Source: Sphingomonas horti (GTDB lineage Bacteria > Pseudomonadota > Alphaproteobacteria > Sphingomonadales > Sphingomonadaceae). From it: 64,000 nucleotides of DNA. The notes below the pieces were generated by a model. It ran no database searches and had not been told where the DNA came from. It worked only from the letters and a program-made list of their open reading frames with translations. Where the stretch lies: contig NZ_WQMS01000007.1 of NCBI RefSeq assembly GCF_009753715.1, positions 72,001 to 136,000 of the forward strand, written 5' to 3'. Every line of letters begins with the position of its first letter. Position 1 is the first letter of the stretch. A program made the position numbers and the translations under genes. Below, one piece after another: positions 1 through 64,000 of the stretch.

Positions 1-1
1 C

Positions 2-937
2 GGATCCGTCGCCGCCGAGCGCGCCGGCGCAATGATCGCGGCGGTGCGCGCCCGGACGGATGCGCCGTTCAACGTCAACCTGTTCTGCCACGCGCCGGCC
101 GAGAGTGACCCCGCGGTCGAGCGGACATGGATCGCGCGGCTGCAGCCAAGCTTTGCGGCGTTCGGGGCCGCTCCCCCACCGGTTCTTTCGGAAATCTATC
201 GCAGCTTCACCGCCGATCAGGAAATGCTCGCGATGCTGCTGCAGCTGCGACCACCGATCCTCAGCTTTCATTTCGGGCTGCCTACGCCAGCCGCGATCGA
301 GGCGCTCCGCAGCGCCGGCATCAGGACTCTGGCCACTGCCACCAATATTGACGAGGCCCGCCAGATCGAAGCGGCGGGACTGGACGCGATCGTCGCGCAG
401 GGATGGGAAGCGGGCGGCCATCGCGGCAGCTTCGATCCGGACGCTCTGGACGATGAACTCGGCACGGTTGCGCTGACGCGGCTCCTCGTGCGCGAAGTCC
501 GCCTGCCGGTGATTGCCGCCGGCGGGATTATGGATGGTGCGGGGATAGCGGCGATGCTCAAGCTCGGCGCGGCCGCGGTTCAACTGGGCACCGTCTTCGT
601 CGCCTGCAACGAAAGCCTTGCGGACGAGGGCTATCGGAAAGCTCTTGCCGGCGTGGGTGCCTGGCACACCGTAATGACCCGCGTCATCTCGGGGCGGCCG
701 GCTCGCTGTCTCGCCAATCGCTTCACCGCGTTGGGACGCGGCGTTCCAGAGTCTGCAGTGCCGGATTATCCGATTGCATACGACATCGGGAAAGCCCTGC
801 ATTCCGCCGCTTCAGCCCATGGCGAGTTCGGGTTCGGCGCCCAATGGGCCGGCCAAGGTGCACCGCTTGCCAGGCGAATGGGCGCGGCCGCTCTCGTCGC
901 GACCCTCGCCCAGGAGCTTGAGGAGGCTTTTTCATGA
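2..937 (+). CDS. Nitronate monooxygenase family protein (5' partial)
   Basis: FMN-dependent TIM-barrel enzyme of the nitronate monooxygenase (2-nitropropane dioxygenase) family, which oxidises alkyl nitronates to carbonyl compounds and nitrite. The frame is open to the left edge of the window, and the first in-frame ATG (32) falls inside the conserved N-terminal part just before the VNLF segment, so the true start is upstream. Visible family marks are the QGWEAGGHRG segment, with the histidine that normally acts near the flavin, and a phosphate-binding AAGGIMDG followed by GAAAVQLGT. The stop overlaps the next start (ATGA), so it is the first visible gene of an operon with the DUF3237 protein and an exported hydrolase. 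The natural substrate cannot be told from sequence; many family members act on compounds other than nitroalkanes. Confidence 0.87.
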   Translation, partial: GSVAAERAGAMIAAVRARTDAPFNVNLFCHAPAESDPAVERTWIARLQPSFAAFGAAPPPVLSEIYRSFTADQEMLAMLLQLRPPILSFHFGLPTPAAIEALRSAGIRTLATATNIDEARQIEAAGLDAIVAQGWEAGGHRGSFDPDALDDELGTVALTRLLVREVRLPVIAAGGIMDGAGIAAMLKLGAAAVQLGTVFVACNESLADEGYRKALAGVGAWHTVMTRVISGRPARCLANRFTALGRGVPESAVPDYPIAYDIGKALHSAASAHGEFGFGAQWAGQGAPLARRMGAAALVATLAQELEEAFS

Positions 938-1416
938 GCAGCGAATCCAGCGGGAATATGACGCCTCTCGCCGCGCGCCCCCTGTTTATGATGCGGCTGC
1001 TGGTCGGCCCCCTCCAGACAATCGGCGGCCCGGCCGGTGCCGGACGGCGGGTCGGCGGAATCCCGGGCGGACGCTTTGATGGCGAGAAGCTCCGCGGCGT
1101 CGTGCTGCCCGGAGGTGCCGATTGGCAGATCGAGCGCAGCGACGGCGCGATCGAGCTCGATGCCCGCATCGTGCTGCAGACGGACGACGATGCGCTGATC
1201 GGGATGACCTATGTCGGACTGCGCCACGGCGCTCCCGAGGTTATGGCCAGGCTTGGACGCGGGGAGGCGGTCGCTCCTTCGGAATATTATTTCAGGATCG
1301 TCGCGCGATTTTCGACCTCCGATCCGCGCTACCAATGGCTCAACAGCATCATTGCCGTCGGGATCGGACATCGCCTGCCGGAAGGGCCCGTCTATCTCGT
1401 GCACGAGATTGCGTGA
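934..1416 (+). CDS. DUF3237 domain-containing protein
   Basis: 160-residue protein with the DUF3237 pattern: an N-terminal RPLFMMRLLVGPLQTIGG strand pair, a GGRFDGEKLRGVVLPGGADW segment, a middle part on degree of oxidation or derivatisation (LDARIVLQTDDDALIGMTY), and a C-terminal YYFRIVARFST...YQWLNSIIAVGIG. The family is a small beta-barrel often found beside catabolic genes and has no settled biochemical role. Its ATG overlaps the stop of the nitronate monooxygenase gene, so the two are translationally coupled. No signal peptide is seen. A role in the same catabolic step as its neighbours is inference from the operon. Confidence 0.85.
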   Translation: MSSESSGNMTPLAARPLFMMRLLVGPLQTIGGPAGAGRRVGGIPGGRFDGEKLRGVVLPGGADWQIERSDGAIELDARIVLQTDDDALIGMTYVGLRHGAPEVMARLGRGEAVAPSEYYFRIVARFSTSDPRYQWLNSIIAVGIGHRLPEGPVYLVHEIA

Positions 1417-1452
1417 CAAACTTACCGCTGTGCCGCTCGAAAGGACGTGGCG

Positions 1453-2406
1453 ATGAAATGCAAGGCTTTGCTCGCGCTCGTGTCGGCTCTGTCCGTCGCG
1501 GGTGGGTCCGGCAAGGCAGCGGAAGCGGCGACGAGGACGCCCACCAGCTATCATTGGGTGCGCGTCGGTGGCCTTAATCTCTTCTATCGGGAAGCGGGCC
1601 CGAGAGATGCGCCGACGATCGTGCTGCTGCATGGCTACCCGTCTTCGTCGCGGATGTATGAGCCGGTCATTCCGCTGCTGTCCGGCCGTTATCATCTGAT
1701 CGCGCCCGACTATCCCGGGTTCGGGCACAGCGATGCACCCTCGCCGGACGACTATGCCTACACGTTCGATCACCTGGCGGAATCGACGAGCGCGCTCCTC
1801 AGCACGCTCGGCATCCAGCGCTATGTACTGTTCATGCAAGACTATGGTGGTCCGGTGGGCTTCCGGATGATGATGCGCGAACCGGGAGCCGTTCAGGCCA
1901 TTATCGTCCAGAACGCAAACGCCTATGAGGAAGGTCTCGGCGCGAAATGGTCAGGTATCACTCGCTACTGGGCGGACCCCGCTGGACATGCCGAGGAGCT
2001 CGACAAGTTCATGTCTCTCGAAGGCGCGAGGCAGCGCCACGTCGGTAACAGTCCGAATGCCGAGCGCTACAACCCGGACAGCTGGACCGATGAATATGCG
2101 ATGCTGTCGCGTGCTGGCGCGCGCGCGATCCAGGGCGCGCTCCTCTACGATTACCGCACCAACGTCGCCGCCTACCCGGTGTGGCAGGCGTGGCTGCGCG
2201 AGCGCCAGCCGCCGACGCTTGTGCTTTGGGGACGCTATGATCCGTCGTTCATCGTGCCGGGCGCGCTGGCCTATGCCCACGACTTGCCTCAAGCAGAGAT
2301 TCACCTGCTCGATGCCGGTCATTTCGCGCTCGATGAGAAGGCGCAGGAGGTCGCAAATCTGGTGCTGCGCTTCCTTGACCGCCGGCTGAGCACAACCAAC
2401 AGATAG
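1453..2406 (+). CDS. Exported alpha/beta hydrolase, Asp-nucleophile type (epoxide hydrolase/haloalkane dehalogenase-like)
   Basis: 317-residue alpha/beta-hydrolase with a cleavable-looking signal peptide (MKCKALLALVSALSVAGG..., residues 1-26), so probably periplasmic. The oxyanion-hole motif HGYPSSS is near residue 60, the nucleophile elbow is MQDYGG with Asp rather than Ser, the acid is in LWGRYDPSF and the base is the His of DAGHFALDE. An aspartate nucleophile is typical of epoxide hydrolases and haloalkane dehalogenases, which work through a covalent ester intermediate. The ATG at 1453 is chosen over the GTG at 1447 because AAGGA at 1441 is well spaced from it. It lies 36 bases after the DUF3237 gene and probably ends that operon, since a strong terminator follows. 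The substrate (epoxide or halide) is not determined. Confidence 0.85.
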   Translation: MKCKALLALVSALSVAGGSGKAAEAATRTPTSYHWVRVGGLNLFYREAGPRDAPTIVLLHGYPSSSRMYEPVIPLLSGRYHLIAPDYPGFGHSDAPSPDDYAYTFDHLAESTSALLSTLGIQRYVLFMQDYGGPVGFRMMMREPGAVQAIIVQNANAYEEGLGAKWSGITRYWADPAGHAEELDKFMSLEGARQRHVGNSPNAERYNPDSWTDEYAMLSRAGARAIQGALLYDYRTNVAAYPVWQAWLRERQPPTLVLWGRYDPSFIVPGALAYAHDLPQAEIHLLDAGHFALDEKAQEVANLVLRFLDRRLSTTNR

Positions 2407-2417
2407 TCGATCGGCGC

Positions 2418-2445
2418 GGGAGGAGGCCCAGCCTCCTCCCCTTTT
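2418..2445 (+). terminator. Rho-independent terminator
   Basis: A perfect 10-bp stem (gggaggaggc / gcctcctccc) with a 3-base loop is followed by CTTTT. It sits 12 bases after the hydrolase stop codon and closes the nitronate monooxygenase operon. The other strand has no T-run, so it is directional. Confidence 0.85.
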
Positions 2446-2451
2446 GCGTCT

Positions 2452-3795
2452 TTAGCGCAAGGAGCGGAAGGTCGCGCGCAGCTCCTCGGTGAATGCGCGC
2501 GGCTGCTCCCATGCGGCAAAATGTCCGCCCTTCGGCAAGCGACCATAGTGGACAAGCTTGGGATAGGCCTTTTCCGCCCAGCTACGCGGCGCCGTGTAGA
2601 TCTCGTCGGGGAAAGCGCTGACGCCCATTGGGATCTTCACTCCTTTAGGAGCGAAGAAGGCGAGCTTGCTTTCCCAGTAGAGCCGCGCCGACGAAACCGC
2701 GGTGTTGGTGAGCCAGTAGAGCGTGACATTGTCCAGCACGTCATCCCGGGTCAGCCCTTCCGCCTGGCCGTCGAAAACCCGCGTGATCAGGTCCTGGCTG
2801 CGGGCATCATGGTCGAGCATCCAGGCCGCAAGCCCGATCGGAGAGTCGGCCAGCGCGTAAAGCGTCTGAGGCCGGTTCGCCATTTCCTGGGCATAGCCGA
2901 GGCCATGTTTGTAGAAGCTGTCGAGCTGGTCGTAAGCGTATTTCTCATCCCCTGACAGGCCGGCGGGCGCGGCGCCGCCGGCGGCCAGCGCGGCGGCGAT
3001 ATCGGCCGGAACCGTCGCCGGCATATTGGTGTGGACGCCAATCAACCCCGGCGGAGCAATCAGGGCCATCTGTTCCGTGACGGCGTTGCCCCAGTCGCCG
3101 CCTTGCGCCACGTAGCGGGTATAGCCAAGCCGTTGCATCAGCGTGATCCAGGCCCGTGCGATGCGGATCGGATCCCAGCCGAGCTCGGTCGGCTTGCCCG
3201 AAAAGCCGTGTCCCGGGAGCGACGGGATCACCACGTCGAACGCATCCGCCGCTGTTCCGCCGTGCGCGGTCGGATCGGTGAGCGGACCGATGACCTTCAT
3301 CTGCTCGATGACCGACCCAGGCCAGCCGTGTGTGATGATGACGGGCAGCGCCTTGGGATGCTTCGATTTCACATGGATGAAGTGGATGTCCACACCATCG
3401 ATATTGGAAATGAACTGGGGGTAGGCGTTGAGCCGCGCCTCGACCTTTCTCCAGTCGTGGCTGTTCTGCCAATAGTCGGCGAGCTTGCGCATAGTCGCCA
3501 GCTTGACCCCTTGAGACGCGTCCCCGACGAGCTCCCGGTCCGGCCAGTTGGTCGCGGCGATACGGCGCTTCAGATCCTGCAGCGCGTCGTCGGGGGCCCG
3601 GAACCTGAACGGCCGGATGGCCGACCCTGTCACCCCTTCGGCGAGGGCGCTGCCGTCGGCCGCCGTGGAAGCGGCAGAGCCGGCAGAACTTGCCATAGAT
3701 GCCTGCGCCAAAGGGGGCATCAACAGGCCGGCAAATCCGGCGAAAGCAGAACCGACGAAATGACGCCGTTCGAGCAGGGCTAGACTCATCGACAT
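2452..3795 (-). CDS. Epoxide hydrolase with EHN domain, Tat-type signal
   Basis: 447-residue epoxide hydrolase of the microsomal-like family. The N-terminus has a twin-arginine signal (ERRHFVGSAFAGFAGLL), implying Tat export. An EHN domain follows (about residues 58-165, starting IRPFRFRAPDDALQDLKRRI), then an alpha/beta-hydrolase core with oxyanion motif HGWPGS, the Asp nucleophile in GGDWG, and a C-terminal GGHFAAWEQP carrying the catalytic His. These enzymes hydrolyse epoxides to diols. Start 3795 is preceded by GAGGAG at good spacing. The gene stands alone, convergent with the operon on its left, and has two tandem ACCATGGT boxes 76-100 bases upstream, so it is probably a target of the local FixJ/StyR-like regulator. 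Confidence 0.9.
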   Translation of the reverse strand: MSMSLALLERRHFVGSAFAGFAGLLMPPLAQASMASSAGSAASTAADGSALAEGVTGSAIRPFRFRAPDDALQDLKRRIAATNWPDRELVGDASQGVKLATMRKLADYWQNSHDWRKVEARLNAYPQFISNIDGVDIHFIHVKSKHPKALPVIITHGWPGSVIEQMKVIGPLTDPTAHGGTAADAFDVVIPSLPGHGFSGKPTELGWDPIRIARAWITLMQRLGYTRYVAQGGDWGNAVTEQMALIAPPGLIGVHTNMPATVPADIAAALAAGGAAPAGLSGDEKYAYDQLDSFYKHGLGYAQEMANRPQTLYALADSPIGLAAWMLDHDARSQDLITRVFDGQAEGLTRDDVLDNVTLYWLTNTAVSSARLYWESKLAFFAPKGVKIPMGVSAFPDEIYTAPRSWAEKAYPKLVHYGRLPKGGHFAAWEQPRAFTEELRATFRSLR

Positions 3796-3870
3796 GGCAG
3801 GCTCCTCTTTGCAAGTTCAGTGGCAACGAAGAGCCGGACGATCGGATATTGTGACGCCATTACCCATAGG

Positions 3871-3894
3871 ACCATGGTGCATATAGACCATGGT
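3871..3894. promoter_or_regulatory. Tandem ACCATGGT palindromes (putative response-regulator operator)
   Basis: Two exact ACCATGGT copies (3871-3878 and 3887-3894) lie 16 bases centre to centre upstream of the epoxide hydrolase gene. On the minus strand an AT-rich stretch about 20 bases further on (caatat) could be the -10 element. The core equals the centre of the STY box bound by StyR. The rest of the 3796-4086 intergenic region shows no convincing gene. Confidence 0.6.
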
Positions 3895-4086
3895 GTTGAT
3901 GCTCTTCCCGAGATCGATCGCGCCGATGACAGTCGCGGCGAATCCTTGCGCCGGCAGCTGGGCGGGTGGCCAACGCGCGCTACGGCAACGTCGCAAGCGG
4001 AAGCTGAAGCCGGATGACTGTCCCTCTGCGGGTCACCCCGGGGAGGCCCGCCGGCCTCAGGAAATCCTGTCGGCAGGCGGACCGCC

Positions 4087-4908
4087 TTAAGTCCGCGTCA
4101 GCACCACATGACGTCCGAGCTCAAGCTCCACGGCCGACCGGGTCTGCAGTCCGGCTTCCAATAGCGCAGCCATCCGCGCCCGGGTCGCCGGCCGTGCGAC
4201 TGACCGGAAAAAAGTCTCGAGTGCAGCGGGGAACAGCGCGTCGTCAGGCAGCGAGACCTGATCCAAGAACCGCTTCGCTTCAGCCAGTGCTTCCTTTTCA
4301 AAACCGGCAACGCGGCGCGCGAAACCATCAACGAAGACATCGAGATCGCCATCAGGGAGGGTGCGATTGACGTAGCCATAGCGCTCCGCCAGCGCGCCGG
4401 AAAAATCATCGGCACCGAGGACGATTTCGATCGCCCGGCCGCGACCAACCAGCCCGCCGAGGCGCGCCATAGGATTCGCGCCTGGAACAGCCCCTACCCC
4501 GACTTCGAACTGGCCAAGCACCGCCTTCTCGCTCGCGAAGCGGATGTCGCAGGCGAGCGCGAACTCGCTGCCGGCGCCTCGTGCGCGGCCGCGGATCGCA
4601 GCAATGGACACGACCGGTGCGCGGCTGAGCCGCGAGAGGACATCGAGCCAGGGGTGCATGCCCGTCGGCCCAGGTGCCATAGCGGCCGTGCGCGCCTTGT
4701 CAGCAAGGACGTCATAGTGAGCCAGGAAGAAATCCGGGTCGCTGCTTTGGAACACGATCACCTTCACATCCGGGTCGCGTTCGAGCTCCGCCACCAGGTC
4801 CGAAAGCTCTGCAATGGTGTCCGGATCGATGAGGTTGATCGGTGGGTTGGAAAAGGTCGCGCGCCAGTACCCGGCCTGAGGGCGCGTGATCGAAATCTGG
4901 TTCTGCAT
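4087..4908 (-). CDS. Enoyl-CoA hydratase/isomerase family protein
   Basis: 273-residue crotonase-fold protein. Family features are the N-terminal strand WRATFSNPPINLIDPDTI, the first oxyanion-hole segment SIAAIRGRARGAGSEFALACDIRFAS and a following GAVPGANPMARLGGLVGRGRAIEIVLGAD. The second catalytic Glu position of true hydratases is not obvious, so the reaction (hydration, isomerisation, hydrolysis) is open. The start at 4908 is preferred because GAGGG precedes it and it sits 10 bases after the SDR stop, rather than 4944 which would overlap that gene. It is the last gene of a three-gene operon with the SDR and the metallo-hydrolase. Confidence 0.85.
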   Translation of the reverse strand: MQNQISITRPQAGYWRATFSNPPINLIDPDTIAELSDLVAELERDPDVKVIVFQSSDPDFFLAHYDVLADKARTAAMAPGPTGMHPWLDVLSRLSRAPVVSIAAIRGRARGAGSEFALACDIRFASEKAVLGQFEVGVGAVPGANPMARLGGLVGRGRAIEIVLGADDFSGALAERYGYVNRTLPDGDLDVFVDGFARRVAGFEKEALAEAKRFLDQVSLPDDALFPAALETFFRSVARPATRARMAALLEAGLQTRSAVELELGRHVVLTRT

Positions 4909-4918
4909 CCCGCAACCC

Positions 4919-5626
4919 TCAATGACCGGCGGATTGTCCGCCATCGACGTGGATGGTCTCGCCCGTCACGAAGCCGGCGTTCTCGAGAAAGAGCACGGCG
5001 CTGACGATCTCCGGAATCTCGCCCATGCGACCGACCGGATGGAGGGCGGCGAGGCCCGGGTGTGTCTCGGGCGGATGCATCGGCGTCTTGATCACGCCTG
5101 GAGCAACCGCATTCACCCGAATCCCGCGCGTCGCATATTCGACTGCGAGGCTCCGGGTGGCGGCGGCCACGCCGCCCTTTGTCAGGGAGGCAAGCACCGA
5201 AGGTACCGCCGACAAAGGATGCTCGACGAGCGCAGTCGTGATGCTGACGACGTGGCCGCCTCCCTGCGTCTCCATTGCCGCCACCGCGGCTTGCGTGATG
5301 AAGAAGAAGCCGCCGAGATTGGTCGCGACGACATCGGCATAGTCTTCCGGCGTGTAGGCCGTGAATGGCCGGGCGACGAAGATGCCCGCATTGTTGATCA
5401 GCGTATCGACGCGCCCGAACCGGTCCAGCGCCCGCGCCACCACATCGGAGCCGGTGCGCGGATCACCGATATCCGCCGGGATCGACAGCAGGTCGGTGGT
5501 ATCGGCGGAGGCGATTGATCGCGAAGTCGTGGCAACGCGATAGTCGAGATCCAGATAGGCGCGCACGAGTGCCGCGCCGATGCCTTGTGATCCGCCGGTA
5601 ATGATGGCGACTTTGCGTTCAGTCAT
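4919..5626 (-). CDS. SDR family oxidoreductase, catalytic Tyr replaced
   Basis: 235-residue classical-type short-chain dehydrogenase/reductase. It has the cofactor motif TGGSQGIG (residues 9-16), the NNAG motif (LINNAGIF), a PG-motif region (NAVAPGVIKTPMHPPETH) and the C-terminal TGETIHVDGGQSAGH. In the active site the usual YxxxK reads ASLTK: Lys is kept but the Tyr four residues earlier is Ala. Some SDR subfamilies share this PSxLASLTKGG pattern, so it is probably a family feature rather than decay. It may use a different proton donor or lack classic dehydrogenase activity. Start 5626 is chosen over 5665 because the protein then begins immediately before the Rossmann strand. It is the middle gene of an operon, 45 bases after the metallo-hydrolase. 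Confidence 0.88.
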   Translation of the reverse strand: MTERKVAIITGGSQGIGAALVRAYLDLDYRVATTSRSIASADTTDLLSIPADIGDPRTGSDVVARALDRFGRVDTLINNAGIFVARPFTAYTPEDYADVVATNLGGFFFITQAAVAAMETQGGGHVVSITTALVEHPLSAVPSVLASLTKGGVAAATRSLAVEYATRGIRVNAVAPGVIKTPMHPPETHPGLAALHPVGRMGEIPEIVSAVLFLENAGFVTGETIHVDGGQSAGH

Positions 5627-5671
5627 GCTCGTGCCTTTGGATGTTGAGAAGTGAGAGTGGGGCAACGCCCG

Positions 5672-6769
5672 TCAGTCGATGCGCAGGCTCTGCTCCATCG
5701 CGTAACACTGGTCCCAAATGTAGACGTCGTAGGCCGCGAGCCGGGACTGCCACTTCGGCGTCAATGTGTTGACGCACTGGACGACCACGCGATCGATATA
5801 GTTGTCGAAGACCGCCCAGGGGTTTGCCTTGTCCGCCGGGTCGATTTCACGGCCGATTTCGGTCGTCTTCAATGCCGTCGCAGCCGCGGACTTGAGGTCT
5901 GCCATAAACTCGAGTTGAAGGCGGACGTCGGCGTGGGTCCCCACCCGACTGACGTGGCCGCCGATCAGGGTCTCGAACGGCACGCGGTCGATTTCCGCAA
6001 CCTGATCGAAATAGCCGGGGACGTCCTGCGCCAGCGCCAACCGACGCCAGGGCATCCAGCCTGGAAACACGACGTCGACCACCATCAGAACGCGCTGCTC
6101 CGGCGCGTAGATGAAGATGTTGCCCGGCTCGTGGGCGACGCCATGATAGCTGAGTTCGAGGCGCTGAGTGCCGACCTGCAGCTTATATCGATCCTTGAAC
6201 GTGACCGACGGGACCGGCCGGTTCGGATCCCTGGCTCGCGTCAGCAGGCGCGCGGTCTCCTCCTGTGCGATCAGGATTGGTTGCCCGCCAAGCTCTTTCA
6301 CACCGCCGATGTGATCGATGTGCGAGTGGCTGTAGACGACGTGGGTGACCGGAAGGCTCGTGACCTCCGCGATCGCTGCCCGGAGATGCTTGGCATAGGT
6401 CGGCGGTGCATCGACGACGACGACGCCCGTTTCATAGACCAGGAACATCGATTGGTAGGCGTTCTCGGTGACCAAGAAGAGGCCCCGGCCCAGTTGCTGC
6501 AGGCGATAGCCTTTCGCCGGATCGATCGGCGGCGCTTTCGCGCTCTCCATAATCGGGAGGTAGCGATCGGGCCGGACGCCGATCGGCGCGAGTGCCGGCA
6601 TATTCGTGTACGGAACGCCTGCCGCCCCAACCGGCACCTCAGCGCCGCCGGGAGCGGAGGTGAAGCCGCCGAGCGCGGCTGCTGCGCAAAACGCCGCGGC
6701 GGTCGCGCGCTTGGTCCGAGAAATGGGCAGACGAACCTGCGGGTCGGCAGGGAAAGACGGGAAGGACAT
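5672..6769 (-). CDS. Exported metallo-beta-lactamase-fold hydrolase
   Basis: 365-residue MBL-fold protein with an N-terminal export signal (basic residues 13-21, then TAAAFCAAAALGGF). Metal ligands are visible: HSHIDH (HxHxDH motif), the His in GVAHEPGN, Asp in VVDVVFPG and a C-terminal GGHVSR. A C-terminal extension of about 90 residues follows. Family members include lactonases, sulfatases and quinoprotein-pathway hydrolases; the substrate is unknown here. GGGAG sits well before the 6769 start. It is the first gene of the operon with the SDR and the enoyl-CoA hydratase-like gene. An ACGATGGT box lies 62 bases upstream, which suggests shared control with the epoxide hydrolase and sensor genes. 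Confidence 0.87.
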   Translation of the reverse strand: MSFPSFPADPQVRLPISRTKRATAAAFCAAAALGGFTSAPGGAEVPVGAAGVPYTNMPALAPIGVRPDRYLPIMESAKAPPIDPAKGYRLQQLGRGLFLVTENAYQSMFLVYETGVVVVDAPPTYAKHLRAAIAEVTSLPVTHVVYSHSHIDHIGGVKELGGQPILIAQEETARLLTRARDPNRPVPSVTFKDRYKLQVGTQRLELSYHGVAHEPGNIFIYAPEQRVLMVVDVVFPGWMPWRRLALAQDVPGYFDQVAEIDRVPFETLIGGHVSRVGTHADVRLQLEFMADLKSAAATALKTTEIGREIDPADKANPWAVFDNYIDRVVVQCVNTLTPKWQSRLAAYDVYIWDQCYAMEQSLRID

Positions 6770-6830
6770 CGCTTGCTCCCATGATCATCTGGGGAGCAAG
6801 ATGAGCGGCTGGCGGGCCGGGCAGAATTGC

Positions 6831-6838
6831 ACGATGGT
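6831..6838. promoter_or_regulatory. ACCATCGT-type box upstream of MBL operon
   Basis: ACGATGGT here is ACCATCGT on the minus strand, 62 bases before the start of the metallo-hydrolase gene. The same variant occurs at 9832-9839, and it matches the core reported for TodT boxes. The 6770-6926 gap holds no other feature that I can support. Confidence 0.45.
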
Positions 6839-6926
6839 ATCGCCTATACTTTCGTCCTATCCGCTGGCCGGCTCGGCACGGGACGCAGTGCGGGCATCGC
6901 GTGCGCCTCTTCAGTGCCGCTCCCGA

Positions 6927-7721
6927 TTACACGCGGGCGTAGCGTGCGGCAGGCGAGGCATGCGACAGGTTCGGAACAAGGGCCTGCCGAGCGGACTCGA
7001 ATGCTTCCCAGTCGCCCTCGTCGGGCAGTGAAGGGATGGTCACGAACTCCCCCTGGTCAAAGCCGGCCAGCGCGGAATCGACGACATCATCGGCCGACAT
7101 GACGATCGCCTTTGGCAGGGCATCGACGGGCGTTCCGGACAGGCGCCAGAAGTCGGTAGCGGTGGCGCCGGGAAGGACGACCTGCACCCGTATGCCTTTT
7201 GGCGCGAGTTCGTGGCGCAGGGCCTGGCTTAGCGCGAGGACAAAGGCCTTCGTGCCGCCATAGACGCCGTTCAACGTTTCGGGTGCAATTGCGACGATCG
7301 AGGCGATGTTGATGATTGCGCCCTGGCCGCGTGACAAAAAGACCGATGCCGCCGCCCCGGCGAGTCGGGCGACCGCGCCCACGTTCAGCGCGATCATATC
7401 GGCCATCACGTCCGGATCTGCCTGCGCGATCGGCGCCGTCGACCCGAAGCCGGCGTTGTTGACCAGCATTCCTATTCGGGGATCCGCGATCAGGCGGTCG
7501 GCAATCTCCTGCTGACCGGCCCTTCCCGTCAGATCGACGGACATCGTCTCAACCGAGACCCCGCTCTTCAGCCTGATGCTGGCTGCCACTTGATTGAGGC
7601 GGTCCCTGTTCCGCGCAACCAGGATTAGGTTCCAGCCTCGCTGTGCCAGTCGATCGGCGTAGATCGCGCCGATGCCGGCGGAAGCGCCCGTGATCAGGGC
7701 TGTCTCAGGTGCCTTGTTCAT
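6927..7721 (-). CDS. SDR family NAD(P)-dependent oxidoreductase
   Basis: 264-residue short-chain dehydrogenase of the DltE/YqjQ-like type. The cofactor motif TGASAGIG is near residue 11, NNAGFG near 90, catalytic Ser in NIASIV and the canonical YGGTK (YxxxK) near 155, so unlike the other SDR in this block the catalytic residues are complete. The start codon overlaps the stop of the upstream histidine kinase gene (ATGA at 7718-7721), so the two are translationally coupled. The coupling of a dehydrogenase to a kinase is unusual. The substrate is unknown. Confidence 0.88.
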   Translation of the reverse strand: MNKAPETALITGASAGIGAIYADRLAQRGWNLILVARNRDRLNQVAASIRLKSGVSVETMSVDLTGRAGQQEIADRLIADPRIGMLVNNAGFGSTAPIAQADPDVMADMIALNVGAVARLAGAAASVFLSRGQGAIINIASIVAIAPETLNGVYGGTKAFVLALSQALRHELAPKGIRVQVVLPGATATDFWRLSGTPVDALPKAIVMSADDVVDSALAGFDQGEFVTIPSLPDEGDWEAFESARQALVPNLSHASPAARYARV

Positions 7722-8392
7722 GCGACTTCGCTCCACTTCGCGCTGAAATCGCCGAGCATCGTGGGAGCTTCGACCGGTATGCGCATGGTCGCGACCGCTC
7801 CCTCGACCGTGAAGCTCCAGTCGACGCGGCCGCCGAGTTCATTGACCAAGCCTCGGATCAGGCCTTGGCCCCTGCCAGGAACCGTGCGAACCGAAGGTCT
7901 TCCGTTATCCCGCACTTCGCAGACCAGAATCCCGATTCGTTCCTCAATCGAGACCGAGATCTGCCCTTCGCTGCCTCCCAAGCCATGGCGCGCCGCGTTT
8001 CGGATCAACTCAACCAAGATTAGCCCGATTCGCCAGCATTGGTCGGCGGGAAGCCTTACCTCAGCGGTAGTCAGGACGAGACGCACGCGCCGCTGGGCCA
8101 GCGTTGCCCGCGTAAAAGCCTCGCAGATTCTGGAAACATGCGCGCCGAGGTCTGCATCGTCCGGAACCGCGGGCGGCATCAGCGTGCGGTGGGCGGCTGC
8201 GTGATCGCGAAGTCGGCTGGCGGCACGGTCGATGGCGGCCTTGGCAATGGGGTCACCGGTGCTCGACGCCGCCAATGACAGGCTTGAGATCGCCTCGGCA
8301 TATTCGTTGACGACGCGATGGTTCAGCTCTTCGACCAGCGCCAGCGAAACGAGTGAAACCGTCGCTTTCGCGACCGAGCGAGACTCCAACAT
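7718..8392 (-). CDS. Soluble sensor histidine kinase, HisKA_2/HWE-like
   Basis: 224-residue protein with a HisKA_2-like dimerisation motif (VEELNHRVVNEYAEAI, His near residue 24) and a HATPase_c domain with N-box LILVELIRNAARHG and G-box-like DNGRP and GRGQGLIRGLV. It has no input domain and no membrane segment, so it must sense a cytoplasmic cue or act as part of a relay. GGAGG precedes the ATG at 8392 at good spacing. It heads a two-gene unit with the SDR at 6927-7721 and has an ACCTTGGT box 77 bases upstream. Cognate receivers could be the adjacent FixJ-type regulator or the stand-alone receiver. Confidence 0.82.
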   Translation of the reverse strand: MLESRSVAKATVSLVSLALVEELNHRVVNEYAEAISSLSLAASSTGDPIAKAAIDRAASRLRDHAAAHRTLMPPAVPDDADLGAHVSRICEAFTRATLAQRRVRLVLTTAEVRLPADQCWRIGLILVELIRNAARHGLGGSEGQISVSIEERIGILVCEVRDNGRPSVRTVPGRGQGLIRGLVNELGGRVDWSFTVEGAVATMRIPVEAPTMLGDFSAKWSEVA

Positions 8393-8468
8393 TCGTGCCT
8401 CCTGACCTCTGCCCCTCAAGGCGGGCGGTGCACGTTTCTTCTGCGAACGAGGTCCGTCTCGCTATTGG

Positions 8469-8476
8469 ACCTTGGT
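8469..8476. promoter_or_regulatory. ACCTTGGT box upstream of HisKA_2 kinase
   Basis: A one-mismatch version of ACCATGGT lies 77 bases before the kinase start, in the short gap (8393-8509) behind the response regulator gene. The left flank (gctattgg) resembles that of the 14747 site. Confidence 0.45.
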
Positions 8477-8509
8477 GTAGGACAACCCTTAGAATTGGCC
8501 CGCCGTTCG

Positions 8510-9145
8510 CTAGCTTGGCGTGTGTGTTGCCCCGCCGAGCTGCTCAGTCATGCGGACGAGATCCGCGAAGGACCTTGCCTTCATCTTCTCCATGACGCGC
8601 CCACGATGGGCTTTGACCGTGATTTCGCTGATGCCGAGTTCTCCGCCCACCTGCTTGTTGAGCAGGCCGGCCGCGATCAGGTGCAGCACCTCCTTTTCGC
8701 GCCGGCTCAACGTATCGTAGCGAGCCTGGAGTGCCTTGATGCGGGCCAGCTCGTCGGTCGCGATCCTGCTTGCCTCGAGAGCACGCTCGATTGCCGTCAG
8801 GAGCACCTCCTCGTCCAACGGTTTGGTCAGGAACTCGGCGGCGCCGGCCTTCATCGCGCGCACCGTCATCGGCACGTCGCCGTAGCCGGTCATGAAGATT
8901 ATCGGCATCTCCCTCCGCCGATCCGCGATCAGGGCTTGCAGATCAAGACCGCTAAGGTCGGGCAGGCTCACGTCGAGCAGCAGACATTTGGGGCCGTCCG
9001 GCACCACCCAGTCAAGAAAAGCAGTCGCGGAATCGAAGCTCCGGATCGTCCAGCCGGCAAGTTCAAGCATCGGCTCCAGCGACTCGCGTATCGACACATC
9101 GTCGTCGACAATGATGACGGTCGGCTTCGGATCGGGCGTGCTCAT
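8510..9145 (-). CDS. FixJ/StyR-type response regulator (receiver + LuxR HTH)
   Basis: 211-residue two-component regulator. The receiver domain (about 1-125) has the acidic pair DDD, the phospho-acceptor Asp in LLLDVSLPD, Thr in FMTGYGD and Lys in LTKPLDEE. A linker leads to a LuxR-type HTH (LSRREKEVLHLIAAGLLNKQ..., recognition region GISEITVKAHRGRVMEKM). The HTH and linker resemble the FixJ/StyR/TodT group, which binds ACCATGGT-like palindromes. The start at 9145 gives a standard N-terminus; an upstream ATG at 9202 with GAGG before it is possible. It lies downstream of the stand-alone receiver, likely as one transcript. It is the best candidate for the regulator reading the boxes scattered over 3.8-14.8 kb. 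Confidence 0.88.
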   Translation of the reverse strand: MSTPDPKPTVIIVDDDVSIRESLEPMLELAGWTIRSFDSATAFLDWVVPDGPKCLLLDVSLPDLSGLDLQALIADRRREMPIIFMTGYGDVPMTVRAMKAGAAEFLTKPLDEEVLLTAIERALEASRIATDELARIKALQARYDTLSRREKEVLHLIAAGLLNKQVGGELGISEITVKAHRGRVMEKMKARSFADLVRMTEQLGGATHTPS

Positions 9146-9212
9146 CGTACCGGTCCTGAAAGCGTGAGCGATACTCCTGCTATGGGCGGCAAGTGCATAC
9201 ATCGGCAAATCC

Positions 9213-9584
9213 TCATTCGGATCGCAGCGCGACCCTGATAGCATCAAGGATGGCGCTTTCGCTGAACGGCTTGATTAGGCATGCTGCAGCTCCGCTGCTG
9301 AGAAGCGAGTGCCACGCATTCTCGTCCGAGTGGGCGGTGATGAAAACAATGGGAATGTCGTGCCTGCGGCGCTCCAACTCCTGTTGCAGACCAGGCCCCG
9401 TCATCCCGGGCATCGTCACGTCGAGCACCAGACAATCGGCGATCTCCAGCTCGACGGACTCCAGGAATGCCTCCGCGGAAGCAAACGGTCGTGCGTCGAA
9501 ACCGAACGAGCGGAGGAGATCGGGAAGCGACTCCCTCACCGACTCGTCGTCATCAATGACCGCGATCACCTTACGATTGTCCAT
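9213..9584 (-). CDS. Single-domain response regulator (receiver only)
   Basis: 123-residue CheY-like receiver with no output domain. It shows the acidic DDD near residue 11, phospho-acceptor Asp in LVLDVTMPG, Thr in FITAHSD and Lys in LIKPFSES. The sequence is FixJ-receiver-like and similar in layout to the downstream regulator. Such proteins serve as phosphate sinks or intermediates in relays. It is first in the transcript with the FixJ/StyR-like regulator, with 67 bases between them when the 9145 start is used. Confidence 0.87.
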   Translation of the reverse strand: MDNRKVIAVIDDDESVRESLPDLLRSFGFDARPFASAEAFLESVELEIADCLVLDVTMPGMTGPGLQQELERRRHDIPIVFITAHSDENAWHSLLSSGAAACLIKPFSESAILDAIRVALRSE

Positions 9585-9770
9585 TCCAGTTCCTCATGGT
9601 CCTCATCTGCTTGAGAACCGGGCATTTGGCTCGCGACCTCTCTGACTGAATGGACAGCCCAAATGCGGTGGACGGACGCATATCGCGTCAGTGCGGTTTG
9701 AAGTTTTTCACCTCCAGCCTTGCAGAACGCCCGGACAGGATGCGTCTAAAGCGAGTGCCGGTCTATCGCT

Positions 9771-9778
9771 ACTTTGGT
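9771..9778. promoter_or_regulatory. ACTTTGGT box, divergent region
   Basis: Core with two differences from ACCATGGT, but the surrounding sequence gctac...ggtattgg is almost the same as at the 14747 box (14 of 16 bases). It lies 187 bases before the receiver gene start. Confidence 0.4.
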
Positions 9779-9831
9779 ATTGGTTCATCGCGAGACCGAG
9801 CAATGCCCGCCCCATGCTGCTCGGCACCTAG

Positions 9832-9839
9832 ACCATCGT
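9832..9839. promoter_or_regulatory. ACCATCGT box upstream of exported hydrolase
   Basis: ACCATCGT is followed at once by ATAATGGT, giving a short inverted repeat ACCAT/ATGGT. It ends 110 bases before the hydrolase start at 9950. The core is the same as that of the site at 6831 read on the minus strand. Confidence 0.5.
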
Positions 9840-9949
9840 ATAATGGTAGCGGGCCATTGCGTGTCCGATCTTTCGGCAAATGCGTCTCGAATGGACAGCC
9901 AAGAACGGCCGCCGGGCAGAGCCGACTGGTGCTTTAGGGAGAAAACGGG

Positions 9950-10984
9950 ATGAAAGGCGATCCGACCCGCCGCGACTTGTTAGGTGCCGTAGCGATTGGT
10001 GCCGCCATGGCCAGTTCCCCCGCATTCTCCTCGTCCCCGAAGACGATCGAGAACGGTGCGAAGAGCATGGTGGCACCGCCTTTTGTGGTGAAAAGCGTCA
10101 AGGCTGGGGGGCTGGACATCGCCTACGCCGAGGCGGGTCCGCCCGACGGCGATCCGGTCATCCTTCTTCACGGCTGGCCGTATGACATTCACAGCTTCGA
10201 CGAGGTCGCTCCCGAGCTTGCGGCAGCCGGATGTCGCGTTCTCATCCCTTACCTGCGCGGGTTCGGTCCAACCCGTTTCCTATCCAGCGCAACGATGAGA
10301 AATGGCCAGCCTGCGGCGGTTGCGTCTGACACGCTTGCGATGATGGACGCGCTCGCCATTCCGTCGGCCATTCTCGCGGGGTTCGACTGGGGCGCGCGCA
10401 GCGCCGACATTATCGCCGCGCTGTGGCCTGGACGGTGTCGCGGCTTGGTATCTGTGAGCGGCTACCTGATCGGCAGCCAGGCTGCAGGGAAAATGCCTCT
10501 GCCGCCAGCTGCGGAGCTTCAATGGTGGTATCAGTTCTACTTTGCGACGGAGCGAGGCCGCGAAGGCTATGCTCGCTATCGGCGCGACTTTGCACGCCTG
10601 ATCTGGCAGCTGGCGTCGCCTAGATGGGCCTTTGATGATGAGACGTTCGCGCGGTCGGCAGCCGCTTTGGACAACCCGGACCACGTCGACATTGTTATCC
10701 ATAACTACAGGTGGCGCCAAGGCTTGGCGGGCGGCGAACGTCAGTATGACGATCTCGAGCAGCGGCTTTCATCGTCGCCCACGATCTCGGTCCCAACGAT
10801 CACGCTGGAAGGCGATGCCAATGGAGCGCCGCACCCGGACCCGTCGAGCTATGCAACCAGGTTCACCGGCTTGTACGCGCATCGCCTGGTCCGGGGCGGC
10901 ATAGGACATAACCTGCCGCAGGAGGCTCCGCAGGCCTTCGCTGCGTCCATTCTGGATGTTCGATCCGGGAGCTTTTCCGCCTGA
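9950..10984 (+). CDS. Exported alpha/beta hydrolase, Asp-nucleophile type
   Basis: 344-residue alpha/beta-hydrolase with a Tat-like N-terminus (TRRDLLGAVAIGAAMA). The oxyanion motif is LLHGWPYD near residue 68, the nucleophile elbow GFDWGAR with Asp, and a late His in GGIGHNLPQE. The Asp elbow and HGWP motif place it with soluble epoxide hydrolases and relatives. The region between (WWYQFYF..., HNYRWR) is a helical lid. It is transcribed away from the two-component genes and has an ACCATCGT box upstream. It is the third Asp-nucleophile hydrolase in the block. GGGAGAAAACGGG precedes the ATG. The substrate is unknown. Confidence 0.83.
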   Translation: MKGDPTRRDLLGAVAIGAAMASSPAFSSSPKTIENGAKSMVAPPFVVKSVKAGGLDIAYAEAGPPDGDPVILLHGWPYDIHSFDEVAPELAAAGCRVLIPYLRGFGPTRFLSSATMRNGQPAAVASDTLAMMDALAIPSAILAGFDWGARSADIIAALWPGRCRGLVSVSGYLIGSQAAGKMPLPPAAELQWWYQFYFATERGREGYARYRRDFARLIWQLASPRWAFDDETFARSAAALDNPDHVDIVIHNYRWRQGLAGGERQYDDLEQRLSSSPTISVPTITLEGDANGAPHPDPSSYATRFTGLYAHRLVRGGIGHNLPQEAPQAFAASILDVRSGSFSA

Positions 10985-11144
10985 TACTGCAGCTCTCGGG
11001 TGCCCGCCCCGCGTGTCAGACCTGGAGAGTTCTCCCCTTAGGTTGCTCACGGACAGGAGTGGGTCCCCGGCACGCCGTCGCACCCAAGCTTTGCTTTCCA
11101 CCGAGAGTGAGGCCTGGTCGCCCGCTTGGCTAGGACGGGTGGGC

Positions 11145-14033
11145 CTAGGCCGCGGCAGCGGAGGGAAAAGGAATGGAAAAGGCAAAGGTGCTGCCGGCGT
11201 CTGCATTCGAACTTGCCTGGAGCGTTCCTCCGTGACGTTCCACGATAGATCTGCTCACGGACAATCCGATGCCCATCCCATTCGGCTTGGTCGTGTAGAA
11301 CGCATCGAAGATGCTAGCGAGATCCTCCCTCTGCAAGCCTATTCCGGTATCGGCCACGGCGAGTTGCACAGCGCACTTGTTCGAGTACTCAGTCCGGATG
11401 GCGATCTGGCGGGGCCTGTCCTCCACCCCCTCCAGCGCATCCGCGGCGTTCAGGACAAGGTTGAGGATGACCTGCTGGAGCTGGACGCGATCACCCTTGA
11501 TGGGCGGCAACCCGGGATCGAGCTCGAACTGCATCGTTATGCCGCGTCGTTGAAGATCGTGGCGGCAGATGTTGATAACTTCCTGCGCGGCGTCGTTCAG
11601 ATTGAGCGACTCTGGCAAGTAATCCTGCTTCCGGAACAGACCTCTTAGCCGGCTGAGCACTTCCGAAGCGCGGTTGCCGTCGCGGATCGTTCGTCGGGCC
11701 GTCCTGATCGCTCCCTCAACGTCCGGGGGGTCCATGGCCAGCAGCCGCACGCAGGTGTTGGCGTTGGTGATTATGCCAGAGAGCGGCTGGTTGACCTCGT
11801 GCGCGATCGATGCAGCCAATTCGCCAAGGCTGGTCACTCTTGTGACATGCGCGAGTTCCGATCGAACCTTGTCGAGTGCGTCTTCGGCTATGCGGCGACG
11901 AGTGACATCCTGCGCGACGCCAAAGCACTCTCGGCGACCATCATCGTGATGTACGACACGAAATGCGGTGCTGACGTATTTGATACGCCCGTCGGCCATG
12001 AGCAATCGCTCTTCATTCTCCGGGCATTGCTCTCCTCGAGAGACACGGGCGATCTTATCATCGACCAACCGCAGGTCGTCCGGGTGATACAGCGACCGAA
12101 GGTCCGGCCGGACTACCTCCAAGTTGCCATCAATCTCGCAGACTCGCCGCATCTGCTCGGAAAAAACGACCGTGTCGTTCACGAGGTCCCAAATGAAGGA
12201 TCCGGTTTGGCTGATCCGCTCTGAGGCCGCGAGGAGATATTCGCTACGGCGTAGCTCCTCTTCGACATGCTTCGTCTCCGTAATGTCCTGAATGGAGCCG
12301 ATAACAATCGGACCATCGCCATCTTCGCGCGCGAAGTGGGCAACGGCGTGCAGAAACTTCGTGTTGCCTCTAGGTGTGATGATCCTGAACACCTCGTCGA
12401 AGTTGGTCTGTGTATCGAGCGATTGTCTGAAGCTCGCGTCAAACCGCGGCCGATCGTCGCCATGGATTCGATCACGGAAGACACGAAAAGTAGGCGGCTC
12501 CTCCGGGTTGTGTTCCAAAATCCGATAGAGTTCGTCCGACCATACGTGCCTGTCAGCGTTCACGTGCGTGGTGAAGCTGCCAGTATGGCTGAGGCGCTGC
12601 GCCTGGCTGAGATGATCGTGTGCTTCCCGAAGCTTGCGCTCGCGCGCGGCAAGCTCATCTTCAGTCCGCTTCCTGTCCTCGATCTCGGTGTTGACGCCGT
12701 ACCACTTCACGACCTTCCCGTCCTCAAGCAGAGGGTTCGTGCGAAATGAAAACCAGCGATACTCGCCATCGTACCGCCGCACCCGGGCCTCAGTCACGCC
12801 GCCCCGGCCGACTGCCCTGAAGCTCTCCCAAGCGCGCGCAAGGGTGTCGAGGTCATCGGGGTGGATGACGCGCGTCCACTGCCAGTCGCGGACGTCCTCT
12901 TCCGACAGGCCGACATAGTTGAGGTAGTGCTGATTGAAGAAATCCGCAGTTCCATCGGCACGAGCCGACCAGGCCAGTGCCGGGATGCTGTCGATCGTGA
13001 CCCGCAGGTTTCGTTCACTTGTCGCCAAAGCCTGCTCGGCGCGCCTGCGATCATCAATGTCGCTGAGCAAGACGTGCCAGGCGACGATCCGGCCAGCCTC
13101 GTCTCGCAAAGGGCGGCCGCGGTTGGCGAACCAGCGATACTCGCCATCGAAGCGACGCAGCCGCTGTTCGATATCGTAGGGGATACCGGACGCGATCGAC
13201 CCGCCGAATATCTGGGCGACATGCGGCATATCCTCCGGATGCACCGTGCCGTTCGTGCCCCAGTCACGCAGCTCTTCTAGCGATTGCCCGCAATAGTCCA
13301 TGATTTGGCGGTTGACGCGCTCGACCCGTCCATCAGGCGTAAGGACAGCGACCAGGCCTGGGATATTCTCGATCAAGGAATTCGCGCTGAGTTCGCTTGC
13401 GCGCAGAGCCTCTTCGGCTTGCCGTCGTTGGCCGATTTCTATCCTCAGAGCGGCATTGGCCTCGGCTAACTCCTCTGTCCTGCGCGCCACGCGGAGGTCG
13501 AGTTCCTGGGCAAGACGGCGCTGCTCATATTGCAGCGATATGTCCTGCAACTTTACAAGCGCCTGGTTCGCAGCGACGCTCAGCAGCAGGCGCTCTGTTT
13601 GTTCCGGAAATCGAGGGCGAGTGCTTCCTACCACGATCGTGCCCAGCCGGCTCTCAAGGCCGAGCGGCATCGCCAGGATAGACACGTTGGTTCCGAGAAA
13701 GTCTGCTTGAAGCGAAGCACGCCTGTCGAACGTGGCGCCAAGTGCGACCCGCGCTTGGTCGAGCACCTTTCGGGGACTGGCCGCAAGGCCTTCGCCAACG
13801 AGCACGAACGGCTCCGGGCGTTCGTCCTCGACCTCCTCGAAGTGAACTATCACAAAGTCGAGCCCGAGCGTGGACAGAAGGGCCTCAGAAAGTATGCGGC
13901 CCGTCTCATTGACGCTTGCCGCACTCCAAGCGGCGGAAAGAGCGGTCAGCCCAACGAGATCGCCCAGAGTGCGCCGCAGGCGCGAGACTCCAACATCCCG
14001 TTCGTCAGGCGTTCCCGCCATCTCTCCGAGCAT
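11145..14033 (-). CDS. Multi-PAS sensor histidine kinase
   Basis: 962-residue soluble kinase with no predicted membrane segment. An N-terminal GAF-like domain (about 30-165) is followed by a coiled-coil stretch (QYEQRRLAQELDLRVARRTEELAEANAALR region), four PAS/PAC units (roughly 215-335, 340-460, 480-600, 600-725; see HPEDMPH, HPDDLDT, HGDDRPR, HPDDLRL), a HisKA domain with the H-box SIAHEVNQPLSG and a HATPase_c domain with NLVLNAADALEG, DTGIGL and GMGIGLSVSRSI. There is no fused receiver, so it needs a separate partner; the FixJ/StyR-like regulator at 8510-9145 is the natural candidate. It follows the MEDS gene by 14 bases in the same operon. Several PAS domains on a soluble kinase suit an intracellular ligand or redox signal. 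Confidence 0.9.
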   Translation of the reverse strand: MLGEMAGTPDERDVGVSRLRRTLGDLVGLTALSAAWSAASVNETGRILSEALLSTLGLDFVIVHFEEVEDERPEPFVLVGEGLAASPRKVLDQARVALGATFDRRASLQADFLGTNVSILAMPLGLESRLGTIVVGSTRPRFPEQTERLLLSVAANQALVKLQDISLQYEQRRLAQELDLRVARRTEELAEANAALRIEIGQRRQAEEALRASELSANSLIENIPGLVAVLTPDGRVERVNRQIMDYCGQSLEELRDWGTNGTVHPEDMPHVAQIFGGSIASGIPYDIEQRLRRFDGEYRWFANRGRPLRDEAGRIVAWHVLLSDIDDRRRAEQALATSERNLRVTIDSIPALAWSARADGTADFFNQHYLNYVGLSEEDVRDWQWTRVIHPDDLDTLARAWESFRAVGRGGVTEARVRRYDGEYRWFSFRTNPLLEDGKVVKWYGVNTEIEDRKRTEDELAARERKLREAHDHLSQAQRLSHTGSFTTHVNADRHVWSDELYRILEHNPEEPPTFRVFRDRIHGDDRPRFDASFRQSLDTQTNFDEVFRIITPRGNTKFLHAVAHFAREDGDGPIVIGSIQDITETKHVEEELRRSEYLLAASERISQTGSFIWDLVNDTVVFSEQMRRVCEIDGNLEVVRPDLRSLYHPDDLRLVDDKIARVSRGEQCPENEERLLMADGRIKYVSTAFRVVHHDDGRRECFGVAQDVTRRRIAEDALDKVRSELAHVTRVTSLGELAASIAHEVNQPLSGIITNANTCVRLLAMDPPDVEGAIRTARRTIRDGNRASEVLSRLRGLFRKQDYLPESLNLNDAAQEVINICRHDLQRRGITMQFELDPGLPPIKGDRVQLQQVILNLVLNAADALEGVEDRPRQIAIRTEYSNKCAVQLAVADTGIGLQREDLASIFDAFYTTKPNGMGIGLSVSRSIVERHGGTLQASSNADAGSTFAFSIPFPSAAAA

Positions 14034-14047
14034 CTCTGCCCCGCTCC

Positions 14048-14665
14048 CTAGCGATCAGTTCGCTCGCGCAGGAACTGCTCGGGTTCGATGAAGAATGGGT
14101 TTTGCTGCAGGGAATTGCCGATCAACACCATTGGGTGAGTGCGCATGATGTCGATGAGCATGTCTCCGGTGAGTGTCCTGAGGTCGTAGGCACAGATCAC
14201 CACGTCTGGATGACGGCGCCAGACGTCGTTCACTCTTGCCTCGAACTCGATCAAGTCTTCGTGTTCGGGGCGATCTTCTCCGGTCCAGTCCATGTTGCAG
14301 ACAATTCGACTCATCGGAAATTCGCTCGCAGCGCTGGCGGACGCGATGGCTTCGAAGGTCTCCAGCATACGATCTTTGTCGAAGCAGTCACCACGGTGAT
14401 ACACATCCGTTGTGTGAAGAAGCTCTAGCTGACCGGTCGCCCGGGAAGCGACCGGATCGATACCCACCGCTGCGAGGCGTTGAAGATGCTCCGCCTCGTC
14501 TTCCGGCGAGACGATGTGAATGGCCCTGTCGCCTCGGTCGAAGCCTTCCTCGATAAATGGGAGCAGGACGCGATAGGCTTCCTCGAAGCCGCTGAAAAAG
14601 GCGCAAGCATGTCTGACCTCGCCCATTTCCGAATTTCCCAGCCGCACCGCGCTGTTACTGCTCAT
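14048..14665 (-). CDS. MEDS domain-containing protein (DcmR-like sensory domain)
   Basis: 205-residue protein that is almost all MEDS domain, the sensory domain first described in the dichloromethane-responsive regulator DcmR and in methylotroph/methanogen sensors. Matching segments are HACAFFSGFEEAYRVLLPFI near the N-terminus, IHIVSPEDE, the central MSRIVCNMDW, and the C-terminal VICAYDLRTL...HPMVLIGNSLQQNPFF. No DNA-binding or kinase domain is present, so it likely passes a signal to the kinase encoded 14 bases downstream. Start 14665 is preferred because GGGAG lies 7 bases before it. An ACCATGGT box lies 82 bases upstream. Confidence 0.82.
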   Translation of the reverse strand: MSSNSAVRLGNSEMGEVRHACAFFSGFEEAYRVLLPFIEEGFDRGDRAIHIVSPEDEAEHLQRLAAVGIDPVASRATGQLELLHTTDVYHRGDCFDKDRMLETFEAIASASAASEFPMSRIVCNMDWTGEDRPEHEDLIEFEARVNDVWRRHPDVVICAYDLRTLTGDMLIDIMRTHPMVLIGNSLQQNPFFIEPEQFLRERTDR

Positions 14666-14746
14666 ATAACGACTCCCATCGGAGCCACGGAAGCTGCGCA
14701 AATCCGGAGCTTATCATGCGCTTCCGCGACGGCGGGCGCTATTGCT

Positions 14747-14754
14747 ACCATGGT
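14747..14754. promoter_or_regulatory. ACCATGGT box upstream of MEDS/kinase operon
   Basis: Exact ACCATGGT within gctaccatggtattgg, 82 bases before the MEDS gene start. This implies that the sensory operon may be autoregulated. The rest of the 14666-14951 gap holds no gene that I can support. Confidence 0.55.
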
Positions 14755-14951
14755 ATTGGCCAGATCGCATACTAAAGTCGGCGGACTGGCGGGCGGCCAC
14801 GGAATGCCGTCCGCAGCCGCTTCGACTGAACGGCTCCCGTGCGGTGCGAAGTCCGTCCGGAGGCGCTCACCGGCCGACCTGGAGGAGGTCGTCCGAGCGC
14901 CAGCATTTCAATGTGAGGCCTGACGATCCTCGCAAGGCATTGCGGGCAGGC

Positions 14952-16097
14952 TCATCCGGTGAGCAAGTGACGTTCCCAACTCTGAAGAAGCGTGCGCCTC
15001 TTCTCCAAGCGATCGCTCCGCTGGTAGGCGCCGACCACGCCGAGATCGACGGCATGTCCCAAGCAGGCTTCCTTCACCTCGAATGGAGCGTCGGTCTGCT
15101 CTTCGACCCAGGTCCGGAAAGTTGCACGAAATCCGTGCGGCCTGGCTTCGAGCCCGCGCGCGGTCATCAGCTTGGCCATGGCCATATCAGAGAGCGGCTT
15201 GCCCCTATATGCGGGAAACAGAGGACCCTGGGTGGGGCAGTTGGCGAGTACTGCCCTAGCTTCGGCCACCAACGGAACGCGGCGAGATCGGCCAGTCTTC
15301 GTGCGTTCCGCAGGAAGCGTCCACACGTCGCCTGCAATCTCCCTCAATACCGCAAGGCGGACCTCGCTGGTCCGACACACTGTCAGGATGAGGAAACGCA
15401 GCGCGCGAGCGCTGACCCCTTCTTGTTTCACGAGCGATCGATAGAACTTTGGCGCGTCTGCATATGGCATCGAGGGGATATGCTTGGTCACGTGCCGCTG
15501 TGCGCCCAGGAGGGCCCGCGCCTTCATCGCTGCTTGTAGGTCTACGTTCAAGCCGAGCGCCGCCGCGTGCTGTAGCGTTATCGAGAGGCGGTTGAGAGCC
15601 TTTTGCGCCGTCTCGGGCTTTTGGTGCCAGATTGGCGCGAGGACTTCCCGCAGCACGTGTTGGTCGATCTCTTCGACTGGATACGAGCCGATCTTCGGCA
15701 GGATGTGCGTTGTGAGCGGCGACAGCCACCTCCCGGCGTCGCCATCTCCCTTCAGCTGGGCCTTCCTGGCCTCAAAACAGCCGCTAACCGCCGCTTTCAC
15801 AGTCAGTGGCGCTCGAGCGACCTGACGGGCACGCCGCTGCGCCCTCCGCTCTTCGATTGGATCCTTCCCGTCGCGAAGCACTCGCCTTTGAACCTGCGCT
15901 CGCTCTCGCGCTTCGGCGAGTCCGACATCCGGGAAGCGGCCCAATCCCATTTCGCGGCGCGTGCCCCAGACTGAGAGCCGAAGCACCCATTTTCCGCGCT
16001 CGTTGGAGCGCTTGACAAGCCACAGACCCTGGCCGTCGGCATACCTGCCAGCATCGAGCGATCGGCAGCGAAGATGGGAGAGTTGATTGATGTACAT
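14952..16097 (-). CDS. Tyrosine-type site-specific integrase, P4-like
   Basis: 381-residue tyrosine recombinase. The N-terminal DUF4102-type arm-binding domain (about 1-85: DGQGLWLVKRSNERGKWVLR..., EMGLGRFPDVGLAEARE) is followed by a core-binding SAM-like domain and a catalytic domain with Arg in CRTSEVRL, the HxxR box as HGFRATFRTW, a further His in CLGHAV and the nucleophile Tyr in GAYQRSD. All catalytic residues are present and the length is normal, so it is likely functional. It sits between the accessory block and core genes, and reads leftward into the block. This fits the right end of an integrated element. No other transfer or phage genes are seen beside it. Confidence 0.9.
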   Translation of the reverse strand: MYINQLSHLRCRSLDAGRYADGQGLWLVKRSNERGKWVLRLSVWGTRREMGLGRFPDVGLAEARERAQVQRRVLRDGKDPIEERRAQRRARQVARAPLTVKAAVSGCFEARKAQLKGDGDAGRWLSPLTTHILPKIGSYPVEEIDQHVLREVLAPIWHQKPETAQKALNRLSITLQHAAALGLNVDLQAAMKARALLGAQRHVTKHIPSMPYADAPKFYRSLVKQEGVSARALRFLILTVCRTSEVRLAVLREIAGDVWTLPAERTKTGRSRRVPLVAEARAVLANCPTQGPLFPAYRGKPLSDMAMAKLMTARGLEARPHGFRATFRTWVEEQTDAPFEVKEACLGHAVDLGVVGAYQRSDRLEKRRTLLQSWERHLLTG

Positions 16098-16356
16098 GCC
16101 CAGCTCAACTGTTCTTGCCGACTAGTTTTTAAGATGAGCCGTTTGGGAATCCAAGCCCAATTTGCGTCTAGCGAACGCAAACGGAATCGAACTATTGATT
16201 TATCATTGTAGTCCACCCTCACGCATGCGTTGCAGCGGTACGCTGCGGAACGCACTTGGACGATGCTTCTTACGCTTCAGGAATTTAGTGCGTTACTAGT
16301 ACGTCTTGGTACTTAGCGAATACTGTGTTTTGTGTTTCTCGACCGCACCAGACAAT
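16098..16356. other. AT-richer junction between integrase and core genes
   Basis: 259 bases upstream of the integrase and downstream of the ABC-F gene, visibly richer in A and T than its surroundings. It holds an imperfect 12-bp inverted repeat (16226-16254, TGCGTT...AACGCA with a 2-base bulge). No tRNA or tRNA 3' end was recognised. It is a likely place for the attachment site, but the duplicate copy needed to prove this would lie outside the window. Confidence 0.4.
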
Positions 16357-18228
16357 CTAGGCAGCCAAGTCCTCCAGCGATCCGCTGGCTTCGAGCCAGG
16401 CGGCTTCCGCCGCCTCGATCTGCGCTTCGATCCCGGCGCGGTGCTTCATCAACTCGGTCATCGAGCGGTTTGCGAGCTTCGGGTCGGCCGCCTTGGGATC
16501 GAACATGGCGAGGTCGATCGCGCTGCGCTCGGCGGTGAGGCGGGCGAGTTCGGCCTCGGCCTGCCTGACCCGGCTCCGAAGTGCCTTGGTCTGCTCGCGC
16601 GCTTCGGCGGCGGCGCGGCGGGCGTCCTTGCGGCTCGCCTTTGCTTCGGCCCTGCCGCTTTCCTCCGCATCGCCGGCCAGGATCAGCGCGACATAGTCGT
16701 CGAGCGATCCGTCGAATTCGCGCGCCATGCCCTGGTCGACCAGCACGAGGCGATCGGCGGTCATTTCCAGCATGTGACGGTCGTGGCTGACGATCAGAAC
16801 CGCGCCCGAATAGCCGTTCAGCGCCTGGATCAGCGCCTCGCGCGCGTCGACATCCAGATGGTTGGTCGGCTCGTCGAGGATCAGCAGATGCGGCGCGTCG
16901 CGGGTGATCAGCGCCAGCGCCAGCCGCGCCCGCTCGCCGCCCGACAGCTTGCCGACTTCGGTCGTCGCCTTCGGTCCTGAAAAGCCGAACCGTCCGAGCT
17001 GCGCGCGCACGGCCGACGGCGTCGCTCCGCCCATCGCGCGCGTCATATGCGCGAGCGGCGTATCGGCGGAGTCGAGTTCCTCGACCTGATACTGGGTGAA
17101 ATAGCCGACCCGCATCTTGCCCGACGCGTTCATCGCGCCCGCCATCGGCGCGAGCTGGGCGGCGAGCAGGCGCGCGAGCGTGGTCTTGCCGTTGCCGTTG
17201 CGGCCGAGCAGCGCGACCCGGTCGTCCGGATCTATGCGCAGGTTCAGCCGCTTCAGCACGGCCGTATCGCCATAGCCGACCTCGGCCATGTCGAGCGTGA
17301 TCAGCGGCGGCCGCAGCGCCGCCGGGCTCGGGAAGTCGAAGCTGAGGCTGGCATCGTCAAGCAGCTCTGCGATCGGCTGCATCCGGGCGAGCGCCTTCAC
17401 CCGCGACTGGGCCTGCTTGGCGGTCGAGGCGCGCGCGGAGTTGCGGGCGATGTAGTCCTGCAATTTCTCGCGTTCCGCCTGCTGCTTCGCGCGCGCGGAG
17501 GCGAGCTGCGCCTGGCGTTCCGCCCGCTGCCGCTCGAACGCGTCGTAACCGCCCGGGTAGAGCGTCAGCTTGCCGCGATCGAGGTGCAGGATGTGGTCGA
17601 CGACCTTGTTCAGGAAATCCCGCTCATGGCTGACGATCAGGATCGTCGCCGGATAGGATTTCAGAAAGTCTTCGAGCCACAGCACGGCCTCGAGGTCGAG
17701 GTGGTTCGACGGCTCGTCGAGCAGCAGCAGATCCGGCGCGGAGAACAGCAGCGAGGCGAGCGCGACGCGCATCCGCCAGCCGCCCGAAAAGCTGTCGAGC
17801 GGACGCTGCTGCGCCTCTTCGTCGAAGCCGAGCCCGACCAGGATTCGCGCGGCACGAGCCGGCGCGGAATGGGCGGAGATCGCGTTCAGCCGCTCATGGA
17901 CCTCGCCGAGCCGGTCGGGATCGTGGCTGGTCTCGGCCTCCGCCAGCAGCCGCGCGCGTTCGGTATCGGCGGCGAGCACCGTCTCCAGCGGGGTCGCGCT
18001 TCCGGCCGGCGCGTCCTGCGCGATATAGCCGAGGCGGGCACCCCGCGGCATTTCGGCCGCGCCCATGTCCGGCTCCAGCATGCCGGCGATCACGCGCACC
18101 AGCGTCGTTTTGCCAGCGCCGTTGCGGCCGATCAGCCCGACGCGGCTTTTCGGCGGCAGCGCGGCGGTGGCGCCGTCGAGGATCGTGCGCCCGCCCAGGC
18201 GAACGGTGATGTCGGACAGGTTGAGCAT
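16357..18228 (-). CDS. ABC-F family ATP-binding protein (YheS/Uup type)
   Basis: 623-residue soluble protein with two ABC ATPase domains and no membrane part. Domain 1 has Walker A GRNGAGKTT (about 36-44), signature FSGGWRMR and Walker B LLLLDEPSNHLD. Domain 2 has GRNGNGKTT, LSGGERAR and LLILDEPTNHLD. Between them lies the charged linker (RQRAERQAQLASARAKQQ...) typical of ABC-F proteins, and the C-terminus is a coiled-coil rich in Ala, Glu and Arg. ABC-F proteins act on the ribosome in translation or antibiotic protection. The usual Sphingomonas neighbours and length support a housekeeping YheS-like member. It is the first core gene to the right of the integrase. Confidence 0.92.
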   Translation of the reverse strand: MLNLSDITVRLGGRTILDGATAALPPKSRVGLIGRNGAGKTTLVRVIAGMLEPDMGAAEMPRGARLGYIAQDAPAGSATPLETVLAADTERARLLAEAETSHDPDRLGEVHERLNAISAHSAPARAARILVGLGFDEEAQQRPLDSFSGGWRMRVALASLLFSAPDLLLLDEPSNHLDLEAVLWLEDFLKSYPATILIVSHERDFLNKVVDHILHLDRGKLTLYPGGYDAFERQRAERQAQLASARAKQQAEREKLQDYIARNSARASTAKQAQSRVKALARMQPIAELLDDASLSFDFPSPAALRPPLITLDMAEVGYGDTAVLKRLNLRIDPDDRVALLGRNGNGKTTLARLLAAQLAPMAGAMNASGKMRVGYFTQYQVEELDSADTPLAHMTRAMGGATPSAVRAQLGRFGFSGPKATTEVGKLSGGERARLALALITRDAPHLLILDEPTNHLDVDAREALIQALNGYSGAVLIVSHDRHMLEMTADRLVLVDQGMAREFDGSLDDYVALILAGDAEESGRAEAKASRKDARRAAAEAREQTKALRSRVRQAEAELARLTAERSAIDLAMFDPKAADPKLANRSMTELMKHRAGIEAQIEAAEAAWLEASGSLEDLAA

Positions 18229-18311
18229 GAACGCGCGCCATTAGCATCAGGGGGTCACAGGCCCAACCCCATGCGTTATGAGCCGCTGAAACCGGATTTG
18301 CAGAGGATCAC

Positions 18312-18512
18312 ATGCCCACATCGATCGACCTGAAGCTGACCGAGGACGAAGCCGAGATCATCGTCGACGCGCTGGAGGCGGACCTGGAAGGCTATCTCGA
18401 ATCCGCGAAGGAGGCCCGCGGCAATAACCGCCGCGCCGAAGTCGCGACATTCGAGGAAGCGGCGGGTCGTATCAGGAGCGTGCTTGAGAAAGTCCGCGGC
18501 CTGCTCGACTAA
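18312..18512 (+). CDS. Small conserved-looking acidic protein, function unknown
   Basis: 66-residue protein, mostly predicted helical and strongly acidic in its first half (DLKLTEDEAEIIVDALEADL). No known motif was recognised. GAGGATC precedes the ATG. Its stop overlaps the stop of the facing 59-residue gene by 3 bases. The codon pattern fits the genome. Confidence 0.65.
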   Translation: MPTSIDLKLTEDEAEIIVDALEADLEGYLESAKEARGNNRRAEVATFEEAAGRIRSVLEKVRGLLD

Positions 18513-18688
18513 CGCAGCTTCGCGATCGACAGGCCGTCGAGCTTGGCGCGGTCCTTGACCGATTCCTCGCTGCGGGTCAGTGCCTTGGCGATCGCCTTCA
18601 GCGCCATGCCCTTCTTCGCCAACGTGTGAAGCTTCTGGATTTCGTCCGGGCGCCAGGGCTGCCGGTGCCGCTCGAACCGTTCGCTCAT
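18509..18688 (-). CDS. 59-residue HTH-like protein coupled to the helicase gene
   Basis: Short reading frame beginning MSERFERHRQPWRPDE and ending DGLSIAKLR. The middle pattern (W-P-E-I-QKL-L-KKGMALKAIAKALTRSEESV) resembles a Myb/SANT or GcrA-like helix-turn-helix, with IAKALTRSEESVKDRA as the likely recognition part. Its ATG overlaps the stop of the DEAD-box helicase gene (ATGA at 18685-18688), so it is translated by coupling. The gene is short but has consistent codon use. A role in nucleic-acid binding together with the helicase is inference. Confidence 0.65.
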   Translation of the reverse strand: MSERFERHRQPWRPDEIQKLHTLAKKGMALKAIAKALTRSEESVKDRAKLDGLSIAKLR

Positions 18689-20376
18689 GCCTTTTCCCTC
18701 CGCGCCGGCTTCCTGCCATGCGCGAAGGGTTTTGGCTTGTAGGTTTTACGCGGCGGCTGATGCCTGGCCGGGGCCCCCTGGGCCAGCGCGAGCCCGATAT
18801 TGCTTTCGTCGTCGCCCTTGCCGGCGGTGCGCTTCCAGGACGCGACGAAGCGGTCGGCGGCGGCGCGCGGTACGTCGAACTGGGTCTCGGCCGGACCGAT
18901 GCGGATCGCACCGACCTCCGCCTTGGTGATGTGCCCTCGACGGCAGAGCAGGGGCAGGATCCAGCGCGGGTCGGCATTCTGGCGCCGGCCGACATCGATC
19001 CGGAACCAGACCGTATCATCAAATCCGGCGCGGTGACCGCGATCGTCGCGACGTTCGGCCGGCGCGCCGGTGCCCAGCAATTCCTCCGGCTCCGGCAGCG
19101 CAGCGCGATGCGCGCGGACAAGCGCCGCGGCAATGTCCTCCGGGCTGCGCTCTGCGATCAGACGGGCGGCGATGGCGCGATCCTCCTCGTCGATCTCGAC
19201 CGGCTCCAGCAGCGCAGCGACCAGCCGTTCGCGATCCTGGCGCCGGATCGCCTCCGGCGTCGGCGGGTCGATCCAGCGCGCCTGGATGCGGGCGCCGCGC
19301 AGCATCATCTCGACCCGGCGGCGGCGCTGGAACGGGACCACCAGCACCGCGGTGCCCTTCTTGCCGGCGCGCCCGGTGCGGCCCGATCGATGCTGCAACG
19401 TCTCGGCGTCGCGCGGCAGCTCGACATGGATGACGAGGCTCAGCGTCGGCAGGTCGATGCCGCGCGCGGCGACGTCGGTCGCGACGCAGACCCGCGCCCG
19501 CCGGTCGCGAAGCGCCTGGAGCGCGGCGTTGCGCTCGTTCTGGCTGTGCTCGCCCGACAGCGCCACCGCCGCGAAGCCGCGCTCGACCAATGTCGCGTGC
19601 AGGTGCCGCACATTCTCGCGGGTCGCGCAGAACAGCATCGCGGTCTCAGCCTCATGCAGGCGCAGCAGGTTCACGACGGCGTGCTCGATGTCCGGCGGCG
19701 CGACCGCCAGCGCCTGGTATTCGATGTCGCCATGACCGCGATCCTCGCCGACCGTCGAGATGCGCAGCGCATCGCGCTGGTAGCGTTTGGCGAGGGCGAC
19801 GATCGGCCGGGGCATCGTCGCCGAGAACAGGAGCGTCCGGCGCTCGGCCGGGGTCGCGTCGAGGATCTGCTCGAGATCCTCGCGAAAGCCCATGTCGAGC
19901 ATCTCGTCGGCCTCGTCGAGCACCGCTACCCGCAAGGTGGAGAGCTCCAGCGCGCCGCGTTCGAGATGGTCTCGCAGCCTGCCCGGCGTGCCGACAACGA
20001 TATGCGCCCCGTATGATAGCGCGCGGCGCTCCTTCGACGCATCCATGCCGCCGACGCAGGTGGCGACGCGCGCGCCCGTCTTGCCGTAGAGCCAGACCAG
20101 CTCGCGGCTGACCTGCAGCGCCAGCTCGCGAGTCGGCGCGATGATCAGAGCGAGCGGCGCGCCGGGTCGGCCGGCGCCTCCTTCCGCGTCCAGCAGCTCC
20201 GGCGCCATGGCGAGGCCGAACGCGACCGTCTTGCCGGAGCCGGTCTGGGCCGAGACGATCAGGTCTCGTCCGCCCGCGCCCTCTTCGAGCACGGCCGTCT
20301 GGACCGGGGTGGGATTTTCATAGCCGCGCGCGGCGAGCGCTTCGGCGAGCTGCTGGGGAAGGTCTGGAAAAGGCAT
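18685..20376 (-). CDS. DEAD-box RNA helicase, DbpA-like C-terminus
   Basis: 563-residue ATP-dependent RNA helicase. Visible motifs are Q-motif region (YENPTPVQTAVL), I (AQTGSGKT), Ia (PTRELALQV), GG, Ib (VGTPGRL), II (VLDEADEML), III (FSATMP), and in the second domain ARGIDLP and HRSGRTGRAG. After the helicase core (to about 380) a C-terminal domain around 470-545 (FRIDVGRRQNADPRWILPLLCRRG..., TQFDVPRAAADRF) looks like the DbpA RNA-binding domain, which targets 23S rRNA during ribosome assembly. A basic tail follows. Start 20376 (MPFPDLPQQL) is preferred because it matches the family start. Confidence 0.92.
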   Translation of the reverse strand: MPFPDLPQQLAEALAARGYENPTPVQTAVLEEGAGGRDLIVSAQTGSGKTVAFGLAMAPELLDAEGGAGRPGAPLALIIAPTRELALQVSRELVWLYGKTGARVATCVGGMDASKERRALSYGAHIVVGTPGRLRDHLERGALELSTLRVAVLDEADEMLDMGFREDLEQILDATPAERRTLLFSATMPRPIVALAKRYQRDALRISTVGEDRGHGDIEYQALAVAPPDIEHAVVNLLRLHEAETAMLFCATRENVRHLHATLVERGFAAVALSGEHSQNERNAALQALRDRRARVCVATDVAARGIDLPTLSLVIHVELPRDAETLQHRSGRTGRAGKKGTAVLVVPFQRRRRVEMMLRGARIQARWIDPPTPEAIRRQDRERLVAALLEPVEIDEEDRAIAARLIAERSPEDIAAALVRAHRAALPEPEELLGTGAPAERRDDRGHRAGFDDTVWFRIDVGRRQNADPRWILPLLCRRGHITKAEVGAIRIGPAETQFDVPRAAADRFVASWKRTAGKGDDESNIGLALAQGAPARHQPPRKTYKPKPFAHGRKPARREKA

Positions 20377-20546
20377 GAAGGCGCATAGATGGGGGCGCGA
20401 AGGGCCAAAACCTAGGCTCGCCTGGCGATTGTCCTGCGGCGGGCTTCGGTTAACCACCTATCAGCCTTGTCGCTCTGCCTGTGCCGTTTAGCACAGCCGG
20501 CGGAACCAACGCGCGTATCATGCGATGGTGCGGCCGGGAGAAGCAC

Positions 20547-20705
20547 ATGCTCTGGATCTCGCTCGTTCTCGTCGTGTTCGTCGCGCTGGCGCTCACCTGC
20601 GCGGTCCTGCTGTCGCGGGCGGCTCCGGTTGCCACGGCCGATGTCGAGCCGATGAAGAAGGCGCTGGAACGGCGGCTCCGCGACGGGGTCGAGTTCCGCC
20701 TGTAG
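20547..20705 (+). CDS. Small single-span membrane protein
   Basis: 52-residue protein with one N-terminal transmembrane helix (LWISLVLVVFVALALTCAVL) and a short charged cytoplasmic or periplasmic tail ending RLRDGVEFRL. GGGAG is positioned before the ATG. It ends 3 bases before the AlkB-like gene and is probably co-transcribed with it. Function unknown. Confidence 0.6.
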   Translation: MLWISLVLVVFVALALTCAVLLSRAAPVATADVEPMKKALERRLRDGVEFRL

Positions 20706-20708
20706 GCC

Positions 20709-21266
20709 GTGCCTGCCGATCTGTTCGGGGCACCGGTGCTGCCGGGCCTCGCGACGGCCGGGGACTTCATTTCACCTGATGAAGAAGGGACGCTGATCGC
20801 GGCGATCGACGCCGCGCCGCTGGCCCCTTTCCGCTTCCAGGGCTGGACCGGCAAACGGCTCACCCATTCCTATGGCTGGACCTACGACTTCGACCGGGCG
20901 CGCTTCGCCGAAAGCGAGCCGATCCCGGAATGGCTGCGGCCGTTACAGGCCCGTGCCGCCGCGTTCGCGGGGCTGGAACCCGCGGAGCTCGCCCATGTGC
21001 TGCTGATCCGCTACGATCCCGGTGCCGGCATCGGCTGGCACCGGGATCGTCCGGTCTTCGAGCATGTCGTCGGCGTGTCGCTGGGGGCCGAGGCCGGGAT
21101 GCGATTTCGCAGACGCCGCGATGGCGGCTTCGAGCGCCGATCGCTGCCGCTGCCGCCGCGCGCCGCCTACCACCTGTCCGAAGAAGCGCGGCACGGATGG
21201 GAGCACAGCATCGCCCCCATCCAGGAGACGCGCTGGTCCGTCACGTTCCGCAGCCTCAGGCGCTAG
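20709..21266 (+). CDS. AlkB-like 2OG-Fe(II) dioxygenase
   Basis: 185-residue oxygenase of the AlkB family. Iron ligands are the HxD pair in GIGWHRDRP and the later His in GWEHSI; the 2-oxoglutarate-binding Arg is in TRWSVTFRSLR. The substrate loop includes HSYGWTYDF. AlkB proteins remove alkyl groups from DNA or RNA bases by oxidative demethylation. A GTG start at 20709 is used; it is only 3 bases after the small membrane protein gene. It overlaps the 3' end of the converging DUF808 gene by 11 bases. Confidence 0.88.
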   Translation: MPADLFGAPVLPGLATAGDFISPDEEGTLIAAIDAAPLAPFRFQGWTGKRLTHSYGWTYDFDRARFAESEPIPEWLRPLQARAAAFAGLEPAELAHVLLIRYDPGAGIGWHRDRPVFEHVVGVSLGAEAGMRFRRRRDGGFERRSLPLPPRAAYHLSEEARHGWEHSIAPIQETRWSVTFRSLRR

Positions 21267-22197
21267 CGCTCCTGGCCGGGAGCAGATGCAGCACGCCCGC
21301 GATCACGCCTCCCACCACAAGTCCCCCAAGGCCGGAGCCGAGCGCGGTCACCGTCCAGCCGACCAGGCCGTGCGCAAACGGCACTGCCTCCGCCGCGCTT
21401 TCAGCCATGCTGTGCAGGGCGTGCGGAATGGCGCCGAGGCCGAGCGCCTCGATCCCATGGACGAGGATGCCGCCGCCGACCCAGATCATCGCCGCGACGC
21501 CGATCGCCGACAGTCCGCTCATCACCCGCGGCATTGCGTGGACCAGCCCGCGCCCGATCGCACGGACCCCGCTTGCCTGCCGCTGGGCCAGGTGCAGCCC
21601 GATATCGTCCATCTTCACGATCAGCCCGACCACGCCATAGACGGCGACGGTGATCGCGAGCGCGACGATGGCGAGGGCGCCGGACTGGGTCAGCAGCGGT
21701 TGCCCGGTCACTTCGCCGAGCGCGATCGCCATGATCTCCGCCGATAGGATGAAATCGGTGCGCACCGCGCCGCTGACCATCGCCTTTTCAACCGCGGCCG
21801 ATCCTTGCGCGGTCTCGGCAGGCTCGTCCGGCGCTTCGTGCCCGCCGACCGCCTCGATCAGCTTCTCGACGCCCTCGAAACTCAGATAGGCGCCGCCCAG
21901 CATCAGCAGCGGCGTGATGGCCCAGGGCAGGAACGCCGTCAGCAGCAATGCCGCCGGAAGCAGGATCACCAGCTTGTTGAACAGCGAGCCGCGCGCGATC
22001 CGGGCGATGATCGGCAGCTCGCGGTCGGGCGTGACGCCGCTGACGTAACGCGGCGTGACCGCCGTGTCGTCGACGACGACACCGGCCGCCTTGGCGCCAG
22101 CCTTGCCAGCCGCGGCGCCGACATCGTCGATCGACGCCGCAGCGAGCTTGGCGATCGCGGCCACATCGTCCAGCAGGGCGAACAGTCCCGACGCCAT
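21256..22197 (-). CDS. DUF808 family inner-membrane protein (YedI-like)
   Basis: 313-residue protein that starts with the family signature MASGLFALLDDVAAIAKLAAASIDD. About six to seven hydrophobic segments follow, including LVILLPAALLLTAFLPWAI, PLLMLGGAYLSFEGVEKL, and several C-terminal helices. DUF808 proteins are inner-membrane proteins of unknown biochemical function. It converges on the AlkB-like gene. Confidence 0.9.
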   Translation of the reverse strand: MASGLFALLDDVAAIAKLAAASIDDVGAAAGKAGAKAAGVVVDDTAVTPRYVSGVTPDRELPIIARIARGSLFNKLVILLPAALLLTAFLPWAITPLLMLGGAYLSFEGVEKLIEAVGGHEAPDEPAETAQGSAAVEKAMVSGAVRTDFILSAEIMAIALGEVTGQPLLTQSGALAIVALAITVAVYGVVGLIVKMDDIGLHLAQRQASGVRAIGRGLVHAMPRVMSGLSAIGVAAMIWVGGGILVHGIEALGLGAIPHALHSMAESAAEAVPFAHGLVGWTVTALGSGLGGLVVGGVIAGVLHLLPARSASA

Positions 22198-22235
22198 CGG
22201 GCCGCTCCTAACGACGTGCGGCGGACGATGCTAGA

Positions 22236-22733
22236 TCAGGCGTTGCGGCTCGCTTCGAACAGGAACCATGCGCGCTTCTCCGCCTGGTCGATCCAGTCGT
22301 CGGCCATCGAGCTGGTCGCGGTATCGCCGGCGGCTTCCGCCGCCTCGCGCGCCTCGCGGATGCGCTGGACCAGCTTGCTATTGTCGTCGCGCAACTCCGC
22401 CAGCATGGCGGCCGGGGCGACATACTCGCGGTCGTTGTCGATCAGCGTCTGCCGGCGCGCGATATCGCCGATCGACCGCAGCGTCGTGTTGCCGATCTTG
22501 CGGACCCGCTCGGCGATCGCATCGGTGATCCCGATGATCTCCGCCGCCTGCTCGTCGAGCATCAGATGATAGTCACGGAAGTGCGGGCCAGAGACGTGCC
22601 AGTGGAAATTCTTGGTCTTCAGGAACAGAGCGAACGCATCGGCGAGCAGGCCGTTCAGCGCGTCGGCGGCGCTCTTCGTCTCGTTGCTGGAAAGGTCGGT
22701 CGGGGTCTTCAAATCGGTGGGGGCGCTCGCCAT
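22236..22733 (-). CDS. dps: Dps family DNA-binding/ferritin-like protein
   Basis: 165-residue Dps-type mini-ferritin that binds DNA and oxidises and stores iron in starved or oxidatively stressed cells. Ferroxidase ligands are visible in NFHWHVSGPHFRDYHLMLDEQAAEI: the His, and the Asp and Glu of the family pattern. The C-terminal WFLFEASRNA is typical. Start 22733 (MASAPTDLK) is preferred because GGAG precedes it. An EcfG-like promoter lies about 40 bases upstream, consistent with general stress control. Confidence 0.9.
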   Translation of the reverse strand: MASAPTDLKTPTDLSSNETKSAADALNGLLADAFALFLKTKNFHWHVSGPHFRDYHLMLDEQAAEIIGITDAIAERVRKIGNTTLRSIGDIARRQTLIDNDREYVAPAAMLAELRDDNSKLVQRIREAREAAEAAGDTATSSMADDWIDQAEKRAWFLFEASRNA

Positions 22734-22773
22734 GCCGGTCTCCTTCGTTGCGCGGGGGAAATGATACCCGGAC

Positions 22774-22799
22774 AACGGATCGGCAAGGGACTGGGTCCC
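22774..22799 (-). promoter_or_regulatory. Candidate EcfG-type promoter for dps
   Basis: On the minus strand GGGAC, 17 bases, CGTT, against the EcfG consensus GGAAC-N16/17-CGTT (one mismatch). The -10 element ends 40 bases before the dps start. Confidence 0.45.
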
Positions 22800-22829
22800 T
22801 GAAGAATCCCGATCGGTCTGATCGGCGGC

Positions 22830-23144
22830 CTACATCACCCGGACCGAAGCCGCTGCCGCCCAGGCGCTTGCCGCGGCAGGGTCGGTGCGCCCGCTCTCGG
22901 TCGCCTCGCGCATCAGCGACAGGACGTTGATCACGCTCGGCCCACGCTCGCCGCGCGCCAACCGTCCCTCAAGCTTCCAGGCAAGATCGGCGACCGGCGC
23001 CAGCTGATATTGCTGGGCCAGATGGCGCACGCTTGACGCTTTATCGCAGAGCCCGGCGACCGAGCCATGGGCGACCGCCGCCCTCAGCCCGTCGATCTGC
23101 TCGCACAGCTCCGCGCGGACCTTGATCATCCCGTCCTGCTGCAT
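22830..23144 (-). CDS. Small hypothetical protein, helical
   Basis: 104-residue protein, largely alpha-helical by composition, with no signal peptide. The pattern CEQIDGLRAAVAHGSVAGLCDKASSVRHLAQQY...LEGRL is faintly like Hpt or small regulatory four-helix folds, but a phospho-His motif is not clear. GGAGAGG precedes the ATG. It lies upstream of dps on the same strand with about 96 bases between, and probably has its own transcript. Confidence 0.65.
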   Translation of the reverse strand: MQQDGMIKVRAELCEQIDGLRAAVAHGSVAGLCDKASSVRHLAQQYQLAPVADLAWKLEGRLARGERGPSVINVLSLMREATESGRTDPAAASAWAAAASVRVM

Positions 23145-23311
23145 GTCTGCCTCTCCAGACTGTTATGGGAGGCGAGGCTATCCGGCGTTGGTGAAGGCCC
23201 GGTTAAGCGCAGCCATCTTGACTCGAAACGCGCGAGCGCGCATGGGGCGCGGCTGACAGAGCGGCGGCGACGCCGCTTTTATTGTTTCCAGATATCGAAG
23301 AGAGCCCAGCC

Positions 23312-23479
23312 ATGGCCAAGCCGACCACCGTCAAGATCAAGCTCGTCAGCTCCGCCGACACGGGCTTCTTCTACGTGACCAAGAAGAACCCGCGCACGCA
23401 GACCGAAAAGCTGAGCTTCCGCAAGTACGACCCGGTCGCGCGCAAGCATGTCGAGTTCAAGGAAGCCAAGATCAAGTAA
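23312..23479 (+). CDS. rpmG: 50S ribosomal protein L33
   Basis: 55-residue L33 of the large ribosomal subunit, full length ([14 protein letters not shown]...[17 protein letters not shown]). It is the cysteine-free form: the zinc-binding CxxC pairs of the alternative paralogue are absent. The upstream in-frame ATG at 23282 is rejected because the standard L33 start is here. A hairpin terminator follows. Confidence 0.96.
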
Positions 23480-23509
23480 CCGCGCTCAGCGGCCTTCCGA
23501 TCTTCCTGC

Positions 23510-23542
23510 CGCGCGCTCGGAGCTTGCCGGGCGCGCGTTTTT
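23510..23542 (+). terminator. Terminator after rpmG
   Basis: A 7-bp GC stem (cgcgcgc / gcgcgcg) with a 14-base loop is followed by TTTTT, 30 bases after the rpmG stop. Confidence 0.7.
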
Positions 23543-23562
23543 GCGTTTGCACTGGCGCGCAG

Positions 23563-24018
23563 ATGCCCGATTCGACGGACCCTCACCATCTGCAGCGCTT
23601 CGTCGACGCGCAGGAATGGGCGTTCGCCGATGCGCTGGCGGAGCTTGGGGCGGGACAGAAGCGGACCCACTGGATGTGGTTTATCTTTCCGCAGCTCGCC
23701 GAACTGGGGCGCAGCGAGACGGCGCGGTTCTTCGGCATCCGTTCGGCCGATGAAGCGCAGGCATACCTGGCGCACCCGCTGCTCGGGTCCCGGCTCCGGC
23801 AATGCTGCGTCGCGCTCCTCCGTCACCGGAGCCGCAGCGCCGAGGCGATCATGGGCAGCGTGGACGCGCTGAAGCTCAAGTCATCGATGACGCTGTTCGA
23901 GGCAATTGCCGACGATCGCTCGTCTTTCGCCGCCGTGCTGGATGCCTTCTACCTGGGCGCCCGCGACGCTCTTACGCTCGATCTGCTCGGCCGCGCCGGA
24001 ACGCCAATCGTTTCGTGA
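23563..24018 (+). CDS. DUF1810 domain-containing protein
   Basis: 151-residue protein of the DUF1810 family, with the characteristic DLQRFVDAQ-like opening (HHLQRFVDAQEWAFADALAEL), the KRTHWMWFIFPQLAELG motif and the late KLKSSMTLFEAIADD. Family members are soluble and have no firmly assigned function; relatives share a fold with ADP-ribose/NADAR-like proteins. An EcfG-type promoter for the next gene lies inside its 3' end. Confidence 0.88.
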   Translation: MPDSTDPHHLQRFVDAQEWAFADALAELGAGQKRTHWMWFIFPQLAELGRSETARFFGIRSADEAQAYLAHPLLGSRLRQCCVALLRHRSRSAEAIMGSVDALKLKSSMTLFEAIADDRSSFAAVLDAFYLGARDALTLDLLGRAGTPIVS

Positions 24019-24023
24019 GCGTT
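23998..24023 (+). promoter_or_regulatory. Consensus EcfG-type (general stress) promoter
   Basis: GGAAC, 17 bases, CGTT: an exact match to the alphaproteobacterial EcfG consensus. It overlaps the 3' end of the DUF1810 gene and lies 48 bases before the small membrane protein gene at 24071. Confidence 0.65.
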
Positions 24024-24070
24024 CTGCTTCCGCCGGCCGCGAAACCATGCGGCTGTACGGGAGAAAAGAC

Positions 24071-24217
24071 ATGCTTTGGACGATCGCCGTCATCCTGCTG
24101 GTCCTGTGGCTGCTCGGCTTCTTCGCCTTCCACATCGCCGGCGGGCTGATTCACATCCTGCTGGTGCTCGCGATCATCGTCGGCCTGATCCAGCTCTTCA
24201 CCGGCCGGCGCGTCTAG
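24071..24217 (+). CDS. Lmo0937-family small membrane protein
   Basis: 48-residue hydrophobic protein with two predicted transmembrane helices (LWTIAVILLVLWLLGFFAFH and LIHILLVLAIIVGLIQLF) joined by an AGG turn and ending in TGRRV. The layout matches the lmo0937/DUF5670 family of stress-induced small membrane proteins. The consensus EcfG promoter upstream fits a general stress role. A strong hairpin follows. Confidence 0.8.
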   Translation: MLWTIAVILLVLWLLGFFAFHIAGGLIHILLVLAIIVGLIQLFTGRRV

Positions 24218-24225
24218 GCCGGTTC

Positions 24226-24248
24226 GGGCGGGGAGCTACTCCCCGCCC
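24226..24248. terminator. Convergent hairpin between small membrane gene and AAA+ gene
   Basis: A perfect 9-bp stem (gggcgggga / tccccgccc) with a 5-base loop overlaps the stop codon of the CDC48-like gene. The T-run is short, so it may terminate weakly or mainly protect the 3' ends of both converging transcripts. Confidence 0.55.
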
Positions 24249-26533
24249 TTCGGCCCGCGCGGCTGCAGCATGCCGGGCGAGATGAAGCCGATCGGCTGCA
24301 ACGCCATCGCGTCCTGCTTGATGTTCGCGGCGATCTGCTCGTAGTCGCGCTCCATCTCTGGCGTGACCGACGCGCGCGTATCGGCCAGCGCGGTTTCGAA
24401 ATGCGCCATCGTCACCGCCTCGTTGCCGAGCGATTCCCGCAGCGCCGAGAGACCGGCGCGCCTTACCAGGTCCTCCAGGTCGGCGCCGGTGAAGCGGTCG
24501 GTCCGCGCCGCGATCGACCCCAGGTCGACGTCGCTCGCCAGCGGCATCTTCTTGGTGTGCACTTCCAGGATGCGTCGCCGCCCGGCCTGGTCCGGCACCG
24601 AGACGTAGATGAGCTCGTCGAACCGCCCGGGCCGTAGCAGCGCCGGATCGATCAGGTTGGGACGGTTGGTCGCGCCGATTACGACCACCGACTGCAGCTC
24701 CTCCAGCCCGTCCATTTCGGCGAGAATCGTGTTGACGACCCGCTCCGTCACCTGCGGCTCGCCCAGGCCGCCGCCGCGCGCGGGCACCAGACTGTCGAGC
24801 TCGTCGAAGAAGATGACGGTCGGCGCCACCTGCCGCGCGCGCGCGAACAGGCGGGCGATCTGCTGCTCGCTCTCGCCATACCATTTTGACAGCAGGTCCG
24901 ACGATTTGGTGGCGATGAAGTTCGCTTCCGCCTCGCGGGCGACCGCTTTCGCCAGCAGCGTCTTGCCGGTGCCCGGCGGGCCGTAGAGCAGGAACCCCTT
25001 GGCCGGGCGGATGCCGAGCCGGCGGAACGCGTCCGGGTTCTTCAGCGGCAACTCGACGCCTTCGCGCAGCCGCTCGCGGGCCTCGTCGAGCCCGCCGACG
25101 TCGGCCCAGCGGACGTTGGGCTTCTGCACCATCACCTCGCGCATCGCGGAGGGCTGCACGCGCTTCAGCGCTTCCAGGAAGTCGTCACGCGTCACCGACA
25201 GCGTGTCGAGCACCTCGGGCGGGATCGTCCGCTCCTCGAGGTTCAGCCGGGGCATGATCCGGCGCACAGCCTCGATCGCCGCCTCGCGGGCAAGCGCGGC
25301 CAGGTCGGCGCCGACAAAGCCGTAGGTGGTGCGGGCGAGCTCGTCGAGATCGACGCCGCCGTCCAGCGGCATGCCGCGGGTATGGATGCCCAGAATCTCG
25401 CGCCGTCCCCGCTCGTCGGGAACGCCGATCACGATCTCCCGGTCGAAGCGGCCAGGGCGTCGGAGCGCTTCGTCGACCGCCTCGGGCCGGTTGGTGGCGG
25501 CGATCACGACAAGGTTCGCGCGCGGCTCCAGCCCGTCCATCAGGGTCAACAGCTGAGCGACCAGCCGCTTCTCCGCCTCGCCGGTCACTTGCCCGCGCTT
25601 GGGCGCGATCGAATCGATCTCGTCGATGAAGATGATCGAGGGCGCGTTCTGCGTCGCCTGCTCGAAGATTTCCCGCAGCGCCTTTTCGCTCTCGCCATAG
25701 GCGGAGCCCATGATTTCGGGGCCGTTGACCAGGAAAAACTCGGCTTCGCTTTCGTTCGCGACCGCCCGCGCCAGCCGGGTCTTGCCGGTTCCGGGCGGGC
25801 CGTGGAGCAGCACGCCCTTCGGCGGATCGACGCCAAGCCGCTGGAACAGCTCGGGATAGCGAAGCGGCAGCTCGACCATCTCGCGAAGCTGGTCGATCGC
25901 GCCGGCAAGCCCGCCGATATCATCATAGGTGACGTCGGCACGGCGGTTCTGCGGCTCCTCATATTCAGGGCGCAGCTCCACCTCGCTGTTCTCGTCGATA
26001 TGGACGACGCCCTTGGGGCTCGACGACACCACGACGAGGCGGATCTCCTGCAGCGCATAGGCCGGCGCGGCGAGCATCTGGCGCAGCTGGGGCGGCATGT
26101 CGCCCGCCTGCACGCGCTGCTGCCCTGCGGTCGCGACGACGTCGCCCGCAGTCAGTGGCCGGCCGTAGAAGCTTCGCTTCAAGGCCTGGCTGCTGCCCTG
26201 GAGGCGCAGATTCTGCTGCGCAGGCGCGAACACCACGCGCGTGGCGGGCCGCGACTCGACCTTGCGCAGCTCGACGAAGTCGCCCGAGCCGATCTCGGCA
26301 TTGGCACGCTGCAGGCCGTCGAGCCGGATGATCTCCAGCCCCTCGTCCTCCGGATAGGGCAGCACGGCGCGCGCCGGCGTCGCCCTCTTGCCGACGATCT
26401 CGACGACATCGCCTTCCTGGAGGCCCAGCGCCGTCATCAGCGCGCGCGGGATCCGCGCCAGCCCGCGGCCGCTGTCCTCCGGCCGTGCATTGGCGACCTG
26501 TACGCGCCGTCCCTGTTCTTCGCTGTCCGCCAT
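24236..26533 (-). CDS. CDC48/VCP-like AAA+ ATPase
   Basis: 765-residue double-AAA+ protein of the CDC48 group. An N-terminal substrate-binding domain with double-psi barrel (about 1-90, [21 protein letters not shown]) and a second N subdomain are followed by D1 (Walker A GPPGTGKT near 248, Walker [10 protein letters not shown], an Arg-finger region RRPGRFDRE) and D2 (GPPGTGKT near 520, [17 protein letters not shown]). Both ATPase sites look intact. CDC48 hexamers unfold or extract proteins; the bacterial form lacks ubiquitin partners and its clients are unknown. It stands alone, converging on the small membrane gene. Confidence 0.93.
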
Positions 26534-26593
26534 CCTGACCTCCGGTTGAGGCGTTAACTAGGTGGCGGGCCGGATCGTTGCGAGGGCGGGCGC

Positions 26594-26624
26594 AAAAAAA
26601 GGGCCGATCCCAAAAGACCGGCCC
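26594..26624 (-). terminator. Orphan minus-strand terminator
   Basis: Read on the minus strand: a 6-bp stem (gggccg / cggccc), a 12-base loop and then seven T. It lies between CDC48 and the divergent LysR gene, and no minus-strand gene ends here. It may terminate a small RNA or leader transcript from the 26625-26790 region. Confidence 0.6.
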
Positions 26625-26673
26625 GAAAAAGTTTATAGGAGAGGATGCCTGAAAGGCCCGGCTGATGTGCGCC

Positions 26674-26716
26674 GCAACACGTTATGTTGCAAGTGCGAAC
26701 AACAAAAAGGTTGTTG
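26674..26716. promoter_or_regulatory. Two inverted repeats upstream of the LysR gene
   Basis: GCAAC-N7-GTTGC (26674-26690) and CAACAA-N5-TTGTTG (26700-26716) lie about 100-140 bases before the LysR start. Spaced inverted repeats of this type suit a LysR operator. No binding evidence is available from sequence alone. Confidence 0.35.
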
Positions 26717-26814
26717 CATGAAACGCAACCGGTCTGCTCTAAGGGCCTTCACGAGATGTGCCGGACACACGCCCGCCAGAGGCTGTTGCAGTGCACAATT
26801 GAGGAGCCTGATCG

Positions 26815-27717
26815 TTGCGCCGCTTGCCGCCCCTGACCGCCGTTGAGGCGTTCGTCCAGACTGCCCGCCTTGGCTCGCTCAAGGCCGCCGCCGAGGAGCT
26901 GGCGCTGTCGTCGCCGGCACTTAGCCGGCGCATCCAGGCGCTCGAACGGTTCCTGGGCCGCGCGCTGTTCGATCGGGCGCCCGGCGCGATGCGTCCGAAC
27001 GGCGACGGCGAGAAGCTGCTGCAGGCGATCGCGCCGCACCTGAACGGCCTCAGCGACGCGATCGAGGCCTTCATCACCGAAGGCACGGTGTTGCGCCTGC
27101 GCCTGGGGGTGCTGCCGCTTTTCGCGTCGCAGCAGATTTTCCCCCACATCGCGGAGTTGCGCGCGCTACATCCAGAGCTGCACCTGGACATCGACACCGG
27201 TGGCCACGCGCTCGCGCGGCTGGGCGACGGGCTGGACGCCGCGATCGTGCTGGCGCGCGACATCGATCCCGCCCTCTATGCCTGTCGGCTGGACCGCAAC
27301 CGCATCCTTGCGATCGGCGCGAAAAGCCTCGGCAAAGGCCCGGGCGCGATCGCACGCCCCGCCGATCTCGCCCGCACCACCGTGTTCCTGCACCGCGACA
27401 TGCCGGATACGTTCGACGCCTTCTGCCATGCGCTCGGCATCGACGGCATCGAGCCGCTCGCGATCGATCATTTCGATTCGGGCCAGCTGATGCTCGAGGC
27501 CGCCGCGCAGGGTCTCGGCGTCGCCTTCATGCACGAAAGTCATTTCGTGAACGCGCGCGACGACCGGCTGGTGCGGCTGTTCGATGCGGAGGTGGACAGC
27601 CCCTACAGCTACTGGTTCGCCTGCCGCCCGCGCGCGCTGGAACTCAGAGCGGTGCAGCTGTTCCGCGACTGGCTGACCGGGCTGTTCGGCACCGCCGGCG
27701 AACGCGCGGCCGCCTGA
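26815..27717 (+). CDS. LysR-family transcriptional regulator (GcvA-like)
   Basis: 300-residue LysR regulator: an N-terminal winged HTH (LPPLTAVEAFVQTARLGSLKAAAEELALSSPALSRRI..., about 3-60) and a C-terminal periplasmic-binding-like effector domain. The opening RRLPPLTAVEAF is of the GcvA subgroup. A TTG start is used, with GAGGAG 8 bases before. Targets are unknown: no divergent metabolic gene is adjacent, only CDC48 on the other strand and a PEP-CTERM gene downstream. Confidence 0.88.
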   Translation: MRRLPPLTAVEAFVQTARLGSLKAAAEELALSSPALSRRIQALERFLGRALFDRAPGAMRPNGDGEKLLQAIAPHLNGLSDAIEAFITEGTVLRLRLGVLPLFASQQIFPHIAELRALHPELHLDIDTGGHALARLGDGLDAAIVLARDIDPALYACRLDRNRILAIGAKSLGKGPGAIARPADLARTTVFLHRDMPDTFDAFCHALGIDGIEPLAIDHFDSGQLMLEAAAQGLGVAFMHESHFVNARDDRLVRLFDAEVDSPYSYWFACRPRALELRAVQLFRDWLTGLFGTAGERAAA

Positions 27718-27906
27718 GGCAGGCGCGCATCGGTCGGACTATAACCTCGATCAATAAGTGTTTCGAAACGGGGCGAATATTTCGCCTCGCCACGGTTAAC
27801 CATCATTGACAACCATCTCGCTGGCGTATCGACTGACGCTGCGGCTCCGCGCGAGTCGCGTTCAGGGGGGTGAGGGGGTGCGGCTCCCGTGCCGTCGAGA
27901 TTTCAC

Positions 27907-27926
27907 TCCCCTTTATGGGAAGGGGA
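27907..27926 (+). promoter_or_regulatory. Hairpin occluding the ribosome-binding site
   Basis: TCCCCTT (27907-27913) pairs perfectly with AAGGGGA (27920-27926) over a 6-base loop. AAGGGGA is the Shine-Dalgarno sequence of the PEP-CTERM gene starting at 27931, so translation may be limited by this stem. The 27718-27906 part upstream holds a TTGACA-like element (27806) and no gene. Confidence 0.5.
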
Positions 27927-27930
27927 AATC

Positions 27931-29628
27931 ATGTCCAAAATGGGTATGACCACGTTCGGCGTGGCCTTGGCCGCTTTGCTCTGCGGCACCGCTGCATCGG
28001 CGCAGCAGATCAAGCATGCCTGGTGGGAAACCAAGGGCGTCCAGGGTCCGACGCTCCAGATTCCAGGAGACATCACCGATGCGGGCACGCGCCTGTCGCC
28101 GCAGCTGGGCGGCTTCGGGCCGGGATCGCCGGTGTTCATCGGGTTCGAAGGCAGCACGCAGTTCGACAACGCGCTGCTCGCCCGGAACTTCATCCCGCCT
28201 GATACGATGGGCACGGTCGGCGGCACGCAATATGTCGTCACCACGAACGGCTCGTACAGCGTTTATGACAAGGCGACTGGCAACCGGCTCGGGATCATGT
28301 CCGACACCGCCTTCTGGGCAGCGGCCGGCCAGACCGGCGCCAACGGCGACACCCGCATCATGTATAATGCGGATGCGCATCGCTACATCATGGTCGCGTT
28401 CGGCGCCAACACCAAGGACCTGCAGATCGCCGTGTCCGACAGCGACAATGCGCTCGGCACCTGGAAATCGACCAAGTTCGAAGGCTTTGCCGGCTTCGGC
28501 TTCGGCGCGACCGCCGATTACCCGACGCTCGCGCTGGACAAGAACGCGGTCTATATCGGCACGAACAACTTCGCGCCGATACAGTCGGGCGGATCGAACA
28601 GCTTCCGCGGGACGACGCTGAACGTCATCCCGCTCAACAGCCTGTTCAACGCCGGAGCGCCGACCACGGCGGGCATGAAGCAGTTCACAACGCCCTACAA
28701 CCCGGCCGGCGGCCAGACGCAGGATCGCGGCTTTGCGATCCAGGGCGTGAACAGCACCGATTCGGGCTCGTCGGGCAAGGCGATGGCGGCCTCGCTCTTC
28801 TTCTACGATTCGATCGTCTACAATGTGAACGGGCTCAATCCGAACTCGGCGGCCGGCGCCAGCGAAGGTCCGGTCACCTATATCGGCGAGGATCCGTTCC
28901 AGACCCAGGGTCCTGCGCGGCAACCGGCGGACATCGCCGCGAACCGGCGCGTGATCGATGCGCTCGACGAGCGGATCAGCAGCAGCGTCTATGAGGCCAA
29001 TGGACGCATCTACATGCTGCACACCGTCGACTCGCTCCTCGACGGGCAGGATGAGGCGCGCCTGCGGCTGGTGGTGCTGGATTCAGCGACGAACGCGATC
29101 CTCGACCAGATGGACATCGGTTCTGCCGGCTATGATTACTATCAGGGCTCGATCGCGGTGAACGCCGCCGGGCAGGTCGTGGTGGGCTATAATCGCTCCG
29201 GTCTCGATCCGGCGACGGGCAAGATCAGGTTCTATGCCCGCATCTTCGGGACGGCGGCCGACGGCACTCTGTACCAAAGAGGCGGCGAATATCTGCTGAA
29301 GGAAAGCCTGACCAACGACTACCATAATGGCAGTCTCAAGGGTCAGCCGGCGGCAGGTCGTCAGCGCTGGGGCGACTATTCGCAGGTCTCTGTCGATCCC
29401 AACGACCCGAACAGCTTCTGGCTGATCGGCGAGTTCGCCCGTGAATACAACACGCCCGCGGACGGACACCCCGGTGGCACGGGCGGTTCGCGCTGGAGCA
29501 CATGGGTCGCCGGGATCAACGTGCTTGCGGTTCCCGAACCGGCAACCTGGGCGATGATGATCGCAGGCTTCGGCATGGTCGGCTTCGCGATGCGGCGCTC
29601 GCAGAAGGTGAAGGTCAGCTTCGCCTGA
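27931..29628 (+). CDS. PEP-CTERM sorting domain-containing secreted protein
   Basis: 565-residue exported protein. It has a Sec signal (MTTFGVALAALLCGTAASAQ, cleavage after ASA) and a C-terminal PEP-CTERM anchor: PEPATWAMMIAGFGMVGFAMRR, the sphingomonad form recognised by exosortase. The middle is a long beta-rich region (NTNGSYSVYDKATGNRLG, VIDALDERISSSVYEANGRIYMLHTVDS) that looks like a propeller or similar fold, of unknown activity. The ATG at 27931 with its hairpin-masked RBS is preferred over 27889. A strong terminator follows. Confidence 0.9.
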   Translation: MSKMGMTTFGVALAALLCGTAASAQQIKHAWWETKGVQGPTLQIPGDITDAGTRLSPQLGGFGPGSPVFIGFEGSTQFDNALLARNFIPPDTMGTVGGTQYVVTTNGSYSVYDKATGNRLGIMSDTAFWAAAGQTGANGDTRIMYNADAHRYIMVAFGANTKDLQIAVSDSDNALGTWKSTKFEGFAGFGFGATADYPTLALDKNAVYIGTNNFAPIQSGGSNSFRGTTLNVIPLNSLFNAGAPTTAGMKQFTTPYNPAGGQTQDRGFAIQGVNSTDSGSSGKAMAASLFFYDSIVYNVNGLNPNSAAGASEGPVTYIGEDPFQTQGPARQPADIAANRRVIDALDERISSSVYEANGRIYMLHTVDSLLDGQDEARLRLVVLDSATNAILDQMDIGSAGYDYYQGSIAVNAAGQVVVGYNRSGLDPATGKIRFYARIFGTAADGTLYQRGGEYLLKESLTNDYHNGSLKGQPAAGRQRWGDYSQVSVDPNDPNSFWLIGEFAREYNTPADGHPGGTGGSRWSTWVAGINVLAVPEPATWAMMIAGFGMVGFAMRRSQKVKVSFA

Positions 29629-29652
29629 TCGCAGGTGAAGGAAGCTCGCTTC

Positions 29653-29682
29653 GGGGCGGGGCCTTGGCTCCGCCCCTTTTTT
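29653..29682 (+). terminator. Rho-independent terminator
   Basis: A 7-bp GC stem (ggggcgg / ccgcccc) with a 10-base loop is followed by TTTTTT. It closes the PEP-CTERM gene, and its T-run touches the 3' end of the opposite-strand gene. Confidence 0.85.
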
Positions 29683-30067
29683 AGTAGCAGCGGATCAGCT
29701 TCGCGCGCTTGCCCCTCAGCAACGTCAGTTGTTGCGGCGTCCCGTTGGCGGGGCGGATCGTCAGCCGCAGCGTGTCACCCTGGAGCCGCCCTTCGAATGT
29801 CGCGTTGGCCGCCGCCGTCTCATCGGCGCGCTGCGGACCCGGCCCATAGCTCTCGTACCGTCCCTTCGCGGTGAACCGGCCATCGGCGCCTGGCGTTGCC
29901 GAGGCGAAGCTGCCGCCGGCGCATTCCTGCTCGATCCGCGCACCATCCGCGCCGACGATGAGGTTGGCGCCGGGTGCACCCCATTGGCCGGTCAGCGCGG
30001 GTCCCGTGTTTCCGGTCAGGGCCACGACGAAGCCAAGCAGGGCGGCGCGGCGGACGATGGATGGCAC
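29681..30067 (-). CDS. Small secreted protein, function unknown
   Basis: 128-residue protein with a signal peptide (VRRAALLGFVVALTGNTG). The body has repeated short beta-type segments and two Cys (EQECAGGSF and the C-terminal RCY). The TGQWGAPGANLIVGADGARIEQEC pattern is that of small periplasmic beta-sandwich proteins. It has no recognised domain name. It converges on the PEP-CTERM gene. Confidence 0.7.
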   Translation of the reverse strand: MPSIVRRAALLGFVVALTGNTGPALTGQWGAPGANLIVGADGARIEQECAGGSFASATPGADGRFTAKGRYESYGPGPQRADETAAANATFEGRLQGDTLRLTIRPANGTPQQLTLLRGKRAKLIRCY

Positions 30068-30218
30068 ATGGCTCTCCTCTTCGCGGATAATCTAGAGCAG
30101 CACAGCGCGAACACGAAGCACAAACGCCTTGCCCCACCTCCCCGCCCTCCCCAAATCGCGTGTTGCAGAAATGCAACATCCGACTATGCAGGACCGAGGA
30201 AGGTAAACAGGACAAGCG

Positions 30219-31154
30219 ATGGCCGCCGATCCCTATTCCGTGCTGGGCGTGGCTCGCGGCGCAAGCGAGGCCGACATCAAGAAGGCGTATCGCAAGCTCG
30301 CCAAGGAGCTGCACCCCGATCGCAACAAGGACAATCCCAAGGCGGCCGAACGTTTCTCGCAGGTGACCGCCGCCTATGATCTGCTGACCGACAAGGACAA
30401 GCGCGCCCAGTTCGATCGCGGCGAGATCGATGCCGACGGCAACCCGACCGCGCCGTTCGGCTTCGGCGCCGGGCGCGGCGCGGGCGGCAGCTATCGGAGC
30501 GCGGGCGGCACGTCCGGCTTCGATTTCGGCACTGAGGCATCCGATTTCGGCGACATCTTCGAGGGGTTGTTCGGGCGCTCGGGTGGCGGTGGCTTCACAT
30601 CGGGGTTCGGCCGCCGGTCGGCGCCGCCGCCGCGCGGGGCGGACGCGGCCTACCGGCTGCGCGTGTCGTTCGAAGACGCGGCGGGCCTGAAGCCGCAGCG
30701 GATCACGCTCAGCGACGGCAAGACGATCGACCTGAAGCTGCGCGCCGGGATCGAGACCGGCACCCAGATGAGGCTCGCCGGCAAGGGCGAACCGGGGCCC
30801 GGCGGCCCGGGCGACGCGATTGTCACCATCGACATCCAGCCGCATCGCTTCTTCAAGCGCGAGGGCGACAATGTGCTGCTCGACCTGCCGGTCACGCTGA
30901 AGGAAGCGGTGGAGGGCGGCAAGGTGAAGGTGCCGACCGTGGACGGGCCGGTGATGCTGAACGTGCCCGCCGGCTCCAGCTCCGGCAAGGCGCTGCGGCT
31001 GAAGGGCAAGGGATTCCACCGCAAGGGCGGCGATCGCGGCGACCAGTTGGTGACGCTGATGATCGACATTCCCGCCGACGATGCCGCGCTGCGCGCGTTC
31101 GTCGAAGGCTGGGATGCCGGCAATCGCAACCCGCGCGCGGGGCTGGGCGTCTAG
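30219..31154 (+). CDS. J-domain protein (CbpA-like, DnaJ C-terminal domains)
   Basis: 311-residue Hsp40 co-chaperone. J-domain about 1-68 with the HPD motif (KELHPDRNKDN), a Gly/Phe-rich region (GFGAGRGAGGSYRSAGGTSGF), no zinc-finger domain, and DnaJ C-terminal substrate-binding domains (about 140-305, ending NPRAGLGV). The lack of a zinc domain makes it CbpA-like rather than DnaJ itself. It stimulates a DnaK-type ATPase. It heads an operon with BrkB-like, FabI and AroC genes. Confidence 0.92.
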   Translation: MAADPYSVLGVARGASEADIKKAYRKLAKELHPDRNKDNPKAAERFSQVTAAYDLLTDKDKRAQFDRGEIDADGNPTAPFGFGAGRGAGGSYRSAGGTSGFDFGTEASDFGDIFEGLFGRSGGGGFTSGFGRRSAPPPRGADAAYRLRVSFEDAAGLKPQRITLSDGKTIDLKLRAGIETGTQMRLAGKGEPGPGGPGDAIVTIDIQPHRFFKREGDNVLLDLPVTLKEAVEGGKVKVPTVDGPVMLNVPAGSSSGKALRLKGKGFHRKGGDRGDQLVTLMIDIPADDAALRAFVEGWDAGNRNPRAGLGV

Positions 31155-31160
31155 GTCGGC

Positions 31161-32153
31161 GTGATCGACGCCGAAACCGAATACCAGGCGGAGGGGCCGG
31201 CCCCGCAAACTCCGGAAGCGCGACGGCGGCGGCTGCTGAAGGCCCATGCCCGGGTCGACGAAACGCTGAAGCGGCTCGGGCCCGGATCCCGCTTCCGCAA
31301 GATCGTCAGCCGCGCGCTGTCGGGCGTCTGGAACGACGGCTTCGTCCATGCCGGCAACATCGCCTATCTGACGCTGCTGACGATCTTTCCCTTTTTCATC
31401 GTCGTCGCCGCGCTCGCCCACGCGTTCGGGCAGGGCGAGGCGACGGCGCAGGCGGTGCGCGAGTTTCTGGGCCAGGTGCCGCGCAACGTTGCCGAAGTGC
31501 TGCGCAAGCCGATCAACGACGTGCTGGTCGCCCGATCGGGCACCTTGCTGTGGCTCGGCGCGCTCGGCGGGCTGTGGAGCGCCGGCGGGTTCATCGCGAC
31601 GATCAAGGACATCATCTACCGCGCTTATGGCGTGCGCAGCCAGGCCCCGTTCTGGCGCGCGCGGCTGCGCTATACCGCGACCGTCATCGCGTCGGTCGTG
31701 CTGATCCTCGTCTCGTTCGTGCTGCAGGCGGTGCTGACCGTGGCCGAGCAGGCGATCACCCGGCTGTTCCCCTTCGCGGACGAGACGCTGCTGCTGATCA
31801 TCAGCGCATCGAAGCTGATTCCGGGGCTGTTCATCTTCGGCGCGCTTTACCTGCTGTTCCTGGTGATGACGCCGCGCCGCTACCGCGGAACCGATTGCCG
31901 CAAATGGCCGGGGCCGCTGTTCGTCGCGGGCTGGTGGCTGGCGGTCACGTCGCTGCTGCCCCGGGTGCTGGCGCTGTTCAGCAATTACGACCTGACCTAT
32001 GGCAGCCTGGCCGGGGTCATGATCACGCTCATCTATTTCTTCACGATCGGCCTCGGCCTCGTGTTCGGCGCGCATCTGAACGCGGCACTAGCGGTGGTTC
32101 CCGAGAGCGCGCTAAAGGGGCGCGATCCAAGCCCGGAGGAAGGGGTCACGTGA
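31161..32153 (+). CDS. YihY/BrkB-family membrane protein
   Basis: 330-residue inner-membrane protein with about six transmembrane helices (for example IAYLTLLTIFPFFIVVAALAH). The N-terminal VSRALSGVWNDGFVHAGNIAYL pattern and the mid-protein GAPGGLWSAGGFI-like stretch match the YihY/BrkB family, wrongly named ribonuclease BN in old annotations. GTG start, 6 bases after the J-protein stop. Its 3' end overlaps the FabI start (GTGA). Function unknown. Confidence 0.9.
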   Translation: MIDAETEYQAEGPAPQTPEARRRRLLKAHARVDETLKRLGPGSRFRKIVSRALSGVWNDGFVHAGNIAYLTLLTIFPFFIVVAALAHAFGQGEATAQAVREFLGQVPRNVAEVLRKPINDVLVARSGTLLWLGALGGLWSAGGFIATIKDIIYRAYGVRSQAPFWRARLRYTATVIASVVLILVSFVLQAVLTVAEQAITRLFPFADETLLLIISASKLIPGLFIFGALYLLFLVMTPRRYRGTDCRKWPGPLFVAGWWLAVTSLLPRVLALFSNYDLTYGSLAGVMITLIYFFTIGLGLVFGAHLNAALAVVPESALKGRDPSPEEGVT

Positions 32154-32959
32154 ACGGATTGATGAAGGGCAAGCGCGGGCTGATCATGGGTCTCGCCAAC
32201 GAGCGGTCCCTGGCCTGGGGCATCTCCCAGAAACTCAGCGAGGCAGGCGCCGAGCTCGCCTTCAGCTATCAGGGCGAAGCGCTGGAAAAGCGCGTCCGGC
32301 CACTGGCTGCCGAGCTCGGGTCCGATTTCCTGCTCGACTGCGACGTGTCCGACATGGCGGCGCTCGACCGGACCTTCGACGAGCTGGCGGCACGCTGGCC
32401 GACGATCGACTTCGTCGTCCATGCGATCGGCTACACCAACAAGGAAACGCTGCGCGGCCGCTACGCCGATATCGGGCTGGACGACTTCCTGCTGACGATG
32501 AACATCAGCGTCTTCAGCTTCACTGCGGTCGCGCAGCGCGCGGCCAGGCTGATGCCGAGCGGCGGCGCGCTGCTGACCTTGTCCTATTACGGCGCGGAGA
32601 AGGTGGTCCCGCACTATAACGTGATGGGCATCGCCAAGGCGGCGCTGGAGACCAGCGTCAAGTATCTCGCCAACGATTTCGGCCCCGACGGCATTCGCGT
32701 GAACGCGATTTCCGCGGGTCCGATCAAGACGCTGGCGGCGTCCGGCATCGGCGATTTCCGCTACATCCTGAAATGGAACGAGCTGAATTCCCCGCTGCGC
32801 CGCAACGTGACGATCGAGGATGTCGGCGGGTCGGCGCTCTACCTGCTGAGCGATCTCGCCGCCGGCGTCACCGGTGAGACGCACCATGTCGATGCCGGCT
32901 ACCACGTCGTCGGCATGAAGCAGAAAGACGCACCGGATATCGCGCTGGCGCAGGGATGA
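32150..32959 (+). CDS. fabI: Enoyl-[ACP] reductase FabI
   Basis: 269-residue NADH-dependent enoyl-ACP reductase, the last step of each fatty-acid elongation cycle. The atypical SDR motif [13 protein letters not shown] is near residue 15, and the active-site Y-x6-K is in [11 protein letters not shown]. The [20 protein letters not shown] motif is typical. It is the target of triclosan-type inhibitors. GTG at 32150 is preferred over ATG 32162 because the GGAGGAAGG sits in front of GTG and the GTGA overlap couples it to BrkB. The stop overlaps aroC (ATGA). Confidence 0.95.
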
Positions 32960-34017
32960 GCTGGAACAGCTTCGGCCGCGTCTTCCGCTTCACCACCTGG
33001 GGGGAAAGCCACGGGCCGGCGATCGGCGTGGTCGTCGACGGCTGCCCGCCGGGGCTCGCGCTGTCCGAAGCCGATATCCAGCCCTGGCTCGACAAGCGCC
33101 GGCCGGGCCAGTCGCGCTTCACGACGCAGCGACAGGAGCCGGACCAGGTCCGCATCCTCTCCGGCGTGTTCGAGGGCCGGACGACCGGCACGCCGATCAG
33201 CCTCGTCATCGACAATGTCGATCAGCGATCGAAGGACTATTCCGAGGTGGCGCAGGCCTACCGCCCCGGTCATGCCGATTATGCCTATGACGCGAAATAC
33301 CGCCTTCGCGACTATCGCGGCGGCGGGCGCTCCTCGGCCCGCGAGACGGCGGCGCGGGTCGCGGCCGGCGCGGTCGCGCGGCTGGTGATCCCGGAAGTGA
33401 CGATCCGTGCCTGGGTCGCCGAGATCGGCGGCGACGCTGTCCAGAGCTTCGATGCGGGAGAGATCGACCGCAACCCGTTCTTCTGCCCCGATGCTGCCGC
33501 CGCGGCGCGCTGGGAGACGCTGATCGACGGCGCGCGCAAGGCAGGCTCGTCGCTGGGCGCGATCGTCGCTTGCGAAGCGACCGGCGTAGCAGCGGGCTGG
33601 GGCGCGCCGCTCTATGCCAAGCTCGATGCGGAGCTTGCCGCCGCGGCGATGTCGATCAACGCGGTCAAGGGCGTCGAGATCGGCGACGGCTTCGCCGCCG
33701 CGCGCCTGAGCGGCGAGGAGAATGCCGACCGGATGCGCCCCGGCGACGGCGCGCCCGCGTTCGACAGCAACCATGCGGGCGGGATCGCCGGCGGCATCGC
33801 GACTGGCCAGCCGGTGCGCCTACGCGTCGCGTTTAAGCCGACCAGCTCGATCCTGACGCCGGTGGACACGATCACCCGCGATGGCGAAGCGACCGAGATC
33901 GCGACCAAGGGCCGCCACGATCCCTGCGTCGGCATTCGCGGCGCGCCGGTAGTGGAGGCGATGATGGCACTGGTGCTGGCCGACCAGAAGCTCCTCCATC
34001 GCGCCCAGTGCGGCTGA
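32956..34017 (+). CDS. aroC: Chorismate synthase
   Basis: 353-residue chorismate synthase, last enzyme of the shikimate pathway, which needs reduced FMN. Signatures are [12 protein letters not shown] near the start, the central [18 protein letters not shown] and the late [25 protein letters not shown]. Length is normal. It is coupled to fabI by an ATGA overlap. The J-protein, BrkB, fabI and aroC genes form one compact transcript. Confidence 0.97.
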
Positions 34018-34067
34018 CGGAGAGATTCACGGCGCCTGGCGTTTCCTTCGCCTGAAGGAGCGATCCG

Positions 34068-34346
34068 ATGCGTATGCCGATGTTCGGGGGTGGGGCCGTG
34101 CTGGCTGCGGCGCTGGCAGGCAGCGCGGCGTGTCAGACGCCTGCCCCATCGCCCAGTCCGACGCCGAGTCCCACGCCTACGGTGCGGCCCAGCCCTGCGC
34201 CGAGCGCCACGCCGATTCCATCGGCGCGCCCGCCCGCGCCCGATCCGGCAACGATCATGGATCCCGACCACGCCGCCCAGCGGCCGCCGGAGAATCCGGA
34301 CAACAGCGCCGCGGACACCCGCGACGATCAGCCCCCTAAGCGCTGA
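34068..34346 (+). CDS. Proline-rich secreted protein
   Basis: 92-residue protein with a signal peptide-like start (MRMPMFGGGAVLAAALAGSAAC). The Cys after SAA could be a lipidation site, but the box is not standard. The rest is a Pro/Ser/Thr-rich repeat (PSPTPSPTPTVRPSPAPS) and an acidic end. Proline-rich stretches of this kind usually act as extended spacers. GAAGGAG precedes the ATG. It ends 3 bases from the converging LOG-family gene. Confidence 0.65.
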   Translation: MRMPMFGGGAVLAAALAGSAACQTPAPSPSPTPSPTPTVRPSPAPSATPIPSARPPAPDPATIMDPDHAAQRPPENPDNSAADTRDDQPPKR

Positions 34347-34349
34347 CCT

Positions 34350-35222
34350 TCAGGCCGCGAGCGGACGGTCGCGCCACCATTTGCGGACATAATCCCAGCC
34401 TTCCTGCGCCGTCTCGACGAATCGGAACAGGTCGAGGTCCTTGCGCGCGATCACGCCCTCCTCTGCCAGCGCCTCGAAATTGACGACACGCTCCCAGAAC
34501 TCGCGGCCATACATCAGCACCGGGATGGGCGAGACCTTGCCGGTCTGGATCAGCGTCAGCAGCTCGAACGTCTCGTCGAACGTGCCGAAGCCGCCCGGAA
34601 ACACGGCGACCGCGCGGGCGCGCAGCAGGAAGTGCATCTTCCTTAGCGCGAAATAGTGGAACTGCATGCTGAGCGACGGCGTCACATAGGCATTGGGCGT
34701 CTGCTCGTGCGGCAGCATGATGTTGAGGCCGATCGATTCGGCGCCGACATCCTCGGCGCCGCGATTCGCCGCTTCCATGATCGATGGTCCGCCGCCCGAG
34801 CAGACCACGAAATGCCGCTTGCCCTCCAGGTCGCGCGGGCAATTGCTGGCCAGCTGCGCCAGCTCGCGCGCGACGTCGTAATATTTGGACTTGGCGATCA
34901 GCCGCTCCGCGACAAGCCGCCCGAAATCGTCTGTCGCGGCCTCGCGCAGCGCCTCGGCCTTGGCCGGCTCCGGGATGCGCGCCGATCCGTAGAAAACGAA
35001 GGTGGAGGCGATCTGCGCCTCGTCCAGCAGCAGCTCCGGCTTCAGCAGCTCCAGCTGGAAGCGGACCGGCCGCAAATCCTCGCGCAGCAGGAAATCATTA
35101 TCCTGGAACGCCAGCCGGTAGGCCGGGTGCATGGTCTGCGGCGTCTGGATCAGGTTCTTGGCGGCTTCCGCTTCGTCTTGCGCATTGGGGAAGACGCGGG
35201 CCGGTACTCTGGTGTCAGTCAT
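34350..35222 (-). CDS. LOG family protein (TIGR00730-type, Rossmann fold)
   Basis: 290-residue protein with the LOG/lysine decarboxylase-like Rossmann fold. The signature PGGFGTFDE near residue 200 and the GGGPSIMEAANRGAEDVGAESIG motif mark the nucleotide 5'-monophosphate phosphoribohydrolase group. Members hydrolyse cytokinin-like riboside monophosphates or AMP. This longer form with an extended N-terminus is common in proteobacteria and its substrate is not certain. Confidence 0.88.
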   Translation of the reverse strand: MTDTRVPARVFPNAQDEAEAAKNLIQTPQTMHPAYRLAFQDNDFLLREDLRPVRFQLELLKPELLLDEAQIASTFVFYGSARIPEPAKAEALREAATDDFGRLVAERLIAKSKYYDVARELAQLASNCPRDLEGKRHFVVCSGGGPSIMEAANRGAEDVGAESIGLNIMLPHEQTPNAYVTPSLSMQFHYFALRKMHFLLRARAVAVFPGGFGTFDETFELLTLIQTGKVSPIPVLMYGREFWERVVNFEALAEEGVIARKDLDLFRFVETAQEGWDYVRKWWRDRPLAA

Positions 35223-35260
35223 AAGCGGCCGGGCTTAGGCCGATCATGGTTAAGGAGCAA

Positions 35261-35908
35261 TCACCGGCAGAACGGGCCGCGGCCCATATCGAGATGGAAG
35301 TGATCGGCGTGGAGCGCGTTATAGTCGGGGCTGAGCACTGTCTTGAACCTGCGGCAGGCGGAGGTGTGGATCGCGGCAAGGAAGCTTTTCACTGCCGGAT
35401 CGGGCGAATCCCAGTCCTGCTTGATCGTGATCCGCCGCCCATCGGCCAGCACGAAGCCGCTGATGTCGACCGCGTTGGCGGTCGCGTGCTCGGAGCGGTT
35501 GCCGCTCTGCCGGCCGTTGATGTTGCGGCACGAATAGCTGCCGAACGTGTCGACCCGCGCCAGATCCGCGCCAAGATAGAGCCGCGCGGCCGGTATCACG
35601 GCGTTTCTGATCCAGCCGGCGAACGTCGCGGCAAGCGGGCAGGTCATCGGCCCGAGATTGCTGACCGGAATCCCCGTGCCTGTCAGCCTGACGCTCGCAA
35701 AGGTGTAACAGCCCTCGCCATAGTCGCGATCGGGCAGCGGCTCGAACCGGGCGAGTTGGCCCAGATTGGCGAGGCAGACGCGGGTCTGCGGCGCGTCGAT
35801 GGTCAGCCGGTTGGGCGGTTGCGGCGCAGGCGCGCGGCGCTCCGAGACGCCGCCGGTGCAGGCCGCCAGCCCCAGACATATCGCCACGATCGCCCGCGCC
35901 CGCCCCAT
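35261..35908 (-). CDS. Extensin family lipoprotein
   Basis: 215-residue protein, starting MGRARAIVAICLGLAACTGG, where LAAC is a good lipobox, so it is likely a lipoprotein. The C-terminal extensin-like domain (from about residue 40) includes VCLANLGQLARF, the ARVDTFGSYSCRNINGR and the HATANAVDISGFVL motif. The latter His/Asp pattern resembles the LAS/D-Ala-D-Ala peptidase metal site, so a peptidoglycan role is plausible. Start 35908 is preferred over the upstream ATG 35959 because of the lipobox. Confidence 0.85.
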   Translation of the reverse strand: MGRARAIVAICLGLAACTGGVSERRAPAPQPPNRLTIDAPQTRVCLANLGQLARFEPLPDRDYGEGCYTFASVRLTGTGIPVSNLGPMTCPLAATFAGWIRNAVIPAARLYLGADLARVDTFGSYSCRNINGRQSGNRSEHATANAVDISGFVLADGRRITIKQDWDSPDPAVKSFLAAIHTSACRRFKTVLSPDYNALHADHFHLDMGRGPFCR

Positions 35909-36009
35909 CCGGGAACCATGACGCAATCGGGCGCGCCGGAGAATCGGCGGCGCGGCCAACCGTGCCCGGCGTGAGTCGAACGGGTCCGCAACGCCCGGCC
36001 GTGACGAAG

Positions 36010-36033
36010 AAAGGGCGGCCGGCGCCGCCCTTT
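36010..36033 (-). terminator. Terminator of the first tandem PEP-CTERM gene
   Basis: A perfect 10-bp stem (aaagggcggc / gccgcccttt) with a 4-base loop; on the minus strand the stem ends in TTTCTT. It lies 26 bases after the stop of the 36059-36661 gene. Confidence 0.7.
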
Positions 36034-36058
36034 CCCCACCCCCTTCGGTGTCAATAGA

Positions 36059-36661
36059 TCAGGCGAACGAAATCGCGGCGCGGCGGTGGCGGGCAACGAC
36101 GCCCAGCAATCCGAATCCGCCGATCATCATCGCCCAGGTGGCGGGCTCCGGCACCGGCGGCGGGGGCTGAACGAAACTGCCGGTCTTGTAGATGACCGCC
36201 GACGACAGGCCCTGATATTTCAGCACCAGCTTCTCGATACCGGCCATGCCCGCGTCGAAGCGGTAAAAGGCGGTGCCGCCGCCCGGCACGCCGATCCCAT
36301 TCGCGCCGGCGCCCTTCGCCGCGCCGAAATGGATGCCGATGATCGTGTCACCATAGAGCGGCTGCATGTAGGTCAGCGTCTTGATATCGCCCGGCGAAAC
36401 CTTGGTGGCGCCGACCGCCTGCCAATCCTTGTCCCACGCAAAGCTGAACGCGCCGAGCGCATTGAACTGGGCCGTGAGGTTGGCGGGATTGCCGGCCAGC
36501 AGATTGCCCTTGAAGAAGCCGCTGCACGAGCCGCTGGCCAGGCCGATATCGGCCATGCTGCAGACCGGCGGTGCCGGCTGGCTCGGCTTGGCGACGGCCG
36601 GCGCCCCGACGCCGGCAAGGCATGCCGCGGCCGCGACGGAACATGCAAAACGACGAACCAT
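36059..36661 (-). CDS. PEP-CTERM sorting domain-containing protein
   Basis: 200-residue exported protein: signal peptide (ACSVAAAACLAGVGAPAVA), a body with one Cys pair (VCSMADIG...GSCSGFF) and a PEP-CTERM end PEPATWAMMIGGFGLLGVVARHRR. The short body (GDTIIGIHFG, GTAFYRFDAG) suggests a small beta-domain. Start 36661 (MVRRFACSV) gives a normal signal peptide; the ORF extends upstream without one. It is the second of two tandem PEP-CTERM genes on this strand. Confidence 0.87.
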   Translation of the reverse strand: MVRRFACSVAAAACLAGVGAPAVAKPSQPAPPVCSMADIGLASGSCSGFFKGNLLAGNPANLTAQFNALGAFSFAWDKDWQAVGATKVSPGDIKTLTYMQPLYGDTIIGIHFGAAKGAGANGIGVPGGGTAFYRFDAGMAGIEKLVLKYQGLSSAVIYKTGSFVQPPPPVPEPATWAMMIGGFGLLGVVARHRRAAISFA

Positions 36662-36776
36662 GAATACCCCCAACTCGACTCGCTGCGAGGCAGCTTCACA
36701 CGGATTGGGCTTAGCAAATTCCGCGCGCGTTTCGAGCCCGAAGCCGGCGCGAACTGTCCCGCTTTGGGACGGCAAC

Positions 36777-36803
36777 AAAAAGGGGCGGCTGGTCGGCCGC
36801 CCC
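36777..36803 (-). terminator. Terminator of the second tandem PEP-CTERM gene
   Basis: An 8-bp stem (ggggcggc / gccgcccc) with a 6-base loop, followed on the minus strand by TTTTT. It ends the 36837-37484 gene and separates the two PEP-CTERM transcripts. Confidence 0.8.
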
Positions 36804-36836
36804 CAATCCGTTTGGAATCCGTTTGGTTCCGGCCGC

Positions 36837-37484
36837 TCAGGCGGTGCGGAAGGCGACCCGCCGACGGCGCGCTGCCGCGCCGACCAGGCCCAGGCCGCCG
36901 ATCATCATCGCCCAGGTCGCCGGCTCCGGCACGGCCGGGGCCGCCGCCTCGAACGAAATCTGCTTCAGGGCGCGGAACTGCTGCGCCGCACCGGCCGCGC
37001 TGCGCATGTCGGAGAACGTGATCTTGTCGATCACTTCGTTCATGCCCGCGACGATATCGAGCTTGTCATTGGCGGGCAGCAGGACGTTGGAGAAGGTCTG
37101 CGTCGCGCCGCCGACGAACGTGACCAGAAGATCGAAATCATGCCCCGGCGTGTTGCCGTTCGGGCCGTCGATCTTGAACTGCATGATCGTGAAGCCGAGC
37201 GCCGGATCGATGGTCACATCCGAGAAGTCGAAATGCCCGATGCCGGTGACCTGCGCTTCGCCGTCGCCGTTTCCGACGTCGATCATGTCGCTCGACGAGA
37301 CCTTGACCAGGCTCTGGATCTGCTTGGTGTGCAGGGTCAGCGACGTGCCCGAACCGGCGCTATTGGCGTGCACCTTGTAGGTATAGGGCGAGCCGTTGTT
37401 CAGGACGATCGTGGCGGCGTGGCCGATGCCGGCCGGCGCCAGGGCAGCGAGCGCCGCTGCGGCGTAGAGAAGCGAAAATCTCAT
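36837..37484 (-). CDS. PEP-CTERM sorting domain-containing protein
   Basis: 215-residue exported protein with signal peptide (FSLLYAAAALAALAPAGIGHA) and the C-terminal PEPATWAMMIGGLGLVGAAARRRR anchor. The body (TIVLNNGSPYTYKVHANSAG..., LLVTFVGGATQTFSNVL) is beta-rich without recognised catalytic residues. It is probably displayed in the envelope or exopolysaccharide layer through exosortase. Start 37484 is preferred because the longer ORF would put the signal peptide internally. Confidence 0.87.
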   Translation of the reverse strand: MRFSLLYAAAALAALAPAGIGHAATIVLNNGSPYTYKVHANSAGSGTSLTLHTKQIQSLVKVSSSDMIDVGNGDGEAQVTGIGHFDFSDVTIDPALGFTIMQFKIDGPNGNTPGHDFDLLVTFVGGATQTFSNVLLPANDKLDIVAGMNEVIDKITFSDMRSAAGAAQQFRALKQISFEAAAPAVPEPATWAMMIGGLGLVGAAARRRRVAFRTA

Positions 37485-37621
37485 CGAAACCCCCTTGGCT
37501 CGAGTTCGCGACTCCCATTTTTCTGGTTTGCGGCGGATCATACACGGCTTCGACGCGGAAGGGGACTCGAATCGCACCCACCTGGAGCAGGATTCGCCAG
37601 GACCGGCCTCCCTCGCGGCCA

Positions 37622-37649
37622 TTGACACGCGCTCGCCGGCCATTATCCC
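37622..37649 (+). promoter_or_regulatory. Possible serC promoter
   Basis: TTGACA at 37622-37627 with a 16-base spacer and TATCCC at 37644-37649. The -10 element is weak. It lies 56 bases before the serC start. Confidence 0.4.
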
Positions 37650-37660
37650 CGTCGGCGGGC

Positions 37661-37700
37661 CACGCCGTCCCAACGCGGCGCGTGCTCTCTGCGAGGAGAG
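37661..37700 (+). ncRNA. Candidate serC leader RNA motif
   Basis: Two consecutive hairpins directly before serC: CGCCG/CGGCG (37663-37680) extended by CACG/CGTG, then CTCTC/GAGAG (37685-37700) whose loop and right arm contain the Shine-Dalgarno AGGAG. The placement and RBS occlusion fit the serC motif known upstream of serC in alphaproteobacteria. I did not compare it with a covariance model. Confidence 0.5.
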
Positions 37701-37704
37701 TTAC

Positions 37705-38889
37705 ATGACTGGACTTGTTGCCGACCCGGCGCCCGAAGTGCGTCCGGACCGCCCCGCCGAAAAGCCGGCGCGCCCCTATTTCTCATCCGGCCCCTGCGCC
37801 AAGCCCCCGGGCTGGGCGCTCGAGCGGCTGCCGCACGGCTCGCTGGGTCGCTCGCATCGCTCGAAGCTCGGCAAGAGCCGGCTTCAGCACGCGATCGACC
37901 TCACCCGCGACGTGCTGCAGGTGCCCGACACCCACCGCATCGGCATCGTCCCCGCGTCCGACACCGGCGCGGTCGAGATGGCGATGTGGTCGATGCTGGG
38001 CGCGCGGCCGGTCACTTTGCTCGCCTGGGAAAGCTTCGGTGAAGGTTGGGTCACCGACGCAGTCAAGCAGCTGAAGATCGATCCCACGGTGATGAAGGCG
38101 CCCTATGGCGCGCTGCCGGATCTGTCCGCGGTCGATTTCACGAACGACGTGATCTTCACCTGGAACGGCACCACCTCGGGCGTACGCGTGCCGGACGGCG
38201 ACTGGATTCCGGACGGCCGCGAAGGCGTGACCTTCGCCGATTCGACCAGCGCCGCTTTCGCGATGCCGCTGCCGTTCGACAAATTGGACGTAACCACCTT
38301 CAGCTTCCAGAAGGTGCTGGGCGGCGAGGCGGCGCACGGCGTGCTGATCCTGGGGCCCCGTGCGGTCGAGCGGCTGGAAAGCTATACCCCCGCCTGGCCG
38401 CTGCCCAAGATCTTCCGCATGACGAAGGGCGGCAAGCTGATCGAAGGCATTTTCCAGGGGGAGACGATCAACACCCCGTCGATGCTGGTGATCGAGGATT
38501 ACATCTTCGCGCTGGAATGGGCGAAGGAGATCGGCGGGCGAGACGCGCTGATCGAGCGGTCGCAGGCCAATGCCGAAGCGCTGGACGGGGTCGTCGCGGA
38601 CCTGCCCTGGCTCGACCATCTGGTCGCGGACCCTGCGATCCGGTCCACCACCAGCGTGTGCCTGAAATTCGCCGAATCGGCCGTTGCCGGGCTCGACGAG
38701 GAAGGCCGGCTGGCGCTCGTCAAGAAGCTCGCCGCGAAGCTGGAGGCGGAAGACGCCGCCTACGACATCGCCGGCCACCGCGACGCGCCGGCAGGCCTGC
38801 GCATCTGGTGCGGCGCCACGGTCGACGCGGCGGACATCGAGAAGCTCGGCCCCTGGCTCGACTGGGGTTGGCATAGCATCCGCAACTGA
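37705..38889 (+). CDS. serC: Phosphoserine aminotransferase
   Basis: 394-residue PLP-dependent aminotransferase of serine synthesis, which converts 3-phosphohydroxypyruvate and glutamate to phosphoserine. It is the longer alphaproteobacterial type: the FSSGPCAKPPGW opening, LGRSHRSKLGKSRLQ, substrate-site NGTTSGVRVPDGDWI and the PLP-Lys region TFSFQKVLGGEAAHGV. Start 37705 follows the AGGAG site; the longer ORF upstream is not used. It is followed by serA after a long palindromic repeat, so the two biosynthetic steps are side by side. Confidence 0.95.
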   Translation: MTGLVADPAPEVRPDRPAEKPARPYFSSGPCAKPPGWALERLPHGSLGRSHRSKLGKSRLQHAIDLTRDVLQVPDTHRIGIVPASDTGAVEMAMWSMLGARPVTLLAWESFGEGWVTDAVKQLKIDPTVMKAPYGALPDLSAVDFTNDVIFTWNGTTSGVRVPDGDWIPDGREGVTFADSTSAAFAMPLPFDKLDVTTFSFQKVLGGEAAHGVLILGPRAVERLESYTPAWPLPKIFRMTKGGKLIEGIFQGETINTPSMLVIEDYIFALEWAKEIGGRDALIERSQANAEALDGVVADLPWLDHLVADPAIRSTTSVCLKFAESAVAGLDEEGRLALVKKLAAKLEAEDAAYDIAGHRDAPAGLRIWCGATVDAADIEKLGPWLDWGWHSIRN

Positions 38890-38893
38890 GCGC

Positions 38894-38946
38894 GCTCCGG
38901 CGAAGGCCGGAGCTCTGCGTCCCAAAGCTCCGGCCTTCGCCGGAGC
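38894..38946. repeat. Palindromic intergenic repeat, CCGGAG family
   Basis: A perfect 21-bp inverted repeat (arms 38894-38914 and 38926-38946, GCTCCGGCGAAGGCC core) with an 11-base loop between serC and serA. Related copies lie at 48836 and 54930. It could act as a 3'-end stabiliser or terminator, or be a mobile REP-like element. Confidence 0.8.
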
Positions 38947-38967
38947 ACATGCAGACAGGAATCCTAC

Positions 38968-40548
38968 GTGCCCAAAGTCCTCATTTCCGACAAAATGGAT
39001 CCCCGCGCCGCGGCGATCTTCCGCGATCGCGGCATCGAAGTCGACGAGAAGCCCGGCCTCTCCAAGGAAGAGCTGGTCGCGGTCATCGGCGACTATGACG
39101 GCCTCGCGATCCGTTCGGCGACCAAGGTCGGCCGTGACGTGCTGAACGCGGCCGTGAACCTGAAGGTGGTCGGGCGCGCCGGCATCGGCGTCGACAATGT
39201 CGACATCCCCGCCGCCTCGGCCAAGGGCGTGGTCGTGATGAACACACCGTTCGGCAACTCGATCACCACTGCCGAGCACGCGATCGCGCTGATGTTCGCG
39301 CTCGCCCGCGACATTCCCGAGGCCGACCGTTCCACCCAGGCCGGCAAATGGGAGAAGAACCGGTTCATGGGCGTCGAGCTGACCGGCAAGACGCTGGGGC
39401 TGATCGGCGCCGGCAATATCGGCTCGATCGTCGCCGACCGCGCGCTGGGCCTGAAGATGAAGGTCGCCGCCTACGATCCCTTCCTCTCGGCAGAGCGGGC
39501 CCGCGAACTGGGCGTCGAGAAGGTCACGCTCGACGAGCTGCTGGCGCGCGCCGACTTCATCACGCTGCACACGCCGCTGACCGACCAGACGCGGAACATC
39601 CTCAGCCGCGACAACCTCGCCAAGGCGAAGAAGGGCGTGCGCATCATCAACTGCGCGCGCGGCGGCCTTGTCGACGAAGCGGCGCTGAAGGATGCGCTCG
39701 AATCCGGCCAGGTCGCCGGCGCCGCGCTGGACGTGTTCGTTGAGGAGCCGGCGACCGCCTCGCCGCTGTTCGGCACGCCCGGCTTCGTCTCCACGCCGCA
39801 TCTGGGCGCCTCGACCAGCGAGGCGCAGGTCAATGTCGCGATCCAGGTGGCGGAGCAGATGTCGGACTTCCTGCTGACCGGCGCCGTCACCAACGCGCTC
39901 AACATGCCCTCGGTCTCGGCCGAGGACGCGCCGCGGCTGCGGCCGTACATGGCGCTGGCGGAAAAGCTCGGCAGCCTGGTCGGCCAGCTCGCCCATGGCG
40001 GGCTCGGGCAGATCGACATCGAGGTGGAAGGCGCCGCCGCCGAGCTCAACCAGAAGCCGATCACCGGCGCGGTGCTGGCCGGGCTGATGCGCGTGTTCTC
40101 GGACACGGTGAACATGGTCAACGCGCCTTTCCTGGCGCGGGAGCGTGGGCTCGACGTGCGCGAGGTCCGCCATGATCGCGAGGGCGACTACCACACGCTG
40201 GTGCGCGTCTCGGTCGCCACGTCCGAAGGCGAGCGCTCGGTCGCCGGCACCTTGTTCGGCGAGGCCAATCCGCGGCTGGTCGAGCTGTTCGGGATCAAGG
40301 TGGAGGCCGACCTGACCGGCCCGATGCTCTATGTCGTGAACGAGGACGCGCCGGGCTTCATCGGCCGCATCGGCACCGCGCTGGGCAACGCCGGCGTCAA
40401 CATCGGCACCTTCCATCTCGGCCGCCGAGCGGCCGGCGGCGAAGCGGTGCTGCTGCTGTCGGTCGACACGCCGGTCGAGGAGCCGCTGCTGAAGACGCTT
40501 CGCAAATTGCCTGGCGTGAAGAAGGTCAAGGCGCTGCGCTTCGGCTGA
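38968..40548 (+). CDS. serA: D-3-phosphoglycerate dehydrogenase
   Basis: 526-residue long-type phosphoglycerate dehydrogenase, first step of serine synthesis. The substrate/nucleotide core has the Rossmann GLIGAGNIG motif near residue 146, catalytic Arg in NCARGGLVDE and the HLGAS His near 280; then an allosteric-substrate-binding domain and a C-terminal ACT domain (from about 455: LYVVNEDAPGFIGRIGTALG) for serine feedback. GTG start, MPKVLISDKM. It likely forms the serC-serA unit. Confidence 0.96.
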   Translation: MPKVLISDKMDPRAAAIFRDRGIEVDEKPGLSKEELVAVIGDYDGLAIRSATKVGRDVLNAAVNLKVVGRAGIGVDNVDIPAASAKGVVVMNTPFGNSITTAEHAIALMFALARDIPEADRSTQAGKWEKNRFMGVELTGKTLGLIGAGNIGSIVADRALGLKMKVAAYDPFLSAERARELGVEKVTLDELLARADFITLHTPLTDQTRNILSRDNLAKAKKGVRIINCARGGLVDEAALKDALESGQVAGAALDVFVEEPATASPLFGTPGFVSTPHLGASTSEAQVNVAIQVAEQMSDFLLTGAVTNALNMPSVSAEDAPRLRPYMALAEKLGSLVGQLAHGGLGQIDIEVEGAAAELNQKPITGAVLAGLMRVFSDTVNMVNAPFLARERGLDVREVRHDREGDYHTLVRVSVATSEGERSVAGTLFGEANPRLVELFGIKVEADLTGPMLYVVNEDAPGFIGRIGTALGNAGVNIGTFHLGRRAAGGEAVLLLSVDTPVEEPLLKTLRKLPGVKKVKALRFG

Positions 40549-40563
40549 AGCGAGCGCCGCGGC

Positions 40564-41727
40564 TTAGGCGCGCATCAGCATCGCGCTGATCGCCCGGCGT
40601 GCCAGTGGCACGCGGCGGCCGGCGCGCAGCACCGCGTGCCGCGCCAGTCGTGCCGGCGGCCGCTCGTCGGTGAACAGCCGCACGATCGCGTTGGTCGCCT
40701 CGAAGATCGGGCGGCAGGCGCGGCGATGGGCGGTCTCGAAGCGGGCCAGCGCCGCCTGACCGGCCCAGTCTTCGCCGCGCCGGCGGGCAAGCAGGATCTC
40801 GCGCGCCAGCCGCGCCTGTCCGCTCAGGCCGAGGTTGAAGCCGTGCGCGGTCACCGGGTGCATGCCGACCGCCGCGTCGCCGATCAGGGCCGCGCCCGGT
40901 ACCGTGAGCCGGTCCGAGAAGCTGGTCACCAGCGGATAGACATGGCGGCTGCTCGCGACCCGCATCGCCCCCAGACGATGGCGGCAGCGCGCCGCGATCT
41001 CCGCCGCGAACGCATTGTCGTCGAGCCGGCGCAGCCGCTCCGCATCGTCCAGTCCGACCGTCAGCACCGCCGAGGACTGGCCCGGCCCGAGCGGCAGCAA
41101 AGCGATCGTGTGGCCGTGCTCGAACCATTCGGTCGCGGTGTCGCCGTGCGGCGCCTCATGCGCGACGCGGCAGACCAGCATCGCCTTGCCCAGCCGGTGC
41201 ATCGCGGCGCCTATGCCGAGCTGGTCGCGCGTCGCCGAGAAGCGCGAATCGGCGGCGACCAACAGCCGTCCCGTCAGCCGATCGCCGCCGTCGAGCGCGA
41301 CGGCGCAGCCCTGCGGTCCCGCGCTTGCGCCCAGCACCTGGCGGCCGGCGAGCACGCTCAGCCCCGGCTGGTCCGCCGCCGCGTCCCACAGCGCGCGCCG
41401 GATCAGGTGGTTCGAGACCAGCATGCCGAGCGGTCGGTCGTCGCGCTCGCGCGGCGCGAAGCCGAGCGCGAGCGGGGACCCGCCGTTCAGCACTTGCGCC
41501 GAGGCAAGCGGATGCATGTCCGGGATCCGCGCCCAGGCGCCGAGCATCTGCAGGATGCGGATCGACCGGTGCGTCAGCGCGATCTCGCGCCCGTCATAGG
41601 CGGGATCGGCGAGCGCCTCGCGCGGCTGGCGCTCGATCAGCGCGATATCGAATCCGGCGCCGCGCAGGGAGCGGGCCAGCGCCAGGCCCGCCGGCCCCGC
41701 CCCAACGATGATGATGTCATGGTCCAT
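40564..41727 (-). CDS. UbiH/COQ6-family FAD-dependent hydroxylase
   Basis: 387-residue flavoprotein monooxygenase of the UbiH/UbiF/VisC/COQ6 group, probably hydroxylating the ubiquinone ring. It has the N-terminal dinucleotide motif VGAGPAGLALARSLRG, a middle motif and the late GDAAVGMHPVTAHGFNLGL that binds FAD ribityl. Start 41727 (MDHDIIIVGAG) is chosen because AAGGCAGG precedes it. It is divergent from hisZ. Confidence 0.9.
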   Translation of the reverse strand: MDHDIIIVGAGPAGLALARSLRGAGFDIALIERQPREALADPAYDGREIALTHRSIRILQMLGAWARIPDMHPLASAQVLNGGSPLALGFAPRERDDRPLGMLVSNHLIRRALWDAAADQPGLSVLAGRQVLGASAGPQGCAVALDGGDRLTGRLLVAADSRFSATRDQLGIGAAMHRLGKAMLVCRVAHEAPHGDTATEWFEHGHTIALLPLGPGQSSAVLTVGLDDAERLRRLDDNAFAAEIAARCRHRLGAMRVASSRHVYPLVTSFSDRLTVPGAALIGDAAVGMHPVTAHGFNLGLSGQARLAREILLARRRGEDWAGQAALARFETAHRRACRPIFEATNAIVRLFTDERPPARLARHAVLRAGRRVPLARRAISAMLMRA

Positions 41728-41798
41728 CCTGCCTTGATCGCCGGCATCGCCGCCAGCCGCGTTGCGCTGGATCAACAAGTGAGTAAGGGGCGGCTGTC

Positions 41799-42905
41799 AT
41801 GACCAGCTCCCTCTTGCCCGAAGGCCTGCGCGACCGCTTGCCGCCGCAGGCGGATGCGGCCGCCGCAATCCTGCGCGCCGCGCTCGATGCGATCCGGGCG
41901 CACGGCTATGAGCGGGTGGCGCCGCCGCTCGCCGAATATGAGGAGTCGCTGGTCGGGCGGCTCAAGGCCGGCGCCGCGCGCGACCTGCTGCGGGTCGCCG
42001 ATCCGCTGTCGCAGCGCACGCTGGCGCTGCGGCCCGACATCACCACCCAGGTCGGGCGGATCGCCGCGACCCGGCTCGCCCACCGCCCCCGGCCGCTCCG
42101 GCTCAGCTATGGCGGGCCGGTCGTCAAGCTGCGTGCGACCCAGCTCCGCCCCGAGCGCGAGATGACGCAGATCGGTGCCGAGCTGATCGGGCGCGACACG
42201 GCCCCCGCCTGCGCTGAGATCGTGGCGCTGGCGGTGGAGGCGCTCGCGGCGGCGGGCGCCACCGGAATCACTGTCGACCTGACGCTGCCGAACCTGGTCG
42301 ACACGCTCGCCGCCGGCCCGCTGCCGCTGGGGCCGAGGGAAGCGGCACAGGTTCGCGCGTTGCTGGACGCCAAGGATGCCGGCGGACTCGCCGCATTCGG
42401 CGCGACCGCGTACCTGCCGCTGGCCGAGGCGGCCGGCCCGTTCGCCGAAGCGATCGCGCGGCTGCGCGCGTTCGACGCCACCGGCGCGCTCGCATCCCGT
42501 ATCGCCGCACTGGAGGCAATCGCTGCCCGGCTGGAGGGAATCGCGAGGGTCACGCTCGACCCGGCCGAGCGCCACGGCTTCGAGTATCAAAGCTGGCTCG
42601 GCTTCTCCCTGTTCGCCGACGGCCTGACCGGCGAAGTCGGCCGCGGCGGCAGCTATGCGATCCTGCACGAGGAAGGGCGCGAGGAGCCGGCAGTCGGCTT
42701 CTCGATCTACCCCGACCCGCTGCTCGACACGCGTGCGGACGAGCAACCGCCGCGCCGCCTGTTCCTGCCGCTCGGCCACGATCCCGCCGCGGCAAACCGG
42801 CTGCGCGCCGAAGGCTGGATCACGGTGGCCGCGCTGGACCGGGATTGCGCGCCCGCCGGCTGCACGCATGTGCTGGAAGGGAAGGAAGCCACTCGGATCG
42901 GGTAG
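41799..42905 (+). CDS. hisZ: ATP phosphoribosyltransferase regulatory subunit HisZ
   Basis: 368-residue HisZ, a class II aminoacyl-tRNA-synthetase paralogue without anticodon-binding domain. It pairs with short-form HisG to catalyse the first histidine step. Recognised by the LLPEGLRDRLPPQADAAAA opening, LRPDITTQVGRIAATRLAHRPRPLRLSYGGPV and the C-terminal GRGGSYA motif. HisG itself is not in the window. It converges on the membrane gene with 9 bases between. Confidence 0.93.
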   Translation: MTSSLLPEGLRDRLPPQADAAAAILRAALDAIRAHGYERVAPPLAEYEESLVGRLKAGAARDLLRVADPLSQRTLALRPDITTQVGRIAATRLAHRPRPLRLSYGGPVVKLRATQLRPEREMTQIGAELIGRDTAPACAEIVALAVEALAAAGATGITVDLTLPNLVDTLAAGPLPLGPREAAQVRALLDAKDAGGLAAFGATAYLPLAEAAGPFAEAIARLRAFDATGALASRIAALEAIAARLEGIARVTLDPAERHGFEYQSWLGFSLFADGLTGEVGRGGSYAILHEEGREEPAVGFSIYPDPLLDTRADEQPPRRLFLPLGHDPAAANRLRAEGWITVAALDRDCAPAGCTHVLEGKEATRIG

Positions 42906-42914
42906 GTGATCCGG

Positions 42915-43448
42915 CTATTCTATGCGCGACGTGCGCAGCGTGAGGCCGAAGCCGAACGCGAACTCGACCAGCGCGACGGCGAATGGGACGCCTCCGAAAA
43001 CCGGCGCGACCAGGATATCGAACACGCCGATCGTCGTAATGATCGCAGCGAGCATCCAGTAAAGGCGATCCCCGTAGACGGTCTTGAACGCGGCATAGTG
43101 CGTCCCGACCGCAATGGCGGCCAGCGGAAAGACCAGCGCCGGCTTCAGCGGCAGCAGCAGCCAGGCGGCGAACAGGCCGCCGATCATCGCGATCGTGCTT
43201 TCCAGCGCGGTCATCCCAAGCGGGTTGGCCGCAGACTCCCGTTCGCGCCGGAAGATCATGCGCGACGCGAACGTGGACGCGGGGAAAATCAGCATCCCGC
43301 CCAGGAAAAGCACGGCGAAGCCGACGCCGGTACCGCGCCATTGCTGCGCAAAAGCCGCCGCCAGCCATATCGTGCCGGACACGAGCACGCCGGGCCCGCC
43401 GCCCACATATGCGCGCCGAATATCGCGCTGAGCTTCCGTAACGATCAT
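42915..43448 (-). CDS. Membrane protein, function unknown
   Basis: 177-residue protein with five to six predicted transmembrane helices (GVLVSGTIWLAAAFAQ, FAVLFLGGMLIFPASTF, WLLLPLKPALVFPLAAIAV). The opening MIVTEAQRDIRRAYVGGGPG resembles an uncharacterised family (DUF7010-like), but I cannot confirm that. Start 43448 is chosen since the ORF upstream would add a polar stretch in front of the first helix. Confidence 0.7.
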   Translation of the reverse strand: MIVTEAQRDIRRAYVGGGPGVLVSGTIWLAAAFAQQWRGTGVGFAVLFLGGMLIFPASTFASRMIFRRERESAANPLGMTALESTIAMIGGLFAAWLLLPLKPALVFPLAAIAVGTHYAAFKTVYGDRLYWMLAAIITTIGVFDILVAPVFGGVPFAVALVEFAFGFGLTLRTSRIE

Positions 43449-43512
43449 GATCCCCCCTGTGCCCAGACGGGTGTAAGGGCGGACCGAAGCCGCTGACAAG
43501 TAGTCGCGACAC

Positions 43513-44412
43513 TCAGCGCATGCGTGTGCGCCGGGTATCGGGAAATACTCGCATCAGGAACGCGTCGATCTCGGCCGTCGCGGTGTCGTTCGGCCGGCCG
43601 ATCTCGTCGTTCAGGCGGACATGGGTGGTGTTGCCGACCGGCAGCACCGTGGCTTCGCGCGCGCCGGCCGCGACCAGGGCGACCGAAAGCTGCTGGCTCT
43701 GCAGGCCGGCGAGCGGATTGTTGACGTCGTGCAGCATCAGCCAGGCCGGCGCATTGGGCGGCGCGGCGTGGTGCAATGGGGAGAGGGCCGCCTGGCGCTC
43801 GGCATCGTCGCCGAACGCCGGCTGGTAGAATTGCTTGACCGTCCCGGCGCCGCGGCCGGCCGCCATGATCGGGGGTATGTCGATCGCGGCCGGATCGAGC
43901 AGGATCACGGCTTTCACGGCATCGAACGGCACGCGGGCCGCCTCGAGCCATGCCGGGTCGGCGCCGAGCAGCGCGGCCAGATGCCCGCCCGAACTGTGGC
44001 CCAGCAGCACGACCCGGTCGGGATCGACGCCCTTCTGGTGCCGGAGCAGCGCAATACCGCGCGCGACGTCGGCAAGCTGCGCTTCCAGCGTCACCTCCGG
44101 CACGAAGCGATAGCCGAGCGTCGCATAGGCATAGCCGGCGCCGGTGAAATGATCGGGCTGCACGCCGGCCGATCCGGCCCTGGGCGTACCTGCGCTCCAG
44201 CCGCCACCATGCAGATAGACGATCAGCGGCGCGGTGCCGGCCTTTTTCCGCACGAACAGCTGCGCGACCTGGCGCGGCGCGGGCCCATAACGGAGGTCGC
44301 GCGAGACGACCGGGCCGGGGACGAGCACGTGCGGCCCGGCCTGCGCGACGACGCCCGGCGTCGCGGCGGCGAGCAGGCCGGCCGATACGATCATTGCCAG
44401 CATCGCCTTCAT
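43513..44412 (-). CDS. Exported alpha/beta hydrolase, esterase-like
   Basis: 299-residue Ser-nucleophile alpha/beta-hydrolase with a Sec signal peptide (LAMIVSAGLLAAATPGVVA). It has the HGGGW oxyanion motif near 69, the nucleophile elbow GHSSGG near 141 and the late His in NTTHVRLND. It belongs to the hormone-sensitive-lipase/carboxylesterase-like BD-FAE group. The substrate is unknown. It lies 55 bases after the cupredoxin gene on the same strand. Confidence 0.87.
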   Translation of the reverse strand: MKAMLAMIVSAGLLAAATPGVVAQAGPHVLVPGPVVSRDLRYGPAPRQVAQLFVRKKAGTAPLIVYLHGGGWSAGTPRAGSAGVQPDHFTGAGYAYATLGYRFVPEVTLEAQLADVARGIALLRHQKGVDPDRVVLLGHSSGGHLAALLGADPAWLEAARVPFDAVKAVILLDPAAIDIPPIMAAGRGAGTVKQFYQPAFGDDAERQAALSPLHHAAPPNAPAWLMLHDVNNPLAGLQSQQLSVALVAAGAREATVLPVGNTTHVRLNDEIGRPNDTATAEIDAFLMRVFPDTRRTRMR

Positions 44413-44467
44413 CCCCGCTCCACCGGGCAGAGACTAGGGGCGCGGGCTCAGGCCGGCAAGCGCGCCG

Positions 44468-44800
44468 CTATTTCGCGACCGCCAATTTCCCGGTCATGCC
44501 GGGATGATAGCGGCAGAAAAAGGCGATCATGCCCGCCTTGGTGAGCTTGGTCGTGCCACTGGCGCCGGGCTGGAGATCGACATTGAAGCTGCCGTCCCTG
44601 GCGGTAGCGGTGTGGCGGAACAGATCCTTGTTCACCCAGCGGATCGTGTCGCCGACATGCAGCCCGGCCGGAACCGGCCCGAACTTCAGCTTGTCCATGA
44701 CGACGACGTGCACCTTCGGCGCGGCGATCGCCGGAGAAGCGAGGGCAAGCGACAGCAGCAGCGCGGCGCTTGCGGCGAAAGCGGTCGGGTACCGTGCCAC
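44468..44800 (-). CDS. Small exported cupredoxin
   Basis: 110-residue blue-copper-type protein: signal peptide (FAASAALLLSLALASPAIA) then a single cupredoxin domain. Copper ligands read as a typical type 1 site: His in FRHTATA, and FFCRYHPGM supplying Cys, His and Met. It could carry electrons or bind copper in the periplasm. It is 13 bases after the DUF4142 gene, so the two form an operon divergent from an ECF sigma gene. Confidence 0.88.
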   Translation of the reverse strand: MARYPTAFAASAALLLSLALASPAIAAPKVHVVVMDKLKFGPVPAGLHVGDTIRWVNKDLFRHTATARDGSFNVDLQPGASGTTKLTKAGMIAFFCRYHPGMTGKLAVAK

Positions 44801-44813
44801 TTGCCCTGCCCCC

Positions 44814-45335
44814 TTACTTCAGCGCGCTCGCGAGATGCTCGGCGTGCATCTGGTGCTCGCCGAACAAGGTGCGGCCGGTCTGCAGCAGCGACTTGAGCTC
44901 TGCGTTATGCGCACCGGGGATCAGCGTCGAATCGAGCGCGCCGTTGACCGTCTTGTGGTAGGCGACCTCGTTCGCGGCATAGGCCTTGTCGAACGCGGCG
45001 CCGCTCATGGCGGCGAGCTTCTTGTGCTCGGCCGCGGCGGCGTCGGACAGCGACTTGCTGGTTGCATTGTCCTCGGGAGTCACGCCGAGCTTCTTCACCA
45101 GCGCCAGCGCCTTCTGGTTCACCGCCTCATGGTCGCGCACCATTTCCTGCGCGAACTCGCGGACCTTCGGGTTCTTCGACTTGGCCAGCGCCTGCTTGGC
45201 GGCGGCGATGTCGATATTGCCGGCCGTGTAGGCGATATGGGCGATCTGCGCGTCGTTGATGTCCGCCGCCTGGCTTGTGACGGCCCCGGCCGCCAGCAAC
45301 GCCGCCGCGCCGGCCCATGCGAATGCCTTGATCAT
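44814..45335 (-). CDS. DUF4142 domain-containing periplasmic protein
   Basis: 173-residue exported protein (signal FAWAGAAALLAAGAVTSQA) with a DUF4142 four-helix ferritin-like fold. The pattern DAQIAHIAYTAGNIDIAAAKQAL... and VREFAQEMVRDHEAVNQKAL, then the AYHKTVNGALDSTLIPGAHNAELK with several His, is typical. No metal site is proven. It is co-oriented with the cupredoxin gene and divergent from the sigma factor. Confidence 0.9.
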   Translation of the reverse strand: MIKAFAWAGAAALLAAGAVTSQAADINDAQIAHIAYTAGNIDIAAAKQALAKSKNPKVREFAQEMVRDHEAVNQKALALVKKLGVTPEDNATSKSLSDAAAAEHKKLAAMSGAAFDKAYAANEVAYHKTVNGALDSTLIPGAHNAELKSLLQTGRTLFGEHQMHAEHLASALK

Positions 45336-45515
45336 GATCGTGCTCCTCTGCTTTCCCCGAGCCCTTGTGGGCGGAGCGGCCCGTCCGCCGCCGGTCTTTG
45401 ATGCCGCGGCTGGTTTTCGGTTCCCGCAAGGACTCGACTCAGCTTAACATGTGTGGGGCAGCCGTGGGAACCGCGTCGCATCCGCGGCATCCAATCACGG
45501 CAAGGGGAAGCATGG

Positions 45516-46199
45516 ATGACGGCGCAGGCGAAGCTCGACTACGAAACACTGGACGATGCGGCGCTCGCGGAGCGGCTCGGCGCGCGCGATCCGGTCGCCG
45601 TGCGGCTGATCGCCCGGCGCAACAACCAGCGGCTGTTTCGCGCCGCCTGGGCGATCCTTCGCAACCGCGCGGAGGCCGAGGACGCGGTGCAGAGCGCCTA
45701 TCTGCGCGCTCTGGCCGGGGTCGGCGGGTTCGAAGGCCGGTCGTCATTGTCCACTTGGCTGACGCGGATCGTCATCAACGAGGCGCTGATGCGGGTGCGC
45801 GCGGCAAAGCGGCGCCAGGCCCGGCTGGACGGCGACTCGGTCGTACTGCTCGACGAATATCGGGAGAAGCTGATGCAGGGATCGACCAGCGCGCTGCCGC
45901 CCGACGCCGCCGTCGCGCGCCAGCAGGTGAGGCGGATGCTGGAGGATGCGATCGCGCGGCTGCCGGCGCCGTTCCGGCTGGTGTTCATGCTGCGCGAGGT
46001 GGAGGGCTTGAGCGTCGACGAAGCCGCGGACGCGCTCGGCATCGCACCTGCCACGGTCAAGACGCGTCACCTGCGCGCCCGCCGGCGGCTGCAGCACGAG
46101 CTGGCGCCGGAGCTGAGGACGGCGCTGGTCGGCACCTTCCCGTTCCTCGGCAGCGAATGCGAGACGCTGACCGAGCGCGTGATCCAGGCGATTCGCTGA
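45516..46199 (+). CDS. ECF-type RNA polymerase sigma factor
   Basis: 227-residue sigma-70 factor with regions 2 and 4 only. Region 2 (EAEDAVQSAYLRALAGVGGFEGRSSLSTWLTRIVINEAL) and region 4 (LPAPFRLVFMLREVEGLSVDEAADALGIAPATVKTRHLRARRRLQ) are clear. A C-terminal tail follows (SECETLTERVIQ), with two Cys near the region 4 end. No anti-sigma factor gene lies beside it. The divergent DUF4142/cupredoxin operon is the obvious target. AAGGGG precedes the ATG at 45516. Confidence 0.9.
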   Translation: MTAQAKLDYETLDDAALAERLGARDPVAVRLIARRNNQRLFRAAWAILRNRAEAEDAVQSAYLRALAGVGGFEGRSSLSTWLTRIVINEALMRVRAAKRRQARLDGDSVVLLDEYREKLMQGSTSALPPDAAVARQQVRRMLEDAIARLPAPFRLVFMLREVEGLSVDEAADALGIAPATVKTRHLRARRRLQHELAPELRTALVGTFPFLGSECETLTERVIQAIR

Positions 46200-46206
46200 A
46201 CAGCAA

Positions 46207-46238
46207 AAGACCGGCCGAATCGCGTCCGGCCGGCCTTT
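46207..46238. terminator. Bidirectional terminator between sigma gene and rpmB
   Basis: Stem AAGaCCGGCC / GGCCGGcCTT (one mismatch), 11-base loop, flanked by A-run and T-run on the two sides. It serves both converging genes. Confidence 0.65.
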
Positions 46239-46259
46239 GAATTGTTTGGGAACTGCCGC

Positions 46260-46544
46260 TTAGGCGGCCTGCTTCTTCGCGATCTCGCGCTTCAGCTTGC
46301 GGGCGGTTGGGCCGAGCTTGTCTTCGCTGGTCTTCAGCAGCCAATTGTCGAGGCCGCCGACATGCTCGACCGAGCGCAGGCCGTGCGTCGACACGCGCAG
46401 CTTCACGCTCTTGCCGAGCGAGTCGCTGATCAACGTCACGTTCTGCAGGTTCGGCAGGAACGTGCGCTTGGTCTTGTTGTTGGCGTGGGAAACATTGTGG
46501 CCCACCTGCCGGCCCTTGCCGGTCAGCTCGCAAATGCGCGACAT
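46260..46544 (-). CDS. rpmB: 50S ribosomal protein L28
   Basis: 94-residue L28 ([20 protein letters not shown]...), full length. The standard start with the ICELTGK motif is at 46544; the longer ORF upstream is rejected. The C-terminus [10 protein letters not shown] fits the alphaproteobacterial form. Confidence 0.96.
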
Positions 46545-46632
46545 CGCTTGTCTCTCAACTAAATCGGGTTGCCCGGAAAGGTGGCGCGCATAGCGGCTGG
46601 CAGCCGCCGCGTCAATGTCAGGCCGCGCCGAT

Positions 46633-46657
46633 GAAACCGTAACGGGTCCGGTTCGTT
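46633..46657 (+). promoter_or_regulatory. Candidate EcfG-type promoter
   Basis: GAAAC, 16 bases, CGTT (one mismatch to GGAAC-N16/17-CGTT). It lies 33 bases before the start of the small membrane gene at 46691. Confidence 0.5.
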
Positions 46658-46690
46658 CAGCCTGGCGAACAGGATCAAGGGAGAAACGGA

Positions 46691-46930
46691 ATGCGTGCAC
46701 TGCTGGCCATCATCGCGATCATCGTGCTGCTGCTGATCATCGGCGTGGCGACGGGGTTCCTCAACATCAACCAGACCAAGGAAGCCAGCCTCCCCAAGGT
46801 CGAGGTGAAGGGCGGCCAGGCTCCCGCGTTCGACGCCAATGTCGGCGCCGTCGATGTCGGCACCAAGAACGAGACGATCAAGGTTCCGACCGTGGACGTG
46901 AAGACGGCCAATGAGACCAGCAACCACTAA
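46691..46930 (+). CDS. Small single-span membrane protein
   Basis: 79-residue protein: N-terminal transmembrane helix ([20 protein letters not shown]) and a polar tail ([22 protein letters not shown]...) that is probably periplasmic. It lies downstream of an EcfG-like promoter. The 3' end overlaps the YqaE-like gene. Function unknown, but stress-linked expression is plausible. Confidence 0.75.
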
Positions 46931-47084
46931 ACTGGGCGCCGGGGTGGCGGCGGTGCTGCTGCCGCCCCTGGGCGTGTTCCTCGACCGGGGACTCGGCCGC
47001 GATTTCTGGATCGCGGCCGGCCTGACCTGCCTCGCTTGGGCACCCGGCGTCGCATTCGCGCTGTGGACGGTGCTGGCACGCTGA
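46911..47084 (+). CDS. YqaE/Pmp3-family membrane protein
   Basis: 57-residue proteolipid with the YqaE/Pmp3 pattern: first helix GAGVAAVLLPPLGVFLDRG and second WIAAGLTCLAWAPGVAFALW. The PPLGVFLxxG motif is diagnostic. The ATG (46911) lies inside the 3' end of the preceding small membrane gene, 20 bases overlapping, which implies translational coupling. Family members stabilise membrane potential under salt or cold stress. Confidence 0.85.
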   Translation: MRPATTKLGAGVAAVLLPPLGVFLDRGLGRDFWIAAGLTCLAWAPGVAFALWTVLAR

Positions 47085-47099
47085 CCTAAGCGCGGCCGC

Positions 47100-47552
47100 A
47101 TGGCCTTCCCGCTTCCCGACCCGATGCGCCACGCGCTTGCGCTTGCCGAGCGCGCGGCGGCGGAGGGCGAAGTTCCGGTCGGCGCGGTAATCGTCCGCGA
47201 CGGAGCGATATTGGGCGAAGGCGCGAATTCGCCGCGCCGGCTCAGCGATCCCACCGCCCATGCCGAAATGCTCGCGATTCGGGCGGCGGCCGAGCGGATC
47301 GGCGGCGACCGCCTCCAGGATTGCGAGCTTTGGGTGACGCTGGAGCCCTGCGCGATGTGCGCCGGCGCGATCGCGCTCGCCCGCATCGCCCGCGTCTATT
47401 ACGGCGCGCCCGACCCGAAAGGCGGTGGGGTCGAGCATGGCGCCCGCGTATTCGCGCAACCGACCTGCCACCATCGGCCGGAGGTCTATGCGGGGATCGG
47501 CGAAGCCGAGGCCGGGGCGCTGCTGCGGGAATTCTTTCAGGCTAGAAGGTAA
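47100..47552 (+). CDS. tadA: tRNA-specific adenosine deaminase
   Basis: 150-residue zinc deaminase that converts the wobble A34 of tRNA-Arg(ACG) to inosine. Zinc ligands and the catalytic Glu are in THAE-type [12 protein letters not shown], and PCAMCAGAI supplies the two Cys. The length and [10 protein letters not shown] are typical of TadA. It starts 15 bases after the YqaE-like gene stop. Confidence 0.92.
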
Positions 47553-47562
47553 CCGTTTGCTT

Positions 47563-47600
47563 CGAGCGAAGTCGAGAAGCGTGTCTCGACTTCGCTCGAC
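47563..47600. repeat. Palindromic intergenic repeat (TCGAGCGAAGTCGAGA family)
   Basis: A perfect 16-bp inverted repeat (47563-47578 and 47585-47600) with a 6-base loop between tadA and the glutaryl-CoA dehydrogenase gene. Without a T-run it is more likely REP-like than an intrinsic terminator. Confidence 0.75.
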
Positions 47601-47635
47601 ACGAACGGGTAGAGGGGCTCCCAAGGAGTCAGATC

Positions 47636-48829
47636 ATGAACGCGCCACCGATTGCCGCCCTGCGCTGGGACGATCCGCTGTTGCTGGAAGACCAGCTGAC
47701 CGACGAGGAGCGGGCGATCCGCGACGTCGCCCACGATTACGCGCAGGACAGGCTGCTACCCCGCGTGATCGAGGCGTTCCGCGAGGAAAAGACCGATCGC
47801 GCGATCTTCGACGAGATGGGCGCGCTGGGGCTGCTCGGCGTCACCCTGCCGGAGGATTATGGCTGCGCGGGCGCGTCCTATGTCGCCTATGGCCTGGTCG
47901 CGCGCGAGGTCGAGCGCGTCGATTCGGGCTATCGATCGATGATGAGCGTCCAGTCGTCGCTCGTCATGTACCCGATCTATGCATACGGCTCGGAGGAGCA
48001 GCGGCGGAAATACCTGCCGAAGCTCGCGACCGGCGAATGGGTCGGCTGCTTCGGCCTGACCGAGCCTGACGCCGGCTCCGACCCCGGCGGCATGCGCACC
48101 CGCGCCGAGAAGATCGACGGCGGCTACCGCATCTCGGGCTCAAAGACCTGGATCTCGAACGCGCCGTTCGCTGACGTATTCGTGATCTGGGCCAAGTCCG
48201 ATGCGCATGGCGGCGGCATTCGCGGCTTCGTGATCGAAAAGGGCGCTAAGGGCCTCTCCGCGCCCAAGATCGGAGGCAAGCTTTCGCTCCGCGCGTCCGT
48301 CACGGGCATGGTGATGATGGACGGGGTTGAGGTCGGCGAGGACGCGCTGCTGCCTGAAGTACAGGGGCTGAAAGGTCCGTTCGGCTGCCTCAATCGCGCC
48401 CGCTACGGCATCAGCTGGGGCGCGATGGGCGCGGCCGAGGATTGCTGGCACCGCGCCCGCGCCTATACGCTTGATCGCAAGCAATTCGGCCGCCCGCTGG
48501 CCGCGACCCAGCTGGTCCAGAAGAAGCTCGCCGATATGCAGACCGAGATCGCGCTCGGCCTGCAGGCCTCGTTGCGCGTCGGCCGGCTGTTCGACGAAGG
48601 GCGCATGGCGCCGGAAATGGTCAGCCTGGTGAAGCGCAACAATTGCGGCAAGGCGCTGGAGATCGCCCGCACCGCCCGCGACATGCACGGCGGCAACGGC
48701 ATTTCCGAGGAATATCATGTGATGCGTCACCTGATGAACCTGGAGACGGTCAACACCTATGAAGGCGCGCACGACGTCCACGCGCTGATCCTGGGAAGAG
48801 CGCAGACGGGCCTGAATGCATTCTTTTAA
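47636..48829 (+). CDS. gcdH: Glutaryl-CoA dehydrogenase
   Basis: 397-residue acyl-CoA dehydrogenase of the GCDH type, oxidising and decarboxylating glutaryl-CoA to crotonyl-CoA. FAD- and substrate-binding motifs are [53 protein letters not shown]. The catalytic Glu is in [13 protein letters not shown]. The Arg that binds the distal carboxylate in GCDH (RSMMSVQSS region) is compatible. The CaiB-type CoA-transferase gene follows, which supports a glutarate/lysine-degradation unit. Confidence 0.9.
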
Positions 48830-48835
48830 CCACTC

Positions 48836-48892
48836 GTGCTCCGGCGCAGACCGGAGCGGTGCGTCCAAGGCTCCGGCCTGCGCTGGGGCACA
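48836..48892. repeat. Palindromic intergenic repeat, CCGGAG family
   Basis: An imperfect inverted repeat (gtgctccggcgcagaccgg... / ...ggctccggcctgcgctggggcac) fills the gap between gcdH and the CoA-transferase gene. It is related to those at 38894 and 54930. Confidence 0.7.
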
Positions 48893-48898
48893 GGAACA

Positions 48899-50050
48899 AT
48901 GAAACCCCTCGCGAACCTCCGCGTGCTCGAACTCGCGCGCATCCTGGCCGGGCCCTGGGCGGGGCAGATGCTGGCCGACATGGGCGCGGACGTGATCAAG
49001 GTGGAGCGGCGCGGGCACGGCGACGACACCCGCGGCTGGGGTCCGCCGTTCGTCGAAGGCGCGGACGGGCAGAGCCTCGGCGCTGCCTATTATCACAGCT
49101 GCAACCGCGGCAAGCGCTCGATCACCGCCGATTTCGACGATCCGGCGGACATGGAGCGGGTGCGCACCCTCGCCCGCGATGCCGACATCGTGATCGAGAA
49201 TTTCAAGACCGGCGGGCTGAAGCGCTACGGCCTCGATTATGACAGCCTGAAGGCGCTCAACCCGCGGATCATCTATTGCTCGATCACCGGCTTCGGCCAG
49301 ACCGGGCCCTATGCCTTGCGCGCCGGCTACGACTATCTGATCCAGGCGATGGGCGGGCTGATGAGCATCACCGGCATCGACGAGCCGACGCGGGCCGGCG
49401 TCGCCGTCGCCGACCTGTTCACCGGCATCTATGCGGCGGGCGCGATCCTGGCGGCCGTGAACCGGCGGCACGAAACCAGCGAAGGCGCGTGGATCGACAT
49501 GGCGCTGCTCGACGTGCAGACCTCGGTGCTCGCCAACCAGGCGATGAACTATCTCGTCTCGGGCACGGCGCCGGGCCTGATGGGCAATGCGCATCCGAAC
49601 GTCGTGCCCTACCAGCCGTTCGAGACCAGCGACGGGCGCGCGATCGTCGCCGTCGGCAATGACGGCCAGTTCGCGCGCTTTGCCGCAATCCTGGGCGTGC
49701 CGGAGCTGGCGGACGATTCCGACTACAAGACCAACGCCGCGCGGATCGTGAACCGCGCGCGGCTGATCCCGATCCTGTCGGAACGCACGGCGAAGATGAC
49801 GCGCGCCGACTTGCTCGCCGCGCTGGAGCGCGAGGGCGTGCCGGGGGGGCCGATCAACGACATCGCCCAGGCGCTCGCCGATCCTCACGTGCAGGCGCGC
49901 GGCATGCGCGTGGAGCTGGACGCGCCGCATGTCGCGGGCGGCACGCTGCCGCAGGTGCGCAGCCCGATCGTGATCGACGGGGAGCCGATGGTCGCCGATC
50001 GCGCGCCGCCGCCGCTCGGCGCGGACGACGCGGATTGGGCGTGGCGTTGA
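48899..50050 (+). CDS. CaiB/BaiF family CoA-transferase (glutarate type likely)
   Basis: 383-residue family III CoA-transferase. Features are the KPLANLRVLELARILAGPWAGQMLADMGADVIKVE opening, the catalytic Asp region in EGAWIDMALLDVQ (Asp in the family position) and the ends GGPINDIAQAL. Family members transfer CoA between acids such as succinate and glutarate. The adjacent GCDH gene suggests succinyl-CoA:glutarate transfer, but that is inferred from context only. Start 48899 follows the repeat. Confidence 0.85.
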   Translation: MKPLANLRVLELARILAGPWAGQMLADMGADVIKVERRGHGDDTRGWGPPFVEGADGQSLGAAYYHSCNRGKRSITADFDDPADMERVRTLARDADIVIENFKTGGLKRYGLDYDSLKALNPRIIYCSITGFGQTGPYALRAGYDYLIQAMGGLMSITGIDEPTRAGVAVADLFTGIYAAGAILAAVNRRHETSEGAWIDMALLDVQTSVLANQAMNYLVSGTAPGLMGNAHPNVVPYQPFETSDGRAIVAVGNDGQFARFAAILGVPELADDSDYKTNAARIVNRARLIPILSERTAKMTRADLLAALEREGVPGGPINDIAQALADPHVQARGMRVELDAPHVAGGTLPQVRSPIVIDGEPMVADRAPPPLGADDADWAWR

Positions 50051-50054
50051 GGTC

Positions 50055-50127
50055 GTCATCCCGGGCTTGACCCGGGACCAACCTGCCTTCCAGCGAAAGG
50101 TCGGCCCCGGCTCAAGCCCGGTGTGAC
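50055..50127. repeat. Palindromic intergenic repeat (GTCATCCCGGGCTTGA family)
   Basis: Imperfect inverted repeat between the CoA-transferase and thioesterase genes: left arm gtcatcccgggcttgac, right arm tcaagcccggtgtgac. A related single arm lies at 58033. Confidence 0.7.
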
Positions 50128-50130
50128 GGC

Positions 50131-51018
50131 TCACCGCTTCCGCATCAGCCCTTCCTGCGCGACGCTCGCCACCAGCCGGCCGTCGCGAGTAAAGATCATG
50201 CCGCGATTGAAGCCGCGGCCGCGGCCGCTCCAGGGCGCGTCGGTCGAATAGAGCAGCCATTCGTCGACGCGGACATCGTCGTGGAACCAGAGCGCATGGT
50301 CGAGGCTGGCGGTCTGCACGCCCGGCTGGGTCCAGCTGAGCCCGTGGGGGCGCATCGTCGTGCCCAGCAGGTGCATGTCGCTGGCCCAGGCGAGCATCGC
50401 GCGGTGCATCGCGAGACCACCCGCAACCGGTGCCACTGCCTTGAACCAGACATGCTGGACCGGCTCGTACGGCTCCCCCTCCAGCGGCGACCAGGGGGAT
50501 GCGTGGCGGATCTCGAACGGGCGCGGCCGCACGAAGAATTCGCGGAACGCCTCGGGCACCTGGTCGGCGATCTTCAGCCGCTCCTCGGCCTCGCTCGGCA
50601 GGTCCTCGGGCCCGGGCACGTCGGGCATCGGGAACTGGTGCGCCAGGCCCTGCTCCAGCCGCTGGAACGACGCAGCCATGTTCAGGATCGGCTCGCCGCG
50701 CTGGAAGGCGACGGCGCGCCGGGTCGAGAAGCTGCCGCCATCATGGTCGCGATTGACGCGGTAGATGATCGGGATCTGCTCGTCGCCCGCGCGCATGAAA
50801 TAGGCGTGAAGCGAATGCGGCAGCCGGTCCGGATCGGCGGAGCGCGCCGCCGCCATCAGCGCCTGCGCGATCACTTGCCCGCCGAACACGCGGCCGCGAC
50901 CCTCGGGCTGGCGCGCGCCGCGATACAGGTCGCGGTCCAGTTCCTCGACCGTCAGCAGCGCCTCCAGTTGCGCGATCATGCCGGCGGGATCGGTGGCTCT
51001 CGGTTGGTTCTCTAGCAC
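50131..51018 (-). CDS. tesB: Acyl-CoA thioesterase II
   Basis: 295-residue double-hotdog thioesterase that hydrolyses acyl-CoA. Landmarks are the N-terminal RGARQPEGRGRVFGGQVIAQAL, middle HSLHAYFMRAGDEQIPIIY and the C-terminal LDHALWFHDDVRVDEW with the catalytic Asp, then QEGLMRKR. Length is normal. It converges on the CoA-transferase gene. Confidence 0.93.
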   Translation of the reverse strand: MLENQPRATDPAGMIAQLEALLTVEELDRDLYRGARQPEGRGRVFGGQVIAQALMAAARSADPDRLPHSLHAYFMRAGDEQIPIIYRVNRDHDGGSFSTRRAVAFQRGEPILNMAASFQRLEQGLAHQFPMPDVPGPEDLPSEAEERLKIADQVPEAFREFFVRPRPFEIRHASPWSPLEGEPYEPVQHVWFKAVAPVAGGLAMHRAMLAWASDMHLLGTTMRPHGLSWTQPGVQTASLDHALWFHDDVRVDEWLLYSTDAPWSGRGRGFNRGMIFTRDGRLVASVAQEGLMRKR

Positions 51019-51026
51019 CTGAAACT

Positions 51027-51118
51027 CCGTTCGGGCTGAGCTTGTCCAAGCCCTCCCCTGTTCCTGACCGCAGCCGTTAGAAAGAATGGAAGGCCTTCGA
51101 CAAGCTCAGGCCGAACGG
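51027..51118. repeat. Palindromic intergenic repeat (GGGCTGAGCTTGTC family)
   Basis: Two facing arms (ccgttcgggctgagcttgtc and gacaagctcaggccgaacgg) enclose about 50 bases. A second copy lies at 58873. The element is typical of dispersed sphingomonad repeats. Confidence 0.75.
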
Positions 51119-51139
51119 AGCGGGTGAGCCCATCAGAGC

Positions 51140-52276
51140 TCAATACCCGCTCATCCGCGCAAGCTGGTCCGCCGCCCAATTCGTGTCGCCGAACAGCTCG
51201 GCGAGCAGGCGGCCGCGCTTCATGTAGAAGCCGATATCGTATTCGTCGGTCATGCCGATGCCGCCGTGCATCTGCACCCCTTCCTGCACCGCGAGCGTCG
51301 CGGCAAGGCCGGTCATCGCCTTGGCGACCAGCGCGGCCCGGTCCGCGCCCGGATCATCGGCGTCAAGCAATTGCTGCGCCTTCAGCACCGCCGCGCGCGC
51401 GACTTCCATTTCGGAATAGAGATGGGCTGCCCGGTGCTGCAGCGCCTGGAAGCTGCCGATCGGCACGCCGAACTGCCTGCGCTCCTTCAGATAGCCGATG
51501 GTCATGTCCATCGCCCCGCCGCCGACGCCGAGCATTTCCGACGATGCGCCCACCCGGCCGGCGGAGAGGATGCGGGAAAGGCCGGGCCAGCCCTGGTCGA
51601 CTTCCCCGATCACCGCATCGGCATCCAGCTCGACGCCTTCGAGGCGCAGCTGCGCCGCGACGCTCGCATCGGCCAGCCGCTCGGGGGTCGCGGTCAGGCC
51701 GGCGGCACCCTTGTCGACCGCGAACAGCGTTATCCCGTCCGTATCGCCCGGGCTGCCGGCCGTGCGCGCCGCGACGACGATCAGGTCCGCGACATGACCG
51801 AGAGGCACGAAGCTCTTGGCACCCGTCAGCCGGAAGCCGTTGCCCGAACGCTCGGCCTTCAGCGCGATCTGCGCCGGCCGGTGCTTCGCGCCCTCGTCCA
51901 CCGCGAGCGCCGCCACTGCCTCGCCGGCGGCAATGCGCGAAAACCATATCTGGCGCAGGTCCGCGCTGCCGGGCTTCAGCGCCGTCACTGCCGTCACGGC
52001 AGTCGACAGGAACGGCGACGGGGTCAGGTTGCGCCCGATCTCCTCCAGCACCACGCCCGCCTCGACATGGCCGAGGCCGAGCCCGCCCTCGCCTTCGGGG
52101 ATCAGGATCGCGGTGAAGCCCATCTCCGCGAACTGCTTCCACAGGTCGCGGTCGAAGCCGGCCGGATCCCGGGCGTCGCGCAGGGACCGCATGTGCGAAA
52201 TGGGCGCGGTCACGGCGACGAACTGGCGCGCGGTGTCGCGCAGCATGGATTGTTCGTCGGTCAGGAAAAGAGGCAT
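51140..52276 (-). CDS. Acyl-CoA dehydrogenase family protein, no catalytic Glu seen
   Basis: 378-residue acyl-CoA dehydrogenase-fold protein. FAD-binding parts (SRIAAGEAVAALAVDEG, LTGAKSFVPLG) are recognisable, and the C-terminal domain has VQMHGGIGMTDEYD. At the usual catalytic-Glu position (xYEGT) it reads FGDTNW, so the base is replaced. Such subunits occur as the non-catalytic partner in heteromeric acyl-CoA dehydrogenases. The partner is probably encoded by 52414-53610, which has a full motif and lies upstream on the same strand. Confidence 0.87.
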   Translation of the reverse strand: MPLFLTDEQSMLRDTARQFVAVTAPISHMRSLRDARDPAGFDRDLWKQFAEMGFTAILIPEGEGGLGLGHVEAGVVLEEIGRNLTPSPFLSTAVTAVTALKPGSADLRQIWFSRIAAGEAVAALAVDEGAKHRPAQIALKAERSGNGFRLTGAKSFVPLGHVADLIVVAARTAGSPGDTDGITLFAVDKGAAGLTATPERLADASVAAQLRLEGVELDADAVIGEVDQGWPGLSRILSAGRVGASSEMLGVGGGAMDMTIGYLKERRQFGVPIGSFQALQHRAAHLYSEMEVARAAVLKAQQLLDADDPGADRAALVAKAMTGLAATLAVQEGVQMHGGIGMTDEYDIGFYMKRGRLLAELFGDTNWAADQLARMSGY

Positions 52277-52290
52277 CGTTTCTCCTTAAA

Positions 52291-52404
52291 CCCTCTCCCG
52301 CTTGCGGGAGAGGGTGGTCGAGCGAAGCGAGACCGGGTGAGGGGCTGCTCTCCCCTCACCCTGGCCGCTTCGCGGCCGTCCCTCTCCCGCACGCGGGAGA
52401 GGGG
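52291..52404. repeat. Palindromic intergenic repeat (CCCTCTCCCGC family)
   Basis: Three stem-loops in the gap between the two acyl-CoA dehydrogenase genes: ccctctcccgcttgcgggagaggg, ggccgcttcgcggcc and ccctctcccgcacgcgggagaggg. A composite REP-like element. Confidence 0.75.
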
Positions 52405-52413
52405 CTGGTTGAT

Positions 52414-53610
52414 TCAAGTCCCCGGCAGCTCAAGTATCCGCTTGGCGATGATGTTCAGCTGGATTTCGCTGGTGCCGCCCTCGATCGAGTTGGCCTTGGT
52501 GCGCAGCCACGCCCGCGCCTTGGCACCATTGGCTGAGCCCGCGCTTTCCCATTCCAGCGCGTCGGAACCGCCGGCGGCCATCACCAGCTCGTAGCGCGCC
52601 TTGTTCAGCTCGGTGCCGTAATATTTCATCATCGACGGCTGGGCGGGGTGCGCCCTGCCGTTCTTCAGCTCGTCCATGAATTTCTCGGACATCGCGCGGA
52701 ACGCCCGCTCGCGCACTTCGAACAGCGCCATCTGCGCGCGGAGCAGCGGGTCGGCGAGCCGGCCTTCCGCATCGACGCCGATCGTCCGCTTCGCATCCTC
52801 GGCCAGCGCCGCAGGGCCGCCCGAGCCCAGCCCGCCGCCGCCCAGCCCCATGCCGGAGATCATCTCGCGCTCGTGGCCGAGCAGGTATTTGGCCACGTCC
52901 CAGCCCTTGTTCAGCTCGCCGACCAATTGGTCCTTCGGAACCTCGACATTGTCGAAAAAGGTTTCGCAGAAAGGCGAATAGCCGGAAATCAGCAGAATCG
53001 GCTTGGTCGAGACGCCGGGGCTTTCCATGTCGAACAGCAGGAAGCTGATGCCGTTGTGCTTCGACTCCCTGCTGGTCCGCACCAGGCAGAAGATCCAGTC
53101 CGCCTTGTCGGCATAGGAGGTCCAGACCTTCTGGCCATTGACGAGGAAATGATCGCCCTTGTCCTCGGCGGACGTCTGCAACCCGGCGAGATCCGAGCCG
53201 GCATTGGGCTCCGAATAGCCCTGGCACCAGCGGATTTCGCCGCGGGCGATTTCCGGCAGGAACCGCTTCTTCTGCGCCTCCGTCCCGTATTTCAGCAGCG
53301 CCGGCCCGAGCATCGAGATGCCGAAGCTGTTCAGTGGGTTGCGGCAGCCGAGCCGGGCCATTTCCTGCCGCAGGATCTTGGTTTCTTCAGGCGAAAGCCC
53401 GCCGCCGCCATAGTCCTTGGGCCAGTCCGGCACCGTCCAGCCGCGCGACGCCATCGCGTCGAGCCAGGCCTTCTGGTCAGCCGAGAGCTGCGCCTTGCGG
53501 CCGCCCCACACGATATCGCCTTCGCCGCGCACCGGCTGGCGCATCGCCGGCGGGCAGTTCGCCTCCAGCCAGGCGCGCGTTTCGGCGCGGAAAGCTTCCG
53601 GGTCGCTCAT
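52414..53610 (-). CDS. Acyl-CoA dehydrogenase
   Basis: 398-residue acyl-CoA dehydrogenase with normal motifs: RWCQGYSEPNAGSDLAGLQ (FAD/substrate), VNGQKVWTSYADKAD and the C-terminal NSIEGGTSEIQLNIIAKRIL with the catalytic Glu. This pattern is that of the FadE group used for branched, steroid-side-chain or aromatic acyl-CoAs. It lies upstream of the dehydrogenase-like gene without Glu, and together they may form a heteromer. The stop of the amidase gene is 1 base before its start. Confidence 0.9.
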   Translation of the reverse strand: MSDPEAFRAETRAWLEANCPPAMRQPVRGEGDIVWGGRKAQLSADQKAWLDAMASRGWTVPDWPKDYGGGGLSPEETKILRQEMARLGCRNPLNSFGISMLGPALLKYGTEAQKKRFLPEIARGEIRWCQGYSEPNAGSDLAGLQTSAEDKGDHFLVNGQKVWTSYADKADWIFCLVRTSRESKHNGISFLLFDMESPGVSTKPILLISGYSPFCETFFDNVEVPKDQLVGELNKGWDVAKYLLGHEREMISGMGLGGGGLGSGGPAALAEDAKRTIGVDAEGRLADPLLRAQMALFEVRERAFRAMSEKFMDELKNGRAHPAQPSMMKYYGTELNKARYELVMAAGGSDALEWESAGSANGAKARAWLRTKANSIEGGTSEIQLNIIAKRILELPGT

Positions 53611-53611
53611 T

Positions 53612-54919
53612 TCAGCTCCTCATCAGCGCATGCGCGATGCGCGCGATCGCGATCGTCTTCTGGTCCTGGTACAGGTCGCCGATCACCTGCAGCCCGATCG
53701 GCATGCCGTCGGCGCCGGTCGCGACCGGCACGCTGGTCGACGGCAGGTTCGGGAAGGTGGCGAGCCCAGCATAGGCGAATTGCGGACCGAACGGCGTCGG
53801 CTCGCCGTCGATCGTCAGCACGCGCTTGTCCGTGGGCGTGTCGTCATGCGGAAAGGCGGTGGCGCCGAATACCGGCGCGATCACAGCGTCATAGTCCCGG
53901 AACAAGAGCTGCCAGGCGCGGATGCAGCGCGCCTGCTCGTCCTGCAGCGCGAACCAGTCGGCCAGGCTCATCGCCTGCCCGTTGGGTGCGGGCGCGCCGC
54001 GCGAAAGCGCGGTCAGCAGCATCCTGATGTAATTGGCGTGCTGCGCGGCGAGATCGGGGAACGGATCGAGCGTGCGCTCGACCTCGGCGCCCGCGCGCTC
54101 GAACGCCTGGCCGACCAGCTCGACGGTTCGCTTCACCTCCGCGCTTGCGCGCGCGACCGGATGCTCGGGCCGGATAAGAATACTGAGCGCGCCGGGATCG
54201 CCCACCCGCGCGCGCGGCAGCGGGAAATCGGTGAGCACGTCGAGCAGCGCCGCGAGATCATCGGCATCGCGCGCCAATGGCCCCATCACGCCCAGCGCGA
54301 CGCGTGCGGAATCGGTGCCCGGGAAATTATGCCCGTCGGCCGCGATCACGCCATAGGTCGGCTTGTGGCCCCAGACGCCGCAGAATGCGGCCGGGGTGCG
54401 GATCGAGCCGCCGATGTCCGACCCGATCTCAGCCGGCACGAACCCGGCCGCGAGCGATGCCGCCGCGCCGCCCGACGAGCCGCCGGGGCTGCGCTCATGG
54501 TTCAGCGGATTGAGCGTGCGGCCATAGACCGGATTGTTGCTCTGCAGGTCGATCAGGCCGGTCGGCACGTTGGTCTTGCCCAGGATCACCGCGCCCGCCG
54601 CCTTCAGCCGCTGGATTGCGACGGCGTCGGCATGGGAGATGGCGCCCGCATGCTCGGCATAGCCCCAGGTCGCGGGCAATCCGGCGACTCCATAGCTTTC
54701 CTTGACCGTCATCGGCACGCCGAGCAGCGGCGCGTCCTTCGCCACGGCGCCGGCATCGATCGCCCGCGCCTGCTCGCGCGCTCGGTCGTAATCCTTGACG
54801 ACGACTGCGTTGATCGCCGCGTTGCCCGCCTCGATCCGCGCGATCGCCGCTTCTGTCTCGGCAACGGCAGTCGTTTCGCCGGCACGAATGGCGGCCGCGG
54901 TCTCGAGCGCTGATCTCAC
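53612..54919 (-). CDS. Amidase (amidase signature family)
   Basis: 435-residue amidase-signature enzyme. The Ser-cisSer-Lys triad is visible: Lys in MTVKESYG, cis-Ser in SPGGSSGGAAAS and the nucleophile Ser in GSDIGGSIRTPAAFCG. Substrates are aliphatic or aromatic amides. A GTG start at 54919, with AGGGGG 6 bases before it, is preferred over the ATG at 54955, because the latter runs through a palindromic repeat (54930-54957). Confidence 0.9.
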   Translation of the reverse strand: MRSALETAAAIRAGETTAVAETEAAIARIEAGNAAINAVVVKDYDRAREQARAIDAGAVAKDAPLLGVPMTVKESYGVAGLPATWGYAEHAGAISHADAVAIQRLKAAGAVILGKTNVPTGLIDLQSNNPVYGRTLNPLNHERSPGGSSGGAAASLAAGFVPAEIGSDIGGSIRTPAAFCGVWGHKPTYGVIAADGHNFPGTDSARVALGVMGPLARDADDLAALLDVLTDFPLPRARVGDPGALSILIRPEHPVARASAEVKRTVELVGQAFERAGAEVERTLDPFPDLAAQHANYIRMLLTALSRGAPAPNGQAMSLADWFALQDEQARCIRAWQLLFRDYDAVIAPVFGATAFPHDDTPTDKRVLTIDGEPTPFGPQFAYAGLATFPNLPSTSVPVATGADGMPIGLQVIGDLYQDQKTIAIARIAHALMRS

Positions 54920-54929
54920 AAGCAACCCC

Positions 54930-54957
54930 CTGTGCTCCGGCGCAGGCCGGAGCACAG
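54930..54957. repeat. Palindromic repeat, CCGGAG family (short form)
   Basis: An 11-bp stem (ctgtgctccgg / ccggagcacag) with a 6-base loop in the gap between the amidase and the serine-hydrolase gene; it matches one half of the 38894 and 48836 elements. Confidence 0.75.
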
Positions 54958-54974
54958 CAGAGGCGGACGCACCT

Positions 54975-56204
54975 TCACGCCGCGCTCCTCGCGATGGCCG
55001 AATAGATCATCGTCTTCAGCTCGCGCCGCACCGGCCAGGTGCTGGACGGGCTCAGCTGGGTCATGAAGATGAAGATCAGCCGCTCGACGGGATCGATGTG
55101 GAAGGCGGTCGAGAACATGCCGCCCCAGTAGAATTCGCCGACCGATCCCGGCACCAGGGTCGGCGCGACGTTGATCGTGACGGCGAAGCCCAGCCCGAAG
55201 CCGACCCCGGCATTGGTCGCCTCGCTGAACAGCGACCGCGACATGCTGGCGAGGTCGGCACCGCCCGGCAGGTGGTTGATCGTCATCAGCTCGACCGTCT
55301 TGGGCGCGAGAATGCGCACCCCGTCCAGCGCGCCCTTGTTCAGCAGCATGGTGCAGAAACGGTGATAGTCGGCCGCGCTCGACACCAGCCCGCCGCCGCC
55401 CGAGAATTGGGTCGGCGCGCGACCCCAGGCGCTCTCGTCGCCGCGGTCGTACATCACCACGCCCTTGTCCGGGTGCATGGTGTAGCAGTCGGCCAGACGG
55501 TCGATCTTGTCCGCCGGCACCTGGAAGAAGGTGTCCCCCATCCCCAACGGAGCGAAGATGCGCTCGCGGAACACCTGGTCGAGCCTTTTGCCCTCGATCC
55601 GCTCGATGATGAGACCCAGGATGTCGGTCGCGACCGAGTAATTCCACGCCTCGCCGGGCGAGAATTCGAGCGGGATGCCGGCAAGCGTCCGCACGACGCT
55701 GTCGAGATCGTGCTCGCCATACCAGTCCTCGATCTTCGTCGCGCGATAGGCAGCGTCGATATTGCCGCGATTCTGGAAGCTGTAGGTCAGGCCTGCGGTG
55801 TGGCGCAGCAGGTCGACCATCCGCATCGGCGCCGAAGTCGGCCTGGTCAGGAACGGCGCCGAGCCGCCGCCGCCGTCATAGACGCCGATCCCCTTCCACT
55901 CCGGGATGATGCGGTGGACCGGATCGTCCAGCGCGACCTTTCCTTCCTCGACCAATTGCATGAAGGCGACGCTGGTCACCGGCTTGGTCATGGAGGCGAT
56001 GCGGAACAGCGTGTCCGGCCCGACCGCGCGGCCTTCGCGCATCGTGCCGGCGCTTGAGAAGTGCACCGGCTGGCCTTCGCGGCTGACCAGCAATTGCGTG
56101 CCCTTGAAGCGGCCGCTCTGAAGGTAGCGCTCGTCCAGGAAGCGATCGATCCGTTGCAGCCGTCCGGCATCAAGGCCGAGTGTGGCGGGATCGGCGATCT
56201 GCAT
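54975..56204 (-). CDS. Beta-lactamase-fold serine hydrolase
   Basis: 409-residue penicillin-binding-protein-like serine hydrolase (class C beta-lactamase/EstB fold). The nucleophile is in FRIASMTKPV (SxxK) near residue 75, and the Tyr motif is WNYSVATD (YxN-like position) near 188. No signal peptide, so probably a cytoplasmic esterase. Start 56204 (MQIADPATLGL) is preferred; the ORF could extend to 56261. It heads the run of leftward genes with the amidase and acyl-CoA dehydrogenases. Confidence 0.87.
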   Translation of the reverse strand: MQIADPATLGLDAGRLQRIDRFLDERYLQSGRFKGTQLLVSREGQPVHFSSAGTMREGRAVGPDTLFRIASMTKPVTSVAFMQLVEEGKVALDDPVHRIIPEWKGIGVYDGGGGSAPFLTRPTSAPMRMVDLLRHTAGLTYSFQNRGNIDAAYRATKIEDWYGEHDLDSVVRTLAGIPLEFSPGEAWNYSVATDILGLIIERIEGKRLDQVFRERIFAPLGMGDTFFQVPADKIDRLADCYTMHPDKGVVMYDRGDESAWGRAPTQFSGGGGLVSSAADYHRFCTMLLNKGALDGVRILAPKTVELMTINHLPGGADLASMSRSLFSEATNAGVGFGLGFAVTINVAPTLVPGSVGEFYWGGMFSTAFHIDPVERLIFIFMTQLSPSSTWPVRRELKTMIYSAIARSAA

Positions 56205-56314
56205 GGGCACTCCTGTTCTGGCGGCCGGGTTTATCGCCTTGAGGTCCCCCCAAATCAACAATATCCCGCAGAAAAGTGCGGTTTTTCAGGGCCGCCGACG
56301 GCAAGGAGAGTGGG

Positions 56315-58048
56315 ATGGGATCGCCCGACGCTACGGCATGGCCGCGTCTGACGCTGAAGCAGGCCGAGGCCCTGCTGTGTGCGCCCGGCCAGCGATTCGA
56401 GATTGAGACGGTTTTGATCCGCGGCATCCCGACTCGGGTATGGAAAAACGCCCCGCCGGACCTGCGCGCGCTGGTCGAGATCAGCCGAATGCACGCCGAT
56501 CGCGCGGCCACGATCCTGGAGGACGACCGGGTCAGCTTCGAGGCGCAATACCGCGCGATCGCTTCGCTCGCTCACGCGCTCGCGGAGCGCGGCGCCGGCA
56601 AGGGCGACCGGGTCGCCATGGCGATGCGCAACCTGCCCGAGTTCGTCGTCGCCTTCTTCGCGATTACGAGCCTCGGCGCGATCGCCGTGCCGCTCAATGC
56701 GTGGTGGACGGGACCGGAGCTCGAATACGGCCTGAAGGATTCAGGCGCGAAGCTGCTGGTCGCCGACGCGCAGCGCTGGGCACGGATCGCGGCGTCCCGT
56801 GAGGCTCTGCCGGACCTTGAGAACGTGATCGTCACGCGTGCCGAGGCTTCCGTGGACGGCACCGAAGCGCTGGAGGCGCTGATCGGCCGCCCGAACGACT
56901 GGGCGACGCTGCCCGACAAGCCGCTCCCCGGCGCGCCGCTTGGCCCCGACGACGACGCGACGATCTTCTACACCAGCGGCACCACCGGCGCCCCCAAGGG
57001 CGCGCTGGGCACGCATCGCAACCTCGTCACCAACATCCTGTCGAGCGGCTACAATGCCGCCCGCGCCTGCCTGCGCCGCGGCGAAGCGCCGCCCGAGCCG
57101 CAGCCCAAGGTGTTCCTGACCGTCATTCCCCTGTTCCACGTCACCGCCTGCTCGGCGACCCTGATGGGCGCGATGGCGGCCGGGAACACGCTCGTCTTCA
57201 TGCGCAAATGGGACGCGGCCGAGGCGCTGCGGCTGATCGAGCGCGAGCGCGTCAACATGACCGGCGGCGTGCCGACCATTGCCTGGCAGCTGCTCGAGCA
57301 TCCGGACCGCGCGAAGTACGATCTCTCCAGCCTGGAAGCGATCGCCTATGGCGGCGCGCCGTCCGCGCCCGAGCTGGTGCGGCGCATCAAGCAGGAATTT
57401 GGCGCGCTGCCCGGCAATGGCTGGGGCATGACCGAGACGATGGCGACCGTCACCGGCCATTCAGCGGAGGATTATCTGAACCGCCCCGACAGCGCCGGCC
57501 CGCCGGTTCCGGTCGCCGATCTCGAAATCCGCGCCGAGGACGGGGTGACGGTGCTGCCGCCGGACACGGTCGGCGAGCTCTGGTCGCGCGGGCCGATGAA
57601 CGTGCGCTGCTATTGGAACAAGCCCGAGGCGACGGTGGCCACCTTCGTCGACGGCTGGGTCCGCACCGGCGACCTCGCGCGCCTGGACGAGGAGGGGTTC
57701 CTGTTCATCGTCGACCGCGCCAAGGACATCATCATTCGCGGCGGCGAGAACATCTATTCGATCGAGGTCGAGAACGCGCTGTACGAGCACCCGGCCGTCA
57801 CCGACGCCGCCCTGATCGGCCTGCCGCACAAGATTCTGGGCGAGGAACCCGCCGCGGTCGTTCACCTCGCCCCGGGCACCCGGGCAAGCGAGGCCGAGCT
57901 GCAGGACTGGGTGCGCGCCCGCCTGGCTCCGTTCAAGGTGCCGGTGCGGATCGCCTTCGCGCCCGAGATGCTGCCGCGCAACGCCAACGGCAAGATATTG
58001 AAGCGGGAGCTGCGGGAGCTGTTCGCCGACTCGTCATCCCGGCCTTGA
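56315..58048 (+). CDS. AMP-dependent acyl-CoA synthetase (class I adenylate-forming)
   Basis: 577-residue acid-CoA ligase. The ATP-binding P-loop is YTSGTTGAPKG near 219, then the GWGMTETMATVTGH, substrate motif DGWVRTGDLARLDEEGFLFIVDRAKDIII and the C-terminal Lys in NGKILKREL. It activates carboxylic acids through an acyl-AMP intermediate; the acid is unknown, but nearby acyl-CoA dehydrogenases point to fatty or aromatic acids. AAGGAGAG precedes the ATG. The stop codon lies in a palindromic repeat arm. Confidence 0.92.
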   Translation: MGSPDATAWPRLTLKQAEALLCAPGQRFEIETVLIRGIPTRVWKNAPPDLRALVEISRMHADRAATILEDDRVSFEAQYRAIASLAHALAERGAGKGDRVAMAMRNLPEFVVAFFAITSLGAIAVPLNAWWTGPELEYGLKDSGAKLLVADAQRWARIAASREALPDLENVIVTRAEASVDGTEALEALIGRPNDWATLPDKPLPGAPLGPDDDATIFYTSGTTGAPKGALGTHRNLVTNILSSGYNAARACLRRGEAPPEPQPKVFLTVIPLFHVTACSATLMGAMAAGNTLVFMRKWDAAEALRLIERERVNMTGGVPTIAWQLLEHPDRAKYDLSSLEAIAYGGAPSAPELVRRIKQEFGALPGNGWGMTETMATVTGHSAEDYLNRPDSAGPPVPVADLEIRAEDGVTVLPPDTVGELWSRGPMNVRCYWNKPEATVATFVDGWVRTGDLARLDEEGFLFIVDRAKDIIIRGGENIYSIEVENALYEHPAVTDAALIGLPHKILGEEPAAVVHLAPGTRASEAELQDWVRARLAPFKVPVRIAFAPEMLPRNANGKILKRELRELFADSSSRP

Positions 58049-58060
58049 GCCGGGACCCGC
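58033..58060. repeat. Palindromic repeat arm overlapping a stop codon (GTCATCCCGG family)
   Basis: gtcatcccggccttgagccgggac, a short inverted repeat related to 50055, which contains the TGA stop of the acyl-CoA synthetase gene. Confidence 0.6.
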
Positions 58061-58081
58061 CTTTCCGAAGCGGTGAGTTAG

Positions 58082-58864
58082 CTACTCCCCCCGCTTCGGC
58101 CGCATCCGCGCGACCAGGCCCGGCGCCCAGCGCAACATGAAGGCGAGGCGCTTCGCCGTCTTGCCCACCACCACATGGCGCTTCGTGCCATGGACAGCGC
58201 GCCACGCCGCTTCCGCGACCTGCTCGACCGGCGTGATCTCCAGCCCCATCGCCTTCACATGGTCGCGGCCCGACAGGTTCGAACCGGCGGCGACATTGTC
58301 GAGCAAGGGCGTGTCGATGAAGCTCGGCATGATCGAGCGGACCTTGATGCCGTGCTCCTCCCATTCGACGTCCAGCGAGTCCGTCAGCGCGCGCACGCCG
58401 AATTTGGTCGCGGCATAGACCGACATGTTGGCGGCCGCGTACAGGCCGGCGGCGGAGCAGGTGTTGAGCATGCGCGCGCCCGGCGTCGCGGCCAGGTGCG
58501 GCAGGCCGGCTTCCGCCCCATGGATCACGCCTTTCAGGTTCACGTCGACGACCAGGTCGCTCTTGTCCGGGTCCATCATCTCCAGCGGCCCGCCATGGCC
58601 GACGCCGGCGTTGTTGAACAGCACGTCGAGCCGGCCGCCGCTCGCCGTCACGAAATCGGCTAGCGCCGCGCGCCATTGCGCGCGGTCGCGCACGTCCATC
58701 CGGTGCAGGCTCGCATTCTCCGGGCCGATCAGCCGCGCCGTTTCCTCGATGCCGGCCTGGTTCACGTCCGCCAGCCCGACGAACCAGCCGCGCGTCGCGA
58801 ACAACTCGGCGGTCGCGCGGCCGATGCCGGAGCCCGCGCCGGTGATGAAAATGGCCTTCTTCAT
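58082..58864 (-). CDS. SDR family NAD(P)-dependent oxidoreductase
   Basis: 260-residue short-chain dehydrogenase with all classical parts: TGAGSGIG near residue 8, NNAGVG near 85, Ser in NTCSAAG and YAATK (YxxxK) near 152. The fold and length are standard. It converges on the acyl-CoA synthetase gene. The C-terminal extension VVVGKTAKRLAFMLRWAPGLVARM is that of a subgroup acting on hydrophobic alcohols. Confidence 0.9.
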   Translation of the reverse strand: MKKAIFITGAGSGIGRATAELFATRGWFVGLADVNQAGIEETARLIGPENASLHRMDVRDRAQWRAALADFVTASGGRLDVLFNNAGVGHGGPLEMMDPDKSDLVVDVNLKGVIHGAEAGLPHLAATPGARMLNTCSAAGLYAAANMSVYAATKFGVRALTDSLDVEWEEHGIKVRSIMPSFIDTPLLDNVAAGSNLSGRDHVKAMGLEITPVEQVAEAAWRAVHGTKRHVVVGKTAKRLAFMLRWAPGLVARMRPKRGE

Positions 58865-58872
58865 CCCACCCT

Positions 58873-58964
58873 CCGTCCGGGCTGAGCTTGTCGAAGCCCT
58901 CCCTTCTGCTTTCTGGGCGGAGGTAAAGGAAAAAGCTGGGCTTCGACAAGCTCAGCCCGAACGG
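58873..58964. repeat. Palindromic intergenic repeat (GGGCTGAGCTTGTC family)
   Basis: Second copy of the 51027 element: arms ccgtccgggctgagcttgtc and gacaagctcagcccgaacgg, between the SDR gene and the ABC transporter genes. Confidence 0.75.
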
Positions 58965-58978
58965 GTTAATGTGGGCCG

Positions 58979-59728
58979 GTGAGCGGGGTCGAGTTCCAGC
59001 ATGTCCGCAAGACATTCGGCGCCACTGCCGCCGTCGACAATGTATCCTGCACCGTCGCCTCCCGCAGCTTCGTCGCGCTGGTCGGCAGCTCCGGCTCCGG
59101 CAAGTCGACGCTGCTGAAGATGGTCAACCGGCTGGTCGTGCCCGACAGCGGCCGCGTGCTGCTAGACGGCGCCGACGTGGCGGATGAAGATCCGCACGCG
59201 CTCAGGCGGCGGATCGGCTATGTGTTCCAGAACATCGGCCTGTTCCCGCACCTGACCGTTGCGGAGAACATCGCGATCGGGCTGCGCCTTGAGGGAAAGC
59301 CCGCCGATGGCCGCGTCGCCGAGCTGCTCGACCTGGTCGGCCTGCCGATCGCCTGCGCCGGCCGCATGCCGGATCAGCTGTCGGGCGGGCAGCAGCAACG
59401 GGTCGGCGTCGCCCGCGCGCTGGCGCCCGGCTCGAAGCTGATGCTGATGGACGAGCCGTTCGGCGCGCTTGACCCGGTGACGCGCGACGCGCTCGGCTGC
59501 GCCTATCGCGCGCTGCACCAGCGGCTGGGGCTGACCACGATCATGGTCACGCACGACATGGCGGAAGCGCTGCTGCTGGCCGACCGGGTGCTGGTGATGG
59601 CGGCCGGCCGCATCGTCGGCGACGGCACGCCCGCCGACCTGCTCGCCGGCCGCGCCGGGCCCGAGGCGGCGGCTTTGGTCGACGTCCCACGCGCCCAGGC
59701 CGAGCGGCTGAAGGAACTTGGCGCTTGA
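58979..59728 (+). CDS. Osmoprotectant-type ABC transporter ATP-binding protein
   Basis: 249-residue ABC ATPase of the ProV/OpuCA subfamily without CBS domains. Walker A is GSSGSGKST near residue 37, signature LSGGQQQRVGVARAL and Walker B LMLMDEPFGALDP, then the switch His in VTHDM. GTG start. Its stop overlaps the TTG start of the fused permease/binding gene, so the two are coupled. Likely substrates are glycine betaine, choline or similar amines. Confidence 0.9.
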   Translation: MSGVEFQHVRKTFGATAAVDNVSCTVASRSFVALVGSSGSGKSTLLKMVNRLVVPDSGRVLLDGADVADEDPHALRRRIGYVFQNIGLFPHLTVAENIAIGLRLEGKPADGRVAELLDLVGLPIACAGRMPDQLSGGQQQRVGVARALAPGSKLMLMDEPFGALDPVTRDALGCAYRALHQRLGLTTIMVTHDMAEALLLADRVLVMAAGRIVGDGTPADLLAGRAGPEAAALVDVPRAQAERLKELGA

Positions 59729-61242
59729 GCGGCTGGTCCCGCTTGCCCGAGCTGCTCGCCAGCCATGTGCTGCTCGCCGCCGCCGCGCTGGCGCTCGGGC
59801 TGGCGGTCAGCCTGCCGCTCTCGATCTGGGCGGCGCGGAACCGGCATGTCGCGCGCGTTGCGCTCGGCTTTGCGAGCCTGGTGCAGACGATCCCGGCGCT
59901 GGCGCTGCTCGCGCTGTTCTATCCGGTGCTGCTGGCAATATCGTCCCTGGTTGGCGGCGGCGTGCCGGCGCTGGGTTTCCTTCCCTCGCTGCTTGCGCTC
60001 GGCCTGTACGCGCTGCTGCCGATCCTCAGGAACGGCGTCGCCGGGCTGACCGGCATCGATCCGGCCGTGCGCGAGGCGGCTGACGGCGTCGGCATGACGT
60101 CGGGGCAGAAGCTCCGGATCGTCGAGGCGCCGCTGGCCGCGCCGGTGGTGATGGCCGGCATCCGCACTGCCGCGGTTTGGACGATCGGCGCTGCGACATT
60201 GTCGACCACGGTCGGTTATCCGAGCCTCGGCGACCTGATCTTCGCGGGCCTTCAGACGCAGGATTGGGCGCTGGTCACGACCGGCTGCGTCGCTGCCGCG
60301 GCTCTCGCGCTGGTGGCCGACGCGCTGCTCGGGCTGATCGAGCGCGGCATCAGGTTCCGGCGGCGCACCCGGGTGTGGCTCGGTTTCGCGCTGCTGGTCG
60401 GTGGCACCGCCGCCGCGCTCGCGCCAAAGCTGCTGCCGCAACAGCCGGTAGTGACCATCGGCGCCAAGAATTTCTCCGAGCAATATATTCTCGCCCGGCT
60501 GATCGGACGGCATCTGGAGTCGGCCGGCTACCGCGTCCGCTATCGGGAAGGGCTGGGTTCTGCCGTCATTTTCCGGGCGCTCGTGGCGGGCGATATCGAT
60601 GTCTATGTCGACTATGCCGGCACTTTGTGGACCAACGAGATGAAGCGCCGCGACGTGCCGGACCCGAAGCGCATGGTCGCGCAGATCGGGCGATGGGCAG
60701 GCCGTGAGCATGGGGTCGGCCTGATCGGTGCGCTGGGCTTCGAGAATGCCTATGCGATCGCCGTGCGCGGCGCGGACGCGCGCCGGCTCGGCCTCGCGAC
60801 GCTCGACGATCTCGCCCGCGTCGCGCCGCGCATGGTGCTGGGCAGCGACCTCGAATTCCTGGAGCGGCCGGAATGGGCAGCGGTGCGCGACGCCTATTCA
60901 CTCCGCTTCGCCGCGACGCGCGCCTACAGCCCCACTTTCATGTACCGCGCGATCGAAAGCGGCGCGGTCGACGCGATCTCTGCTTTCTCGTCGGACGGCC
61001 GCATTGCGGCGCAAAGGCTGGTCGTGCTTGCCGATCCGCGCCACGCGATCCCGAGCTATGATGCGCTGCTGCTGGTTTCGCCGGATCGCGCGCACGATGC
61101 CCGCTTCGCCGCCGCGCTGAAGCCACTGGTCGGGCGGATCGGTGTCGAGGCGATGCGCGCCGCCAACTACAGCGTCGATCGCGATCGCGACAAGCGCAGC
61201 CCCGATCAGGCCGCCGCCTGGCTGGACGCGCGGATCCGTTGA
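59725..61242 (+). CDS. ABC transporter permease fused to substrate-binding protein (OpuC/ProX type)
   Basis: 505-residue protein joining a BPD-type permease (about 1-220, six helices; EAADGVGMTSGQKLRIVEAPLAAPVVMAG is the EAA-like loop) to an OpuAC-like periplasmic binding domain (from about 240: VTIGAKNFSEQYILARLIGRHLESAG). The fusion tethers the binding protein to the membrane, as in several OpuC-like systems. A TTG start overlaps the ATPase stop. The FSEQYI motif is typical of quaternary-amine binders. Confidence 0.9.
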   Translation: MSGWSRLPELLASHVLLAAAALALGLAVSLPLSIWAARNRHVARVALGFASLVQTIPALALLALFYPVLLAISSLVGGGVPALGFLPSLLALGLYALLPILRNGVAGLTGIDPAVREAADGVGMTSGQKLRIVEAPLAAPVVMAGIRTAAVWTIGAATLSTTVGYPSLGDLIFAGLQTQDWALVTTGCVAAAALALVADALLGLIERGIRFRRRTRVWLGFALLVGGTAAALAPKLLPQQPVVTIGAKNFSEQYILARLIGRHLESAGYRVRYREGLGSAVIFRALVAGDIDVYVDYAGTLWTNEMKRRDVPDPKRMVAQIGRWAGREHGVGLIGALGFENAYAIAVRGADARRLGLATLDDLARVAPRMVLGSDLEFLERPEWAAVRDAYSLRFAATRAYSPTFMYRAIESGAVDAISAFSSDGRIAAQRLVVLADPRHAIPSYDALLLVSPDRAHDARFAAALKPLVGRIGVEAMRAANYSVDRDRDKRSPDQAAAWLDARIR

Positions 61243-61289
61243 GCGCGGCGCCCTGCGGGTCTAACCGGGGTTCGACGTCAAGGAGTCCG

Positions 61290-64000
61290 ATGGACGCCAA
61301 TCCGGTCTTCTACGATGCGAGCGGCCGCAGGCGGCGCCAGTTCACGCTCGCGGTAATCGCATTCGCGCTGCTGCTGCTGCTCGCCGGCGGACTGTTCGCC
61401 GCGACCATCGTCTCGACCACGCCGGAACCCGCGCTGCCGTTCCAGGCCGAACGGCCCGGCGGCGCGGCGCCCCCGAATGCGATCGAGCGCGGCGCGAAGC
61501 GGTTCGGGCGCGCGATCGTCCGGCGCGGCAAATGGCTGCTGAACGGCCGCCCCGCGCGCCTGACCACGCTCACCGTCGCCTTCCACGCGCCCTGGGACAG
61601 TTCCAGCGCGGCATCGCTTCAGCGCCATGTCGACGAGATCGACTGGCTGGTGCCGGGCTGGATTTCGGTCACCGGCCCGGATCATCGCTGGACCGTGTTT
61701 CCCGACCGGGCCGGCCGGCAGATCGTCGACCACGCCATTCATCGGCCCAAGGTCCTGCCGATGGTGCAGAATGCCCTGAACGGCGAGTGGGACGCCGCAG
61801 GCGCAACGGCGATGCTGCGGTCGCCGGCTGCGCGCAAGCAGTTGCTCGACCGGCTCGAGGCCTTTCTGATCGCGAACAAGGCCGATGGCGCGTTCTTCGA
61901 CATCGAGAACCTGCCGCCGCCGTCGCAGCGCGATTATCACGCCTTCCTTCAGGAAGCGCGCGCCCGCTTCCGGCCGCATGGCTGGCTGATCGCGATGGCG
62001 GCGCCGGTCGGAGACCCGAACTGGCGCCTGCCGGTCTATGCGCGGCAGGTCGATCGGCTGTTCCTGATGGCCTATGACGAGCATGATCCGGACGGCGATC
62101 CGGGGCCGATCGCGTCGCAGGCCTGGTTCGCGGCGACGCTCGCCCACGCGCTGAAAGGCCTGCCGCTCGACAGGGTCGTCGTCGCGATCGGGTCCTATGC
62201 CTATGACTGGACGCCGGACCGCCCGGCCGACACGCCGTCGATCGAAGAGGCCATGCTGACCGCACACGATTCGGGCACCGTGCCCCGTTTCGATGCGGCC
62301 AGCGGCAACCTGACCTTCTCCTACCGTGACGAAGGCGAGGACCACGAGCTGTGGATGCTCGACGCCGCCTCGTTCCACAACCAGATGATGGCGGCGCACG
62401 CGCAAGGCGTCAGCGGCATCGCGCTGTGGCGGCTCGGCACCGAGGATCCGTCGGTCTGGCAGATCTTCGGCCGCCGCCACCGCGCGGCCACCGACGTGCG
62501 CGCGATCGAGCGCATTCCGGCGGGCACCGATGTCGACATTGAAGGAACCGGCGAAGTGCTGCGGGTCGGGTCCACTCCGGTGCAGGGCCTGCGCCGGCTG
62601 ACGCTGGACCCGAGCGGCCTCGTCACCGGTGAGACGTTCGTCCAGCTGCCCCTGCCCTTTTCGATCCAGCGCGCCGGCTATCGCCCCGGCCTGGTCGCGC
62701 TGACGTTCGACGACGGCCCCGACCCGGACTGGACGCCCAAGATTCTCGACATCCTGAAGGCGAAGCACGTCCCCGCCACCTTCTTCATCGTCGGCGAGAA
62801 CGCGCTCACCTGGCGCGACCTGCTGGAGCGGGAGGTGCGGGAAGGCCACGAAGTCGGCAACCACACCTACACCCATCCCAATCTCGGGCGGACCAGCGAT
62901 GCCGTCACGCGCATCGAGCTCAACGCGGTGCAGCGGCTCGTCCAGGCCTTTACCGGCCACGCGATCCGGCTGTTCCGTGCGCCTTTCTTCGGCGACGCGG
63001 AGCCGACCACGGCCGACGAGATCGTGCCGGTCGAGGTCGGGCAGCGGCTCGGCTATCTGTCCGTCGGCCTGCACGTCGATCCGGGCGACTGGACCCGCCC
63101 TGGCGTGCAGGCGATCATCGACCGCACCATCGCCGGCGTGCTCGCTTCCAACCCGGAGCGGAGCGGCAATGTCGTGCTGCTCCACGACGCCGGCGGCAAC
63201 CGCGCCGAGACGGTCGCCGCGCTGCCCATCATCATCGACCGGCTGCGCGCGCGCGGCTACCGCTTCGTTCCCGTCTCGGAGCTGGTCGGCCTCAGCCGCG
63301 CCCAGGTGATGCCCGAGCTGACGCCGGAGGAGCAGCGCGCGGCGCGCACGGACCTTGCGCTGTTCACTGCGCTGGGCGCGCTGCAGACCGCGCTCAAATG
63401 GCTGTTCGCGATCGCGATCACGCTCGGCATTGCCCGCGCGCTGATCCTGTCCGGCCTGGCGCTGTGGCAGGCGCGGCGCGAGCAGAAGGAAACGCCGCCG
63501 GTCATCCGCCCGGACCGCTTCGTTTCCGTGCTGATCCCGGCCTTCAACGAAGCGCGGGTGATCGAATCCTCGGTGCGGCGCGTGCTCGCCAGCACCGCCG
63601 TCCAGCTCGAGGTGATCGTCATCGACGACGGGTCGAAGGATGCCACCGGCGACATCGTCGAGCATGCCTTCGGGGGCGAGCCGCGCGTCAAGCTGCTGCG
63701 GCTGGAAAATGGCGGCAAGGCGCGGGCGCTGAACCGCGGCCTCGCGATCGCCCGGGGCGAGTTCATCGTCGCGCTGGATGCCGACACGCAATTCCCGAAA
63801 AAGACGATTGCGCGGCTGGCCCGCTGGTTCGCCGACCCGACGATCGGCGCGGTCGCGGGCAATGCCAAGGTCGGCAACCGGGTGAACCTCGTCACGCGCT
63901 GGCAGGCGCTCGAATATATCACCGCGCAGAATCTCGAGCGCCGCGCGCTGGCCCGGCTCGATGCGATGACCGTCGTGCCCGGAGCCGTCGGCGCCTGGCG
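61290..64000 (+). CDS. GH18-like/polysaccharide deacetylase/GT2 fusion protein (3' partial)
   Basis: At least 903 residues, open to the window end. An N-terminal transmembrane helix (about 17-40) leads to a periplasmic GH18-like domain (catalytic-type DGAFFDIEN near residue 200), then a NodB polysaccharide deacetylase domain (about 465-665: TFDDGPD, GNHTYTHPN, RAPFF, HVDPGDW, LLHD). A second membrane segment (about 690-725) follows, then a GT2 glycosyltransferase domain (VLIPAFNE near 746, DDGSKDAT, LDADTQ). The arrangement suggests synthesis, modification and cutting of an N-acetylglucosamine-type polysaccharide in one protein. AAGGAG precedes the ATG. Confidence 0.9.
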   Translation, partial: MDANPVFYDASGRRRRQFTLAVIAFALLLLLAGGLFAATIVSTTPEPALPFQAERPGGAAPPNAIERGAKRFGRAIVRRGKWLLNGRPARLTTLTVAFHAPWDSSSAASLQRHVDEIDWLVPGWISVTGPDHRWTVFPDRAGRQIVDHAIHRPKVLPMVQNALNGEWDAAGATAMLRSPAARKQLLDRLEAFLIANKADGAFFDIENLPPPSQRDYHAFLQEARARFRPHGWLIAMAAPVGDPNWRLPVYARQVDRLFLMAYDEHDPDGDPGPIASQAWFAATLAHALKGLPLDRVVVAIGSYAYDWTPDRPADTPSIEEAMLTAHDSGTVPRFDAASGNLTFSYRDEGEDHELWMLDAASFHNQMMAAHAQGVSGIALWRLGTEDPSVWQIFGRRHRAATDVRAIERIPAGTDVDIEGTGEVLRVGSTPVQGLRRLTLDPSGLVTGETFVQLPLPFSIQRAGYRPGLVALTFDDGPDPDWTPKILDILKAKHVPATFFIVGENALTWRDLLEREVREGHEVGNHTYTHPNLGRTSDAVTRIELNAVQRLVQAFTGHAIRLFRAPFFGDAEPTTADEIVPVEVGQRLGYLSVGLHVDPGDWTRPGVQAIIDRTIAGVLASNPERSGNVVLLHDAGGNRAETVAALPIIIDRLRARGYRFVPVSELVGLSRAQVMPELTPEEQRAARTDLALFTALGALQTALKWLFAIAITLGIARALILSGLALWQARREQKETPPVIRPDRFVSVLIPAFNEARVIESSVRRVLASTAVQLEVIVIDDGSKDATGDIVEHAFGGEPRVKLLRLENGGKARALNRGLAIARGEFIVALDADTQFPKKTIARLARWFADPTIGAVAGNAKVGNRVNLVTRWQALEYITAQNLERRALARLDAMTVVPGAVGAW

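Follow-up and report, generated by a model that had tools for sequence, protein, structure and literature searches.

Paired palindromic boxes as likely operators of a FixJ-type two-component regulon in Sphingomonas horti and in distant bacteria

A set of intergenic sites in a 64,000-nucleotide stretch of the Sphingomonas horti genome (hereafter the window) very likely corresponds to the operators of one two-component regulon, placed under the FixJ-type response regulator encoded at 8510-9145 in the same gene cluster (Table 1). The sites, their paired architecture, their conservation, their promoter register, their target genes and their link to a recognition helix were all computed directly.

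All seven box sites reported by the initial annotation were found at their coordinates and on their strands, and every one of them is intergenic. The 64-kb window contains 14 strand matches to ACCWTSGT for 3.25 expected from dinucleotide shuffles (14 was reached in 0/100 of these), and nine of the 14, from six distinct and all intergenic sites, fall in the first 15 kb; the site at 9771 is intergenic too. The 1,475 intergenic bases of positions 32-16097 gave 9 strand hits for 0.15 expected (P(>=6) ~1e-8), an expectation that uses the genome-wide rate (333 strand hits/3.35 Mb) unmatched for intergenic composition and that concerns sites picked post hoc. Since the sites were chosen post hoc and since the 8-mer is not rare genome-wide, this enrichment is suggestive rather than proof. 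The genome-wide frequency of the sites was assessed by pattern searches with reversed controls: the bare 8-mer is indeed common elsewhere (157 hits in the reversed control; ACCATGGT occurs at 27 places), whereas the extended signals are local to the cluster, which includes three of the five box + NCNATNG arm sites of the genome (ACCATGGTCCTATGG at 3871-3894 being one of the five) and both of its paired operators at up to one mismatch (at 6831 in the window and, 2.5 kb to its left, at C23:69453). The sites initially noticed were half-sites only, and the partner box at 6848-6855, the constant CCAATnG arm and the sites left of the window had been missed.

The full operator was found in the loci of relatives. 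Using the 8510-9145 regulator, we fetched 79 public loci encoding relatives with 50-75% identity, mostly from Pseudomonadota and Acidobacteriota, with some from Verrucomicrobiota, Gemmatimonadota and others. Close ACCWTSGT pairs in these loci were spaced by exactly 17 bp in 30/42 cases and by 16 or 18 bp in five more. The operator consensus, ATTGGAC[GC]WWGGTATCGnCGATACCWW[GC]GTCCAAT, is a palindrome of two boxes worth 42 bits, whose core in other loci reads AC[CG]WWGGT, and the corresponding profile (45 columns, built from 29 distinct training pairs) showed that the spacer between the boxes is likewise conserved. Scanning with this profile at a threshold of at least 24 bits detected 91 sites in 40/82 loci, and 1.33 Mb of reversed sequence gave zero hits even at 18 bits. 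A simple gene caller placed 61 of these 91 sites in intergenic regions, an approximate share with spurious open frames swallowing some promoter sites. When 28 whole genomes reached via regulator relatives were searched at up to three mismatches, 91 sites were found, most of them near the regulator, versus 3 in the reversed control. Among 385 genomes drawn from the class of the window, only nine had any site at up to two mismatches and only three (the genome of the window, G471 and G505) had at least two sites at up to one mismatch or a clear cluster; the regulator context matches in both G471 and G505, and one of these two loci stops at a contig end.

Gene order and operator positions are conserved as well. 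The locus of Sphingomonas sp. R-74633 (L004) displays the order of the window, REC-RR-HK-SDR-MBL-SDR-ECH-EH, with operators both between RR and HK and ahead of MBL. Full or paired boxes are found in this syntenic RR-HK gap in L004, L005, L006, L007, L008, L010, L013 and L025, and the MBL gene is preceded by an operator in the equivalent gap in L004, L005, L006, L008 and L025. Four plasmid loci outside the training set, found by regulator similarity (Mesorhizobium ciceri, Sinorhizobium fredii, S. meliloti and Cupriavidus), all carry the operator, with 0 hits in their reversed sequence: it lies upstream of annotated epoxide hydrolase genes in M. ciceri and S. fredii, and upstream of PAS kinase genes in M. 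ciceri, S. fredii and S. meliloti, the last being an unannotated case placed according to the S. fredii layout. Altogether, this paired, conserved architecture, together with the reversed-sequence controls, bears out the initial proposal that the sites are operators.

Table 1. Predicted operators and genes of the cluster (window positions).
Feature	Coordinates	Strand	Remarks
NMO, DUF3237 and alpha/beta hydrolase genes	32..2406	+	likely operon led by tautomerase gene left of window
Epoxide hydrolase (EHN + alpha/beta hydrolase)	2452..3795	-	Pfam EHN 8.5e-38
Epoxide hydrolase operator	3871..3894	-	two ACCATGGT boxes, 16 bp apart
Enoyl-CoA hydratase/isomerase-like (crotonase), third gene of MBL operon	4087..4944	-	operator target in other loci
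Short-chain dehydrogenase SDR1	4919..5665	-	domain scan, synteny
Metallo-beta-lactamase-fold hydrolase (MBL)	5672..6769	-	Pfam Lactamase_B 2.8e-15
Complete palindromic operator before MBL-SDR-ECH genes	6831..6855	-	ACGATGGT-ATCGCCTAT-ACTTTCGT
Short-chain dehydrogenase SDR2, downstream of kinase	6927..7736	-	domain scan
Small HisKA_2/HATPase_c_2 histidine kinase, without recognised sensor domain	7718..8419	-	domain scan
Operator between regulator and HisKA_2 kinase genes	8469..8493	-	strong box ACCAAGGT (8469-8476) + CCAATAG
FixJ-type response regulator (REC + GerE HTH), proposed operator-binding activator	8510..9145	-	Response_reg 2.7e-27, GerE 7.1e-21
Single-domain receiver protein	9213..9584	-	adjoins regulator also in L004-L010, L013, L025
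Single box upstream of receiver/regulator genes	9771..9778	-	ACCAAAGT + agCGATAG; weakest assignment
Single box upstream of alpha/beta hydrolase gene	9832..9839	+	ACCATCGT + aTAATGG
Alpha/beta hydrolase	9950..10984	+	domain scan
Multi-PAS histidine kinase	11145..14033	-	four PAS_3 stretches, one HisKA, one HATPase_c
MEDS-domain protein	14048..14701	-	Pfam MEDS 3.5e-42
MEDS/PAS-kinase promoter	14713..14754	-	box ACCATGGT (14747-14754), arm agCAATAG, putative -10 CATGAT (14713-14718)

In total, the six promoters of the window divide into a complete operator (6831-6855), a pair spaced by 16 bp (3871-3894) and four promoters with a single good box; these four count against our main explanation. 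The boxes of the complete operator (6831-6838 and 6848-6855, ACTTTCGT) give it a score of 36.9 bits, the top one in the window. Read towards its gene, the 3871-3894 operator has CCTATGG (3864-3870) after box 2, and its 16-bp box spacing is found again in L006. By proximal-promoter score, the 8469 site comes second in the window (20.4), with a distal box that is weak, at 8486-8493 (TCTAAGGG on the minus strand), and the 9832 site comes third (12.7). The sites at 14747 and 9771 have one box each and an arm that is one base longer, displaced by one base; the one at 9771 scores under the threshold of the proximal-promoter scan and is possibly a chance 8-mer. The promoter of a MEDS paralogue on contig C12 (L096:5742) has a box, an arm and a -10 that are identical in kind to those of the MEDS promoter of the window, and a distal box located 24 bp away in the latter (ACTTTAGT read on the minus strand) found no support from other loci.

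When the operators were oriented with GTCCAAT pointing downstream and aligned on box 2 (n=87), CCAATnG directly 3' of box 2 was common to them and a TnTRAT -10 element appeared 28-33 bases past box 2. TnTnAT was found at offset 28 in 39% of the 87 operators (48% for [TC]nTnAT), while the next best offset reached 6%; such a fixed -10 register relative to an operator is a feature of sigma-70 activator-dependent promoters. Under a sigma-70 reading, the -35 is the TTG of CCAATTG, with a 17-base spacer, and the box centres are near -43.5 and -60.5. Box centres at these positions, combined with a poor -35 hexamer, fit the usual layout of an activator. Since phosphorylated StyR activates from a site at about -40 (PMC2442086), the box geometry found here also fits an activator. 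The promoter of the FMN reductase gene showed no clear -10.

The 8510-9145 protein has the domain layout of the FixJ/NarL family, a receiver followed by a GerE/LuxR-type HTH, and its closest solved relative is the 1yio/1zn2 chain (phmmer E 2e-54), which we take to be StyR. On loci of at least 8 kb, operator presence tracked the recognition helix GLLNKQVGGELGISEITVKAHRG (pattern LLNKQ[VI]GGEL.I[SAT]EITVKAHRG): operators were found in 33/39 loci with this helix versus 3/31 without it (Fisher P = 2e-10), and in 22/28 versus 1/17 within the 54-63% identity band (P = 2e-6), P values that overstate independence because the loci are related. On a tree, the operator label changed 12 times, compared to 23.6 in shuffles. 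Full-length identity was a weaker predictor of the operator than the helix. G505, a random genome reached from the operator, encodes inside its operator cluster a regulator that is only 45% identical overall yet has the same helix, and a second regulator, 52% identical, with a different helix and no operator nearby. Counting against our explanation, the operator was undetected in six loci of the at-least-8-kb set that have the consensus helix and in G545. Loci with VKIHRGN-type helices had no operator. The match between helix and operator supports the FixJ/StyR-type regulator as the likely binder, as initially suggested. Regulators with GRLNKQ instead of GLLNKQ (L021, L031, L033, L037, L039, L040, L044, L067) come from loci with zero copies of the operator; they may recognise a different sequence and would lend themselves, as a naturally occurring set, to studies of FixJ HTH specificity.

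Genes found directly behind operators belong most frequently to the epoxide hydrolase group in other loci (11), followed by cytochrome P460 (10), SDR (10), crotonase-like (9), OsmC/alpha-beta hydrolase (8), TonB receptor (7) and HisKA_2 kinase (7) genes, with smaller groups including DJ-1/PfpI (5), MBL (5), VOC (4), FMN reductase (3) and others. In the genome of the window, the regulon is ~20 kb long: left of the window, an operator or a box + arm site precedes an NADPH-dependent FMN reductase gene, msrB-msrA and the tautomerase-NMO-DUF3237-hydrolase group, whose operator-like site is C23:71532 (window -468). The box + arm site that points at msrB-msrA is at C23:69408 (L003/L095 region), which suggests that the repair of methionine sulfoxide is part of the regulon in this genome. 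The regulon also reaches a second locus with the MEDS paralogue on C12; this second MEDS-domain gene (G000:C12:5742) is 72% identical, and an epoxide hydrolase paralogue 7 kb from it (52% identical) lacks a half-site with arm. Judging from the gene families, the regulon more likely serves a broad detoxification of electrophiles and oxidants than the catabolism of a specific substrate. Of the catabolic or detoxification regulon initially envisaged, it is the second option that is favoured, a styrene/toluene-type pathway being absent among the examined genes. The idea of autoregulation is supported, the regulon including the signalling genes themselves (with operators in the RR-HK gap), and feedback is likely since these genes would be under the regulator's own control.

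We propose that the 8510-9145 regulator, once phosphorylated (the multi-PAS kinase, the small HisKA_2 kinase or both being the probable donors), would bind in dimeric form to two pseudo-palindromic boxes, AC[CG]WW[CG]GT, a binding mode that the symmetry of the boxes fits; the spacing of the boxes is 17 bp, with 16, 18 or 19 bp in some cases, and they would be centred near -60.5 and -43.5. Because the proximal box abuts the -35 inside CCAATnG, the bound regulator would bring sigma-70 RNA polymerase to the TnTRAT -10 and switch the genes on. The predicted targets are the epoxide hydrolase, the MBL hydrolase, SDRs, the crotonase-like protein, alpha/beta hydrolases, NMO and FMN reductase, to which msrBA can probably be added, as well as the signalling genes of the system itself. 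Together, their products would act to detoxify electrophiles that are reactive or compounds that have been oxidised.

The StyR/TodT box has the core ACCATGGT between outer arms ATAAA...TTTAT, its StyS/TodS-type sensors are hybrids in which two kinase modules are combined with PAS domains and an internal receiver, and the FixJ operator differs from the operator in this cluster. Boxes with the core ACCATGGT are found here too, but the arms are ATTGGAC and GATAC, so that the initial view of a StyR/TodT-like operator stands for the shared core and not for the rest of a 17-bp two-box palindrome. A multi-PAS kinase is encoded in the block as was proposed, yet the domain scan of 11145-14033 found no receiver domain (Response_reg), a layout unlike that of the StyS/TodS-type hybrid sensors; homologues of this kinase are found in 56/82 loci. 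The StyS/StyR system of Pseudomonas fluorescens ST (PMC2442086) resembles this one by its FixJ-type REC+HTH regulator, its nearby PAS-type kinase and its activating site; it differs from the pairs at 17-bp spacing with CCAATnG/GATAC arms, from the detoxification genes found in place of a styrene operon and from the extra HisKA_2 kinase and receiver protein described here. TodS/TodT of Pseudomonas putida (PMC4861429) shares a FixJ-type regulator, a PAS-domain kinase and activation from several boxes, TodT binding three sites with IHF (PMC2442086), whereas the operator here is a tight two-box one and no toluene pathway accompanies it. FixL/FixJ (5xso) is alike in domain architecture and family but differs in regulon, no nif/fix genes being found among those examined in the cluster. 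A true StyR/TodT-type aromatic-catabolism system responding to an inducer such as styrene or toluene would account for the closest solved relative, the shared core and an activating site close to -43.5; it is nevertheless quite unlikely, considering that no styrene/toluene catabolic genes were found among the proteins scanned in and beside the cluster, that the recognition helix differs from that of the 1yio chain (LMNKQIAGELGIAEVTVKVHRHN) and that loci with VKIHRGN-type helices lack the operator. Arms, sensor architecture and gene content led us to reject membership in the StyR/TodT systems.

Three other explanations deserve consideration. Chance 8-mers in AT-richer intergenic DNA could be argued from the number of strand hits in the genome and from the post hoc choice of sites, but this hypothesis is practically negligible and was rejected for the paired sites, given the 91 profile hits versus zero in reversed sequence, the syntenic gaps and the sites in loci outside training. 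Another conserved regulator encoded nearby might bind the operator, the FixJ-type protein being merely its neighbour, as the loci also encode other kinases, receivers and some regulators (MarR, S. fredii plasmid); this is very unlikely, since the FixJ-type protein is the sole DNA-binding regulator common to the loci inspected and since the operator follows its helix better than overall identity. Finally, the regulator might repress from these sites, the proximal box directly abutting the -35 region and phosphorylated StyR being able to repress from other sites (PMC2442086), yet we consider repression unlikely, because the centres of the boxes and the poor -35 hexamer correspond to the usual activator layout, as does the activating StyR site.

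We think it probable that a regulon for the detoxification of electrophiles and oxidants, otherwise undescribed and spread by horizontal transfer, is controlled by one ancient regulator-operator pair, made of a specific FixJ-type helix and the 42-bit two-box operator. Its range would cover Pseudomonadota, Acidobacteriota and single members of Verrucomicrobiota, Gemmatimonadota and Chloroflexota, and would include plasmids of rhizobia and Cupriavidus. No published description of the operator strings, gene set or regulon was found in the open-access literature, most subscription journals being outside this scope. A FixJ-type two-component regulon is a known kind of system, while the operator architecture and the gene set appear to be new. 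A widespread clade of FixJ-type regulators thereby gains an operator and a predicted regulon, whose members can be listed in any genome because the operator is specific (1.3 Mb of reversed sequence gave zero false hits), and a shared signal is assigned to many enzymes whose substrates are unknown, both hydrolases and oxidoreductases (epoxide hydrolases, MBL, P460, DUF4331, DUF6582). The co-varying recognition helices and operators should also be useful for a specificity code of FixJ HTH domains, and the system is testable in tractable bacteria because rhizobial and Cupriavidus plasmids carry the operator.

Loci labelled Chloroflexota, Gemmatimonadota and Verrucomicrobiota (L068, L014 and L020, respectively) have very similar regulators and operators, a likeness that reflects either wide transfer or mis-binned metagenome contigs. 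In the window, where no tRNA genes were found, the cluster resembles an acquired island, because a tyrosine integrase with Arm-DNA-bind_3 is encoded immediately to its right (14952-16097, minus strand), because GC is 61-65% over 1-16 kb versus 67-68% beyond and because the MEDS protein is found in just 2/201 genomes of the family.

Follow-up and report, generated by a model that had tools for sequence, protein, structure and literature searches.

We identified a gene encoding a GH18 glycosidase-like domain, a NodB-like CE4 deacetylase and a GT2 glycosyltransferase in a single chain. The gene lies at the end of the window, that is, the whole stretch of 64,000 nucleotides analysed here (positions 72001-136000 of contig C23 in the 3.35 Mb genome G000). 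We propose that its product is a synthase of a deacetylated N-acetylhexosamine polymer, probably of GlcNAc and PNAG-like, in which the GH18 domain trims or guides the chain; we put the probability of this reading at roughly 0.6. The polymer making and processing at its core is based on PgaC/IcaA being the best score of the GT2 domain, on the grouping of the CE4-GT2 half with fusions of the MatB type, and on the requirement of MatB for PNAG.

The reading frame opens with an ATG at 61290 on the (+) strand, preceded by a Shine-Dalgarno-like AAGGAG read directly at 61280..61285 (+), and continues uninterrupted to the window end at 64000. This part (61290..64000, +) holds 903 of 1112 codons. The earlier note on this DNA had placed the 3' end outside the window and had suggested completing the gene from the adjacent sequence. 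Indeed, the adjoining sequence (locus L004) finishes it without interruption as 1112 residues and a stop (ATG at L004 7291, stop ending at L004 10629), so that the stop codon falls 628 bases past the window, at window coordinate 64628. Comparison with the copy of a congeneric species, which is 91% identical, gives a dN/dS of 0.11 for the whole gene (0.10 for GH18, 0.09 for CE4 and 0.08 for GT2), which argues that the open reading frame is not a chance one. Purifying selection acts on every domain of this intact gene, and the recent pseudogene beyond the window that the earlier note had allowed for is ruled out by the complete frame and the low dN/dS. The gene is single-copy in this genome, where two other matches span only part of GT2. 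A search for promoters and terminators found none. In another species of the genus (L164, G004:C142:9626-12920), the gene is split, with residues 1-292 and 311-1111 in different frames; the break falls inside GH18 and may reflect either a real frameshift or an error of the assembly, which has 150 contigs.

The order along the 1112-residue protein is a membrane helix, GH18, a small linker, CE4, a second membrane helix, GT2 and further membrane helices. The three domains, first noticed from the letters of the window, all pass their Pfam cut-offs: 56.6 bits against 29.6 for Glyco_hydro_18 (PF00704), 109.5 against 23.1 for Polysacc_deac_1 (PF01522) and 108.5 against 23.3 for Glycos_transf_2. A structure model of residues 60-690 (mean pLDDT 92.3) contains the TIM barrel, the CE4 domain and, between them, the small beta linker (residues 415-463, 62532..62678, +; strands 356-404 of the model). 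Hydropathy places the first membrane helix at residues 20-38 (61347..61403, +), with four Lys or Arg before it and none after, and the second at residues 705-723 (63402..63458, +), with three Lys or Arg after it, where it joins CE4 to GT2. The full-length model of a 62% identical relative (L046, mean pLDDT 88) has corresponding helices at 13-41 and 689-743, the latter a single long helix that connects CE4 with GT2, and it ends in three long helices; its GT2 part matches the membrane-embedded processive synthases hyaluronan synthase (7sp7) and cellulose synthase (4p00). The two membrane anchors described previously thus stand for the part inside the window, whereas hydropathy of the full protein adds more helices behind GT2. 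Since the positive-inside pattern fits GH18 and CE4 outside and GT2 inside, the N-terminus is predicted to be cytoplasmic, GH18 and CE4 periplasmic and GT2 cytoplasmic.

The CE4 domain (residues 467-668, 62688..63293, +) carries all five family motifs, namely TFDDGPD, HTYTHP, RAPFF, DW and LLHD, with D474, D475, H525, H529, R563, D600-W601 and H632, and the description of a complete deacetylase is therefore correct. NodB, PdaB and PgdA, its nearest families, all act on N-acetylhexosamine glycans. The NodB score is 136.8 bits, under the cut-off of 240, and TIGR03938, which we take to be the PgaB model, is absent among the nine families reported for this domain. By similarity, the CE4 domain is of the NodB/PdaB/PgdA kind and not of the PgaB type.

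The GT2 domain begins at residue 744, and its first part (63519..64000, +) contains DDGS (779) and DADT (830). Past the window follow LAEDQD with its ED (921-922) and QRFRW (958-962), the QxxRW motif whose absence the earlier note had named as evidence against its own reading. With DxD, ED, QxxRW and membrane helices all present, the fused glycosyltransferase appears to be of the processive-synthase type. These motifs are general in the family: CE4 D-D and H-H and GT2 DxD, ED and QxxRW occur in all 55 aligned tri-domain rows, with NDGS in place of DDGS in L067. The best NCBIfam match of GT2 is PgaC/IcaA (TIGR03937) with 183 bits, below the cut-off of 422.3, followed by NodC with 95.2 bits, below 550. 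Relatives give PgaC scores of 196 (MatB-like L092), 172 (a Deinococcus protein) and 201 (a Prevotella protein), so that similarity to PgaC is about equal in the tri-domain proteins and in the MatB type. Because GT2 is far under the PgaC cut-off, homology does not fix the sugar or the linkage.

The GH18 domain forms a TIM barrel of the SleL/YdhD type (residues 92-401, 61563..62492, +), identified by Pfam, by the model and by its fold. The nearest fold is SleL 4s3j (Z 33.9, rmsd 2.6, 307 residues aligned), with 4s3k, 5jh8 and 4q6t tied within one Z unit. The family motif of GH18 is DxxDxDxE, found in full in chitinases. Here, the motif reads DGAFFDIE (residues 199-206, 61884..61907, +) and departs from it at the second of the three Asp, which is Phe (F202, 61893-61895). 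The replacement of one Asp by Phe was thus seen correctly, under a motif written as DxxDxE, and D204, E206, Y262, D263 and W380 are all retained. Motif counts were made on 54 of the 55 aligned tri-domain rows, L073 being dropped since it is cut at the motif. Asp at position 4 occurs in none of the 54, compared with 52 for the last Asp and 44 for the acid Glu. The five nearest solved GH18 chains, whose alignments were read by eye, have Asn (5jh8), Thr (YdhD), Val (4wiw) and His (both SleL) at this position. The middle Asp, as judged from these alignments, defines chitinase branches and not the SleL/YdhD-type branch to which the window protein belongs. The whole SleL/YdhD branch being without that Asp, and D204, E206, Y262 and W380 being kept, F202 is a characteristic of this branch and does not indicate a dead site in this protein; the odd or inactive site implied previously does not hold, and F202 as an oddity or a mark of decay is ruled out. 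The window protein shares with SleL, YaaH and YdhD the GH18 fold, an xGxxxDFE-type motif that retains D and E, and the missing Asp at position 4. It differs from these spore enzymes, which have neither CE4 nor GT2, in that its GH18 is fused to both. SleL is an active enzyme.

Whether the GH18 domain cuts the chain is a separate matter. The acid Glu is lost (to Gln, Ser or Pro) in 10 of the 54 relatives, which belong to Acidobacteriaceae, a Verrucomicrobia MAG, Desulfobulbus, Rhizobiales and Rhodobacterales, and whose CE4 and GT2 motifs are intact. The losses require at least four changes on the core tree (L040 is outside that tree). Among relatives, GH18 has thus decayed repeatedly and CE4 and GT2 have not; synthesis and deacetylation are the constant part, hydrolysis being dispensable. 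In the Rhodobacterales where the acid Glu is gone, a gene for a DUF3131 protein lies directly 3' of the tri-domain gene (L039:11348-13885, L040:10973-13462). The proposal of the earlier note that the protein makes and trims a PNAG-like or chitin-like polymer consequently divides in two: synthesis and processing are its best supported part, through the PgaC/IcaA score and MatB kinship, and trimming by GH18 is a putative one. The same losses, together with Phe at position 4 and the actinobacterial relatives that, among the matches listed, function without GH18 in the matched protein, would suit a GH18 domain that is a non-hydrolytic, carbohydrate-binding guide near CE4 and leaves synthesis and deacetylation as the only chemistry. 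We regard this as possible but doubtful for the window protein: E206, D204, Y262, D263 and W380 are kept here, the five nearest solved relatives, active SleL included, equally have no Asp at position 4, and the dN/dS values of GH18, CE4 and GT2 are equally low.

Placing the protein among its relatives supports a connection to PNAG synthesis. The gene is carried by 33 of 199 family-level genomes and by 21 of 96 genera (E <= 1e-120). Named tri-domain relatives, among the matches listed, belong to Alphaproteobacteria, Gammaproteobacteria (Competibacteraceae), Bacteroidota, Acidobacteriota, Gemmatimonadota, Verrucomicrobiota, Desulfobulbus and Deinococcus; the genome scan covers the best 80 of 511 confirmed relatives and is no census. 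Actinobacteria, again among the matches listed, match at about 40% identity over a stretch that contains CE4-GT2 and no GH18. In a core tree of the shared CE4-GT2 part (87 rows, leaving out L040, L082 and the duplicate L004), 31 of the 33 CE4-GT2 rows fall on one side, and the remaining pair, L043 and L108, is found on a long branch placed among tri-domain rows; the data do not reject a single clade uniting all 54 tri-domain rows (p-AU 0.58). By this tree, the CE4-GT2 half is sister to actinobacterial CE4-GT2 fusions of the MatB type, two long branches excepted.

Streptomycete MatB offers the closest functional comparison. In Streptomyces, matA and matB mutants are reported to lose staining by a PNAG antibody (mAb F598), which complementation restores, and wild-type PNAG staining to be removed by dispersin B (PMC5972031). 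MatB (SCO2962 / SLI_3306) is described as CE4-helix-GT2 (PMC5972031, PMC4391728), and its extracellular NodB-like CE4, single helix and intracellular PgaC-like GT2 come in the same order as in the window protein. Its CE4 domain is likewise of the NodB/PdaB/PgdA kind, PgdA being reported as the nearest characterised homologue (PMC5972031). Streptomycete MatB homologues, among the matches listed, are about 40% identical over CE4-GT2 and form the sister group in the core tree. On the other hand, MatB has no GH18, works with MatA and belongs to a monoderm, whereas the window protein has an N-terminal anchor and GH18 and belongs to a diderm. With CE4, a membrane helix and GT2 in one chain and the closest kinship, the protein has what marks a MatB-type fusion; the extra GH18 makes it a sister form and not a MatB.

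The pgaABCD system contains the same three kinds of activity, a CE4 deacetylase, a glycoside hydrolase and a PgaC-like GT2, in PgaB and PgaC. PgaB of E. coli and Bordetella is reported to combine CE4 with a GH153 hydrolase that cuts dPNAG (PMC5933820). There, two proteins are used, GH153 is C-terminal of CE4 and export goes via PgaA, in contrast to the single chain, N-terminal GH18 and NodB-type CE4 of the window protein, whose genome has no PgaA over the cut-off. The best match to the PgaA porin (TIGR03939) in this genome reaches 28.1 bits against a cut-off of 366.65, over short stretches only; in a control search, the cut-off was passed in 1 of 14 genomes. The earlier note had suggested a check for a PgaA-like partner, and with none over the cut-off here this is not a Pga system. 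Gram-negative bacteria are reported to have divergent PgaB-GT fusions unaccompanied by pgaA and pgaD, with other export modes suggested (PMC7112194).

Known NodB and NodC, a NodB-type CE4 beside a GT2 of the NodC/PgaC kind, are encoded by separate genes and yield a short oligosaccharide. A short oligosaccharide or glycolipid made in this fashion, with no polymer, would agree with NodB being the best score of CE4 and NodC the second best of GT2, and with the same two activities occurring as adjoining nodB and nodC on rhizobial plasmids. We nevertheless find this quite unlikely: the window protein is under both cut-offs (137 of 240 and 95 of 550), PgaC/IcaA exceeds NodC by 183 to 95 bits, the MatB-type fusion is nearer (about 40% over one-chain CE4-GT2 versus about 32-35% for nodB plus nodC, among the matches listed), and nothing resembling nodA was seen in the neighbours scanned. 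Peptidoglycan remodelling, with the SleL-like GH18 and the PgdA/PdaB-like CE4 acting on peptidoglycan and GT2 adding a side glycan, is very improbable even though the nearest GH18 structures are spore-cortex enzymes and the nearest CE4 structures include peptidoglycan deacetylases, as kinship with MatB and the presence of a processive-type GT2 with its QxxRW in one chain with them point to a polymer of its own, and as specificity is unreadable from CE4 similarity, the CE4 of MatB also being reported as nearest to PgdA (PMC5972031).

Across 82 loci, the tri-domain gene is mostly a loner whose neighbours vary between genera, with no conserved EPS operon. In this genome, co-transcription with a dedicated export operon is not supported, the gene lying between an OpuB-like betaine ABC gene upstream and an opposite-strand TldD-like gene downstream (named by eye). 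The next gene in one Rhizobiales relative (L076) belongs to the polysaccharide export family PF02563, and L078 has a neighbour of similar size. In a Verrucomicrobia MAG, the upstream neighbour is another fusion, of a GH2-like barrel and a GT2 (L081:9062-11620). Four loci (L156:9792-11201, L157:5091-6494, L161:9872-11194 and L160:10229-11596) have a conserved, membrane-protein-like neighbour of about 440-470 residues following on the same strand, which overlaps the tri-domain gene in three of the four; the L156 copy has no Pfam match. In 9 of the 82 loci, the gene that follows directly, in opposite orientation, encodes a histidine kinase; this is not the case in the window's genome.

A recurrent neighbour is an LPG synthase (MprF-like), found within five genes in 8 of the 82 loci (L035, L036, L037, L047, L049, L054, L058 and L062); a VirJ-like gene lies within five genes in 7, L062 being the only LPG-synthase locus without one. 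Order and orientation of the two vary beside the tri-domain gene, and Pfam confirmed the LPG synthase in five and the VirJ-like gene in four of these loci, all that were run. Their sources include at least Sphingobium, Sphingomonas, Novosphingobium, Stakelama and a Gemmatimonadetes MAG and, L036, L047 and L054 being near copies, they represent about six arrangements. By a rough calculation from the frequency of the synthase (15 of 199 genomes) and the share of a genome looked at (about 10 kb of 4 Mb), chance would place far fewer than one such neighbour among the 82 loci. In Agrobacterium, AcvB/VirJ is reported to hydrolyse lysyl-PG and to form a pair with the synthase LpiA (PMC13197417, PMC13135905). 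Among the 199 family-level genomes, the tri-domain gene occurs in 33, LPG_synthase_C in 15 and VirJ in 14, and every VirJ genome also holds the synthase. Gene and LPG synthase occur together in five, on different contigs in four and about 175 kb apart in the fifth, so that adjacency was never shown there. Neither LPG synthase nor VirJ was found in the window's genome. This co-occurrence and absence indicate a minority context, not needed for function here.

The protein appears to be a new case of a recurrent, uncharacterised architecture, which would not surprise a specialist. It presumably corresponds to the CDD entry GH18_trifunctional (cd06549), which we take to describe uncharacterised bacterial proteins with GH18, CE4 and GT2. 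The literature searched, which covers few subscription papers, contained no study or biochemistry of any tri-domain member and no relevant paper under the name or number of this entry, a number match in PMC6902481 being taken as chance or reference text. Plasmid records label relatives simply as glycosyltransferase. In Sulfitobacter sp. OXR-159 (L042:7578-11033), the tri-domain protein is annotated as two adjoining genes, GH18 with CE4 and then GT2. A record titled Arthrobacter sp. TPD3018 (L044, QDFQ01000004.1) holds a tri-domain protein that groups within sphingomonads at 63% to the query, and is probably mislabelled.

On the preferred reading, GT2 with its membrane helices would take cytoplasmic UDP-N-acetylhexosamine, most likely UDP-GlcNAc, polymerise the sugar and pass the chain through the inner membrane. 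CE4, tied to GT2 by one membrane-crossing helix, would deacetylate the emerging chain to yield a partly cationic polymer of PNAG-like (or chitosan-like) type, and GH18 on the same periplasmic side would cut or guide it. One protein would therefore stand in place of PgaC and PgaB, or of MatB and a separate hydrolase. Among the properties that we infer here (sugar, linkage, chain length, topology, GH18 activity and surface route), the linkage and the GH18 activity are the least certain. We count against the PNAG-like reading the GT2 score of 183 of 422 bits, a CE4 that is not of PgaB type, and the lack of PgaA and of an EPS operon, as well as the report that MatB needs MatA for PNAG (PMC5972031).

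More speculatively, and on balance rather unlikely in its full form, the protein may be a self-contained diderm PNAG-like machine without PgaA or a separate PgaB. Its SleL-type GH18 would hydrolyse PNAG or dPNAG, and its cationic glycan would stay in or near the envelope or leave by another route. In some lineages it would be coupled to the turnover of lysyl-phosphatidylglycerol (MprF, VirJ/AcvB) and to a two-component system, as part of an envelope positive-charge programme. We know of no GH18 enzyme that hydrolyses PNAG or dPNAG.

The fusion spans several diderm phyla and is apparently uncharacterised, and the genome studied here is without the porin regarded as necessary for the export of PNAG. 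As the three activities are fused and so imply one product, the substrate of the GH18 domain can be guessed and tested, and a single purified protein could probe synthesis, deacetylation and cleavage together.
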